IMG/VR virus record: IMGVR_UViG_3300009180_000112 | Span: 1-35,739 of that record | Length of the DNA: 35,739 nt | Origin: a virus | Strand: one strand, 5' to 3' | Part shown: positions 1-35,739 of the stretch, piece after piece | Layout: the number at the start of each line of letters is the position of its first letter | Numbering within the stretch: position 1 is the stretch's first letter | Program-made: the position numbers and the translations under genes | The notes under the pieces: model-generated | The model's input: only the letters and a program-made list of their open reading frames with translations | Told to the model about the DNA's origin: nothing | Database searches by the model: none

Positions 1-1
1 A

Positions 2-139
2 TCTGGTAACGAAACTGGTGACTTTAGAATTGGTACTGGTTTAAGTATTAATCAGGCAACTGGTACTCTTGTGGGTAGAACATTTAGTAAATCTCTATTC
101 TCATTAGTAACTCCGTTCTCATTGGCACTACAAATATAA
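2..139 (+). CDS. C-terminal fragment of an upstream phage structural protein (5' end outside window)
   Basis: An open frame enters from the left edge in frame 2 and stops at TAA 137-139, giving 45 residues. The fragment reads Gly/Thr-rich (GDFRIGTGLSINQATGTLVG) and ends in a hydrophobic tail, SLVTPFSLALQI. This style fits the C-terminus of a phage tail or fibre-associated protein, but too little is visible to name a family. It sits 25 bp before the next start, in the same orientation and compatible with one transcript. Partial: the start and any domains lie upstream of the window. Confidence 0.6.
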   Translation, partial: SGNETGDFRIGTGLSINQATGTLVGRTFSKSLFSLVTPFSLALQI

Positions 140-164
140 AAAAGAAAATAAAAAATAAAAAGAA

Positions 165-1082
165 ATGGCAGAAGTTTTTGTACCGTTAAATCGATTCCAG
201 TCAGTAGTAACAGGACTGACTGGTGAGCAAGATGAAATATATGCAACTCCAGCTGGGGTATCATCAATTGTGTTATCATGTCAAATTACAAATAATAGTT
301 TGGTAACTCAACCTGTTACTATATTTGTAACATCTAATAAAGAGATACCTGTGCCTGAATTTGGTAATGTATATAGCGGTAGTTCGTTTATAAGTTCTTC
401 TGTATCTTTATTAAATTTTAGTGGAAGTTTTGCTAGTGCATCTTTATTATTAAATTCAAATAGACAATTTTTAAGAAAAGAAATAGCAGCATATACATCT
501 AATCAAAATAATTTATCAGAAACTCCATTTACATTTATATCATCATACTTTGAACAAAACACATTAGATGATGTAGATGCAATAAAATATGATATAGCTA
601 ATAATACAACAATCAGAACAAATAAAGCAGCAAAAGCTTATTTTGACAAAAATGGTGTATCTTTAATTGATTCAACGGAATATTCTGCATCTATATTTGC
701 ATTAGATTATTTAAAAGTATTATCTAATCAAATTTTAAAAAATCAATCAGTAACTGGTTCTACTGATTCACCGCTATTATTTCAAAGTGCGGTTACTCAA
801 TCTGTATTAACAGGATTCACAAATGGAACTCAGGCAGGAATATCAGCATCTATATATGTTGTTAATAGTTTAGTTGATGTAATTAAAAAAACTATTGAAG
901 CTCCTGTACTTGTTGAACAAGAAGCTGTAAGATTGGTAACAAACGTAACAATCCCACCGGCTGATTCTTTATCTCCTGTTGTATCTGGTAAATTAGTATT
1001 GGAAGAAACTTATGGATTTATTGTTTCGGGCTCAACCGAATTAACTGTGGTTCTTTCTTTGTTAGAAAGTGCGAATGAATAA
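165..1082 (+). CDS. Putative tail-fibre-region structural protein, 305 aa, with a large internal insertion
   Basis: No enzyme motif is visible. The start is chosen because it follows the A-rich leader AATAAAAAGAAATGG, which also precedes the genes at 13328 and 22129. Residues about 15-60 (from VVTGLTGEQDEIYATP) and the last about 50 residues (KLVLEETYGFIVSGS...LSLLES) resemble, piece by piece, the 110-aa protein at 13328 (VYETPLATSTTVIG... and KLVLEAGDFLSVTSS...VLEIT). The protein therefore looks like that small beta-rich fold carrying an insertion of about 190 residues (around 60-250) rich in Ser, Asn and Ala. It lies directly upstream of the giant fibre gene and is probably an accessory component of the fibre or baseplate periphery. 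Function is inferred from context and paralogy only. Confidence 0.6.
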   Translation: MAEVFVPLNRFQSVVTGLTGEQDEIYATPAGVSSIVLSCQITNNSLVTQPVTIFVTSNKEIPVPEFGNVYSGSSFISSSVSLLNFSGSFASASLLLNSNRQFLRKEIAAYTSNQNNLSETPFTFISSYFEQNTLDDVDAIKYDIANNTTIRTNKAAKAYFDKNGVSLIDSTEYSASIFALDYLKVLSNQILKNQSVTGSTDSPLLFQSAVTQSVLTGFTNGTQAGISASIYVVNSLVDVIKKTIEAPVLVEQEAVRLVTNVTIPPADSLSPVVSGKLVLEETYGFIVSGSTELTVVLSLLESANE

Positions 1083-1100
1083 CAATAATATCATTGATTG

Positions 1101-1109
1101 ATATTTATA
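1101..1109 (+). promoter_or_regulatory. Late-promoter-like motif ATATTTATA, copy 1 of a pair
   Basis: Exact ATATTTATAA in the 67-bp gap before the giant fibre gene. It lies exactly 20 bp upstream of a second identical decamer. The same 9-mer recurs upstream of most other genes or gene blocks here. Promoter role inferred. Confidence 0.4.
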
Positions 1110-1120
1110 AGGGATTCTCT

Positions 1121-1129
1121 ATATTTATA
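1121..1129 (+). promoter_or_regulatory. Late-promoter-like motif ATATTTATA, copy 2 of a pair
   Basis: Second exact ATATTTATAA, ending about 20 nt before the ATG at 1150, a spacing shared with the copies upstream of 21684, 25343 and 26963. This is the more likely active -10-like element for the fibre gene. Confidence 0.5.
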
Positions 1130-1149
1130 ACAAAGCTGGAAAGTAACGC

Positions 1150-4100
1150 ATGGCAATAAGTAATCTATTAACGGGTAGGGTAAGGGTAGTAAGCCCAAAA
1201 AATGTAACACTAGACAGATATCAGTTTCTTGATTTATCACAAGCTGAACCAAATTTAGGTGTTCCAAATTTTAGCGCTTCACTTTCGGGTTCTCCTGCTA
1301 TTGTAGTTTCGGATGACCAGGGAAATAGAGGATTTGTAAGAAGTTTGGATTTGGATAATGTAACGGCTAAATTTACTGGTTCGTTTACAGGTTCATACAC
1401 AGGTTCGTATTTTGGTGATGGTAGAGATTTATTTAATCTCCCAGCTTCTAAATTTATAGCAAGTGGTTCATCGACAGCATCATTTATAAATGGTGGCTTT
1501 AATGTAAATACAAGCGCATCAATTCAGGGAAATCTTAGTGTATCTAATAACTTATATGTAAGTAAATCAATATATGCAGACCAATTAATTGTAAATGTAA
1601 TTTCTTCTTCTGTAATATATTCATCCGGTTCAAATAAATTTGGTGATGAATATTCAGATAGACAAGAATTTACTGGATCTGTATTAGTTAGTTCATCGTT
1701 GATAGTAAATAATGCAACTGGTTCATCTTTTACTGGTTCATTTACTGGTTCATTCTTTGGTGATGGTACAAATTTATTTAATTTACCAAAAGCAACTAGA
1801 TTAGCAACCGGTTCAATAACTGCATCAGTAGGACCTGAGTTTGGATTTAAAGTAGAATCGGTAGCAAGTGGTTCACAATTTACAGGAAGTTTATTAGTAT
1901 CTGGTTCTGTATCAGCATCGTTTTTTGTAGGAGATGGTTCTAAATTATTTAATATTCCTGCATTAACGGCAACATTGATAGCAAGTGGTAGTGTAACTGC
2001 ATCTGTAGACCCAGCATATGGTTTAAGAGTAGTATCTCCTATAAGTGGTTCGGAATTTACTGGTAGTGTTGATATTACAGGAAGTTTAACAATAACAGCA
2101 ACTTCTGGAGCATTGAAACTTGGTTCATCATCGGCATATTATGGAGAAGGTACATACTTAAGAAATATTCCTAGAAATGCACTTACTGAAGATGCTTTAA
2201 TATCTACCGAAATTAAAAGTGGTAGCGTAACTGCATCAGTTTCTCCTAATTTTGGATTTGTAGTAAATTCAAAAGCAAGTGGTTCATTTTTCTATGGAGA
2301 TGTTCAAGCTACATCTGGTTCTGTGTTTAGTGGTAGTGGTGCTAAATTATTTGATATTCCATTAAATTCATTAGCACAAGAAGCATTTAGAATTGTAAGT
2401 GCTAGTGTAACTGCATCGGTATCTCCAAATTTTGGATTTAAAGTAGAATCTAAAATTAGTGGTTCTCAATTTACTGGAAGTTTATTTGTAACTGGAAATA
2501 TTGAAATACCAACTGGTAGTGGATATTTTTCTGGTAGTGGTGCCGGTTTATCCGATATACCAAGATCAGCATTATCTTTTGAAATTAATAGAATAGCAAG
2601 TGGAAGTGTAACCGCATCGGTTGATCCTGGTAATGGATTTGTAGTATTTTCCCCCGCAAGTGGTTCTAGATTTACTGGTTCTATTTTTGTAACGGGTAGT
2701 GGTATTGAACTATCGTCTGGGTCTTTTAGTGGTAGTGGAGCTAGATTATTTGATATTCCTAAATCAGCAATTTCTAATTTAGATTTATCAAAAATATTTT
2801 CTGGTTCTTATACAGCATCTATATCTCCTGATTATGGTTTTACAGTAAACACTCGTTCTACGATTAGTGGTAGTTTAGTTGTATCATCATCGGCAGAACC
2901 TTTAGCAACATCTTCGATACCAACATATTATTATGTAACAAATTTTGGAGCATCTGCTTATAATTTTGATGGAGCAGCAAGTGGACCTAATCCAAATTTA
3001 ACTTTAGTTAGAGGTGTTACTTATCAATTTGAAGTAAACGCAAACGGTCATCCATTTTATATAAAAACAGCAGCAACATCTGGTGTTGGTAGTCAATACA
3101 CAACTGGAGTTGTTAATAATGGAGCTCAGAGTGGTTCTGTGTATTTCACACCACCATCTGGTTCTCCTGATACATTATATTATGTTTGCCAATTCCATCA
3201 AAGTATGGCGGCAACAATGAGTATTGTTGATACGATTTATTTACAAAATAGAATTTTATTTGAAGGCAATACCGCTATTAGTGGTGGTTTATATGTAAGA
3301 GATTATGTAAGAGCAAGAGAGTTTACTGGTTCTTTTTCTGGTTCGTATATTCAAGGTGATGGTGGTGGGTTATTTAATATTCCTCGTTCCGCTTTTACTG
3401 GAGATGCATTTAGAATAGCATCTGGTTCAGTAACGGCATCAACTACACCTGATTATGGATTTAGAGTTGAAACTGATAGAACGGCATCGGCATATGGTTC
3501 ACAATTTACTGGTTCAGTTGATATAAGTGGAAGCTTAAGAGCATTTGCAGTTAGCGCTTCTTTAATATCTGGTTCATTTTTTGGAGATGGTAGTGGATTA
3601 AGAAATGTACCTGCTGAAGTATCAAATAGAATTTCAAGTGGTAGTGTAACCGCATCGGTAAATCCTGATGGTGTTGGTTTTAAAGTAGAATCTTCACAAT
3701 TTGGTTCTAGATTTACGGGTTCATTATTTATTAGTGGAGGTGGTATATTTTTAGAAACTGGTTCATCTTATTCTGGTAGTGGTAGATATCTTTATGATAT
3801 ACCTCGTTCAGCACTTTCATTTGATATTAGTTTAATTGCTAGTGGTAGTTTTACCGCATCAGTTTCTCCAACTTATGGATTTAAAGTAGAATCTGCACAA
3901 AGTGGTTCTAGACTTACTGGTTCATTATTTGTAAGTGGTGGTGTTTATTTGGGTAGTGGTTCTCATTTTAGTGGTAGTGGTAGATATTTGTTTGATATAC
4001 CTCGTTCAGCAATTTCAAATTTAGATACAAACGCAATATTTTCTGGGTCTGTTACCGCATCGGTAGCACCTAATACTGGATTTATTGTAACATCGATTGT

Positions 4101-7100
4101 AAGTGGTTCAATATTTAGTGGTAGCATTAATGTAAGTGGTAGTGGTAAATTTATAAATGGCGTAACTGCATCGGTATTTAGTGGTAGTGGTGCGGGTTTA
4201 ACCGATATACCATTTTCAGCACTTTCGCAAGAATTATTTAGAATCGCATCTGGTTCAGTAACAGCTTCTGCTATACCTGATTACGGATTTAGAGTTGAAT
4301 CGCAAGCAAGTGGTTCACAAATAACAGGTAGTGTTAGAGTTACAGGAAGTTTATTTGTAACGGCAACTTCTGGAGCATTAGTATTGGGTTCATCTTCAGC
4401 TTATTATGGTGAAGGTACTTATTTAAGAAATATTCCTAGAAATGCTTTAAGTGAAGATGCACTTATTTCAACCGAAATTAAATCAGGTTCAGTAACGGCA
4501 TCAGTTTCTCCTAATTTTGGATTTGTAGTAAAATCACAAGCAAGTGGTTCTATATTTAGTGGTAGTATAAGAGTTACTGGAAGCGTTTATGTAGAAAGTG
4601 GTTCTTCGTATTATGGAGATGGTAGTGGTTTAACAAATATTACACTAGCTAATTTAGCAATAGATTCAACAAAAATATTTAGTGGTTCTGCAACAGCTTC
4701 AATATCACCTGATAAAGGATTTACTGTAAATACTTATTCTACTATTAGTGGAAGTTTTATAGTTTCTTCATCAGCAAGAGAAGTATTAACCTCATCATTA
4801 TTTCCTGTTTATAATGTTACAGCTGATGGTAGTAGCGCTTATATAATTAGTGGTTCGGTTCAAGGTTCAAATCCATCTATAACATTAGTAAGGGGTGTTA
4901 AGCATACATTTAATATAAACGCAATAGGGCATCCTTTTTATATTAAAACAGTAAACTCAACTGGAACAGGTAACACTTATTCAAGTGGAGTTACTAATAA
5001 CGGAGCTGCAGTTGGTACTATTATATTCACACCACCGGTAGATGCTCCAAATACTTTATATTATAATTGCCAATTTCACGCTGGTATGGCTGGCACATTT
5101 AACCTTGTTGATTCAATAATATTACCAGCTGAAATAAAATTCATTGGAGAAACAAAAATAATTGGTAATATAACTGCTTCAATGTATAGTGGTAGTGGTA
5201 GGGGTTTATTTGATATACCACAATCAGCACTATCATCGGAAGTATTTAGAGTGGCAAGTGGTAGTGTAACTGCATCTGTAGCACCTAATTATGGATTTAA
5301 AGTAGAATCTCAAATAAGTGGTTCACAACTTACAGGTAGTTTACAGGTAAGTGGTAGCATTTATATGTACGCTACAAGTGGAGCATTGATGTTAGAATCA
5401 TCTTCTAATTTCTTTGGTGAGGGTAGATATTTAAGAAATATACCTCGTTCAGCATTAACGGAAGATGCATTGATTTCTACTGAAATTAAATCAGGTTCAG
5501 TAACAGCATCGGTAGCACCTGATTATGGGTTTAAAGTTATTACTGCATTTACATCTTCATTAGGTGAATCTGGGGCATTTACCGCATCAATCGCATCTCA
5601 ATTCACAGGTTCTATTTCTGTAAGTGGTAGTGTTTATATTAATGATAATAGTGGTGGATTATTTATAGAATCATCTTCATTCATATATGCAGAAGGTACT
5701 TATTTAAGACGTATTCCAAAATCAGCATTAACCGAAGATGCATTATTATCTTCATTCATAGTATCTGGTTCTGTTACCGCATCTGTAAATCCTAATGATG
5801 GATTTAGAGTTATAACTCCATTTACTGGTTCTCAAATTGGTTCTCAATTTACTGGTTCGGTTGAAGTTAGTGGTAGTATTATAGCTAAAAATTTCTTCAT
5901 AGGAGATGGTAGATATATTACAAATGTACAAGCAGCAGCATCTCCATTAATAGCAAGTGGTTCGGCAACGGCATCTGTATCTAGTGGAGATACATTTATA
6001 GTAACAACTTTAGCAACTGGTTCTGGTTTGGATTTCCAAATTGGTACTCGTATAACGGGTAGTGTGGATGTTAGTGGTAGTTTACAATCTCAATTCTTTG
6101 TTGGTGATGGTAGATATATTACAAATGTTGTAGCAAACGCAGCACCATTTATAGCAAGTGGTTCGGCAACGGCTTCGGTAGCAAGTGGTGATACATTTGT
6201 AGTAAAAACAGCAGCAACTGGTTCTCAATATGGTTCTAGAATTACTGGTAGTATTGATGTTAGTGGTAGTATTAAAGCATTTTCATTTATTGGAGATGGT
6301 TCTCAATTAACAAACGTTCAAGCGGCAGCATCTCCTTTAATAGCTAGTGGTTCGGCAACGGCTTCGGTAGCAAGTGGTGAAAAATTCTTGGTAATTACAT
6401 CACCTGAATCTGGGTCATTTAAATCTCAATTTACATCATCGGTAGCAATTAGTGGTTCGCTTACAGCATCTCTTTATTATGGAGATGGTGGTGGATTATT
6501 TAACATCCCACCTGATGCGATTCAAAACTTAGAGTTACCAAAAATTAACTCTGGTTCTGGTGTTGCTATCATTGACCCAACTAAATTAAATGTAAACGTA
6601 CCAATTACAGCAGCAAGATATGATGGAGATGGTAGTGGATTATTTAATATCCCACCTGATGCATTGCAAGATTTGAAATTAGATAGAATCATTTCTGGTT
6701 CTGTACAAGCTCAAATCTCACCAAATAAAGGATTGCAAATTGGAACTAGAACATTTGTGTCTGGTAACTTAAGTGTTACTGGTTCATTATTTGTTACTGG
6801 TGGAAATATTGTAGCAAACTCTGGTTCTGTTTTCTTTGGTGATGGTAGTGGATTAACAAACATTAATATAGCTAACTTATCATTTGAAACATTCTTATTA
6901 AAGAGTGGAAGTGTAACAGCATCTATTTCACCTGATAAAGGGTTTGTAGTAAATACATCCGCATCTATTTGGGGAGATTTGTATGTAAATAATAAATTTA
7001 GAGCAAATAGTATAACTGCTAGTAATTATATTTTCTCTCCATTAATTAGTAGTTCATTTTTGGGAACATATAATTTCCAAGGTAATGGACCAACTGCATC

Positions 7101-10100
7101 GGCTCAATATGATATTTTAAGATTTGATGAGAATAGAGGATATTTCATTCCACAACCTGAAACTTCAATAACTGAAACTGTAGGATTTAGTAATGTAAGT
7201 GATTTAACAATTGTACATAATTTGGATATTCGTTATCCTATGGTACAAATATATGCAACTGGTTCTGAAGACCAGATTATGGCTGGTACTATTAAATCAA
7301 TTGATAAAAACACAATACAAATTAAATTTGCTGGATTAACTTCTGGAAATGTTGTAATTGGTAGTGGTGGTTCATTAATCAATGGAACAATACCTGGTGA
7401 TAGAGTTATTGGTACTGTACTTTCATCATCATATGCAGTTAGAGCTGGTGTGGCGGAAAGTATAGTTGGATTTAATTCAGCATCATTAGCAGCTTTGGGT
7501 GATTTGGAAAACTTTGTAAGAAATTCACAAACATCTTCGATGGCTGTGTTTAGTGCTGTAAGTTCATCATATGCACTTACAGCATCATACGCATTAAATG
7601 CAGGACAAGGTGGTACTGATTTATTTATATACCAAACAAGTTCATTAGTAAAAGCACAAACTGGAAAAATTAACTTTACTGGTAGTGGTGTAAGTGTTAC
7701 TCCATCTGGTTCAGATGGTGTATTGGTAACTATATTAGGTGGAGGTGGTGGTGCTGGTTTTGGTGATTTACTTAGTTCACAAACTTCTTCAATGTTGGTT
7801 GGGACTGCTTCATTAGCATTCACCGCATCATACGCTTTATACGCTTTAAATGCGGAAGGAGTAAATACAGCATCATTCTTACAAGTAAATAAAGATAGTA
7901 ATATTAACGCCAATTTAACAATAAGTGGAAGCTTGGGAGTTAGTGGTAGTGTTGCATTTAGTAGTAGTATTTCACTTTATAGTTTACCTTCTGGTTCAGC
8001 ACAAGAAGTTGTTGTTTGGGACCCTATAACTAAAAAATTAGGATATAGAAACGTAGCAGCTGCAGTAGGTTCATCAGGTACTGGTGGTACTTCTGGGGGT
8101 GATGGTTCATCCGGCTCTTCTGGAAGTAGTGGTACAACAGGTTCAGCTGGTTCATCCGGCTCTTCTGGAAGTAGTGGTTCATCCGGCTCCTCTGGAAGTA
8201 GTGGTAGTAGCGGTACGTCTGGAATAAGTGGAACTAATGGAACGTCTGGGTCTTCTGGAAGTAGTGGAAGTAGTGGAAGTAGTGGTTCATCGGGAACTTC
8301 TGGCACATCTGGAAGTTCTGGGTCATCGGGAAGTTCTGGTTCATCGGGAACTTCTGGTTCAACTGGTTCTAGTGGTAGTAGCGGAAGTAGTGGGTCATCA
8401 GGAACTTCTGGTAGTAGTGGAACTAGTGGAAGTAGTGGTACAACTGGTTCGGATGGCACATCGGGAACTTCTGGAACTAGCGGCACTAGTGGTAGTGGTG
8501 GTTCATCGGGAACTTCTGGTAGTAGCGGTTCATCAGGAACTTCTGGAAGTAGCGGTTCATCTGGAAGTGGAGGTTCAACTGGGTCAGCAGGTACATCAGG
8601 AACTTCTGGTTCATCTGGCACATCAGGAACTTCTGGTTCATCGGGTTCATCTGGGTCATCAGGCACAACTGGTTCGGCTGGTACATCGGGTTCATCAGGA
8701 ACCTCTGGGTCATCTGGAAGTGGAGGTTCATCAGGTACTTCAGGAACTTCTGGTTCAACTGGTACGGCTGGCACATCGGGAACTTCTGGAACTGCTGGCA
8801 CATCAGGTTCATCAGCAACTGCTGGTACAGGTGGTACATCGGGTACGTCTGGCACCTCTGGTACAACTGGAACTGGTGGTACGAGTGGCTCTAGTGGTAT
8901 AGATGGTACTAGTGGCTCTAGTGGCTCGAGTGGTAGTAGTGGAGAGGCTGGTACATCAGGAACTTCTGGAAGTGGTGGTACATCAGGTACTTCTGGCACA
9001 GCTGGTACATCGGGAAGTTCTGGGTCATCTGGAAGTAGTGGTTCAACCGGCTCTGCTGGTACATCAGGTACTTCTGGTATTGATGGAAGTAGTGGTACAT
9101 CAGGAAGTTCTGGGTCATCTGGAAGTAGTGGAACAACAGGTTCATCGGGAAGTTCTGGTAGTAGCGGTACAAGTGGCACATCAGGAACTTCTGGCACATC
9201 GGGAACTTCTGGAAGTAGTGGTTCATCAGGAACAACTGGTTCATCAGGAACTTCTGGAAGTAGCGGTACTGCTGGTAGTAGTGGTGTTGATGGTACATCT
9301 GGCACAAGCGGTACATCAGGAACTTCTGGTACAAGTGGCACAACTGGTTCGGATGGAACTTCGGGAAGTAGTGGTACTGCTGGTTCATCTGGCACAAGCG
9401 GCACCGATGGAACTTCGGGAAGTAGTGGTTCAGCTGGCACAAGTGGTTCAGCTGGCACAAGTGGTTCAGCTGGTACAAGTGGTTCTACTGGAAGTGATGG
9501 AACTAGTGGTAGTAGTGGAACAGCAGGGTCTTCAGGAACTTCTGGTACTGATGGCACTAGTGGTAGTAGTGGAACAAATGGCTCAGCTGGTACAACTGGT
9601 TCATCGGGTACAACTGGTTCATCAGGAACTTCAGGTATAAATGGCACAAGTGGAAGTAGTGGAAGTAGTGGAAGTAGTGGAAGTACAGGTACAGATGGTA
9701 CGTCTGGCACAACAGGTACATCAGGCACAACTGGTTCATATGGTACTTCTGGCACAAGCGGTACAAATGGCACAAGCGGTACAAATGGTAGTAGTGGTTC
9801 TGCTGGAAGTAGTGGTAGTAGTGGAACTGATGGTTCTGCTGGTACAACTGGTTCGTATGGTACGAGTGGTAGTAGTGGTATAGATGGTTCATCTGGCACA
9901 AGCGGTACTAATGGAACTTCAGGAAGTAGTGGCACAGCAGGTACTTCTGGAAGTAGTGGTACAAGTGGTAGTAGCGGTACTTCTGGTTTAGATGGAACAT
10001 ATTTTGGAAGTAGTGGAAGTAGTGGAAGTAGTGGTAGTAGCGGAAGTACTGGAACTGATGGTACTTCAGGTTCTTCTGGTAGTAGTGGATTGAATGGTAC

Positions 10101-11628
10101 ATTCTTTGGTAGTAGTGGTTCATCTGGAACTGATGGCACATCGGGAACTTCTGGTACATCAGGTTCTTCTGGCACAACAGGTACAAGCGGTACTGATGGT
10201 AGTAGCGGTACTTCTGGTTTAGATGGAACATATTTTGGTAGTAGCGGTACATCAGGAACGGATGGCACAGGTGGTACATCTGGATTAGATGGGACGTCTG
10301 GTACTGCTGGGTCTTCTGGAAGTAGTGGTACAAGTGGTTTAGATGGAACATTCTTTGGTTCATCAGGAACTTCTGGTTCAACTGGTTCTGCTGGTTCAAG
10401 CGGACAAAGTGGAACATCTGGAGTAGATGGCACATCAGGAACTTCTGGTTCTTCTGGTTCGTCTGGTTTGGATGGAACTTATTTTGGTAGTGCTGGTACA
10501 TCAGGTTCAACTGGTACAGCAGGCACAAGTGGTAGTAGTGGATTTAATGGTACTAATGGCACAAGTGGTTCATCAGGAACTTCTGGAAGTAGTGGATTGA
10601 ATGGTACATTCTTTGGTACAAATGGTACTAGCGGCACAAGCGGCACAAATGGTACAACAGGTACTGCTGGTTCATCTGGGTCAACTGGTACGGATGGTAC
10701 ATCAGGAACTTCTGGAAGTAGTGGATTGAATGGTACATTCTTTGGTACAAACGGCACATCAGGAACTTCTGGTACAAATGGTACAACAGGTACTGCTGGT
10801 TCGTCTGGGTCAACTGGTACGGATGGTACTAGTGGTACAAGCGGAAATGGTACATCGGGAACTTCTGGGTTAAATGGAACTTATTTTGGTAGTAGTGGTT
10901 CTTCGGGAACTAATGGAGCTCCTGGTACAACTGGTGCAGATGGTTCATCCGGAACTTCTGGAACAAATGCTCCTGGCTATTCATCGGGAACTTCTGGAAC
11001 GGATGGCATTACGGGTTCAAGTGGTACATCGGGTTCATCAACGCCTGGTATAACCTCTGGTACTTCTGGTACACCGGGTATTAGTGGTACATCAGGTACT
11101 TCACCTGCTGGATTCACATCGGGTACATCAGGAGGAGCAGGTACTAATGGTACTTCTGGGTTCGCAACCGTTAGTGGTACAACTAATAATGGTGTATTAA
11201 CTTTAGAAGGCGCATCTCCAAACGTAAGAGCGGAAGATAATATGGTATTTGATGGTACTACATTGACTGTTACTGGTAATGTAGTAGTAACAACTTCGGT
11301 AGCAGCAACAACGTTTAGAGAAACATATAATGATTTAGGAACTGGAGCTAGTGCTACATTTGATTTATCAACGGCAAACAATTTTAGAAGACAATTTAAC
11401 GGAACTGCAACAATAACATTTAGTAATCCACCAGCATCAAACGCATTTGGATTTACGTTAGTAGCTGTTAATGCTGGTTCATACTCTATAACTTGGCCGG
11501 CAGCAGTAGATTGGGCAGGTGGAGTTCCTCCTGTATTAACATCGGTTGGTACGGATGTACTTACATTCTATACATTTAATGCTGGTTCATCATATTACGG
11601 ATTTATAGTAGGTAAAAATTTAAGTTAA
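1150..11628 (+). CDS. Giant collagen-like tail fibre / adhesin (3,492 aa) with two cupredoxin domains
   Basis: A very long virion surface fibre, presumably trimeric, for host attachment. Residues about 100-1,950 hold roughly 22 divergent beta-repeats of the form SGSVTASVxPxxGFxVxS...FTGSxxVSGS, linked by FxGDGxxLxNIP motifs known from phage fibres. Inserted are two cupredoxin-like domains (about 592-694 and 1218-1321) with complete type-1 copper ligand patterns. Residues about 1,960-2,300 are a Ser/Ala-rich connector. Residues 2307-3337 are collagen-like Gly-X-Y made almost only of G, S, T, A, D and N. From about 9991 this is broken regularly by GL(D/N)GT(Y/F)FG. The C-terminus carries the familiar GTTNNGVLTLEG...FDGTTLTVTG module and a head with TITFSNPPASNAFGFTLV and SITWPAAVDW, typical of phage fibre tips. 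No S74 chaperone is present. The start follows GGAAAGTAACGC and two ATATTTATA motifs. The family of parts is clear; the receptor is unknown. Confidence 0.85.
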   Translation: MAISNLLTGRVRVVSPKNVTLDRYQFLDLSQAEPNLGVPNFSASLSGSPAIVVSDDQGNRGFVRSLDLDNVTAKFTGSFTGSYTGSYFGDGRDLFNLPASKFIASGSSTASFINGGFNVNTSASIQGNLSVSNNLYVSKSIYADQLIVNVISSSVIYSSGSNKFGDEYSDRQEFTGSVLVSSSLIVNNATGSSFTGSFTGSFFGDGTNLFNLPKATRLATGSITASVGPEFGFKVESVASGSQFTGSLLVSGSVSASFFVGDGSKLFNIPALTATLIASGSVTASVDPAYGLRVVSPISGSEFTGSVDITGSLTITATSGALKLGSSSAYYGEGTYLRNIPRNALTEDALISTEIKSGSVTASVSPNFGFVVNSKASGSFFYGDVQATSGSVFSGSGAKLFDIPLNSLAQEAFRIVSASVTASVSPNFGFKVESKISGSQFTGSLFVTGNIEIPTGSGYFSGSGAGLSDIPRSALSFEINRIASGSVTASVDPGNGFVVFSPASGSRFTGSIFVTGSGIELSSGSFSGSGARLFDIPKSAISNLDLSKIFSGSYTASISPDYGFTVNTRSTISGSLVVSSSAEPLATSSIPTYYYVTNFGASAYNFDGAASGPNPNLTLVRGVTYQFEVNANGHPFYIKTAATSGVGSQYTTGVVNNGAQSGSVYFTPPSGSPDTLYYVCQFHQSMAATMSIVDTIYLQNRILFEGNTAISGGLYVRDYVRAREFTGSFSGSYIQGDGGGLFNIPRSAFTGDAFRIASGSVTASTTPDYGFRVETDRTASAYGSQFTGSVDISGSLRAFAVSASLISGSFFGDGSGLRNVPAEVSNRISSGSVTASVNPDGVGFKVESSQFGSRFTGSLFISGGGIFLETGSSYSGSGRYLYDIPRSALSFDISLIASGSFTASVSPTYGFKVESAQSGSRLTGSLFVSGGVYLGSGSHFSGSGRYLFDIPRSAISNLDTNAIFSGSVTASVAPNTGFIVTSIVSGSIFSGSINVSGSGKFINGVTASVFSGSGAGLTDIPFSALSQELFRIASGSVTASAIPDYGFRVESQASGSQITGSVRVTGSLFVTATSGALVLGSSSAYYGEGTYLRNIPRNALSEDALISTEIKSGSVTASVSPNFGFVVKSQASGSIFSGSIRVTGSVYVESGSSYYGDGSGLTNITLANLAIDSTKIFSGSATASISPDKGFTVNTYSTISGSFIVSSSAREVLTSSLFPVYNVTADGSSAYIISGSVQGSNPSITLVRGVKHTFNINAIGHPFYIKTVNSTGTGNTYSSGVTNNGAAVGTIIFTPPVDAPNTLYYNCQFHAGMAGTFNLVDSIILPAEIKFIGETKIIGNITASMYSGSGRGLFDIPQSALSSEVFRVASGSVTASVAPNYGFKVESQISGSQLTGSLQVSGSIYMYATSGALMLESSSNFFGEGRYLRNIPRSALTEDALISTEIKSGSVTASVAPDYGFKVITAFTSSLGESGAFTASIASQFTGSISVSGSVYINDNSGGLFIESSSFIYAEGTYLRRIPKSALTEDALLSSFIVSGSVTASVNPNDGFRVITPFTGSQIGSQFTGSVEVSGSIIAKNFFIGDGRYITNVQAAASPLIASGSATASVSSGDTFIVTTLATGSGLDFQIGTRITGSVDVSGSLQSQFFVGDGRYITNVVANAAPFIASGSATASVASGDTFVVKTAATGSQYGSRITGSIDVSGSIKAFSFIGDGSQLTNVQAAASPLIASGSATASVASGEKFLVITSPESGSFKSQFTSSVAISGSLTASLYYGDGGGLFNIPPDAIQNLELPKINSGSGVAIIDPTKLNVNVPITAARYDGDGSGLFNIPPDALQDLKLDRIISGSVQAQISPNKGLQIGTRTFVSGNLSVTGSLFVTGGNIVANSGSVFFGDGSGLTNINIANLSFETFLLKSGSVTASISPDKGFVVNTSASIWGDLYVNNKFRANSITASNYIFSPLISSSFLGTYNFQGNGPTASAQYDILRFDENRGYFIPQPETSITETVGFSNVSDLTIVHNLDIRYPMVQIYATGSEDQIMAGTIKSIDKNTIQIKFAGLTSGNVVIGSGGSLINGTIPGDRVIGTVLSSSYAVRAGVAESIVGFNSASLAALGDLENFVRNSQTSSMAVFSAVSSSYALTASYALNAGQGGTDLFIYQTSSLVKAQTGKINFTGSGVSVTPSGSDGVLVTILGGGGGAGFGDLLSSQTSSMLVGTASLAFTASYALYALNAEGVNTASFLQVNKDSNINANLTISGSLGVSGSVAFSSSISLYSLPSGSAQEVVVWDPITKKLGYRNVAAAVGSSGTGGTSGGDGSSGSSGSSGTTGSAGSSGSSGSSGSSGSSGSSGSSGTSGISGTNGTSGSSGSSGSSGSSGSSGTSGTSGSSGSSGSSGSSGTSGSTGSSGSSGSSGSSGTSGSSGTSGSSGTTGSDGTSGTSGTSGTSGSGGSSGTSGSSGSSGTSGSSGSSGSGGSTGSAGTSGTSGSSGTSGTSGSSGSSGSSGTTGSAGTSGSSGTSGSSGSGGSSGTSGTSGSTGTAGTSGTSGTAGTSGSSATAGTGGTSGTSGTSGTTGTGGTSGSSGIDGTSGSSGSSGSSGEAGTSGTSGSGGTSGTSGTAGTSGSSGSSGSSGSTGSAGTSGTSGIDGSSGTSGSSGSSGSSGTTGSSGSSGSSGTSGTSGTSGTSGTSGSSGSSGTTGSSGTSGSSGTAGSSGVDGTSGTSGTSGTSGTSGTTGSDGTSGSSGTAGSSGTSGTDGTSGSSGSAGTSGSAGTSGSAGTSGSTGSDGTSGSSGTAGSSGTSGTDGTSGSSGTNGSAGTTGSSGTTGSSGTSGINGTSGSSGSSGSSGSTGTDGTSGTTGTSGTTGSYGTSGTSGTNGTSGTNGSSGSAGSSGSSGTDGSAGTTGSYGTSGSSGIDGSSGTSGTNGTSGSSGTAGTSGSSGTSGSSGTSGLDGTYFGSSGSSGSSGSSGSTGTDGTSGSSGSSGLNGTFFGSSGSSGTDGTSGTSGTSGSSGTTGTSGTDGSSGTSGLDGTYFGSSGTSGTDGTGGTSGLDGTSGTAGSSGSSGTSGLDGTFFGSSGTSGSTGSAGSSGQSGTSGVDGTSGTSGSSGSSGLDGTYFGSAGTSGSTGTAGTSGSSGFNGTNGTSGSSGTSGSSGLNGTFFGTNGTSGTSGTNGTTGTAGSSGSTGTDGTSGTSGSSGLNGTFFGTNGTSGTSGTNGTTGTAGSSGSTGTDGTSGTSGNGTSGTSGLNGTYFGSSGSSGTNGAPGTTGADGSSGTSGTNAPGYSSGTSGTDGITGSSGTSGSSTPGITSGTSGTPGISGTSGTSPAGFTSGTSGGAGTNGTSGFATVSGTTNNGVLTLEGASPNVRAEDNMVFDGTTLTVTGNVVVTTSVAATTFRETYNDLGTGASATFDLSTANNFRRQFNGTATITFSNPPASNAFGFTLVAVNAGSYSITWPAAVDWAGGVPPVLTSVGTDVLTFYTFNAGSSYYGFIVGKNLS
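2923..3231 (+). other. Cupredoxin-like (type-1 copper) domain 1 inside the fibre
   Basis: Residues about 592-694 show a beta-sandwich pattern with LVRGVTYQFEVNANGHPFYI and LYYVCQFHQSMAATM. The candidate ligands are H634, C680, H683 and M686. C-x2-H-x2-M is the amicyanin/pseudoazurin-type C-terminal ligand loop, with the first His 46 residues upstream. Whether copper is bound is inference. The domain is bounded on both sides by ordinary fibre repeats. Confidence 0.7.
4801..5112 (+). other. Cupredoxin-like (type-1 copper) domain 2 inside the fibre
   Basis: A paralogue of the first domain at residues about 1218-1321, with LVRGVKHTFNINAIGHPFYI and LYYNCQFHAGMAGTF. Ligands H1261, C1307, H1310 and M1313 are conserved with the same 46-residue His-to-Cys spacing. 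Both domains follow a similar STISGS...VSSSA lead-in, so domain and linker were probably duplicated together. Confidence 0.7.
8068..11160 (+). repeat. Collagen-like Gly-X-Y repeat region (residues 2307-3337)
   Basis: About 1,030 residues of GTSG/GSSG-type triplets. Proline is absent until the last roughly 70 residues (GAPGTTG, NAPGYSS, STPGITS, GTPGISG). Base composition is visibly more GC-rich than the flanks because of Gly and Thr codons. The repeat leaves long open frames in other frames and on the other strand; those are shadows. Eight GL(D/N)GT(Y/F)FG interruptions occur between 9991 and 10890. Confidence 0.9.
10576..10833 (+). repeat. Near-identical 129-bp tandem duplication within the collagen region
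   Basis: Unit A (10576-10704) and unit B (10705-10833) both start GGAACTTCTGGAAGTAGTGG, code GLNGTFFGTNGTSG, and end with the ACTGGTACGGATGG segment. They differ at only a handful of positions. 129 bp equals 43 residues, the dominant spacing of the interruptions. Confidence 0.85.
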
Positions 11629-11632
11629 AGTT

Positions 11633-12535
11633 ATGGGAATATTTAGAAAATTAGTAGAATCGGATTCAACACAATCATATCCTTTTGTATTTAGAATAAC
11701 AACAACAAGTGCAAGTACAACTTTTACTGTACCATTGGTTGATTATGGGGCATTAACGCCTCAATTAGTTATCAGTTGGGGTGATGGTTCATCATCTCCT
11801 CTTATAACTTCATCATCATCAACAGATAGAGTTCATACATATTCTACTGCTGGTACATATACAATTACTATAAGCGGATTTATGCCAGGCTTTAAAGTTA
11901 ATAATAGTGCAGCTATTAGAAATCTTATTACTGAATTAGTGCAATGGGGGACTGTTGGATTGAGAACAATTGATTTTTATGGTTGTTTAAATTTAACTTC
12001 AATTCCTGGTAGTGGTACTTTGAGTGGTGTGGGTGGATATACTGGATTAGGTGATGTTGTATCTTTTGCTTCTTTTATGAGAAGTAGTGGTATATCATCA
12101 ATACCATCTGATATATTTAATTATTCACCATACGCAACAACTTTTACTGATACATTTTCATCAATGTTGTATTTGACATCAGTACCAAGCAATTTATTTA
12201 ATAATGTACCATTGGCAACTACATTTGCATCTTGTTTTTCAGCATGCAACGCATTGACATCAGTACCTTCTACATTATTTGATTTAAATCCAAATGTAGT
12301 AAACTTTTCTGGTACATTTCGTAACTGTAGAGCATTAACTAATGTATTACAATTTACATATAATACTCAAGTTACTATTTTTAACAATATTTATAATATG
12401 ACCACAACATCAAATGTACTAAGTGGTACAGCTCCGGAATTGTGGAATAGAACCCCAATACCATCTGGAACAGCGGCATTTAGAAATTGTAGTGGATTAA
12501 CAAATTTTGCATCAATACCTGTAAATTTTAAATAA
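11633..12535 (+). CDS. Putative virion adhesin: PKD-like domain plus BspA/DUF285-type leucine-rich repeats (300 aa)
   Basis: Residues about 20-85 look like a PKD-type beta-sandwich: LVISWGDGSSSP followed by VHTYSTAGTYTITISG. Residues about 105-300 are leucine-rich repeats of the BspA/DUF285 class. Three clean 27-residue units (81 nt apart, starting near 12101, 12182 and 12263) read IPSDIFNYSP..TFTDTFSSMLYLTS, VPSNLFNNVP..TFASCFSACNALTS and VPSTLFDLNP..NFSGTFRNCRALTN. Diverged units flank them. Such LRRs mediate protein binding on bacterial surfaces and occur in some phage adhesins. No signal peptide is visible, consistent with virion assembly in the cytoplasm. The start lies 4 bp after the giant fibre stop, implying translational coupling and a role at the fibre tip or as a separate receptor-binding protein. 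The partner is unknown. Confidence 0.7.
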   Translation: MGIFRKLVESDSTQSYPFVFRITTTSASTTFTVPLVDYGALTPQLVISWGDGSSSPLITSSSSTDRVHTYSTAGTYTITISGFMPGFKVNNSAAIRNLITELVQWGTVGLRTIDFYGCLNLTSIPGSGTLSGVGGYTGLGDVVSFASFMRSSGISSIPSDIFNYSPYATTFTDTFSSMLYLTSVPSNLFNNVPLATTFASCFSACNALTSVPSTLFDLNPNVVNFSGTFRNCRALTNVLQFTYNTQVTIFNNIYNMTTTSNVLSGTAPELWNRTPIPSGTAAFRNCSGLTNFASIPVNFK

Positions 12536-12538
12536 ATT

Positions 12539-12982
12539 ATGTATTTAAGAATAGTAAATAACACAACAACATATCCATACACAATACAAGATTTAAGAGA
12601 ATCTTTACCAAATGTAAGTTTACCAGCTGAAATAACAATTGAACAATTGGCTGAGTGGGAAATGTATGAAGTTTTTCATACAGCAAAACCAAATGATTAC
12701 ACTAAAAGTATTGTGGAAGGTACACCAATTTTAATAGAAGGTGTATATAAACAAAATTGGATACAAACAAATGCATCTCAATCCGAAATCGATACAAAAA
12801 TAGATAATAAATGGGATGAGATTAGAGAAATTAGAAATCAATTGTTAATAGAGTGCGATTGGACACAATTATCCGATATTCCAACGGAAACAAAGGAAGT
12901 GTGGACAAATTACAGACAAGAGCTTAGAAATATTACCAATCAATCAAACCCATTCAATATAAATTGGCCAACGAAACCTTAA
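12539..12982 (+). CDS. Phage tail assembly chaperone-domain protein (147 aa), probably for fibre assembly
   Basis: Residues about 88-147 match the phage tail assembly chaperone signature known as the Phage_tail_APC domain: WDEIREIRNQLLIECDWTQL, then SDIPTETKEVW, YRQELRNI, and FNINWPTKP at the C-terminus. The N-terminal about 75 residues (MYLRIVNNTTTYPYTIQDLR...) resemble the leader seen in small fibre-associated proteins. It starts 3 bp after the LRR adhesin stop and so is coupled to the fibre/adhesin genes. It likely assists folding or attachment of one of them, as fibre-assembly proteins commonly sit next to their substrate. It is not the frameshifted chaperone pair, which is at 25950. A structural rather than chaperone role cannot be excluded. 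Confidence 0.7.
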   Translation: MYLRIVNNTTTYPYTIQDLRESLPNVSLPAEITIEQLAEWEMYEVFHTAKPNDYTKSIVEGTPILIEGVYKQNWIQTNASQSEIDTKIDNKWDEIREIRNQLLIECDWTQLSDIPTETKEVWTNYRQELRNITNQSNPFNINWPTKP

Positions 12983-12996
12983 AAGAGGGATGGTTT

Positions 12997-13005
12997 ATAT
13001 TTATA
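12997..13005 (+). promoter_or_regulatory. Late-promoter-like motif ATATTTATA
   Basis: Exact 9-mer in the 49-bp gap after the chaperone-domain gene, ending 27 nt before the ATG at 13032. It probably starts a transcript for 13032-21646. Confidence 0.5.
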
Positions 13006-13031
13006 TCTATAACTTAAAAGATTAGATACAA

Positions 13032-13313
13032 ATGGTAATACATAGTCCCATATTTTCGGGTTCAATTATTCAGGATAGAAATAACGCTTATGCTGACCTT
13101 AGTGGTTCGTTTAGTGGTTCTCTTACTGGTTCGTTTAAAGGGACAATCGATGTACAGCAAGCATCATTTGCTAACTTAGATGTAACTAATAAATTATCAG
13201 TTAGTGGTTCTATAAAAATGACTGGTTCGATGGATTTAACATCCGGCGGATATTTAGTAGATGGGGTTAATGTATTGGATTCAGCTATCGCATTTGCAAT
13301 AGCATTGGGATAA
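13032..13313 (+). CDS. Small fibre-associated protein (93 aa)
   Basis: Residues 1-45 (SPIFSGSIIQDRN... and SGSFSGSLTGSFKG) use the same Gly-Ser-Phe repeat idiom as the N-terminal parts of the giant fibres. Residues 48-80 (SFANLDVTNKLSVSGSIKM) resemble one fibre beta-repeat. The end, VLDSAIAFAIALG, is hydrophobic. It may be a short adaptor or cap for a fibre. No catalytic motif is seen and function is unknown. It sits 26 bp downstream of an ATATTTATA motif and 14 bp upstream of the next gene. Confidence 0.55.
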   Translation: MVIHSPIFSGSIIQDRNNAYADLSGSFSGSLTGSFKGTIDVQQASFANLDVTNKLSVSGSIKMTGSMDLTSGGYLVDGVNVLDSAIAFAIALG

Positions 13314-13327
13314 AAAAATAAAAAGAA

Positions 13328-13660
13328 ATGGCAAACGCATTTAAAAATAGTATTACTGGTTCAATTGGAACAAATGGTGTTAAAGTTTATGAAACACCAT
13401 TAGCTACATCAACAACTGTTATTGGAGTTGGTGTTGCTAACACAAATTCACAAAATATTTCAGTTAGTGTGATGATTAGAGATAACTCAGCAAACAAAGT
13501 TGTTTATGTTGTGAAGGATTCTTTAATTTTACCTGGTAGTTCTAATGTATTAGTTGGTGGTGAGCAAAAGTTAGTTTTAGAAGCAGGAGATTTTCTATCA
13601 GTAACATCATCATTGGCTAATTCAGCAGATGTAATTGTTTCAGTATTGGAGATAACATAA
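13328..13660 (+). CDS. Small conserved phage structural protein (110 aa)
   Basis: Begins MANAFKNSITGSIGTNGVKV and ends LEAGDFLSVTSSLANSADVI...LEIT, a form widespread as a small beta-rich structural protein next to fibre genes in T4-like phages of marine and freshwater bacteria. This is my family recollection, not a search result. The start follows the A-rich leader AATAAAAAGAAATGG. It resembles the outer parts of the 305-aa protein at 165. It is probably a virion component of the baseplate or fibre attachment region; the exact place is unknown. Confidence 0.6.
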   Translation: MANAFKNSITGSIGTNGVKVYETPLATSTTVIGVGVANTNSQNISVSVMIRDNSANKVVYVVKDSLILPGSSNVLVGGEQKLVLEAGDFLSVTSSLANSADVIVSVLEIT

Positions 13661-13672
13661 AAGTTTTAATTA

Positions 13673-16600
13673 ATGGAATATTTAGGAGGTAACCCTAATG
13701 GTTTAAATCAATTAAGTTCAAGCTTAATTGCGTTGTATGTGAGTGGGAGCAAGATAGCTAACTTCTCATCGGAATCGGTGAATGTGGTTGGTAATTTTAC
13801 TGCCTCTGGTATTCAAACTAATTTAATTGTTAGTCAATCCAATTCTCCAATATCAATAAGAGGTAATGTTCAAATAACTGGTTCGTTAAATATTTCATCA
13901 TCAATAACTGCATCTTTATTTAGAGGAGATGGTAGTGGATTATTTAATATTAGTGCAACAGCAATTGGAGATTTGAACCAATTAAAATCAGGTTCGGCAA
14001 TAGCTAATATATCTCCAAACAAAGGATTAATTGTAAATACTGGAGTAAGTGTTGATAATTTTTTAATTGTAAGTGGTAGTGGTATTTTTAAAGGAGATAT
14101 TAGTGTAGCTGGAAAAATAACATCAACTGAAATATTTGCAACATATATTTCTTCTTCTGTAATATATTCATCGGGCTCAAATAAATTTGGAGATTCTCAA
14201 ACTGATAAGCAAGAATTTACTGGTAGTGTGGCTATGAGTGGTTCTCTTTTTATAGATGGGTTGAAAGCTGATAGTTCAAATGAAGTATTAGTAATAAATG
14301 CTACAACAGGTAAAATAGGAACTAAAACAGCTGCAGCAACTTCTGGAACATCTGGTACATCAGGTACAACTGGGTCTTCAGGAACTTCTGGTAGTGGTGG
14401 TTCATCGGGTACAACTGGTTCGGATGGCACATCTGGCACATCCGGTACATCGGGAACACGAGGCACTTCAGGAAGTGGAGGTACATCAGGAACTTCTGGG
14501 TCATCTGGAAGTGGTGGTACATCAGGAACTTCTGGGTCTACTGGTTCTGCTGGTACATCAGGAACTTCTGGTAGTAGCGGCAGTAGTGGAAGTGGTGGTA
14601 CATCAGGAACAAGAGGCACATCTGGAAGTAGCGGAAGTGGTGGTACATCAGGAACTGATGGTTCATCAGGAAGTGGAGGCACATCGGGAACTTCTGGAAG
14701 TGGTGGTACATCTGGCACAAATGGTACTGCTGGTAGTGGAGGTTCATCGGGAACTTCTGGTTCAACTGGTTCGGCCGGTACAACTGGGTCTTCAGGTACA
14801 ACTGGTTCATCGGGTACAACTGGTTCTAGTGGTACAAGTGGACAGAGTGGAAGTTCTGGGTCATCTGGTTCTAATGGTTCTTCTGGTAGAGATGGTACAT
14901 CTGGTAGCGGAGGTAGTAGTGGTACTGCTGGTAGCGGTGGTATTACTGGAGCAGGTGGTTCTGCTGGTACATCGGGAAGTAGTGGAAGTAGTGGGACTAG
15001 TGGGTCATCGGGTTCAACTGGTTCAGCTGGTACATCGGGAAGTTCTGGTTCAACGGGTTCTAGTGGTATAACTGGAGCAGGTGGAACGGCAGGAACTTCT
15101 GGAAGTGGAGGCACATCAGGAACTTCTGGTTCAACTGGGTCAAGCGGTACGTCTGGTACGGCAGGGACTTCTGGTTCAACTGGGTCAACGGGTTCAGCGG
15201 GTACATCAGGAACTTCTGGTTCAACTGGTTCGGCTGGTACAAGTGGCAGTAGTGGTAGTGGTGGTACAACAGGAACTTCTGGTTCGGCTGGTACGTCTGG
15301 CACAACAGGAACTTCTGGTAGTGGTGGTACTAGTGGACAAAGTGGTGGTATCAAATATAATTTTTCAACAACAATTACTGATTCTGACCCTGGTAATGGA
15401 ATAGTACAATATAATAATGGTACTATTGCTTCGGTAACTTTTTTATACATTGATATATTAGACCAAAGTGGTAATAATCAATTAGCATGGTTTAATAGTT
15501 GGGATGATAGTAACACACCAAATAATAGAGGTAATGTTATTTTATCATCAAGAGATAGTGGAACAATAAATAATATATTCACAATTACTGGAGCAGTAAC
15601 TAACGCATCTGGATATTTTAAAATACCTGTAATATATGTAAGTGGTACACTACCAACTAATACTGCACAATTAGTAATTGATTTTGCAAGAACTGGAGAT
15701 AGTGGTACATCAGGAACTTCTGGTTCTGCTGGCACAACAGGTACTTCTGGTTCAGCTGGCACATCGGGAACTTCTGGTTCAGCTGGCACATCGGGAACTT
15801 CTGGTTCTGCTGGCACGGCTGGAAGTGGTGGTACATCAGGAACTTCTGGTTCGGCTGGCACATCAGGTACAACAGGTACTTCTGGTAGCGGAGGTAGTAG
15901 TGGAACATCTGGTAGCGGAGGTAGTAGTGGTTCTGCTGGTAGTGGGGGTAGTAGTGGTACTGCTGGGAGTAGTGGTTCAGCTGGAACATCTGGTTCAGCA
16001 GGAACTGCTGGAAGTGGAGGCTCATCAGGAACTCGTGGTACATCGGGAAGTGGAGGGTCATCAGGAACTTCTGGTACTTCTGGTTCGGCTGGTAGTGGTG
16101 GTACATCAGGAACTGCTGGTACATCTGGCAGTGGAGGTACATCAGGAACTGCTGGTACATCAGGATTATTATCATTAAGTGGTACAACTGATAATGGTGT
16201 AATTACATTAAATGGAACTGCACCAAATGCAACTGTTGAAAGTAATTTACTATTTGATGGTAGTACGTTGACAGTAAATGGAGCAGCGGTAATTACTGGT
16301 AACTTAGTTGTTAATGGTACAACTACAACTGTAAATTCAAATACAATTAATTTAGGTGATAATATTATTACTTTAAATGGAGATTATACAGGTTCAGTAG
16401 CACCAACTGAAAATGCTGGTATTGAAATTAAAAGAGGTAACGCTGCAACTGTATCATTCTATTGGGATGAAACAAATGATAGATGGACTTTAGATAATAA
16501 TACATATGTAAACGGAAATATTCAGGGAACTGGTAATATTGTTATATCAGGTACAATTGATACGGGTCAAGGAGCTACTGAGGTTTATTTAATGAACCAA

Positions 16601-19600
16601 AATGTAAGAACTACGGATAACGTTACCCATGCAACAATTACAGCAACAAATGGTGTAAGTGTAACTGGTGGAAACCTTTCGGTAAGTGCTGGTAATATAA
16701 CATTAAGTGGTACAATAGATACTGGACAGGGAGCAACTGAAGTTTATTTAATGAACCAAAATGTTCGTACAACCGATGCAGTAACATTCTCTACAGTTGA
16801 TACTGGACAAGGTGCAAATGAATTGTACGCAATGAACCAAAACGTAAGAACTACGGATGCGGTTACATTCTCTACTGTTGATACTGGGCAAGGAGCAAAT
16901 GAATTGTACGCAATGAATCAAAATGTTCGTACAACTGATTCTCCTACCTTTGCTGGATTAAACATAACTGGTACGGTAACATTTAGTACTGCATTTATTC
17001 AGAATAATCTTAAACAATATGTTATAAATGGATTATCCGCATCAGCAACTCAATCTAGAAGATATGAAATAGCTAAAATTGCTATTGATTATAATGATTG
17101 GAATAGTGTTGGTGTATTTGAAGTTGAGCTAATGGAAACTTATTACGCTCAAGGCTTAAAAAAGAAATATAATGTATGGTATGGTTATGTAAGTAACTAT
17201 GGTGTATATTTAGTAGAATATCAAGGAGTTGGGTCTAATAACTTTATGGTTAATTTAAGTTCCGAAACCGCAGGAAGTGGTGACCAAAGATATATTTCAG
17301 TTTACGTTGATGTTGCATATTATTCAACTGTAGATGTTGTAATTCGTACAAATAGAAGTATAACAGCATCAAATCCTCCTGGTATCGGTTCTACTTGGAT
17401 TAATACTTCACCATCTGGAACTAACGTAACATTTACAGCAGATTCAATAGTATATCCAACATCAAATCAAACTGGTATAGCAGTACCAATTATGTATGAT
17501 AGTAATGATATAAGTTACTATGTAAACCCAGCTTCATCAACTAGATTAAATCAATTATCAGTTGGTGGTGGGGCATTTGATGTTAGTGGTATTAATATTA
17601 ACGGAGATGCTGGTATAGTTGGTTCTAATTATTTATATTTTGGACATACAAATGGTTCAATAGGTAGTTGGCAGACTAGAACATATTCTACTGGTGGAAG
17701 ACAAATTTGGAATTCAAACGGATTTGAATTTAATAGAACTGGATATGGTGGTAACATCATATTATATGCCGATTCATCGGAAAGAATTGGAATTAATACA
17801 TCAGATTTTTCATATACTTCATCAGATAACGCTTCTGTAATAAGCACTATTACAAACAATAGATTATTCGTAAATGGTTCAATTCAATTATTAGGAAACC
17901 AAGACGCAATCGTATTTGGTAGAGGAGCTGCATCATTCTTAAGAGATGAAGAATTAGGATTTGGCTGGGGTGGTGGTTGGTACATGATTGATAGTACTTG
18001 GATTCGTTCTAGAGGTTCTAAGAATGTTTATGTTGATGCCTATGTTAGAGCACAAGGTTCATTTAGAGTAGGTTCTGAATATTCAATATGGGCACCTTAT
18101 GGTACTTATAGTTCTTACATAAGTAGAATTGCATATTTCTCATTTGACTGGAATGCTAACTACGATTCATATACAAATCATGGTATAGCATCAACTGATT
18201 TAAATGGTAGTTTTAGTGATTCAATGAGTATTAACTCATTCAATGATATTAACTTAAGAATAGATAGTAATAATAATAACGCAGATTCTTATGTAAGATT
18301 CCATAATAATAGTTCTGTAAGTAATCAATTTGCATATATTGGATTTGATGGTACAAACTATGTAAACTATTTTAGTGGAATTCTTTACGCAACTTCGCAA
18401 GCTAGGTCACCTATATTTTATGATAACGATAATACGGCATTCTATATAGACCCAAATAATACCGATGTATCATTCAGAATGGCAGGTGGCATTATTTCTA
18501 CTTCTTATATGAAGATTGGTATTGAAGATGCTGGTTGGGATTGTTATATGCAAATTACGGATGATAATCCAACGCTTGACGGATTTGGATATGGTGGTGA
18601 ATTTTATTTCTATGGAGATAAATCATCAAGTTCATCTATACTTTATATGGGTGGTATTGCAGCAGCTAACCAAGTACGTTCTGCAAATCAAATGCGTTCA
18701 CCTATTTATTATGATTATAATGATACTGGATATTATGTAGACCCTAATAGTACTACAAATATTCGTTATTTAAAAGTTAATACAACTGGTACTTCATCTG
18801 GAACTAGAGCACTAACTATTAAGCAAGACGGATTTGGTGAATATAACTATGGTTCTTATCCTGGTGCTTGGACATCGGCATTACAAATCCAAAATAATGA
18901 TAATACCAAAATGATTTGGATATCACCATTGGATAGTTCAAACCACGCTAGATTCCATGTAAATGGAGCAACTGCTGGATTGCACTTTAACGTTGGTGGT
19001 GGTATAAATGCAAATGGTACTACATCTTGGGAAATTTATAGTTCTTATGTTTATAGTGGATACCCTGTATATGGTACTATATTCTATGATGCAAATGATA
19101 GTGGATATTATGTAAATCCAAATGGTACATCACGTATAGGTGGTATAGAAATATCGCCAGCTAACGATTCAACTCAAGGTATTTACTTTAGAGGTGTAAC
19201 TGGTGATAACCCTGGTTCATATAATCACACTGCGTTGGTTGAAAGGTTATGGGGAACTGCTGACCAATCTGAATTATTATTATTCAAAGGTAATGATGTT
19301 GATACCGCAACTATACATGATAGAATTAGATTAGGTTCTACTGGTAGAATTGTATTCCAATCTATGGCAGGCACTTATGATTTGAGTTCTTACATATCAG
19401 CAACTGGTACTGGTAACATCGAAGGTAGTGGATATTTCTATGGTAGTGAATTCCATGTACCTGGTTCAATTTATACACCAATAGTTTATGATAGAAATAA
19501 CTCAGCATATTTTGTAGACCCAGATGGACGTTCTCGTTTATCATCAATGGATTATGGTAATAGTTCATATTATTTGGCAGGTGGTGATTGGGGTTATCGT

Positions 19601-21646
19601 CATAATACTCCATATGGTTGGATTCAATTTGGACCTGCAAATACATCACATGCCCACATCTATACTGACCGTTCAAACTTTTATTTTAATGTAAATGAAC
19701 TATATGGTAATGGGTATCATGTAGCAATGCATAATTTGTGGTGGGGAAATATGTACTTAGGAAGTGGTGGTGATTTCTATGCAACCATTTTTTATGATAC
19801 AAATAATTCTGCATATTATTGTGACCCAGCTTCAACAAATAGATTAAACTTTGTAAACGCTAACAACATTTACATCAATGCAGGATATATGTTATATTCT
19901 GATACTGGTGGATGGACTGGTGAATATAATAAGATTCAATGGCATAGTTCTCATATGTACTTCCAAAAGATGAATGAGGGTTATTGGATATTCAGAAGAC
20001 CTAGTGGTAGTGAACCGCATCAATTTGCAGTAGATGGTAATCATTACACTGCTTATTTAGGTTGGTTATCTAACTGGGCTAACCAAAACGTAAGAACCGA
20101 TGCTTCGCCAACTTTCTATGATTTATATGTAAACGGATGGTTTAGAAATAATACTTCTGGACATGGTCTTTATAACCAATCTCGTTCAATGCACTGGTAT
20201 TCTAATAATGGATATTGGAAATCAGCAGGTGGTGGATATGGATATGGTGGTATTGTAATGTACAATAACTACGAATCTGATTTAAGAGGATATGCTGGAT
20301 ATTGGGATGGTAGTGGTTTTGGTATGTTGAACTCTTCTGGTAACTGGCAGATTCGTATTGAGTATGGTAATGCACATATGGAATTGTATCGTGTTACTTA
20401 TATGGATGATGCTAGAGCATACATCTACTATGATAGACAAGATACTGGATACTATATAGACCCTGCCGGTCAACGTTCACAATGGGTAGGTTTAACTGAT
20501 AGAGGTAAAGGTAACACTGGTTTAAGTGGTAAATCAAATTATAGAAGACCTCAAGATTATACTGGTGATAGAAACTATTGGACAGGTTCTGAAGGTTGGG
20601 GTACAACTGACTTTAACTGGATGATGGATTGGGGTTCTGGTTTCAATGATTCTTGGTCTAACCCTGGTAACCAACCTCCTGGTACATCGCATTGGGAAAC
20701 TGTACAAGCTTTCCACTACTCTTGGACTTATGGTGGTGGTTATGGGTGGCAATTGACCGGTGGACCTGTTGATAGAATGTATTTCAGAAATATTTGGTCT
20801 TCTCCTTCTGGTTGGAAAGCAATGGTTGACTCTAATAATAGAGGTGAATATTGTATTCCTACTTATGACTACAACCACTATTCAAGAGTTTACTTTACTT
20901 ACAATAGAGGATATTACGCAACACAAACCGATTCGGCAATGTTGCAACCATATTCAACTGGTAATAATGGTGCGTTCATGTCATTCCACAAAGGTGGTTA
21001 CTATGCATTGAACTTAGGTTTGGATGGTGATAACGTTGTAAGATGGGGTGGCTGGTCTTCTAGATGGCAGAGATACTATTTGAATGATGATACTTTGGGT
21101 ACTCCTTATGTATTACGTTCAAACTTTGATAACTATGGTGGTGGTGGTATTTGGGTATCGGATGATGGTGACCTTTGTGACTTGAATGATGGTTACTTAG
21201 CATTAAGAGCTTCATATGGTTTAAGAATTCATACTGGTAATAGAGGTGGTGGTGCTACGATTGCATTAAGATATGATGGACAGATTATAGCATCAAACAA
21301 CATTATTGCATATGGTTCACCTTCGGATAGAAGATTGAAAGAAAATTTAAAACCTTTAGAAAATTCATTAGAAAAAGTAATGAAAATGAGAGGTGTTGAA
21401 TATGATTGGAGAGAAGGTACTGATGAATACGAAACAACTGGACTTAGACATGATATAGGTTTTATAGCGCAAGAAGTTGAAGATATAGTTCCTGATTTAG
21501 TTAGAGCTGGCGAAGATGGTTATTTAGCAATTAGAGATAGAGGTATTCCAGCATTATTATTAGAGGCTATTAAGGAATTAAAAGTTGAGTTGGATGCATC
21601 TAAAAATGAAATAAAAGATTTGAAGAAAAAATTAGGTTTGGATTAA
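13673..21646 (+). CDS. Second giant tail fibre (2,657 aa) with collagen-like regions and C-terminal S74 intramolecular chaperone
   Basis: Residues 1-220 are beta-repeats with RGDGSGLFNI and an IYSSGSNKFGD module shared with the first fibre. Residues 225-559 are collagen-like GTSG repeats. Residues 560-675 are a globular insert (from IKYNFSTTITDSDPGNG, ending VIDFARTG) of a kind common between phage collagen segments. Residues 675-831 are a second collagen segment. Next come GTTDNGVITLNG and four DTGQGAxExYxMNQNVRTTD units. From about residue 1273 there are seven YDxNxxxYYxDPxxxxR units separated by variable, aromatic-rich domains. A Trp-rich domain at about 2300-2395 (WETVQAFHYSW..GYGWQLTGGP) looks like a binding head. 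The end is a Peptidase_S74 chaperone (SDRRLKENLKPL) and a coiled coil. The S74 domain drives trimerisation and cleaves itself off. The protein probably serves as host-recognition fibre. Confidence 0.88.
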   Translation: MEYLGGNPNGLNQLSSSLIALYVSGSKIANFSSESVNVVGNFTASGIQTNLIVSQSNSPISIRGNVQITGSLNISSSITASLFRGDGSGLFNISATAIGDLNQLKSGSAIANISPNKGLIVNTGVSVDNFLIVSGSGIFKGDISVAGKITSTEIFATYISSSVIYSSGSNKFGDSQTDKQEFTGSVAMSGSLFIDGLKADSSNEVLVINATTGKIGTKTAAATSGTSGTSGTTGSSGTSGSGGSSGTTGSDGTSGTSGTSGTRGTSGSGGTSGTSGSSGSGGTSGTSGSTGSAGTSGTSGSSGSSGSGGTSGTRGTSGSSGSGGTSGTDGSSGSGGTSGTSGSGGTSGTNGTAGSGGSSGTSGSTGSAGTTGSSGTTGSSGTTGSSGTSGQSGSSGSSGSNGSSGRDGTSGSGGSSGTAGSGGITGAGGSAGTSGSSGSSGTSGSSGSTGSAGTSGSSGSTGSSGITGAGGTAGTSGSGGTSGTSGSTGSSGTSGTAGTSGSTGSTGSAGTSGTSGSTGSAGTSGSSGSGGTTGTSGSAGTSGTTGTSGSGGTSGQSGGIKYNFSTTITDSDPGNGIVQYNNGTIASVTFLYIDILDQSGNNQLAWFNSWDDSNTPNNRGNVILSSRDSGTINNIFTITGAVTNASGYFKIPVIYVSGTLPTNTAQLVIDFARTGDSGTSGTSGSAGTTGTSGSAGTSGTSGSAGTSGTSGSAGTAGSGGTSGTSGSAGTSGTTGTSGSGGSSGTSGSGGSSGSAGSGGSSGTAGSSGSAGTSGSAGTAGSGGSSGTRGTSGSGGSSGTSGTSGSAGSGGTSGTAGTSGSGGTSGTAGTSGLLSLSGTTDNGVITLNGTAPNATVESNLLFDGSTLTVNGAAVITGNLVVNGTTTTVNSNTINLGDNIITLNGDYTGSVAPTENAGIEIKRGNAATVSFYWDETNDRWTLDNNTYVNGNIQGTGNIVISGTIDTGQGATEVYLMNQNVRTTDNVTHATITATNGVSVTGGNLSVSAGNITLSGTIDTGQGATEVYLMNQNVRTTDAVTFSTVDTGQGANELYAMNQNVRTTDAVTFSTVDTGQGANELYAMNQNVRTTDSPTFAGLNITGTVTFSTAFIQNNLKQYVINGLSASATQSRRYEIAKIAIDYNDWNSVGVFEVELMETYYAQGLKKKYNVWYGYVSNYGVYLVEYQGVGSNNFMVNLSSETAGSGDQRYISVYVDVAYYSTVDVVIRTNRSITASNPPGIGSTWINTSPSGTNVTFTADSIVYPTSNQTGIAVPIMYDSNDISYYVNPASSTRLNQLSVGGGAFDVSGININGDAGIVGSNYLYFGHTNGSIGSWQTRTYSTGGRQIWNSNGFEFNRTGYGGNIILYADSSERIGINTSDFSYTSSDNASVISTITNNRLFVNGSIQLLGNQDAIVFGRGAASFLRDEELGFGWGGGWYMIDSTWIRSRGSKNVYVDAYVRAQGSFRVGSEYSIWAPYGTYSSYISRIAYFSFDWNANYDSYTNHGIASTDLNGSFSDSMSINSFNDINLRIDSNNNNADSYVRFHNNSSVSNQFAYIGFDGTNYVNYFSGILYATSQARSPIFYDNDNTAFYIDPNNTDVSFRMAGGIISTSYMKIGIEDAGWDCYMQITDDNPTLDGFGYGGEFYFYGDKSSSSSILYMGGIAAANQVRSANQMRSPIYYDYNDTGYYVDPNSTTNIRYLKVNTTGTSSGTRALTIKQDGFGEYNYGSYPGAWTSALQIQNNDNTKMIWISPLDSSNHARFHVNGATAGLHFNVGGGINANGTTSWEIYSSYVYSGYPVYGTIFYDANDSGYYVNPNGTSRIGGIEISPANDSTQGIYFRGVTGDNPGSYNHTALVERLWGTADQSELLLFKGNDVDTATIHDRIRLGSTGRIVFQSMAGTYDLSSYISATGTGNIEGSGYFYGSEFHVPGSIYTPIVYDRNNSAYFVDPDGRSRLSSMDYGNSSYYLAGGDWGYRHNTPYGWIQFGPANTSHAHIYTDRSNFYFNVNELYGNGYHVAMHNLWWGNMYLGSGGDFYATIFYDTNNSAYYCDPASTNRLNFVNANNIYINAGYMLYSDTGGWTGEYNKIQWHSSHMYFQKMNEGYWIFRRPSGSEPHQFAVDGNHYTAYLGWLSNWANQNVRTDASPTFYDLYVNGWFRNNTSGHGLYNQSRSMHWYSNNGYWKSAGGGYGYGGIVMYNNYESDLRGYAGYWDGSGFGMLNSSGNWQIRIEYGNAHMELYRVTYMDDARAYIYYDRQDTGYYIDPAGQRSQWVGLTDRGKGNTGLSGKSNYRRPQDYTGDRNYWTGSEGWGTTDFNWMMDWGSGFNDSWSNPGNQPPGTSHWETVQAFHYSWTYGGGYGWQLTGGPVDRMYFRNIWSSPSGWKAMVDSNNRGEYCIPTYDYNHYSRVYFTYNRGYYATQTDSAMLQPYSTGNNGAFMSFHKGGYYALNLGLDGDNVVRWGGWSSRWQRYYLNDDTLGTPYVLRSNFDNYGGGGIWVSDDGDLCDLNDGYLALRASYGLRIHTGNRGGGATIALRYDGQIIASNNIIAYGSPSDRRLKENLKPLENSLEKVMKMRGVEYDWREGTDEYETTGLRHDIGFIAQEVEDIVPDLVRAGEDGYLAIRDRGIPALLLEAIKELKVELDASKNEIKDLKKKLGLD
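14345..15349 (+). repeat. Collagen-like repeat A of the second fibre (residues 225-559)
   Basis: Gly-X-Y triplets of G, S, T, A, with occasional Arg (GTRGTSG, GRDG), Asn, Asp, Ile and Gln. Compared with the first fibre it is richer in GSGG and carries charged Arg. There are no prolines and no GL(D/N)GT(Y/F)FG interruptions. Confidence 0.88.
15695..16165 (+). repeat. Collagen-like repeat B of the second fibre (residues 675-831)
   Basis: Continuation of Gly-X-Y triplets after a globular insert of about 115 residues, with frequent GSAGTSG units. It ends at the GLLSLSGTTDNG module. Confidence 0.88.
16718..16960 (+). repeat. Three tandem 81-bp repeats coding DTGQGAxExYxMNQNVRTTD
   Basis: Unit starts at 16718, 16799 and 16880 (GATACTGG...) are exactly 81 bp apart. 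A fourth, more distant copy starts at 16559. Each codes a 27-residue unit ending NQNVRTTDxxTFxxx, a motif common in T4-like phage fibres. Confidence 0.85.
21323..21643 (+). other. Peptidase_S74 intramolecular chaperone domain (residues 2551-2657)
   Basis: GSPSDRRLKENLKPL marks the domain start. By family knowledge the Ser of S-D-x-R-L-K (S2551) with the Lys (K2556) performs auto-cleavage just before the Ser once the fibre trimer has folded. DIGFIAQEVEDIVPDLV and the helical tail EAIKELKVELDASKNEIKDL are typical. The predicted released fragment is about 107 residues. Confidence 0.88.
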
Positions 21647-21653
21647 CAACTAT

Positions 21654-21662
21654 ATATTTATA
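21654..21662 (+). promoter_or_regulatory. Late-promoter-like motif ATATTTATA
   Basis: Exact 9-mer in the 37-bp gap after the second fibre, within a longer TA-rich run, ending 22 nt before the ATG at 21684. The surrounding alternating TA makes the exact register less certain. Confidence 0.45.
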
Positions 21663-21683
21663 TATATATAAAAGGAAATAACT

Positions 21684-22109
21684 ATGGCAATTAAAATTAA
21701 CGCAACAATTGGTACATCACAGGGTATAACAGATGAGGCTTATGTTAGAATTTATCGTTATGTGGTAGATAGAAACAAAGGTGCATTGGAATTATATGTG
21801 AATGTTTTTAAAAATGAAGAAGCTGCTAGAATGTTGGAAACTAATATTTCCAATCGTATGGGAGCTCCTATAAATGAAAGATTTCTTGCTAAGGTAGATG
21901 CTATCCCACATTGGCACACTATACCTATGACTCAAACTGTATCGGAAGTTATAGATGGTAGAACATATGAAAAACAAGTAGCTAACTTTTCAGTATTGGA
22001 AGGAGCAGATATATTTGCTAAAGCATATCCTTTATTAAAAGAAAAATTAGCATTGGATTTACAAGAAAGAAATATGATACAATCTGCAACTGCATTGCAA
22101 GATGTATAA
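21684..22109 (+). CDS. Conserved phage hypothetical protein (141 aa)
   Basis: Begins MAIKINATIGTSQGITDEAY; the rest mixes strands (AYVRIYRYVVDRNKGALELY) and helices (KNEEAARMLETNI, KAYPLLKEKLALDLQERNM). No signal peptide, membrane segment or catalytic motif is seen. The ATG follows AAAAGGAAATAACT, one of the few leaders here with a purine run resembling a ribosome site. It sits between the fibres and the sheath gene with two other small genes, so a virion or assembly role is likely but unproven. I do not recognise a named family. Confidence 0.55.
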   Translation: MAIKINATIGTSQGITDEAYVRIYRYVVDRNKGALELYVNVFKNEEAARMLETNISNRMGAPINERFLAKVDAIPHWHTIPMTQTVSEVIDGRTYEKQVANFSVLEGADIFAKAYPLLKEKLALDLQERNMIQSATALQDV

Positions 22110-22128
22110 AATTAAATAATAAAAAGAA

Positions 22129-22416
22129 ATGACAACTACTGTAGAAGATAAACAATATTTTGGAAAAACGATTAATACTGTTTTTACAAATTTATTAAGA
22201 TACGATTTAGAACAAGATGATTGTATAATTAGATACGAACTAAGATACAGAGACCCTAATAGAGAATCTGTGGCTATACCTGATGTGTATATTGCAAATG
22301 GTGAATGGAAAGTACCTCAAGATGTTTTAAATGCATGGACTGGTAGTAATCAATTTTTAGCAGATAAAATGTGTGAAGAATTTGATTTAACTGTAATCAG
22401 TCACTTAAATGGTTAA
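22129..22416 (+). CDS. Hypothetical phage protein (95 aa)
   Basis: Starts MTTTVEDKQYFGKTINTVFT after the recurring leader AATAAAAAGAAATG, 19 bp after the previous stop. The protein is acidic with mixed alpha/beta character, and contains YELRYRDPNRESVAIPDVYI and a helical end LADKMCEEFDLTVISHLNG. No known domain recognised. Probably cotranscribed with the 141-aa gene; context suggests a minor tail or assembly role. Confidence 0.5.
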   Translation: MTTTVEDKQYFGKTINTVFTNLLRYDLEQDDCIIRYELRYRDPNRESVAIPDVYIANGEWKVPQDVLNAWTGSNQFLADKMCEEFDLTVISHLNG

Positions 22417-22430
22417 TTTAACAAAACAAT

Positions 22431-22439
22431 ATATTTATA
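22431..22439 (+). promoter_or_regulatory. Late-promoter-like motif ATATTTATA
   Basis: Exact 9-mer in the 38-bp gap between the 95-aa and 128-aa genes. It ends 15 nt before the ATG, the shortest spacing of the set, implying a very short leader if active. Confidence 0.45.
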
Positions 22440-22454
22440 CAAAATAACAATACT

Positions 22455-22841
22455 ATGGCAATAACATATACATGGGCAATAAAAGGGCTTACAAAAACAA
22501 CTGATGGCGGATTTGATGATGCTATCATAGGTACACGTTGGGAGTGTACTGGTACTGATGCGGATGGTGTTACTGGAACTTTTACAGGAGCAACTCCTTT
22601 TAATTTAGCTTCAGCTGACCCAAACAATTATATACCTTATAACGAATTGACAGAAACGCAAGTTTTAGGATGGATTAAATCATCTGTTAGTGGTTCATCA
22701 AATACAAGTTATTTTGACCATATTGAATCAAGAATAAAGAAAGCAATTGATGATAAAAAGGGAGTTGTAGTTAGTGTAGATAATATTGATTTACCTTGGT
22801 TACCTACTTCTGGTTCTAATTCTGGTTCAATAGTAAGATAA
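22455..22841 (+). CDS. Small conserved phage protein, DUF7936-like (128 aa)
   Basis: The pattern TYTWAIKGLTKTTDGG, WECTGTDADGVTGTFTGATPF, YIPYNELTETQVLGWIK and a C-terminal helix (HIESRIKKAIDDKKG) matches a small protein often found beside tail genes of T4-like phages of cyanobacteria and other aquatic bacteria, catalogued as DUF7936. Its role is unknown and a structural role is assumed. A strong stem-loop follows 26 bp after the stop, separating it from the sheath gene. Confidence 0.6.
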   Translation: MAITYTWAIKGLTKTTDGGFDDAIIGTRWECTGTDADGVTGTFTGATPFNLASADPNNYIPYNELTETQVLGWIKSSVSGSSNTSYFDHIESRIKKAIDDKKGVVVSVDNIDLPWLPTSGSNSGSIVR

Positions 22842-22867
22842 AAAATAAAAATAACTATTAAATATAT

Positions 22868-22900
22868 AATATCCAAATCACTATTTGTGTTTTGGATATT
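22868..22900 (+). terminator. Stem-loop terminator after the 128-aa gene
   Basis: A perfect 10-bp stem AATATCCAAA / TTTGGATATT around a 13-nt loop that itself holds CAC/GTG, followed by TT and a T-rich sequence. It ends just before the ATATTTATA motif of the sheath gene. The stem is AU-rich and the U-tract short, so efficiency may be moderate. Confidence 0.6.
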
Positions 22901-22906
22901 TTCATT

Positions 22907-22915
22907 ATATTTATA
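22907..22915 (+). promoter_or_regulatory. Late-promoter-like motif ATATTTATA for the sheath gene
   Basis: Exact 9-mer immediately after the terminator. It ends 57 nt before the sheath ATG, the longest spacing of the set, leaving room for a 5' leader of about 45-50 nt. Confidence 0.5.
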
Positions 22916-22972
22916 TGTGTATTTTAATAGGGAACATCCCTTACATAACAAAAACATAATTGCAGAATTAAA

Positions 22973-25291
22973 ATGGCAGAAAGAATCGTATCACCGGGTG
23001 TTTTTACAAGAGAAAATGATTTATCATTCCTAGCACAAGGAATTGGTGAAATTGGAGCAGCGTTTATCGGACCTTTTAAACAAGGACCTGTATTTGTTCC
23101 AACTGTTGTAAGAACTCAATCAGAATTCGAAAGTATTTTCGGAACACCTGATGGAACTTATTATACTGAATATGCAGTACAAAACTATTTAAGAGAAGCT
23201 GGAGTAGCAACAATCGTTAGGGTTGGTGGAGTTGGTGGATACCAAGAAGCAGCACCTATCGGTATTTTTGCATCTGGTGGACTTTCTAGTGAAAAATTAA
23301 TTGGTGTATTACACTCAACTAAAACCGGAAATCAAAATGTAACTAAAGCTGTACAATTGATATCTGACCCAAGAGCAGGATACTCTGGTTCATTCTTAAT
23401 GTCTGGTTCTGATTTTGGTTGGATATCAGCATCAATTTTACCAAAAGATTCAAATGATTTATCAGATGTATTTGGTACTTCTCCATTCGGTTCTAAGAAA
23501 GCATATACATATACATATTTTGAAAATTTAGCATCTGCATCTTATTCAAATGCAAATGGTGGTACAATTGTAACATCAGCAGTACTTCCACAACAAGATT
23601 TCGCATTTAATGCACAAGCTGCTGAAACTCCAATGGTACAATCACAATTAATTAGTGGTGATAGATATAACTTATTTAAGTTTGTAACTTTAGGACATGG
23701 TACATTATATAATACTAAATTTAAAATTGGCGTTTCTAATGTAAAAGCTGCTGGTGAAGATGGTGGTACTGATTATTCTACATTTACTGTAACAATCCGT
23801 TCATTCGGTGATACTGATAAGAGAAAGAGTGTTGTTGAAACATTTAATAATGTAAACTTAGACCCTGCTTCTCCAAACTATATCGCTAGAAGAATTGGTG
23901 ATAGATATTTCACAATTGGTTTAGATGGCAAAATTACTGAATATGGTGATTACACAAATAAATCAGCATATGTAAGAGTGGTAGTTTCTGATGCAGGTTC
24001 ATTCCCAATTTCAGCGGCACCATTTGGACATGGAGCATATACTAACCCAATTAAAGCATCTAATAACACACAAGCATTAAAGGTACAGGCAGTAACATAT
24101 CAAACTAATTCTACTGGTAACTCATCATCATCTCCAATTTATTATTCTGGATTTGATTTTGAAACAAACGGAATTAAATTAGATAACTCAAATTACTTAA
24201 AACCAATACCAACAAACGCTGAAACTGGTTCTAACGTATCATTCGCATTTGATGCAAATGGTTTACAATATCAAATGACTGGTTCAGTTTCATCTGATAT
24301 GGTTAAGAGACAATTTGTATTAGCATTCCAAATGGGATTTGATGGTACTAATCCTGTAACACCAATATTAAAAGCTGGTGAAAACGGATGGGGTGCTGGT
24401 AATACACAAGGATTCAATTGTTCTACATCAACATCATCTGGTTCAGTTGCATATACAAAAGCAATTGCAGCAATTTCAAACCCTGATGAGTATGATATCA
24501 ATATGGTAGTAACTCCTGGTATTGTAAGAAGATTACACCCAGCTATCACTACTAGAGTAATTGATATGGTTGAAGAAAGACAAGATGCATTCTACATCGC
24601 TGATTTCAACGATTCGGCTGATACAATCACTCAAGCAACTGAAGAAGCTAACTCTGTGGATTCTAACTACGTTGGTACTTACTATCCTTGGGTTAAAACA
24701 ATTGATACAAATACTAACAAACTTACAACTGTTCCACCATCTACATTACTTCCAGCGGTTTACGCTAGTAACGATAGATTGGCAGCTGAATGGTTCGCAC
24801 CTGCTGGTTTAAATAGAGGTGGTATCGTAGGAGCAGTTAGTGTATTGAATAGATTAACACATTCTGAAAGAGATACTTTATACGAAAACAAAGTAAACCC
24901 AATCGCAGCATTCCCTGGACAAGGTATTGTAGCATTCGGACAAAAGACGTTGCAAGATAAGGCTTCAGCATTAGATAGAATCAACGTAAGAAGATTACTT
25001 ATCACTGTTAAGAAGTACATCGCTTCAACATCTCGTTACTTAGTATTCGAACAAAATACTTCTGAGACTAGAGGAAGATTCTTAAATACGGTTAATCCTT
25101 ATTTGGAAGCAATCCAACAAAGACAAGGTTTATACGCATTCAAAGTGGTGATGGATGAAACCAACAACACACCGGATGTAATAGATAGAAATATTATGGC
25201 AGGACAAATTTTCTTACAACCGGCTAAGACGGCTGAATTCATAGTAATTGACTTCAACATCTTACCAACTGGAGCAAGTTTCTCAGCATAG
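22973..25291 (+). CDS. gp18: Contractile tail sheath protein (T4 gp18 family), 772 aa
   Basis: Forms the contractile outer tube that drives the tail tube through the cell envelope. The N-terminus, MAERIVSPGVFTRENDLSFL followed by GAAFIGPFKQGPVFVPTVV, is the classic sheath opening. The C-terminal domain (about 520-772) carries NRLTHSERDTLYENKVNPIA, FGQKTLQDKASALDRINVRR, RYLVFEQNTSETRGRFLN and DRNIMAGQIFLQPAKTAEFI, the conserved polymerising part. At 772 residues it exceeds T4 gp18 (659); the central region (about 110-500) is probably surface-exposed decoration domains. It has its own motif upstream and is followed by the tube gene, the usual order. Codon choice shifts toward C-ending codons (TTC, AAC, TAC, ATC) in its second half, consistent with high expression. 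The ATG at 22973 gives the conserved N-terminus. Confidence 0.95.
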   Translation: MAERIVSPGVFTRENDLSFLAQGIGEIGAAFIGPFKQGPVFVPTVVRTQSEFESIFGTPDGTYYTEYAVQNYLREAGVATIVRVGGVGGYQEAAPIGIFASGGLSSEKLIGVLHSTKTGNQNVTKAVQLISDPRAGYSGSFLMSGSDFGWISASILPKDSNDLSDVFGTSPFGSKKAYTYTYFENLASASYSNANGGTIVTSAVLPQQDFAFNAQAAETPMVQSQLISGDRYNLFKFVTLGHGTLYNTKFKIGVSNVKAAGEDGGTDYSTFTVTIRSFGDTDKRKSVVETFNNVNLDPASPNYIARRIGDRYFTIGLDGKITEYGDYTNKSAYVRVVVSDAGSFPISAAPFGHGAYTNPIKASNNTQALKVQAVTYQTNSTGNSSSSPIYYSGFDFETNGIKLDNSNYLKPIPTNAETGSNVSFAFDANGLQYQMTGSVSSDMVKRQFVLAFQMGFDGTNPVTPILKAGENGWGAGNTQGFNCSTSTSSGSVAYTKAIAAISNPDEYDINMVVTPGIVRRLHPAITTRVIDMVEERQDAFYIADFNDSADTITQATEEANSVDSNYVGTYYPWVKTIDTNTNKLTTVPPSTLLPAVYASNDRLAAEWFAPAGLNRGGIVGAVSVLNRLTHSERDTLYENKVNPIAAFPGQGIVAFGQKTLQDKASALDRINVRRLLITVKKYIASTSRYLVFEQNTSETRGRFLNTVNPYLEAIQQRQGLYAFKVVMDETNNTPDVIDRNIMAGQIFLQPAKTAEFIVIDFNILPTGASFSA

Positions 25292-25311
25292 TATAAAAAC
25301 AAACAAAGTAG

Positions 25312-25320
25312 ATATTTATA
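25312..25320 (+). promoter_or_regulatory. Late-promoter-like motif ATATTTATA for the tube gene
   Basis: Exact 9-mer in the 51-bp sheath-tube gap, ending 23 nt before the tube ATG. With the terminator after the tube gene it would make the tube an independent high-level unit. Confidence 0.5.
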
Positions 25321-25342
25321 ATTAAATAAAAGGGCAATAAAA

Positions 25343-25840
25343 ATGGCAGATATTCTATCCTTCGATAAGATGTTCTATACGAACTTCGAACCAAAAATGA
25401 AAAATCGCTACATCATGGAGCTGACTGATACGTCAATCCCATCGTTTGTAGTGAGTGCAGCAAATAGACCAACAATCCAATTTGAGACTGTAAAATTAGA
25501 CCACATCAACGTTTATAGAAAGTTGAAAGGTAAAGGTGAGTGGCAAGATTTGGAGATTACTCTGTATGACCCAATCGTACCATCAGCAGCTCAAGCGGTA
25601 ATGGAGTGGGTTCGTTTATCACACGAATCAATCACTGGTAGAGATGGATATGCAGAAATGTATAAAAAAGATATCGATTTTTACTTATTAGGACCTGTGG
25701 GTGATAAGGTTGAACAATGGAAATTGAAAGGTGCATTTATCTCTCAAGCAAACTTCGGAGATTTAGCATATAGTACAACTAACGAACCTGTAACAATTAC
25801 ATTAACATTAACTTACGATTACGCAATCTTAGAATTCTAA
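25343..25840 (+). CDS. gp19: Tail tube protein (T4 gp19 family), 165 aa
   Basis: Polymerises into hexameric rings forming the inner tail tube through which DNA passes. Length is near that of T4 gp19 (163). Typical features are the start ILSFDKMFYTNFEPKMKNRY, SFVVSAANRPTIQFETVKLD, the WQDLEITLYDPIVPSAAQAV segment with WVRLSHESITGRDGYAEMYK, and the C-terminal strand TTNEPVTITLTLTYDYAILE. It sits between the sheath and chaperone genes as in other myoviruses. Codon use is enriched in C-ending codons as in the sheath, fitting its copy number. It is flanked by an ATATTTATA motif and a strong terminator. Confidence 0.95.
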   Translation: MADILSFDKMFYTNFEPKMKNRYIMELTDTSIPSFVVSAANRPTIQFETVKLDHINVYRKLKGKGEWQDLEITLYDPIVPSAAQAVMEWVRLSHESITGRDGYAEMYKKDIDFYLLGPVGDKVEQWKLKGAFISQANFGDLAYSTTNEPVTITLTLTYDYAILEF

Positions 25841-25858
25841 TCAAAAAGATATAAAAAT

Positions 25859-25887
25859 AAGGGGATTTCAAAAGAATCCCCTTTTTT
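25859..25887 (+). terminator. Strong rho-independent terminator after the tube gene
   Basis: A perfect 9-bp stem AAGGGGATT / AATCCCCTT with a 7-nt loop TCAAAAG, followed by a T-run (25882-25887). It begins 18 bp after the tube stop. The strongest terminator in the window. Confidence 0.88.
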
Positions 25888-25913
25888 ATGCTTTCTAATT
25901 TTTTAAAAAGTAT

Positions 25914-25922
25914 GTATTTATA
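25914..25922 (+). promoter_or_regulatory. Late-promoter-like motif variant GTATTTATA
   Basis: One-base variant of the motif, ending 28 nt before the ATG at 25950 and directly downstream of the tube terminator, where a new promoter is needed. Confidence 0.45.
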
Positions 25923-25949
25923 TATACAAACTTAAAACAAAGTAACGTT

Positions 25950-26711
25950 ATGAACGAAAAGGAATACGATTTTCCAACCGAAGTGTTGGACTTACCATCT
26001 GGCGGTAAGATATATCCAAAAGAAAGCCCATTATCATCTGGTAGAATTACAATTAAATTGATGACAGCAAAAGAAGAAGATATTCTTTCTTCTACAAACC
26101 TTATTAAAAAGGGTGTTGTATTAGATAAATTGTTTGAATCTATTATAGTTGATAAGGTAAACCCAAATGATATTATAATTGGTGATAAAAATGCTATTAT
26201 ATTGGCAACTAGAGTATTAGGTTATGGACCTGATTATGAATTTCAATTTTATTCATCAAAGAAAAATGATTATGTTAGTGTTAAAATGGATTTGACACAA
26301 ATTAAAACAAAAGAAATTGATTTATCTTTGTTCAATAATAAAAATGAATTTGAATACACCACTAAATACGGTAAGAACAAAATAGTATTTAAAATTCTTA
26401 CACATGGTGATGAGCATGAAATAGATAGAGAAGTAGATGCACTTAAGAAAATAAACAAAGATGTATCATCTGATATTACAACTCGTTTGAGATATATGAT
26501 TAAATCGGTTGATGGTAACGCTGAAGTTGGTCATATTACTAGATTTGTTAATAATATGAGAGCTATGGATAGTAGAGCATTTAGAGAATATGTTAAGAAT
26601 ATATCACCAGACATGAATATGACTTATACTCATACACATGAGGATGGTGAGGTGGAGGAGGCGCCTATTTCTCTTGGAGTAAACTTTTTTTGGCCTAGCA
26701 CCGGGTCATAG
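25950..26711 (+). CDS. Tail assembly chaperone, short (zero-frame) product, gp26-like, 253 aa
   Basis: The zero-frame product of a frameshift gene. DLPSGGKIYPKESPLSSGRI, IKLMTAKEEDILSSTNLIKK, the stretch from GVVLDKLFESIIVDKVNP through IIGDKNAIILATRVLGYGP, and the acidic middle (HGDEHEIDREVDALKKINK) match the T4 baseplate gp26 family found across T4-like phages. Position between tube and tape measure is where tailed phages encode the chaperone pair that coats the tape measure. The zero-frame end NFFWPSTGS follows a T7 run and stops at TAG 26709-26711. The ATG follows CAAAGTAACGTT, similar to the leader of the giant fibre. The overlapping long product is listed separately. Confidence 0.8.
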   Translation: MNEKEYDFPTEVLDLPSGGKIYPKESPLSSGRITIKLMTAKEEDILSSTNLIKKGVVLDKLFESIIVDKVNPNDIIIGDKNAIILATRVLGYGPDYEFQFYSSKKNDYVSVKMDLTQIKTKEIDLSLFNNKNEFEYTTKYGKNKIVFKILTHGDEHEIDREVDALKKINKDVSSDITTRLRYMIKSVDGNAEVGHITRFVNNMRAMDSRAFREYVKNISPDMNMTYTHTHEDGEVEEAPISLGVNFFWPSTGS

Positions 26712-26910
26712 TATCCAATTACATACGCAGATTTTTGATATGGTTCACTATGGTAATGGATTTACAGTTATGGAATTGTATCAAATGCCAACAAGATTGA
26801 GAATATTTTATTATAATAAGTTGGCTGAAGCAAAAAAGAAAGAAAACGAACAAATAGAAAAATCAAATAAAGCATCATCTGCGGCATCAAAAGTTAGGGT
26901 TAATCGATAA
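25950..26910 (+). CDS. Tail assembly chaperone, long product by +1 (or -2) ribosomal frameshift, about 319 aa
   Basis: The first 247 codons are read in frame to the TTT at 26688-26690. A +1 shift then continues at GGC 26692 for 72 more codons to TAA 26908-26910. The added sequence is clearly protein-like: GLAPGHSIQLHTQIFDMVHY, GNGFTVMELYQMPTRLRIFY, then a charged helix (NKLAEAKKKENEQIEK). The MP-x-RL-R-x-FY pattern with a basic/acidic helix fits the gpT-like half of tail assembly chaperones (T4 gp51 region by position). The +1 frame is closed by TAA at 26680-26682, so the shift must happen between 26683 and 26711, exactly where the T7 run lies. This long product would bind tape measure and recruit tube subunits. 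Frame logic is seen directly; function is by analogy. Confidence 0.75.
26685..26691 (+). promoter_or_regulatory. Probable programmed frameshift site (T7 run)
   Basis: Zero frame reads AAC TTT TTT TGG. The Phe-tRNA on the second TTT can slide one base forward and still pair with TTT, or two bases back and still pair with TTT; both lead to the downstream frame. The following zero-frame codon TGG may be slow. A -1 shift would hit TAG at once, so it is excluded. Confidence 0.65.
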
Positions 26911-26924
26911 TCCTAACTTTTTTT
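26889..26924 (+). terminator. Terminator overlapping the end of the long chaperone frame
   Basis: A perfect 10-bp stem AAAAGTTAGG / CCTAACTTTT with a 13-nt loop containing TTA/TAA, then a T-run to 26924. The stop codon of the frameshifted product lies in its loop, so translation of the long form runs into the hairpin. Confidence 0.75.
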
Positions 26925-26933
26925 ATTTATAGG

Positions 26934-26942
26934 ATATTTATA
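26934..26942 (+). promoter_or_regulatory. Late-promoter-like motif ATATTTATA for the tape-measure/baseplate block
   Basis: Exact 9-mer ending 21 nt before the ATG at 26963, directly after a terminator. A near copy, TTATTTATA, overlaps the terminator tail at 26923-26931. No comparable copy was seen in the short gaps between the following genes, so 26963-35506 is probably one operon. Confidence 0.5.
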
Positions 26943-26962
26943 GATGTTAAAGTATAATCAAT

Positions 26963-27205
26963 ATGGCAAAGTACAAAATAAAGAAAGAAAACCTAAATGA
27001 ATTTTGGGGATTATTTGGTAAAAAGAAACCACAATCATTACAACAAGTGATAGATAGTGATCCTGTTTTGAATAAATTGGATGATGAATTGTATGATATT
27101 AATAGAAATTATATTCCAAAATTACAAAAAATAAAAGATAATGATGCTGAAAGTTGGAAACAACTTGTTAAATACGGCTTGGTAGACCCTAAAGATTTCA
27201 AATAA
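26963..27205 (+). CDS. Small conserved hypothetical protein upstream of the tape measure (80 aa)
   Basis: A basic, mostly helical protein: MAKYKIKKENLNEFWGLFGK, KKPQSLQQVIDSDPVLNKLD, then YIPKLQKIKDNDAESWKQLV. Small proteins with an EFWG-F-GKKK start are common just before tape-measure genes in T4-like aquatic phages, as far as I recall. Function is unknown; position suggests tail assembly. It is first in its transcript, 15 bp upstream of the tape-measure gene. Confidence 0.6.
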   Translation: MAKYKIKKENLNEFWGLFGKKKPQSLQQVIDSDPVLNKLDDELYDINRNYIPKLQKIKDNDAESWKQLVKYGLVDPKDFK

Positions 27206-27220
27206 TTTTCATTAAAATAG

Positions 27221-29611
27221 ATGGCAACCAATAATAAACTTACTCCAGAAGAACAACAGGAACTGAACGGACTTTTGTCGGAAGAATCCCGTATTAGGGA
27301 AAGAATTGCCGAACAAAATAAAAAAGCAGCAACTTCAAGTGGTAGAGAGAAGCAAAATTTAGAAGATTTAATTGAGCAAGAAGAAATAAGACTCAAATTA
27401 TCAAATGACAGAATTTCTAAATTAAAAAAAATACAAGAAGCTGCCGAATATGAAGTTAATGCATATCAATCATTATCCTCTTTGGGTAAGGGTATTAAAA
27501 AACAAATAGATGGTAAGGTAACAGCTACTAGCTCCTTAACAAATGTTACAAATCATTTAGTTAAGTTAAAACAGCAAGAAGTTGAAGCTTCGGATGAAGA
27601 AGCTTCTGTATTGGCGAAAAGAAGGGAAACCTTGGAAGGAATTGTACAAAAAACAGTTGATATGGCTAAGGAAGTTGATTCCCACCATTCTCATAGTTTA
27701 AGTGCAACTCAAAAATTAGAAAAATTTCAAAAAAGTATAGCACATCTAACGGCCGAAGAAAAAGAAGAAGCGCAAAAATTGTATCTAATAACTACTAAAT
27801 TAGAAAAAAAGGCAGAAAGATTAAAAGCATTACATGAAATGCAACATGAAGTTTTACACCATATGCCAGAACCAATAATGAAAGCAGCTGGATTTGCTGG
27901 AGACATGATAAAGAATTTTGGTAAAGGTGTATTACTTGCCGGTCTTTTAACCGCCGCTTTAATGGCTGGTGTGCATGCATTTTTAGAAATGGATGAGGCA
28001 TCTGCAAAGTATAAAGAGAATACGGGCTTTACTAATAACATGACCAAAGAAATTGACAAAACAGTACATCATACTGCTATGGAATATAGAAAGATGGGTG
28101 TTACTGTGGCAGATGCATATGAGGCACAAAACCAATTGGCAAATTCTCAAAGTGATATGTTCCACTTTGCACAAGGTACTACCGATGCGTTATCTCTTAT
28201 GAAAGCAACAATGGGTATTACCGCAGTTGATTCAGCAAAAGTACAGGCATCCTTTGAACAAATCGGTGGATTATCTGAAGCCACTGCTGCTAATACTCAA
28301 ATGATGGCAGCTAAATTAGCAGAAGGAGTTGGTGTATCTGCTTCTGAAATGTTTGCCGATATGTCAAAAAGTGCTGGAGTTCTTTCTAAGCACATGAAAG
28401 GTAATGTACAACTATTCATACAATCTGCTGTAAAGGCTAAAATGTTAGGTACTTCATTAGAAGATACGGCAAAAATAGCTGATAAATTACTTAACTTTGA
28501 ATCTGGTATTGAAGATGAATTAGTAGCAGCAACTATGGTTGGTGGTAAATTCAATCTTAGTAGAGCTAGAGCATTAGCATATGAAGGTAAGATTGTTGAA
28601 GCAAATGAAGCAACTTTAGATGCAATTGAACAAAGTGGAGATTTTTCAAAGCAAGATTATTTCACAAAAATGCAATTGGCTAAAGCAGCCGGTATGGAAG
28701 TGGAAGAAATTGAAAAACAAATAGGTATCAGAGATAAGTTGGGAAAAATGAGTGGTGATACTTTAAAAAATGCAAAAGCACTTATAGAGTCTGGAGTTGA
28801 TATCAGTCAAATGGATGATGAGAAATTAAAAAAACAAGCAGAACAATTTTCACATCAACAAAAGATTACTAGTCAAATGGATGAATTTAAAAATTCTATT
28901 GCCGGTTCGGTTGAACAAATTGGTGGAAGAATGTTACCTGCGTTTCAAGCTATGATGCCTATTTTAGTTGCTATGGCTGATATATTTGGATTAATTGGTG
29001 ATGGTATAAAATTAATGCAAGAAAACCAAGCTGCATTTATAATAGGTACTATTTTATTGGGAACATTAACAGCTGCACTTATGATAGCTAAATTTAGACA
29101 ATTGGCTTTGGAAAAGAAAATAAGAAATGCACAAGCAGAACAATTGGGAGTTGGTTTGGCCAACGCTTCAACTGGTATTATGGGTTCGTTAGCTAAAGTT
29201 CCTTTTGGATTGGGTATTCCAGTAGCATTAGGTCTTATTGCTGGTTTAGCTGCATTGATATATAGTTTTACATCTAAAAAAGGAGATGACGTTGTTTCGG
29301 AAGGTGGATATGGAAGTAGAACTTTAATGGGACCTGAAGGAGCAATTCAATTAAATAATAAAGATACAGTAATAGCTGGTACTGATTTATTTTCAAACCA
29401 ATCTAAAGGACAATCACAATCCGCACCCGCAGTATCCGCAATTGCTTCATCTAACAATAATATGATTGGAGCATTGATTAGTGAATTTAGAGGTGTTAGG
29501 TCGGATATGGCAAGTGGTAAGATTGGAGTTTATATGGATAACGATAAAGTTACGGCAAATGTAACCAATACTATGGATACTAGTACTAGAAATAAATTCG
29601 CATTACAATAA
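27221..29611 (+). CDS. Tail tape measure protein (796 aa)
   Basis: Sets tail length, and in other phages leaves the tail during infection. Residues 1-210 are charged, Gln/Lys/Glu-rich helices with coiled-coil character. There are three hydrophobic stretches at about 233-255 (GKGVLLAGLLTAALMAGVHA), 604-626 (AAFIIGTILLGTLTAALMIA) and 662-684 (FGLGIPVALGLIAGLAALIY). Between them is a long helical body with Met/Ala-rich segments. The C-terminal motif GPEGAIQLNNKDTVIAGTDL (about 704-724) is the PEG-x-I-x-L-N-x-K-D box seen at tape-measure ends in many myoviruses. It is located right after the frameshifted chaperone. The ATG gives the first natural helix. Confidence 0.87.
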   Translation: MATNNKLTPEEQQELNGLLSEESRIRERIAEQNKKAATSSGREKQNLEDLIEQEEIRLKLSNDRISKLKKIQEAAEYEVNAYQSLSSLGKGIKKQIDGKVTATSSLTNVTNHLVKLKQQEVEASDEEASVLAKRRETLEGIVQKTVDMAKEVDSHHSHSLSATQKLEKFQKSIAHLTAEEKEEAQKLYLITTKLEKKAERLKALHEMQHEVLHHMPEPIMKAAGFAGDMIKNFGKGVLLAGLLTAALMAGVHAFLEMDEASAKYKENTGFTNNMTKEIDKTVHHTAMEYRKMGVTVADAYEAQNQLANSQSDMFHFAQGTTDALSLMKATMGITAVDSAKVQASFEQIGGLSEATAANTQMMAAKLAEGVGVSASEMFADMSKSAGVLSKHMKGNVQLFIQSAVKAKMLGTSLEDTAKIADKLLNFESGIEDELVAATMVGGKFNLSRARALAYEGKIVEANEATLDAIEQSGDFSKQDYFTKMQLAKAAGMEVEEIEKQIGIRDKLGKMSGDTLKNAKALIESGVDISQMDDEKLKKQAEQFSHQQKITSQMDEFKNSIAGSVEQIGGRMLPAFQAMMPILVAMADIFGLIGDGIKLMQENQAAFIIGTILLGTLTAALMIAKFRQLALEKKIRNAQAEQLGVGLANASTGIMGSLAKVPFGLGIPVALGLIAGLAALIYSFTSKKGDDVVSEGGYGSRTLMGPEGAIQLNNKDTVIAGTDLFSNQSKGQSQSAPAVSAIASSNNNMIGALISEFRGVRSDMASGKIGVYMDNDKVTANVTNTMDTSTRNKFALQ

Positions 29612-29622
29612 AAAATAATTAA

Positions 29623-31815
29623 ATGCCAACTTTAGAAGAATTATTTAGAAGTAAGAAATACGATAGATTGGAGAATAAAACTCCAGAGGAAGCATTTGCG
29701 GTAAGAAATAGTAAAGATATACAAATTTCAACAACAAGTCCTCTTTTAAATGCCACTGCAGTTGCATTGATAAATAAAGAAAGAGCAGGTAAAGCTGCTG
29801 ATAGATATAGTGAGACTAGAATTGAAAGTGAACTAATAGGTTTACTTCCATTTACAAATTACGCAGAACCTGTTTTATATGGTACTGATATTTTAAGAAT
29901 AACATCACAACAAACTTCTTTAGGTGAAGCTATGAAAGCTGGAACTGGTGGTAGAGGTTTATCTGCAACAGCAGCTAGAGTTGTTGGTGATACTATTGGT
30001 TCGGCTGTACAATTTGGTGGTTCTAAATTATTAGGAGTACCATCTACATTTAACGCAAAAACAGCAATTACAAAAGCTGGAGCAGCTATAAAAAATACAT
30101 TAGGTTCATTATTTCCAGATGTTTTAATACCATCTAAAATTGTTGCAAGTCCTGTATTTACAGCAAAAGTTCCTGGCTTCAATGAAGAATATAGAGTTCA
30201 TGAAAATTTAGCAAATCTAAAAAACTTTTCGGCCGGCACTAAAGTTGCATCATTTTTAGCAAAAAATGCAACTGGAGCTCCTGACCAAATTAAAAGAGCA
30301 GTATCAGGACAACTTCTTAATATAGCACAACAACAAACACAAAAATTTGTATCAAAACAAGTAGTTAAATTATTATCTAAAGGTGGTGATAAGGCACAGC
30401 AATTAGCTAAAGAACTACAACAAAGTCAGGTACCAAATGTTAGATGGTCATCTTTGAAAAAATATACTGATGTTGTAAAGAGTGAAAGACAGTTTGGTAA
30501 ACCACCATTGAATTTTGCGAATCAAACATATGTAACACCTGATAATGATACAGCAGATAGATTTGACCTTTCAACAAAATATTCAATTGAATTTAGTGGA
30601 GAATTGGATGAGCAAAAAAGAGGTAAGTTAAGATTTTTAAAAGAAAAAAATCAAGTAGAATCCGAATATAATGGTGAAGATGGGGTTTACAAATATTCGG
30701 ACATACCAAGAACTCAAAATAGAGCATTATATGGTATGTTTGATAATAATAATAGTAGAGCTGATTTATTCAATAACGTAAAACCTTATAGTGTTACTGA
30801 CGAAATTTCAAAAGGTAAAAAAGCAGAGGATAGATATGATGAATTAGATTATGTACCACTAAAATTTGTATCAGTAGCAACGGCAACTGCTGTAAATTTC
30901 AGAGGTACTATAACAGGTCTTAGTGAGCAATTCTCTCCATCTTGGGATAGTAGTAGATTTATAGGTTCTCCATTTAATTTTTACACATATCAAAGTATAG
31001 AAAGAACTGTTCAATTTACATTTAAAGTATTTTCATTAAATGGTAGAGAGCACAAAACAAATTGGGAAAGGCTTGGTTATTTATCATCTTTATGCTATCC
31101 ACAAGAATATATGAATACAACCGGCGCAATAACTGCACCATTTTTAAAATTCACATTAGGGGATATGTATAGAAATAAAGAATGTTTTATTGAAAACATG
31201 TCTTACAATATTGATGATAATTATCCGTGGGAAGTTGGACTTAATGATAAAACTTTACAAAATTATAGATTACCTATGATTGTGGAAGTTACAATGACAT
31301 TGAAATTTATTGAAGCTAAATCAAATACACATAGTTTTGTTACTGGTTCAAATGGTAAATTAGATGCAACTTCACTTGGTACAAAAATGTATGGATTTAC
31401 ATTTAATCCAAACGATGCATCTAGACAAAATGATGCAAAATATAGAAGTATTACGGGAACATCAACAAATAAAGCTGATGCACAAGTTGAACCATTAAAA
31501 CCAAAATCAGAAACAGATAATCAGGAACAAGGAGACCCATATCCACAGGATTCATCACCACAGGCATTGGATATTCAAAAGCAATTTAAATTACAAAAAG
31601 CTCAAATATTCCATACACCATTAGGGCAGAATAAAGCAAGGCAAGTTTATCAACAAAAGAAAACTCGTAAATTATATTTTGGTGATGGTACTCCTTATAC
31701 TGGTCTTGGTTCTAAAAATGCTGGACCAGATTTAAGACCTGATTTATTTGATAACACAAATTTACCGGGAGCTCCCAGAAATCCAAATGGTATTGATACA
31801 ACTAATATAGTATAA
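29623..31815 (+). CDS. Baseplate tube cap/initiator-like protein (730 aa; T4 gp48/gp54 position)
   Basis: The conserved core lies at about 412-565: YVPLKFVSVATATAVNFRGT, SEQFSPSWDSSRFIGSPFNF, RTVQFTFKVFSLN, then PFLKFTLGDMYRNKECFIEN, SYNIDDNYPWEVG and YRLPMIVEVTMTLKFIE. This fold occurs in tail-hub/tube-initiator proteins of contractile phages that share the layout with LysM-bearing XkdP-type proteins. The N-terminal part (1-280) is Ala/Lys-rich with a hydrophobic Gly-rich patch (GRGLSATAARVVGDTIGSAV). The tail (about 600-730) is polar and Pro/Gln-rich. It begins 11 bp after the tape-measure gene and ends 1 bp before the gp53-like gene. The exact T4 equivalent is uncertain. Confidence 0.65.
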   Translation: MPTLEELFRSKKYDRLENKTPEEAFAVRNSKDIQISTTSPLLNATAVALINKERAGKAADRYSETRIESELIGLLPFTNYAEPVLYGTDILRITSQQTSLGEAMKAGTGGRGLSATAARVVGDTIGSAVQFGGSKLLGVPSTFNAKTAITKAGAAIKNTLGSLFPDVLIPSKIVASPVFTAKVPGFNEEYRVHENLANLKNFSAGTKVASFLAKNATGAPDQIKRAVSGQLLNIAQQQTQKFVSKQVVKLLSKGGDKAQQLAKELQQSQVPNVRWSSLKKYTDVVKSERQFGKPPLNFANQTYVTPDNDTADRFDLSTKYSIEFSGELDEQKRGKLRFLKEKNQVESEYNGEDGVYKYSDIPRTQNRALYGMFDNNNSRADLFNNVKPYSVTDEISKGKKAEDRYDELDYVPLKFVSVATATAVNFRGTITGLSEQFSPSWDSSRFIGSPFNFYTYQSIERTVQFTFKVFSLNGREHKTNWERLGYLSSLCYPQEYMNTTGAITAPFLKFTLGDMYRNKECFIENMSYNIDDNYPWEVGLNDKTLQNYRLPMIVEVTMTLKFIEAKSNTHSFVTGSNGKLDATSLGTKMYGFTFNPNDASRQNDAKYRSITGTSTNKADAQVEPLKPKSETDNQEQGDPYPQDSSPQALDIQKQFKLQKAQIFHTPLGQNKARQVYQQKKTRKLYFGDGTPYTGLGSKNAGPDLRPDLFDNTNLPGAPRNPNGIDTTNIV

Positions 31816-31816
31816 T

Positions 31817-32110
31817 ATGAGAAGTAGATATGAATCAAACGGAACTAAGAAAACCAAAGATGGTAGAATAGTTTATAAAGCAAAAAGATATCCAAATATA
31901 CCACTAAGAGAAAGTGATGTTTACATTGCTACTGAAACTGGTGATAGATTGGATACATTGGCTAATTATTTTTATGGACATTCAAATCTTTGGTGGATAA
32001 TAGCGGCAGCTAATAATATACATGATGCCAAATTTTCATTCCCAGATGGTACTGTTTTAAGAGTACCAACTCAGTATATTGAAATTGTAAATAATTATAC
32101 TAATATATAA
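31817..32110 (+). CDS. gp53: Baseplate wedge protein, gp53/LysM-like (97 aa)
   Basis: The core SDVYIATETGDRLDTLANYF, YGHSNLWWIIAAANNIHD and FPDGTVLRVPTQY is the LysM-like pattern (GD-x-L-x-x-LA-x-x-Y/FYG...LWWII-x-x-NN...G-x-x-LR-x-P) seen in T4 gp53-type wedge proteins and short tail LysM proteins. In T4, gp53 helps join wedges around the hub. At 97 residues it is much shorter than T4 gp53 (196), so only the core is present. It is tightly coupled to both neighbours (1-bp and 5-bp gaps). A hub-type LysM protein is the alternative. Confidence 0.68.
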   Translation: MRSRYESNGTKKTKDGRIVYKAKRYPNIPLRESDVYIATETGDRLDTLANYFYGHSNLWWIIAAANNIHDAKFSFPDGTVLRVPTQYIEIVNNYTNI

Positions 32111-32115
32111 ACCTC

Positions 32116-35100
32116 ATGTGGCCACAGCTTACAAATATAGAAGATAAGATTGTAACCAAAATAAAAAAAATTGATTCTATTGAAACATCAAAATTAAATT
32201 GTTTTGTTAGAATTATATCTGGGACAGGTGATGGTCTTATAATGTCATCAAACCCAGATTGGAAATTATTTAGTGCAGCTGGTGTAAATGAAGCCTCATT
32301 TTATGGAGATTCTGATGGTAGTGGTACTATTGGTATGGATTGGAATGGCAAACCAGTATATGCAAAAGCACAATCTTCTATTGATGTTCCACTCAAACCA
32401 TCTCCAATCGTAACGGCAATTAATATAAAAGAAGGTAAGGACCAAATATCAAGACAATGTGATATAAAAATAACAGCATTCACATTAGCACAGGTAGAAA
32501 AATTACAATCATATTTAATGGAACCTGGTCATTCTCTTTTAATTGAGTATGGTTGGAATACAGCAGATGGGGTTAGTGGATTGTTGGGTATAAATCCAAG
32601 TACATTAGTGGCTGATGTGGGTAAATATAATTTAGACCAAAATTCATTACACAATAAAAGAGTTATATGCGGTGGTGAATATGATTCATTTTTTGGATTT
32701 ATAGTTGGTGGCAATGTTGGTTCAAATGGAGATTTATTTGATTTAAGTATTAAATTAAGAGGTGCACCTGGTCTTCCAACATATTTACAATCGCATGCAA
32801 ATATTGAACAAATTGACCCTAAAACAGGAAAAGTTAGCAATAAAAATGCATACCCTCCTTTTGGAGTTACTGATTTAAATTTGGAAGCAGCTGACCAAAT
32901 GGCTGAGAGAAGATTTAAAAAAATGTATAATGAATTACCAAAGACAAGACAAACTAAATTTGTTGTTAATTTATTGGGAAGTAAAACCGATGTAATTACA
33001 AATTTAGATTTTATAAATTTTGATCCTGTTATAGATAATCAAATAACAATATTCAGAGATGGTAGAACTACTGGAGGACAGGAGTTAAAAAAAGAAGAAA
33101 TTGTACAACCAGCGATAGCTACTGCAACCGGTCAACAAGTTGCAACAGGAGATGCGGCTGATGTTGCATTGGTAGAAAGGGTAGCAAAAAAGATAGTTGA
33201 AACCCAAATGGAAATAGGTCTGGTTATGGATTCCGATTGGGAGGATTTTATTGAACTACCAGAAATAAAAGCTTGGGCAATTAGTAGAGCTTTAGAGACT
33301 AGAATTGATAAAAAGACTAGACAGGAGATACGTGGAGCTATGTATGGGGGTGGTTCGTATACTGTTAATGTAACATATTATGAATTAAAACCAATTCCAC
33401 CTCCCGCACCACCACCAACACCACCGGTAACATCAAAAGAAGGAGAAACTGTTAAAGTTGGAGAAAATGGTGGATTTACAACTGGTATAGACTCAAACTC
33501 AGCTACTGAAATTATGTTAGCTGGTGGGTTACCACTACCTAAAGAAAAATTATTTTCAAAAAATAGATATATACGATTTGCTAAAGCAATTCAAGTAATG
33601 AATTCAAATGCATCTATACAATCTATTAATTTAGCTGGTAGAAATATAAATGTAATTACCGATATTACTAATACTCCAATTGGGGCATTTAAAGGAATAT
33701 ATTCTTGTAAACCGGAATCGTTAGTTATACCTGGTTTAATTCCTGATTTTAGTAAATTTTTCATGCAACAAAATTTATCGGATTTGAGTGAAGCAGATGG
33801 ATTTGTTGATTTACCAATAGGTGATAAAAGATTTGCACAATCAACGGAATTGGATGATGGTAGATTTAAAGAAAAACCATATTATTGGGGTTATTTAGAA
33901 AATTTGTATATAAATTTTGATTTATTTAAAAAGGAATTAGATGCCCCAAATAAAACAATGCGTGAGGTTTTGGAATCTATGTTAAATGAAATGTCCTCTG
34001 CAGTAAATTCATTTTGGAATTTTCAAATTGTGGAGAAGAAGGCAAGAGTGGAAGGTAAAGATACAATAGTTTATACTGTTGTTGATGAAAATTGGGTTGG
34101 TTCGAATGTAAGTGTACCTACCATATTTATACATAGTGGTGAGAAATCTAAATTCTTATCCGCTGATTTGGATATAAGTGTACCTGGAGCAATGACTGAC
34201 CAAATTATATCAAAGAGATTGAGTTTATCAGCAAACCCAGGTCAACCTAATTTAGAACTTGGTGGCATATTTTCAGCTAAACGTGATAAGTTTATGACTG
34301 GATATGTTAAATCTCCTGGTGGTGGTACTGGTGCAGCTGGTACATCTGGTGCAGCTGGTACGTCTGGAACAACAACTACATCTGATACTGAATTGGGTAA
34401 AAAATTAAATGCATATAATGAAGCTACATTAACGGATGAGCAGAAAAAACAAAAGCAGGCGTTAATAGATGATGAAAAAGTAAATAATGATTTAAAGGCC
34501 ACAACAGATTCTACATATAAAACAGCTGTTGATGCACAAAAAAAGATAATAGAAGATAATGACCCAGTTGGGTTTAATTCAGATGCACAAAATGCAGCTA
34601 TTGCTGCAGCGGAAAAAGAAATAGAAAGACTTAAAACTGAATATCAAACAACATCAAAAACAATTGATGATAAACTAAAGGAAATAGATACAAAAGTTGC
34701 AGAATTTGAAAAAGGAGCACAAGAACAAATTGTAGCAAATATTTCATCGAATTTGGATAAGATTGATGTAGTACCAAATCCAGAACAAAATTCAATAACA
34801 CAAGATGATTTAATTAATTTTTTAAATAACATAGAATTATTTAAACAAAAGTTTAGAGTTTATTGTTGTATAGATAGTAAATTTTTAAATATACTTAAAG
34901 CAAATGCTATGGGTGTTAAATCAGGTGGTGGTGGTAGGTTATCACATCCATTACCAATTAAATATTCTTTTACAATTATGGGTAAGAGTGGTATTAGAAG
35001 GGGTGATACTTTCAACATAGAAGGTATACCTGAAAAATATAAAAAACATGGGTTATTTCAAGTTACTCAAATTGAACAAACAATTCAAGATATGAAATGG

Positions 35101-35139
35101 ACAACTAGAGTACAAGGAGAATATAGACAACAGCAATAA
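32116..35139 (+). CDS. Large baseplate hub-like protein (1,007 aa) with internal linker insertions
   Basis: The N-terminal part (about 85-240) has SPIVTAINIKEGKDQISRQC, KITAFTLAQVEKLQSYLMEP, GHSLLIEYGWNT and DSFFGFIVGGNVGSNGDLFD, a hub-type beta domain. The C-terminal domain (about 935-1007) has FTIMGKSGIRRGDTFNIEGI and GLFQVTQIEQTIQDMKWTTR, the usual end of hub proteins (T4 gp27 / Mu gp44-like role). Insertions are a Pro-rich hinge at about 426-440 (PIPPPAPPPTPP), a short collagen-like linker at about 734-755 (GTGAAGTSGAAGTSG), and a helical, coiled-coil-prone stretch at about 755-890 (EKEIERLKTEYQTTSKTIDD). It follows the gp53-like gene by 5 bp and precedes the last small gene by 1 bp. No lysozyme motif is seen. 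Confidence 0.65.
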   Translation: MWPQLTNIEDKIVTKIKKIDSIETSKLNCFVRIISGTGDGLIMSSNPDWKLFSAAGVNEASFYGDSDGSGTIGMDWNGKPVYAKAQSSIDVPLKPSPIVTAINIKEGKDQISRQCDIKITAFTLAQVEKLQSYLMEPGHSLLIEYGWNTADGVSGLLGINPSTLVADVGKYNLDQNSLHNKRVICGGEYDSFFGFIVGGNVGSNGDLFDLSIKLRGAPGLPTYLQSHANIEQIDPKTGKVSNKNAYPPFGVTDLNLEAADQMAERRFKKMYNELPKTRQTKFVVNLLGSKTDVITNLDFINFDPVIDNQITIFRDGRTTGGQELKKEEIVQPAIATATGQQVATGDAADVALVERVAKKIVETQMEIGLVMDSDWEDFIELPEIKAWAISRALETRIDKKTRQEIRGAMYGGGSYTVNVTYYELKPIPPPAPPPTPPVTSKEGETVKVGENGGFTTGIDSNSATEIMLAGGLPLPKEKLFSKNRYIRFAKAIQVMNSNASIQSINLAGRNINVITDITNTPIGAFKGIYSCKPESLVIPGLIPDFSKFFMQQNLSDLSEADGFVDLPIGDKRFAQSTELDDGRFKEKPYYWGYLENLYINFDLFKKELDAPNKTMREVLESMLNEMSSAVNSFWNFQIVEKKARVEGKDTIVYTVVDENWVGSNVSVPTIFIHSGEKSKFLSADLDISVPGAMTDQIISKRLSLSANPGQPNLELGGIFSAKRDKFMTGYVKSPGGGTGAAGTSGAAGTSGTTTTSDTELGKKLNAYNEATLTDEQKKQKQALIDDEKVNNDLKATTDSTYKTAVDAQKKIIEDNDPVGFNSDAQNAAIAAAEKEIERLKTEYQTTSKTIDDKLKEIDTKVAEFEKGAQEQIVANISSNLDKIDVVPNPEQNSITQDDLINFLNNIELFKQKFRVYCCIDSKFLNILKANAMGVKSGGGGRLSHPLPIKYSFTIMGKSGIRRGDTFNIEGIPEKYKKHGLFQVTQIEQTIQDMKWTTRVQGEYRQQQ
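34315..34386 (+). repeat. Short collagen-like Gly-Ala-Gly-Thr-Ser linker in the hub gene
   Basis: Codes GGGTGAAGTSGAAGTSG, with a direct repeat of GGTGCAGCTGGTAC(A/G)TCTGG at 34328-34347 and 34349-34368. It is the same residue idiom as the giant fibres, here only about 20 residues long and followed by a coiled-coil segment. Confidence 0.7.
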
Positions 35140-35140
35140 T

Positions 35141-35506
35141 ATGGCAATAAGCAAGATAGAATATAATGATTTAATAAGGAGTGTGGGTAAAATAGTATTA
35201 CAACCACAAACTATTAGAGCACATATACCAGAACCAACATATACGGATTTTAGAAAAGGGTATATTGTTAGATATTTTATACAAAGAATAAATGATGATT
35301 CTGCACTTATATATGAAGTTAATGAAACGGATTATTTAAAATTTTCATTAGACCCATTTTATACTGCAGTTAATATAGATTGGAGATTAACAGGCAGTTA
35401 TCAAATTATTGAAGAGTCTAATTCCAAATCCGTAAAATTTGGTTCTAAGAAAATGAAAAGTTTAATTTTTTATTTACCAAATTATTTACAACTTACTGGT
35501 TATTAA
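35141..35506 (+). CDS. Conserved phage structural protein (121 aa)
   Basis: The sequence IRAHIPEPTYTDFRKGYIVR, YFIQRINDDSALIYEVNETD and YLKFSLDPFYTAVNIDWRLT resembles a small protein that commonly follows baseplate genes in T4-like phages of aquatic bacteria (family recollection; no named T4 counterpart). Its pattern of strands and conserved aromatics suggests a virion component. It starts 1 bp after the hub stop, so it is coupled. The predicted tmRNA promoter overlaps its stop codon. Confidence 0.55.
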   Translation: MAISKIEYNDLIRSVGKIVLQPQTIRAHIPEPTYTDFRKGYIVRYFIQRINDDSALIYEVNETDYLKFSLDPFYTAVNIDWRLTGSYQIIEESNSKSVKFGSKKMKSLIFYLPNYLQLTGY

Positions 35507-35538
35507 TTTGGTAGTTTCAAATTAATTTCGTATATTTA
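35507..35538 (+). promoter_or_regulatory. Putative tmRNA promoter (Bacteroidetes-type TTTG / TAnnTTT)
   Basis: TTTG at 35507-35510 and TATATTTA at 35531-35538 are separated by 20 nt, fitting the Bacteroidetes housekeeping consensus TTTG-N19/20-TAnnTTTG except for the final base. The same -7 box overlaps ATATTTACA (35532-35540), one base from the phage late motif, so either host or phage control is possible. The mature RNA start lies 14 nt downstream, leaving a short leader for RNase P removal. Confidence 0.55.
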
Positions 35539-35551
35539 CATAAACAAACTT

Positions 35552-35739
35552 GGGGGTGCCTTGGAATTGATTGCAATGAGAAGTATAGTACCACACGTAG
35601 ACAGAAGTGCTAGATGTCTTTAAATCTGCGCAAACAAACAACTGACGAAATGTCAACTATGACCTTTGATTCTATGATGGAATTCATTGGGGCTTCTGAG
35701 TACGCATACGCTGCTTAGTTCATTCCGCATCACTCGTGG
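35552..35739 (+). ncRNA. ssrA: tmRNA (transfer-messenger RNA), 3' end beyond the window
   Basis: tmRNA rescues ribosomes stalled on broken mRNA and adds a degradation tag. The 5' end GGGGGUG is the 7-nt acceptor strand. UUGGAAUUGAU matches the conserved UGGAuUyGAC of the tRNA-like domain. Pseudoknot PK1 is clear: stem 1 AGACA/UGUCU (35599-35603 with 35615-35619) and stem 2 GUGC(U)AGA/UCUGCGC (35607-35614 with 35625-35631). Exactly 12 nt later is the resume codon GAC (35644). The tag frame has 24 codons, begins DEMST, ends ASEYAYAA and stops at TAG 35716-35718. The -YAYAA end resembles the usual YALAA degron, and ACUGACGAA parallels the ...UGGCGAA resume context of Bacteroidetes. Later pseudoknots and the 3' acceptor strand lie beyond the edge. 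Confidence 0.85.

Follow-up and report, generated by a model that had tools for sequence, protein, structure and literature searches.

Metal has been described in the host-recognition fibres of T4 (gp37) and of Alteromonas phage R22Y (PMC11705849), and that paper cites seven iron ions bound in HxH sites of gp37. A phage cupredoxin is also on record, the plastocyanin encoded by cyanophage petE (PMC3037559). We found no description of cupredoxins in phage tails in the open-access literature. Here we examined a tail fibre of an uncultured virus for which the original prediction had proposed two cupredoxin domains with complete type-1 copper ligand sets. Our overall reading, which we hold to be probable, is that the fibre carries two cupredoxin domains, each with a type-1-like, copper-binding site, and that these domains represent a portable fibre module.

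The fibre protein and its genomic setting

The window (the whole 35.7-kb stretch of uncultured-virus DNA that was analysed) encodes a 3492-aa protein in which beta-rich repeats with the two inserted domains are followed by a long stretch of collagen-like sequence and then a C-terminal domain (Table 1). Because it contains collagen-like repeats and its fibre-type sequence adjoins the tail genes found in the window (fibre assembly protein, sheath, and tube), the sequence supports the earlier reading of this protein as a virion-type tail fibre. The sheath suggests a T4-like phage, its nearest isolates being Microcystis phage Mel-JY01 and Flavobacterium phage immuto, and no near relative of the window was found among the phage records compared.

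The fibre contains only two cysteines, C680 and C1307, and seven histidines (positions 634, 683, 939, 1252, 1261, 1310, and 2023), four of which are predicted ligands; no HxH motif occurs in its 3492 residues. Translation of the ORF agreed exactly with the eight residues originally assigned, H634/C680/H683/M686 and H1261/C1307/H1310/M1313, with identical spacing in the two sets. The domains, each about 101 aa long, are 55% identical to one another and are therefore paralogues, which by descent amount to one observation. Fibres on three closely related contigs (L003 to L005) also carry the two domains, likewise spaced 627 aa apart, and within 2101 residues have no cysteines but those two; fibre identity was ~76 to 78% along the stretch compared (L003 and L005).

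TABLE 1 Features of the fibre locus, in window coordinates
Feature	Position	Strand	Basis
Fibre protein, 3492 aa	1150..11628	+	ORF; Pfam Collagen E 2e-105; only two Cys, both at ligand positions
Cupredoxin domain 1 (predicted), aa 594-694	2929..3231	+	phrog_677 E 4.7e-21, last 103 profile positions; family HMM E 2.9e-41
H634, predicted first His ligand, domain 1	3049..3051	+	Translation
C680, predicted Cys ligand, domain 1	3187..3189	+	Translation; Cys count
H683, predicted second His ligand, domain 1	3196..3198	+	Translation
M686, axial Met position, domain 1	3205..3207	+	Translation
Cupredoxin domain 2 (predicted), aa 1221-1321	4810..5112	+	phrog_677 E 2.4e-24; AlphaFold2 pLDDT 97.8; PDB matches are cupredoxins
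H1261, predicted first His ligand, domain 2	4930..4932	+	Translation
C1307, predicted Cys ligand, domain 2	5068..5070	+	Translation; Cys count
H1310, predicted second His ligand, domain 2	5077..5079	+	Translation
M1313, axial Met position, domain 2	5086..5088	+	Translation
Collagen-like G-x-x repeat region of fibre protein	8040..11250 (limits approximate)	+	Pfam PF01391, 7 stretches; sequence
Tail-fibre assembly protein (supports fibre identity)	12539..12982	+	phrog_4912 tail fiber assembly E 2.8e-17
Tail sheath, T4-like (context)	22973..25291	+	phrog_23 E 2.6e-71

Fold of the inserted domains

AlphaFold2 modelled domain 2 with eight strands (pLDDT 97.8, pTM 0.89, 57-sequence alignment), in line with the beta-sandwich-like segment that had been proposed from the sequence. 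Searched against solved structures with Foldseek, the model returned rusticyanin, AcoP, and plastocyanin on top (E 2e-4 to 1e-3). Structural re-alignment gave identical scores for rusticyanin (Z 10.0, 89 aligned, 2.1 Å) and for the N-terminal, blue-copper domain of the three-domain nitrite reductase of H. denitrificans (Z 10.0, 87 aligned, 2.1 Å), and cupredoxin proteins made up 50 of the 50 matches listed.

The model is a Greek-key beta-sandwich that matches solved cupredoxins across the whole domain. In domain numbering, H41 comes shortly before strand 43-46, strand 82-87 ends at C87, H90 is in the loop, and M93 stands ahead of strand 94-100. This modelled placement of His, Cys, and Met is the cupredoxin layout, and it has the features of a type-1 copper site: the order His, Cys, His, Met, a Cys ending a strand, and a Met before the last strand. 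The structure prediction suggested as a check on the original reading, run here on domain 2 alone, came out in its favour in both fold and strand positions of the ligands, and the model supports assignment of the domain to the cupredoxin fold.

Profile searches, suggested as a second check, gave a divided answer. The Pfam models PF00127 and PF13473 (plastocyanin-azurin and Cupredoxin_1) had no match at E <= 1 in an hmmscan of the fibre, whereas a profile comparison of the domain family with PF00127 members reached a probability of 88% (E 2.8e-6). In that comparison the four ligands aligned in register with plastocyanin-family proteins, as expected of the complete type-1 ligand sets first proposed, and its reversed-sequence control was negative. 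The match was gone when the four ligand columns were masked (0.7%), so the sequence link consists mostly of the ligands themselves; the fold link to cupredoxins, drawn from the model, is a separate argument. No cupredoxin model was reached in the NCBIfam search, and a plain sequence search of the PDB yielded no significant match (best, auracyanin, E 0.05). Pfam PF25489 (At5g54830-like domain), a family named after a plant protein, matched weakly over the domain (E 8e-5 to 4e-3), below its curated cut-off (23 versus 27 bits). Along the 412-position phrog_677 profile, the match of the isolated domains was confined to positions 308-410.

Distribution of the domain and conservation of its ligands

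Using tblastn, we found the domain in at least 349 phage records, nearly all of them cyanophages. Its commonest placement was in the last ~100 residues of a gp9-like "baseplate wedge tail fiber connector" (phrog_677), with ligands intact in the isolates checked; the domain is all that these connectors have in common with the window protein, a 3492-aa collagen-rich fibre with two copies. In S-SM1 gp9, the predicted ligand is the only cysteine in 409 residues. Purified S-SM1 virions have been analysed by proteomics (PMC3037559), and gp9 is presumably present in them. The domain lies near the N-terminus in podovirus P-GSP1, its carrier protein in S-TIM5 is annotated as a virion structural protein, and P-HM1, the sister phage of P-HM2, has the domain with intact ligands. 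In a cryo-EM study of podovirus P-SCSP1u, the distal fibre was not resolved (PMC10575957). Many phage fibres in a viral-protein structure library had this fold too, and proteins of Pithovirus and Marseillevirus were more remote matches. The premise that such a domain would be out of the ordinary in a virion fibre did not survive this survey, as it is widespread in tail proteins of cyanophages and other aquatic phages.

Bacterial relatives also exist, at 50 to 62% identity. Many are exported, either as short proteins consisting of this one domain and bearing a signal or lipobox, or as flavobacterial lipoproteins with CHRD or Lipoprotein_15 repeats; the gene neighbours of the single-domain relatives gave no functional hint. 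The domain family is a predicted cupredoxin family that none of the libraries searched names as such, common to phage tail or baseplate proteins and exported bacterial proteins.

The survey of ligands covered phage isolates, bacterial genomes, and IMG/VR contigs and yielded 363 distinct domains of full length, 330 of which kept all four ligands (HCHM). Because so many homologous domains keep all four residues, the eight predicted ligand residues in the window fibre are not a chance pattern. The set was intact in all bacterial relatives (32/32) and in the main domain of all phage isolate loci checked (14/14), down to ~30% identity. Each of the 33 ligand-deficient domains was without at least two ligands (single-ligand loss, 0/33), and both the Cys and the second His were gone in 32; the lone exception, YCQM, kept the Cys and fell inside a ligand-free clade. 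In similarity-weighted co-variation, the Cys-His2 pair ranked first of 528 column pairs (phi 0.99), with His1-His2 third and His1-Cys fourth. The ligand set is thus conserved as a unit, and the joint variation of the Cys with both His residues is the behaviour expected of a metal site. The Met was retained in most domains without the other ligands and may therefore contribute to the structure besides acting as a weak axial ligand.

That losses remove the whole set, not single residues, speaks for a genuine site in the domains whose set is intact, one not essential to the fold. This pattern bears on the proposal that the domain began as a secreted cupredoxin of bacteria, taken up for its beta-sandwich, and that the ligands are leftovers, with no metal in the virion. 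The bacterial relatives at 50 to 62% identity and the ligand-free copies would suit such a history, but a relic would be expected to decay stepwise, ligand by ligand, which was not observed, and in isolated phages the ligands persist at identities as low as ~30%. Other cysteines are very rare in these fibres: the window fibre has none elsewhere in its 3492 aa, and 127 of the 133 cysteines of phage domains lie in the ligand column. We therefore regard a metal-free relic as very unlikely.

On the best tree, which was built with the ligand columns masked, ligand losses fell in about nine phage lineages or clades, only three to four of them on well-supported branches, where a sign test was underpowered and not significant (p 0.25). 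Since about nine lineages keep the domain without ligands, metal is evidently not needed for the domain to persist. In five fibres (L006, L053, L143, L148, and L158), one copy was without the ligand set and its sister copy had it, which suggests a portable module in which the metal is useful and unneeded for the fold. One ligand-free relative (L072) presumably keeps the domain fold, judging by its ~50% identity; its structure model, built from only eight close sequences, had a pLDDT of 54. The original prediction had looked to conservation of the four ligands in related fibres and had named ligand loss with retention of the fold as evidence against it. Conservation prevailed in 330 of the 363 domains; the opposing outcome does occur in part, with retention of the domain, in 33 domains from about nine lineages, as loss of the set.

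The same data weigh on a purely structural role, in which copper or another soft metal, bound at assembly or after lysis, would lock the beta-sandwich against unfolding or proteolysis and make no host contact. The widely differing positions of the domain (a mid-fibre insert here, the last domain of gp9, near the N-terminus in P-GSP1) would fit such a role, as would the occasional loss of the site from one copy in a multi-domain fibre whose other copies keep it. However, the domain persists ligand-free in about nine lineages, and cupredoxins generally fold metal-free, which leaves a structural metal alone as a possible but doubtful explanation.

The predicted copper site and its relation to known systems

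The ligands follow the type-1 order exactly and vary as a set, and on these grounds we consider it likely that the predicted site binds copper. Loading would most likely take place after lysis, in oxic water, given the very high copper affinity of sites of this type. A His-Cys-His site for another metal (zinc or iron), or a thiol switch, is an unlikely substitute. Sequence cannot identify a metal, and the metal known from phage fibres is iron, in the HxH sites of T4 gp37 cited in PMC11705849; against this, type-1 copper proteins have this fold, this order of ligands, and this loop spacing, each domain has one Cys, and the window fibre has no HxH.

Once loaded with copper, the domain may serve as a portable surface module, with the metal rigidifying the ligand loop and the exposed His face, the usual docking face of cupredoxins, presented to partners. 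In cupredoxins, docking uses the exposed surface that surrounds the second His, which suits a role in host contact, and the variety of places in which the domain occurs would accord with a generic role. We tentatively propose that the loaded domain helps the fibre to engage or hold the host surface; that it simply stabilises the fibre is a proposal we hold just as tentatively.

Electron transfer by the virion ranks low among the options, and we think it very unlikely. In its active form, a redox module would let the virion exchange electrons with surface carriers, so that attachment follows the redox or light state of the host. The fold is that of electron-transfer proteins. Light-dependent adsorption has been reported for some cyanomyoviruses, including P-HM2, and not for podovirus P-SSP7 (PMC7112961), and P-HM1, the sister phage of P-HM2, has an intact domain. 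This light link is, however, a single loose association, P-HM2 and P-SSP7 differ in much else, and no partner is known, and we judge an active redox module highly improbable. Still more improbable, in our view, is a redox or copper sensor in which light or the host surface would set the oxidation state and thereby change docking and gate adsorption.

For the copper-binding module that we favour, the sequences suggest that the host-binding parts of many virions may be copper-bearing. Were the site loaded, there would be copper proteins on the tails of hundreds of sequenced cyanophages and of many uncultured aquatic phages, and the idea of iron in phage fibres would extend to copper, unreported in tails in the open-access literature. 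Loading would also offer a new way to ask what restricts the adsorption of some cyanophages to the light, and protein annotation would gain a wide, unrecognised cupredoxin family.

What is new here is a predicted cupredoxin family, so far unrecognised, that forms part of virion-type fibres, iron in phage fibres being already known (PMC11705849). The window fibre does not belong with the HxH iron tail fibres; its predicted site is formed by His-Cys-His-Met within one chain, in a globular domain with no HxH. Confusion with the petE metabolic gene was excluded, as the petE product is a free photosynthesis protein of the infected cell and, unlike the fibre domain, not a tail component. Rusticyanin, plastocyanin, amicyanin, and auracyanin are free carriers, whereas the fibre domain is embedded in a virion fibre and is without a significant whole-sequence structure match. 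The first predicted ligand of the fibre domain belongs to an HPF motif, as does the T1 His of multicopper oxidases; plastocyanin-type proteins have His-Asn at this position. These four cupredoxins share with the modelled fibre domain the eight-strand fold, the His...Cys-His-Met order, and the same strand ends, and its C-x2-H-x2-M loop has the spacing of amicyanin.

Ligand-free copies and the second giant fibre

One fibre family, found at loci L065, L066-L072, L077 and L079-L082, carries three tandem copies of the cupredoxin-like domain per fibre. The ligands are absent from all three (YPF...LYYSSATQSNM), and the outer two are degenerate. The second giant fibre of the window is without the cupredoxin domain, and its end resembles the self-cleaving chaperone Peptidase S74 (DRRLKENL).

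Coordinates of the ligand-free domain and of the second giant fibre
Feature	Positions	Remarks
Ligand-free domain	3001-3297	in most loci of the three-copy family
Second giant fibre	window 13673-21646	2,657 aa; collagen-like stretches

Cyanophage and bacterial relatives

In cyanomyoviruses, the gene after gp9 (L176, L182, L455), annotated as baseplate wedge subunit or hypothetical, encodes a second cupredoxin-like domain with ligands present (GHPMQFS...YYFCRYHRHM); in L176 and L182, a further copy that lacks the ligands comes after it. A large fibre-like protein of phage P-HM1 (L454) contains an intact copper-type domain; light-dependent adsorption has been reported for its sister phage, P-HM2 (PMC7112961). 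The domain also forms the C-terminal end of flavobacterial lipoproteins that contain CHRD or Lipoprotein_15 repeats (bacterial loci L084-L104).

Family status and structural matches

Because no Pfam model over cut-off covers the domain, a new family could be defined for it. Against a viral structure library, the AlphaFold2 model of domain 2 of the window's cupredoxin-bearing fibre matched, as a fold comparison only, short Pithovirus and Marseillevirus "beta-sandwich proteins" (TM 0.67-0.79).

Follow-up and report, generated by a model that had tools for sequence, protein, structure and literature searches.

A conserved site for probable +1 frameshifting in the gp26-like tail assembly chaperone genes of a large group of T4-related phages

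Sequence comparison suggests that a large group of phages related to T4 appears to shift into the +1 frame at two phenylalanine codons of its tail assembly chaperone gene, that cousins of this group slip backward at the same codons, and that T4 has two genes. Very probably, +1 programmed ribosomal frameshifting yields a short and a long form of the chaperone from one gene. We analyzed a viral DNA of 35,739 nucleotides, hereafter the window (IMG/VR record IMGVR_UViG_3300009180_000112). On its plus strand, a gp26-like open reading frame (ORF) of 253 aa at positions 25950..26711 (PF12322, PHROG 150), corresponding to the short form (TAC-N), ends in ...GVNFFWPSTGS* at a TAG (26709-26711) located 20 bases past a run of seven T residues (T7; 26685..26691, plus strand), which is read TTT TTT T(GG) in the zero frame. 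The +1 frame is bounded upstream by a TAA at 26680-26682 and is open from 26683 to 26910, over 75 codons and a stop. Beyond the slip site it encodes GLAPGHS...KVRVNR* (26692..26910, plus strand), the predicted C domain of the long form (TAC-NC), which the last zero-frame codons of the short form, WPSTGS* (26691..26711, plus strand), overlap. Open runs of at least 187 nt arose by chance in 0.15% of draws from randomised sequence. The first-pass annotation had described the stop at 26711, a protein-like +1 frame at 26683-26910 overlapping the zero frame at the T7, and a -1 frame blocked by an early TAG; each was found again, the last at 26696-26698, and the frameshifted extension is confirmed as a real feature of the window.

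Relatives were gathered from IMG/VR contigs and named phages, giving 271 loci including the window, 268 of them with a complete zero frame. The sequence [TTT/TTC][TTT/CTT]T, in which YTT_T follows a Phe codon, occupied the site in 257 of the 268 loci. The list includes repeated contigs, so that 206 of the 257 were distinct, falling into 30 clusters at 70% identity; the loci share ancestry and their counts are not independent events. The commonest sites were TTT TTT TGG (161 loci), TTT TTT TAC (38), TTT CTT TGG (38) and TTC TTT TGG (14), and the rare ones TTT TTT TAT (3) and TTC TTT TAC, TTT CTT TAC and TTC CTT TGG (1 each). The other 11 loci were TTT CTA TGG (4), TTT CTA TTC (L084), TTT TTT CAC (two records of SP-15), TTT TTT AGT (LIS04), TTC TTT CGT (GXN1), TTC TTG TAT (L181) and L088. 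Within the window's cluster, TTT TTT TGG was invariant (68/68 distinct sequences). The +1 frame was open for at least 150 nt beyond the zero-frame stop in 250 of the 255 loci with an uncut extension, and was retained in the isolates Flavobacterium immuto, Microcystis Mel-JY01, RM378, SP-15, LIS04 and GXN1. Among the five exceptions, L008 and L049 break later, and L181, L186 and L088 lack a +1 extension; in each of these three the C part is in the -1 frame, and an ATG coincides with the stop or closely follows it. The immuto-group relatives L181 (2650-3045) and L186 have lost the +1 extension, and their C domain looks like a separate gene. The locus thus has the G/GT-type combination of a C-terminal extension in another frame and a conserved slip site.

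The extension carries a coding signature. Past the zero-frame stop, the N/S ratio among 62 sequences of the window's cluster was 0.85 in the +1 frame versus 12.1 and 10.3 in the others, and variability over the extension was 0.44 at third versus 0.08 at second codon positions. Where the two frames overlap, over 18 nt, +1 was again the constrained frame (N/S of 1.64, versus 7.76 in the zero frame), indicating that its reading would begin with the codon that immediately follows the slip. By these substitution patterns, the extension is evolving as a protein in the +1 frame only. Together with the offset kept among the relatives, this signature strongly supports a programmed frameshift in the gp26-like tail assembly chaperone, as proposed at first pass, and one that is conserved.

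The +1 direction is best supported because it alone fits the variant sites described below. Re-pairing of the P-site tRNA in the +1 frame is possible at the YTT_T sites and, at codon 1, at the TTT CTA loci; in the four TTT CTA TGG loci and L084 it is limited to UUU>UUC at codon 1. The variants TTC TTT T and TTT CTA have no long T run, and allow re-pairing after +1 but not after -2. In the window, slips at codon 1 and at codon 2 are indistinguishable. The -1 frame is not generally open past the zero-frame stop (median, 32 nt), and where a tandem -1 slip (X XXY YYZ) calls for T before TTT TT(C/T), the window has C TTT TTT and a TAG at 26696. Across the 206 distinct sequences the base before the Phe pair was C in 128, G in 61, A in 12 and T in 5, all five belonging to the TTC-first cluster, whereas from codon usage T would be expected in 108. 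The sequence T TTT TTT, which would permit a -1 tandem slip, therefore seems to be avoided, although selection against long T runs on other grounds would leave an identical pattern. Counting against +1, the waiting codon is UGG, UAC or UAU, neither a stop nor established as rare. Downstream RNA structure showed no excess over a control region (mean z of -0.68 and -0.98, versus -0.65) in every third sequence (69 of 206).

The same final frame would be reached by -2 ribosomal frameshifting, a direction reported for phage Mu, if the tRNA on the second Phe codon slipped back two bases to give FFF-GLAPG; the first-pass annotation had accordingly written +1 (or -2). The -2 triplet is TTT in 162 and TTC in 30 of the 206 distinct sequences, and the distant upstream GGAGG described below would be expected to favour backward over forward slips. 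In 14 of the 206, however, the shifted tRNA would face TCT or TCC, where re-pairing is impossible, and it would re-pair poorly at TTT CTA and in GXN1, yet the frame is kept in each case; GGAGG is, moreover, present in all 14 TTC-first sequences. We consider -2 unlikely and favour +1. Translation of the C domain as a separate gene, by an internal start or re-initiation, would agree with the way annotators have split several phages and with the ATG just past the stop in L181 and L186. It is very unlikely, given that the earliest ATG in the window's extension, at 26740, would leave 16 conserved upstream codons untranslated, that the TAA at 26680 shuts the +1 frame upstream, and that conservation begins at the first codon following the slip. 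Transcriptional slippage on the T7, producing mRNAs one U short, is highly improbable: 162 of the 206 distinct sequences do contain a seven-T homopolymer, but the longest T run is just 3 or 4 in 44 of them, and the same frame is kept. Finally, a sequencing error in the homopolymer of seven, or a pseudogene, can safely be dismissed because 250 of 255 uncut extensions share the +1 offset, which is identical across 30 clusters and named isolates, and none of the relatives examined has the six Ts that would give one continuous frame, the alternative raised at first pass.

In DSL-LC02 (a cyanophage), phiAS5, Atu_ph07 and PA5oct, the C domain lies in the -1 frame after NNT TTT TTC. A scan with the cyanophage protein returned 80 loci (81 with L282 itself), of which 80 had a complete zero frame; T preceded the Phe pair in 80/80 of these and the pair was TTT TTC in 79/80. 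The cyanophage C domain resembled both the tail of T4 gp51 (P 4.2e-12) and the window-type C domain (P 4.8e-6), whereas the direct resemblance between the window-type extension and the gp51 tail was weak (P 0.026 and 0.055). Linked through the cyanophage C domain, the extension is probably related to the gp51 tail. In T4, gp26 (8.8e-64) as well as gp51 (3.9e-52, over residues 1-201 of 249) belongs to PF12322, and gp26 would therefore be like G and gp51 like GT, the long form. The earlier suggestion that a gp26-type N-terminus joined to a gp51-like C-terminus makes the two T4 genes equivalent to a G/GT pair thus holds for the equivalence and, by way of the cyanophages, probably for the C-terminal resemblance; it has to be amended in that gp51 is not the C part alone, since it matches PF12322 too. 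By hhalign, A1 showed no direct homology with T4 gp26 or gp51, though Pfam and PHROG link them. In an unrooted tree of 38 rows, T4 joined phiAS5 and the cyanophages (100/100) and the -1 label needed two changes; branches are long, and we are unsure of exact placements.

Upstream of the window's slip site lies a Shine-Dalgarno (SD)-like element, GGAGGAGG (26654..26661, plus strand), in which GGAGG ends 26 nt and again 23 nt upstream of the first codon of the slip site. Across the +1 branch, the distance from the end of GGAGG to codon 1 was 23, 25 or 26 nt, in two codon phases, for 154 of 206 distinct sequences; 200 synonymous redraws averaged 13.6 such sequences and never exceeded 23. It occurred in the majority of members in 19 of 30 clusters and was absent from 11. 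An L042-type subclade of the window's cluster (e.g. L041, L047 and L053) has GAG GTA in place of the exact GGAGG, its slip site being unchanged. In the -1 branch, this distance was 11 nt for 52 of 70 sequences (synonymous null mean, 5.4; maximum, 12), a spacing that resembles dnaX-type -1 stimulation. We know of no stimulator that acts from 23-26 nt, and the +1-branch element lies well outside the range from which +1 stimulation is known, which counts against that direction. For a close, prfB-like SD, codons -5 to -1 were no better than the synonymous null. Pairing potential was no more than weak at 17 of the 19 start sites examined in the window, as would be expected if the host were of Bacteroidota type. 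Flavobacterium johnsoniae, a rare SD user, has an SD-containing +1 site in prfB, according to PMC8710568. Conceivably, although we hold this as a tentative idea rather than a likely one, direction is switched at the same two Phe codons through the preceding base (T for -1, not T for +1), the following base and the distance of GGAGG (11 nt for -1, 23-26 nt for +1), and GGAGG so placed in the mostly SD-less phages of the +1 branch might be a new kind of +1 stimulator. Pairing of GGAGG with the C-rich sequence after the slip site, judged by eye, was dropped as a candidate because its 3′ part would be hidden beneath any ribosome positioned at the site.

Family and position are those of a tail assembly chaperone. 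The 25950..26711 ORF matches PF12322 T4_baseplate (gp26/gp51) at E 2.9e-6 (27.6 bits, versus a curated cut-off of 24.5) and PHROG 150 at E 1.2e-7; P0001 by itself had no convincing match in Pfam or PHROGs. Gene order in the window is sheath, tube, gp26-like chaperone ORF, 80 aa ORF and probable tape measure, which places the chaperone gene between tail tube and tape measure as in G/GT-type systems. The upstream gp19-like tail tube protein (25343..25840, plus strand) matches PHROG 4542 (E 7.8e-27) and, slightly below cut-off, PF06841 (E 3e-6), and the probable tape measure protein of 796 aa downstream (27221..29611, plus strand) matches the protein annotated as tape measure in Flavobacterium phage immuto (BLASTP E 4e-11). 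The 80 aa ORF between chaperone and tape measure (26963-27205) had no convincing family match in Pfam or PHROG. The short form was modelled with AlphaFold2 (mean pLDDT 89, pTM 0.85) and the model compared with 729 chains by VIA-align; the HK97 tail assembly chaperone 2ob9 came first (Z 5.0; 91 aligned, 4.0 A) and YqbN 3klu, presumably a chaperone relative, second (Z 4.9; 85 aligned, 3.7 A), the next chain having Z 2.9. The Z values are middling, and this modelled likeness is only suggestive; Foldseek of the model against pdb gave no match with E below 0.001. Elsewhere, the window contains very long ORFs at 1150-11628 (3492 aa) and 13673-21646 (2657 aa).

Whereas site, frame, coding extension, position and family are conserved features read from the sequences themselves, we infer that the shift occurs, how efficient it is and what the two forms do. 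The majority of ribosomes would end at 26711 and make the short form. In a fraction, tRNA-Phe on UUU in UUU UUU U(GG) would slip +1 and re-pair with UUU in the +1 frame, and the slipped ribosomes would make a long form of 319 aa, ...NFF-GLAPG...KVRVNR. By analogy with lambda G/GT, the short form would form a coat on the tape measure protein, and it would be through its C domain that the long form recruits tail tube subunits.

As in lambda G/GT, one gene between tube and tape measure would give a short and a long form by frameshifting near its 3′ end; the direction is -1 in lambda and most others, but +1 at YUU_U in the window-type branch. Like T4 gp26/gp51, the window type belongs to PF12322 and has a related C domain, but T4 has two separate paralogous genes in place of one frameshifted gene. 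The gp26-like genes of cyanophages and outer Straboviridae (the -1 branch) share the homologous Phe-Phe codons and the C domain, and differ in having T TTT TTC, the -1 frame and GGAGG at 11 nt instead of 23-26 nt. The YUU_U slip is shared with prfB (release factor 2), whose CUU_U is found at 40 of the 257 loci; prfB, however, has a UGA stop as its waiting codon and an SD-like element nearby, whereas the window type has UGG or UAY in the A site and no close SD beyond amino-acid demand. A poly-T site in a myovirus tail chaperone also appears in PMC12846349, as GTTTTT in Vandenendeviridae/Andersonviridae, but there the direction is -1 and the phage group another. The type is thus a known kind, that of frameshifted tail chaperones with +1 among the reported directions: Atkins et al. 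(2016, PMC5009743) give -1, -2 and +1 for tailed phages, with T4 as the exception. On the short and long chaperone genes of T4-like phages, PRFect refers to Vladimirov et al. 2022, so the T4 gp26/gp51 equivalence seems to be in print already. Among literature titles and abstracts we found none on +1 frameshifting in gp26-like genes; Vladimirov et al. 2022 may overlap, including for -1 in some T4-like phages. New here are how large and how consistent the +1 branch is, how cleanly the two branches differ in sequence, the displaced GGAGG and the -1 sister branch sharing the Phe codons.

In the literature, T4 stands as the exception to frameshifting of tail chaperones; together, a +1 branch, a -1 sister and the two-gene T4 form a natural series for studying how frameshift direction evolves, and the two fixed distances of GGAGG allow the part played by rRNA pairing in setting direction to be tested. 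Annotation can also be corrected, as the extension is often missed or split off as a hypothetical protein. Small annotated hypothetical genes in L082 (4851-4961), L083 (4755-4991) and L086 (4809-4928) end exactly at the end of the extension, as do those in L280 (2388-2510), L282 (2244-2366) and L283 (2262-2384); all six are probably misannotated fragments of the long form.

Follow-up and report, generated by a model that had tools for sequence, protein, structure and literature searches.

Phages that encode tmRNA, the RNA that rescues stalled ribosomes and marks their incomplete products for degradation, are no rarity. The gene is present in 402 of 18,146 phage genomes, about 2.3% (PMC9004378), a frequency at odds with an initial annotation of the locus studied here, which described phage tmRNAs as only occasionally reported. 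Listed examples include the mycobacteriophages Bxz1, Catera and Wildcat, among others, and Bacillus phage G (PMC4131195); the Wildcat tmRNA is highly expressed (PMC7474061). The ssrA gene of Melnitz and the pelagimyophages has been read as help in host takeover (PMC9004378), and Chryseobacterium phage MA9V-3, considered at the end of this article, has an annotated ClpX as well as a tmRNA (PMC13120357). The most frequent tmRNA tag length is 10 codons (PMC11915505).

Phage tmRNA genes are thus already known, and the notable feature of the locus described here is a long, conserved tag. The locus lies at the end of a virus contig from IMG/VR, 35,739 bases long, which was analysed at full length and is called the window below. 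In a limited search of the literature outside subscription papers, we found no description of this tag family or of phage tag length in general.

A tmRNA gene cut by the contig end

A one-piece tmRNA (ssrA) gene of about 383 nt begins at 35552 (+ strand) in the window, which holds its 5′ half, the 188 nt up to the contig end at 35739. This end falls inside PK2 and cuts off the 3′ half. An nhmmer profile of 34 complete relatives, with the window itself left out, matches 35552–35739 at model positions 1–188 with E = 4.4e-52, and the nearest relative (L083, full length) is 95.2% identical to the window over all 188 nt. The fragment by itself is far less telling. ARAGORN gives no match, and neither does Rfam at the gathering threshold, so these two proposed checks returned nothing when applied to the window; a permissive Rfam search yields 12.8 bits. 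The energy from single-sequence folding is unremarkable relative to shuffles (z = −0.40), and blastn against annotated phages finds only a weak, chance-level match. ARAGORN, Rfam and folding are negative or uninformative on the fragment, and the tmRNA would therefore be unproven from the window alone.

The evidence comes instead from relatives. With the protein of 121 aa encoded just upstream as query, six related viral contigs were found (L001–L006). Two of these, L001 and L005, extend far enough and both contain a complete tmRNA; the other four stop at most about 265 bases past the 121-aa gene, inside the tmRNA, like the window. The 32-mer at PK1 (35597–35628) has exact copies in 86 viral loci and none in bacterial or archaeal genome contigs. 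From the 32-mer loci and a 3′-half pattern, 34 distinct complete copies were drawn and aligned. ARAGORN calls a tmRNA in complete relatives, and all eight that were compared with Rfam RF00023 pass, at 69–85 bits against a cut-off of 47. The covariance-model match and the 3′ acceptor strand with its T-arm, both proposed as checks in the initial annotation, are thus found in complete relatives, and together with the profile match they bear out its claim of a phage-borne tmRNA gene.

The consensus structure pairs 95.4% of alignment cells, versus 38–50% with the partners slid, a comparison favoured by the structure having been written from L083, which is itself in the alignment. Changes on both sides are seen in 26 of the 78 pairs of the 34-copy alignment. 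By sequence comparison, then, the tmRNA gene at the end of the window is genuine, although the contig reaches no further than its first half, and this very phage would carry the complete gene, as the 3′ halves of its relatives suggest. A practical trap follows: tmRNA genes of this kind are overlooked at contig ends.

Anatomy of the tmRNA

The 5′ acceptor strand expected from the initial annotation is GGGGGTG (35552–35558, +), for which the partner in relatives reads CA(C/U)CUCC. G3 of this strand would pair with U70; the G3–U70 pair, an AlaRS identity pair, is invariant in the relatives (34/34). Acceptor pair 5–68 is A-U in 18 copies and G-C in 13. This strand is the only portion of the tRNA-like domain within the window, and the rest is read from relatives. 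Complete relatives have a T-arm with GGTTCRA (the T-arm expected in the window's own missing half is GGGTTCGA), and their T-stem is 100% paired, with one pair seen as U-A, G-C, C-G and A-U. In some relatives CAA, CTA or CAT replaces CCA after the acceptor stem; these encode no CCA, and CCA addition is therefore needed there.

The conserved motif reported earlier, TTGGAATTGA, is present where it had been placed. The 5′ strands of helix P2 lie at 35571–35576 and 35585–35598 (+), with their 3′ strands beyond the window end; P2 is paired in 99.7–100% of alignment cells, and column pair 24–420 exchanges A-U, G-C, C-G and G-U among copies. PK1, also foreseen, occupies 35599–35628 (+), with S1 at 35599–35603/35615–35619 and S2 at 35611–35614/35625–35628. 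S1 and S2 are paired in 95.9% and 91.2% of cells, respectively. PK1 is identical in most copies; L093–L096 differ, with S1 kept through compensatory changes.

The resume signal, CAACU (35639–35643, +), places an A at −4, equivalent to A86 of Escherichia coli tmRNA, the base four before the resume codon that is essential there (PMC2481249). This A is found in 23 of 23 distinct upstream contexts of the tag family. Most copies have UAACU where the window has CAACU, and the U85C substitution is tolerated in E. coli tmRNA (PMC2481249). The resume codon, GAC, starts 15 nt after PK1 and not 12 nt as had been stated. The tag frame that it opens runs for 24 codons and a TAG stop (35644–35718, +), ending YAYAA, a small hydrophobic tail, as the claimed AYAA-stop end implies. 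PK2 begins at 35723 (+) and is cut at 35739; in an alignment to L083, the 5′ strand of S1 is at 35723–35728, that of S2 at 35730–35734, and the 3′ strand of S1 from 35736 onwards.

Besides PK3, the relatives have a further hairpin region. Two of the four divergent copies, L094 and L096, are strongly different around PK3/PK4. PK2 and PK3 (alignment columns 183–315) exist in a few quite different versions that are combined with varied tags and ends, as if the tmRNA gene of this family recombined in modules. One relative (L032) has an enlarged PK region and measures 428 nt in all.

A long tag conserved as protein

The tag of the window reads DEMSTMTFDSMMEFIGASEYAYAA before its stop codon, in the same frame that ARAGORN gives for close complete relatives. 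It belongs to a single family with the core STxTFxDxMxFxGADYAxAA, represented by 125 viral loci, 38 distinct core DNAs and 24 peptides. Among 27 core DNAs of equal length, differences at codon positions 1/2/3 number 1021/704/2372, and among the 11 others 180/243/467. Because differences pile up at third codon positions, the amino-acid sequence of the tag, and not the RNA alone, is under selection. Core length varies by whole codons only. The C-terminal ends (AVAA, AYAA, AIAA and ALAA) have the look of a ClpXP-type degron.

Tags of the phage family are 23–26 codons long, compared with 8–10 in Bacteroidia, the likely hosts, or about two and a half times the host length. One-piece tmRNAs scored over the cut-off in 138 of 149 Bacteroidia genomes, and 79 of the 83 ARAGORN tag calls there are 8–10 aa, typically GENNYALAA. 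The four calls above 10 aa were rechecked and three resolve to the nine-residue GEYNYAMAA, which brings the count to 82 of 83. A strict pattern of the phage tag core occurs in none of 395 Bacteroidia genomes, and a tblastn search of annotated phages with the tag peptide returned nothing. The question can be put sharply: a virus keeps a 24-residue tag under amino-acid selection, while its likely hosts manage with nine. Since phage and host tags contrast in this way within a single host group, reporter fusions could directly test whether the tag redirects proteolysis or serves a second function.

Two other readings of the tag region were rejected. For many copies (L013, L022, L045, L083 and others), ARAGORN gives a wrong tag of the type VNKxExYLSAP. 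The version VNKPEHYLSAP is located in PK2, a long way from the resume signal with its A(−4), and its frame is also ruled out by the conservation, with codon bias, of the proper one. This error will pass into annotation pipelines. The tag is also not part of a longer protein, as in two divergent copies the frame is closed by a stop shortly before the resume codon.

Long tags recur in viruses outside this family. In our viral survey, which used two 3′-end patterns, the second biased towards the STxTFxDxMxFxGADYAxAA family, 13 of the 42 one-piece tmRNAs found with the general pattern have tags of at least 20 aa, a count that may take in some contigs with host DNA at their flanks and that rests on ARAGORN frames checked in part. 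Viral one-piece tmRNAs often carry unrelated tags of 20–32 aa (L169–L352), for example ADEEYRDLLAEAEQIFNNADAYVPEEALLAA and ANAQIEANMNKVFSLLREEVAVAA, in which a hydrophobic end may follow an acidic or amphipathic stretch. A 1.3-Mb MAG labelled as an uncultured bacterium (G017; loci L109 and L116) includes a phage-like contig with a tmRNA that has a 17-aa tag; it also holds many tRNA-like matches and is perhaps a bin containing phage.

Genomic setting and probable transcription unit

The window runs from collagen-repeat, fibre-like genes through tail sheath, tube and baseplate genes to the 121-aa gene and the tmRNA, so the sheath, tube and baseplate genes of the proposed phage tail operon do precede the tmRNA. 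The sheath gene (22973–25291, +; PF04984/PF17482, phrog_23) has its best annotated matches in Microcystis phage Mel-JY01 (48%) and Flavobacterium phage immuto (41%). Two giant ORFs with collagen repeats, of 3492 and 2657 aa, lie at 1150–11628 and 13673–21646; the second ends in an endosialidase chaperone domain (PF13884), and both are probable tail fibres. The 121-aa gene (35141–35506, +) closes the baseplate block; its orthologue precedes the tmRNA in L001–L006, and its product has no Pfam or PHROGs match. Where the window ends, L018 and a 134-kb contig (G001) go on: in both, the baseplate block and the tmRNA are followed by a DNA polymerase gene (phrog_17) and then by a DNA/RNA non-specific endonuclease gene. 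Genes of matching size occur in the same order in L013 and L164. The endonuclease (PF01223) is found two genes downstream of the tmRNA at L018:7530–8144 and L161:16168–16839.

Bacteroidota promoters have the −33/−7 consensus TTTG/TAnnTTTG. Between the 121-aa gene and the tmRNA, the window has TTTGG (35507–35511), 19 nt and TATATTTA (35531–35538), together spanning 35507–35538 (+), an element that we take to be promoter-like for its resemblance to this consensus. Every related locus listed has TTTGG, 19 nt and TATATTT(G/A) ahead of its tmRNA, and the window's own copy has a final A instead of G. In most loci, the tmRNA is followed by an inverted repeat and then T residues, presumably a terminator-like element given its resemblance to intrinsic terminators. 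Given these conserved flanks, the tmRNA gene probably forms a separate transcription unit and is not the last gene of the tail operon.

Host and partner proteins

Promoter style, resume context and the relatives of the tail sheath point to a host that is probably a member of the Bacteroidota. The resume context ATAACTG(A/G)C is common to the phage family and Bacteroidia, and sheath relatives are found in Flavobacterium phage immuto and in MAGs of Flavobacteriales and Sphingobacteriales; MAGs from other phyla match the sheath as well, and its best annotated match is the Microcystis phage.

The initial annotation spoke of the phage's own ribosome rescue system. The RNA part of that claim stands, but as a whole the claim overreaches. 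A search of 22 distinct related contigs, possibly incomplete, three of which measure 174–181 kb, turned up no SmpB gene, and 14 tmRNA-bearing contigs that were searched for the ClpP family yielded no such gene. The only ClpP-family gene was in Mel-JY01, a phage without a complete tmRNA. The tmRNA therefore most likely works with SmpB, AlaRS and proteases that are presumably supplied by the host. Candidates for a phage ClpX were rejected, by reading the sequences rather than by a family scan: these AAA proteins stand beside a von Willebrand-like gene and resemble a MoxR–VWA pair. Adjacent von Willebrand-type and MoxR-like AAA ATPase genes occur in tmRNA-bearing phages at L167:45–2313 and L166:35–2316.

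Model for tmRNA function during infection

The comparisons establish the identity and structure of the gene, its AlaRS identity pair and resume signal, the conservation of the tag and how the transcription unit is laid out. The gene very probably encodes a functional one-piece tmRNA that performs ordinary trans-translation with host factors during infection. In our model, a promoter of its own, lying between the tail and the replication genes, would drive transcription of the tmRNA, which host AlaRS would charge with alanine and host SmpB would bind. It would enter ribosomes stalled on broken messages in the infected cell, supplementing or displacing the host tmRNA there. The ribosome would switch to the tag frame at the GAC codon, the stalled product would gain Ala and the phage-specific 24-residue tag, the ribosome would be released at UAG, and the tagged product would pass to tail-specific proteolysis by the host. 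The benefit to the phage may be ribosome recycling, and recycling of ribosomes from broken messages would fit known biochemistry. The nearby endonuclease is suggestive, no more, as a source of such messages. The tag is strongly unlike those of Bacteroidia, and it may, as the initial annotation proposed, redirect proteolysis. Its 15 or so additional residues may serve a second function.

The reading that most deserves to be weighed against this model concerns the fate of the tagged product. Degradation might not be the main role; the tag could be a localisation, inhibitory or adaptor-binding peptide or the target of a different protease. Its 23–26 aa compared with 8–10 aa in 82 of the 83 tags called in Bacteroidia, a core conserved well past the C-terminal degron and the lack of the strict pattern in 395 Bacteroidia genomes all speak for such a role, but the last residues still resemble a ClpXP-type degron, the frequency of unrelated long viral tags may mean relaxed length rather than special function, and no protease or adaptor dedicated to the tag came to light. 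We regard this reading as possible but doubtful. A broader reading, which we offer tentatively and think unlikely, is that many phages have a distinct tmRNA class with long, protein-constrained tags that do what host tags do not, for example by recruiting another protease or adaptor or by altering what happens to host as opposed to phage polypeptides. If so, the STxTFxDxMxFxGADYAxAA family with its 125 viral loci would be one such class, for which no host-chromosome counterpart was found.

The remaining alternatives deny the RNA a role in tagging. That phage RNAs can act as inhibitors has precedent in phage DS6A, where an RNA consisting only of a tRNA-like domain inhibits the endogenous tmRNA (PMC4131195; PMC11915505), and the RNA described here might likewise titrate host SmpB or AlaRS and so block host trans-translation. 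Purifying selection on the tag frame, the conserved A at −4 and the conserved stop argue that the mRNA part is used, however, and make a dominant inhibitor very unlikely. If the locus were no working gene but the remnant of a temperate phage's attachment site, derived from a tmRNA, it would leave traces of the kind seen in several phages, where matches cover only the last 30–40 bases of the tmRNA 3′ end and some adjoin an integrase (Gordonia phage ODay). In the window, by contrast, it is the 5′ half that is present, no integrase appears among the genes scanned by family, and the flanks are structural and polymerase genes kept in the same order in several contigs; the relatives are complete and covary throughout, with a conserved tag frame. 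We give the remnant reading hardly any credence. As for a chance or degenerate resemblance at the contig end, the negative results of all three single-fragment methods would be expected from it, but the 34 relatives behind the profile are complete and covary, and the match to that profile at E = 4.4e-52 reduces the probability of such a resemblance to a negligible level. The functional tmRNA thus remains the preferred reading.

Comparison with known tmRNAs

The mycobacteriophages and Bacillus phage G infect hosts of a different phylum and are likened to this family by their listing as tmRNA carriers, not by sequence. The ssrA of Melnitz and the pelagimyophages differs in being two-piece, riboswitch-controlled and of alphaproteobacterial type. 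Flavobacterium phage immuto resembles the window in tail gene order; neither its genome nor that of Mel-JY01 has a complete tmRNA.

Phages of Bacteroidota offer a further comparison. The crAss-like phage cr114_1 (L153) and Chryseobacterium phage MA9V-3 (L154) are alike in having a tmRNA in a (probable) Bacteroidota phage, but theirs take the permuted two-piece form, with tags of 13 and 17 aa by ARAGORN, and no relatedness to the window family is seen beyond the conserved tmRNA ends. These tmRNAs are permuted, though the sampled Bacteroidia hosts have one-piece tmRNAs. Cellulophaga phages phi38:1 and Calle_1 (Callevirus), which are phages of Bacteroidota, share with the window family a one-piece tmRNA and a long tag, of 22 aa (AQIEANMEAVNAILNLEVAVGV), whereas the tag sequence is unrelated and the phages belong to a different group (Pervagoviridae). 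The phi38:1 tmRNA (L152:1200–1559) has no feature line in NC_021796, and that of Calle_1 is annotated with shifted coordinates.

Compared with the tmRNAs of Bacteroidia chromosomes, which mostly score 112–167 bits on RF00023, the phage relatives score lower, at 69–85 bits. They nevertheless share with the one-piece form of RF00023 the acceptor with its G3–U70 pair, the T-arm, P2, PK1, the tag, PK2 and PK3.
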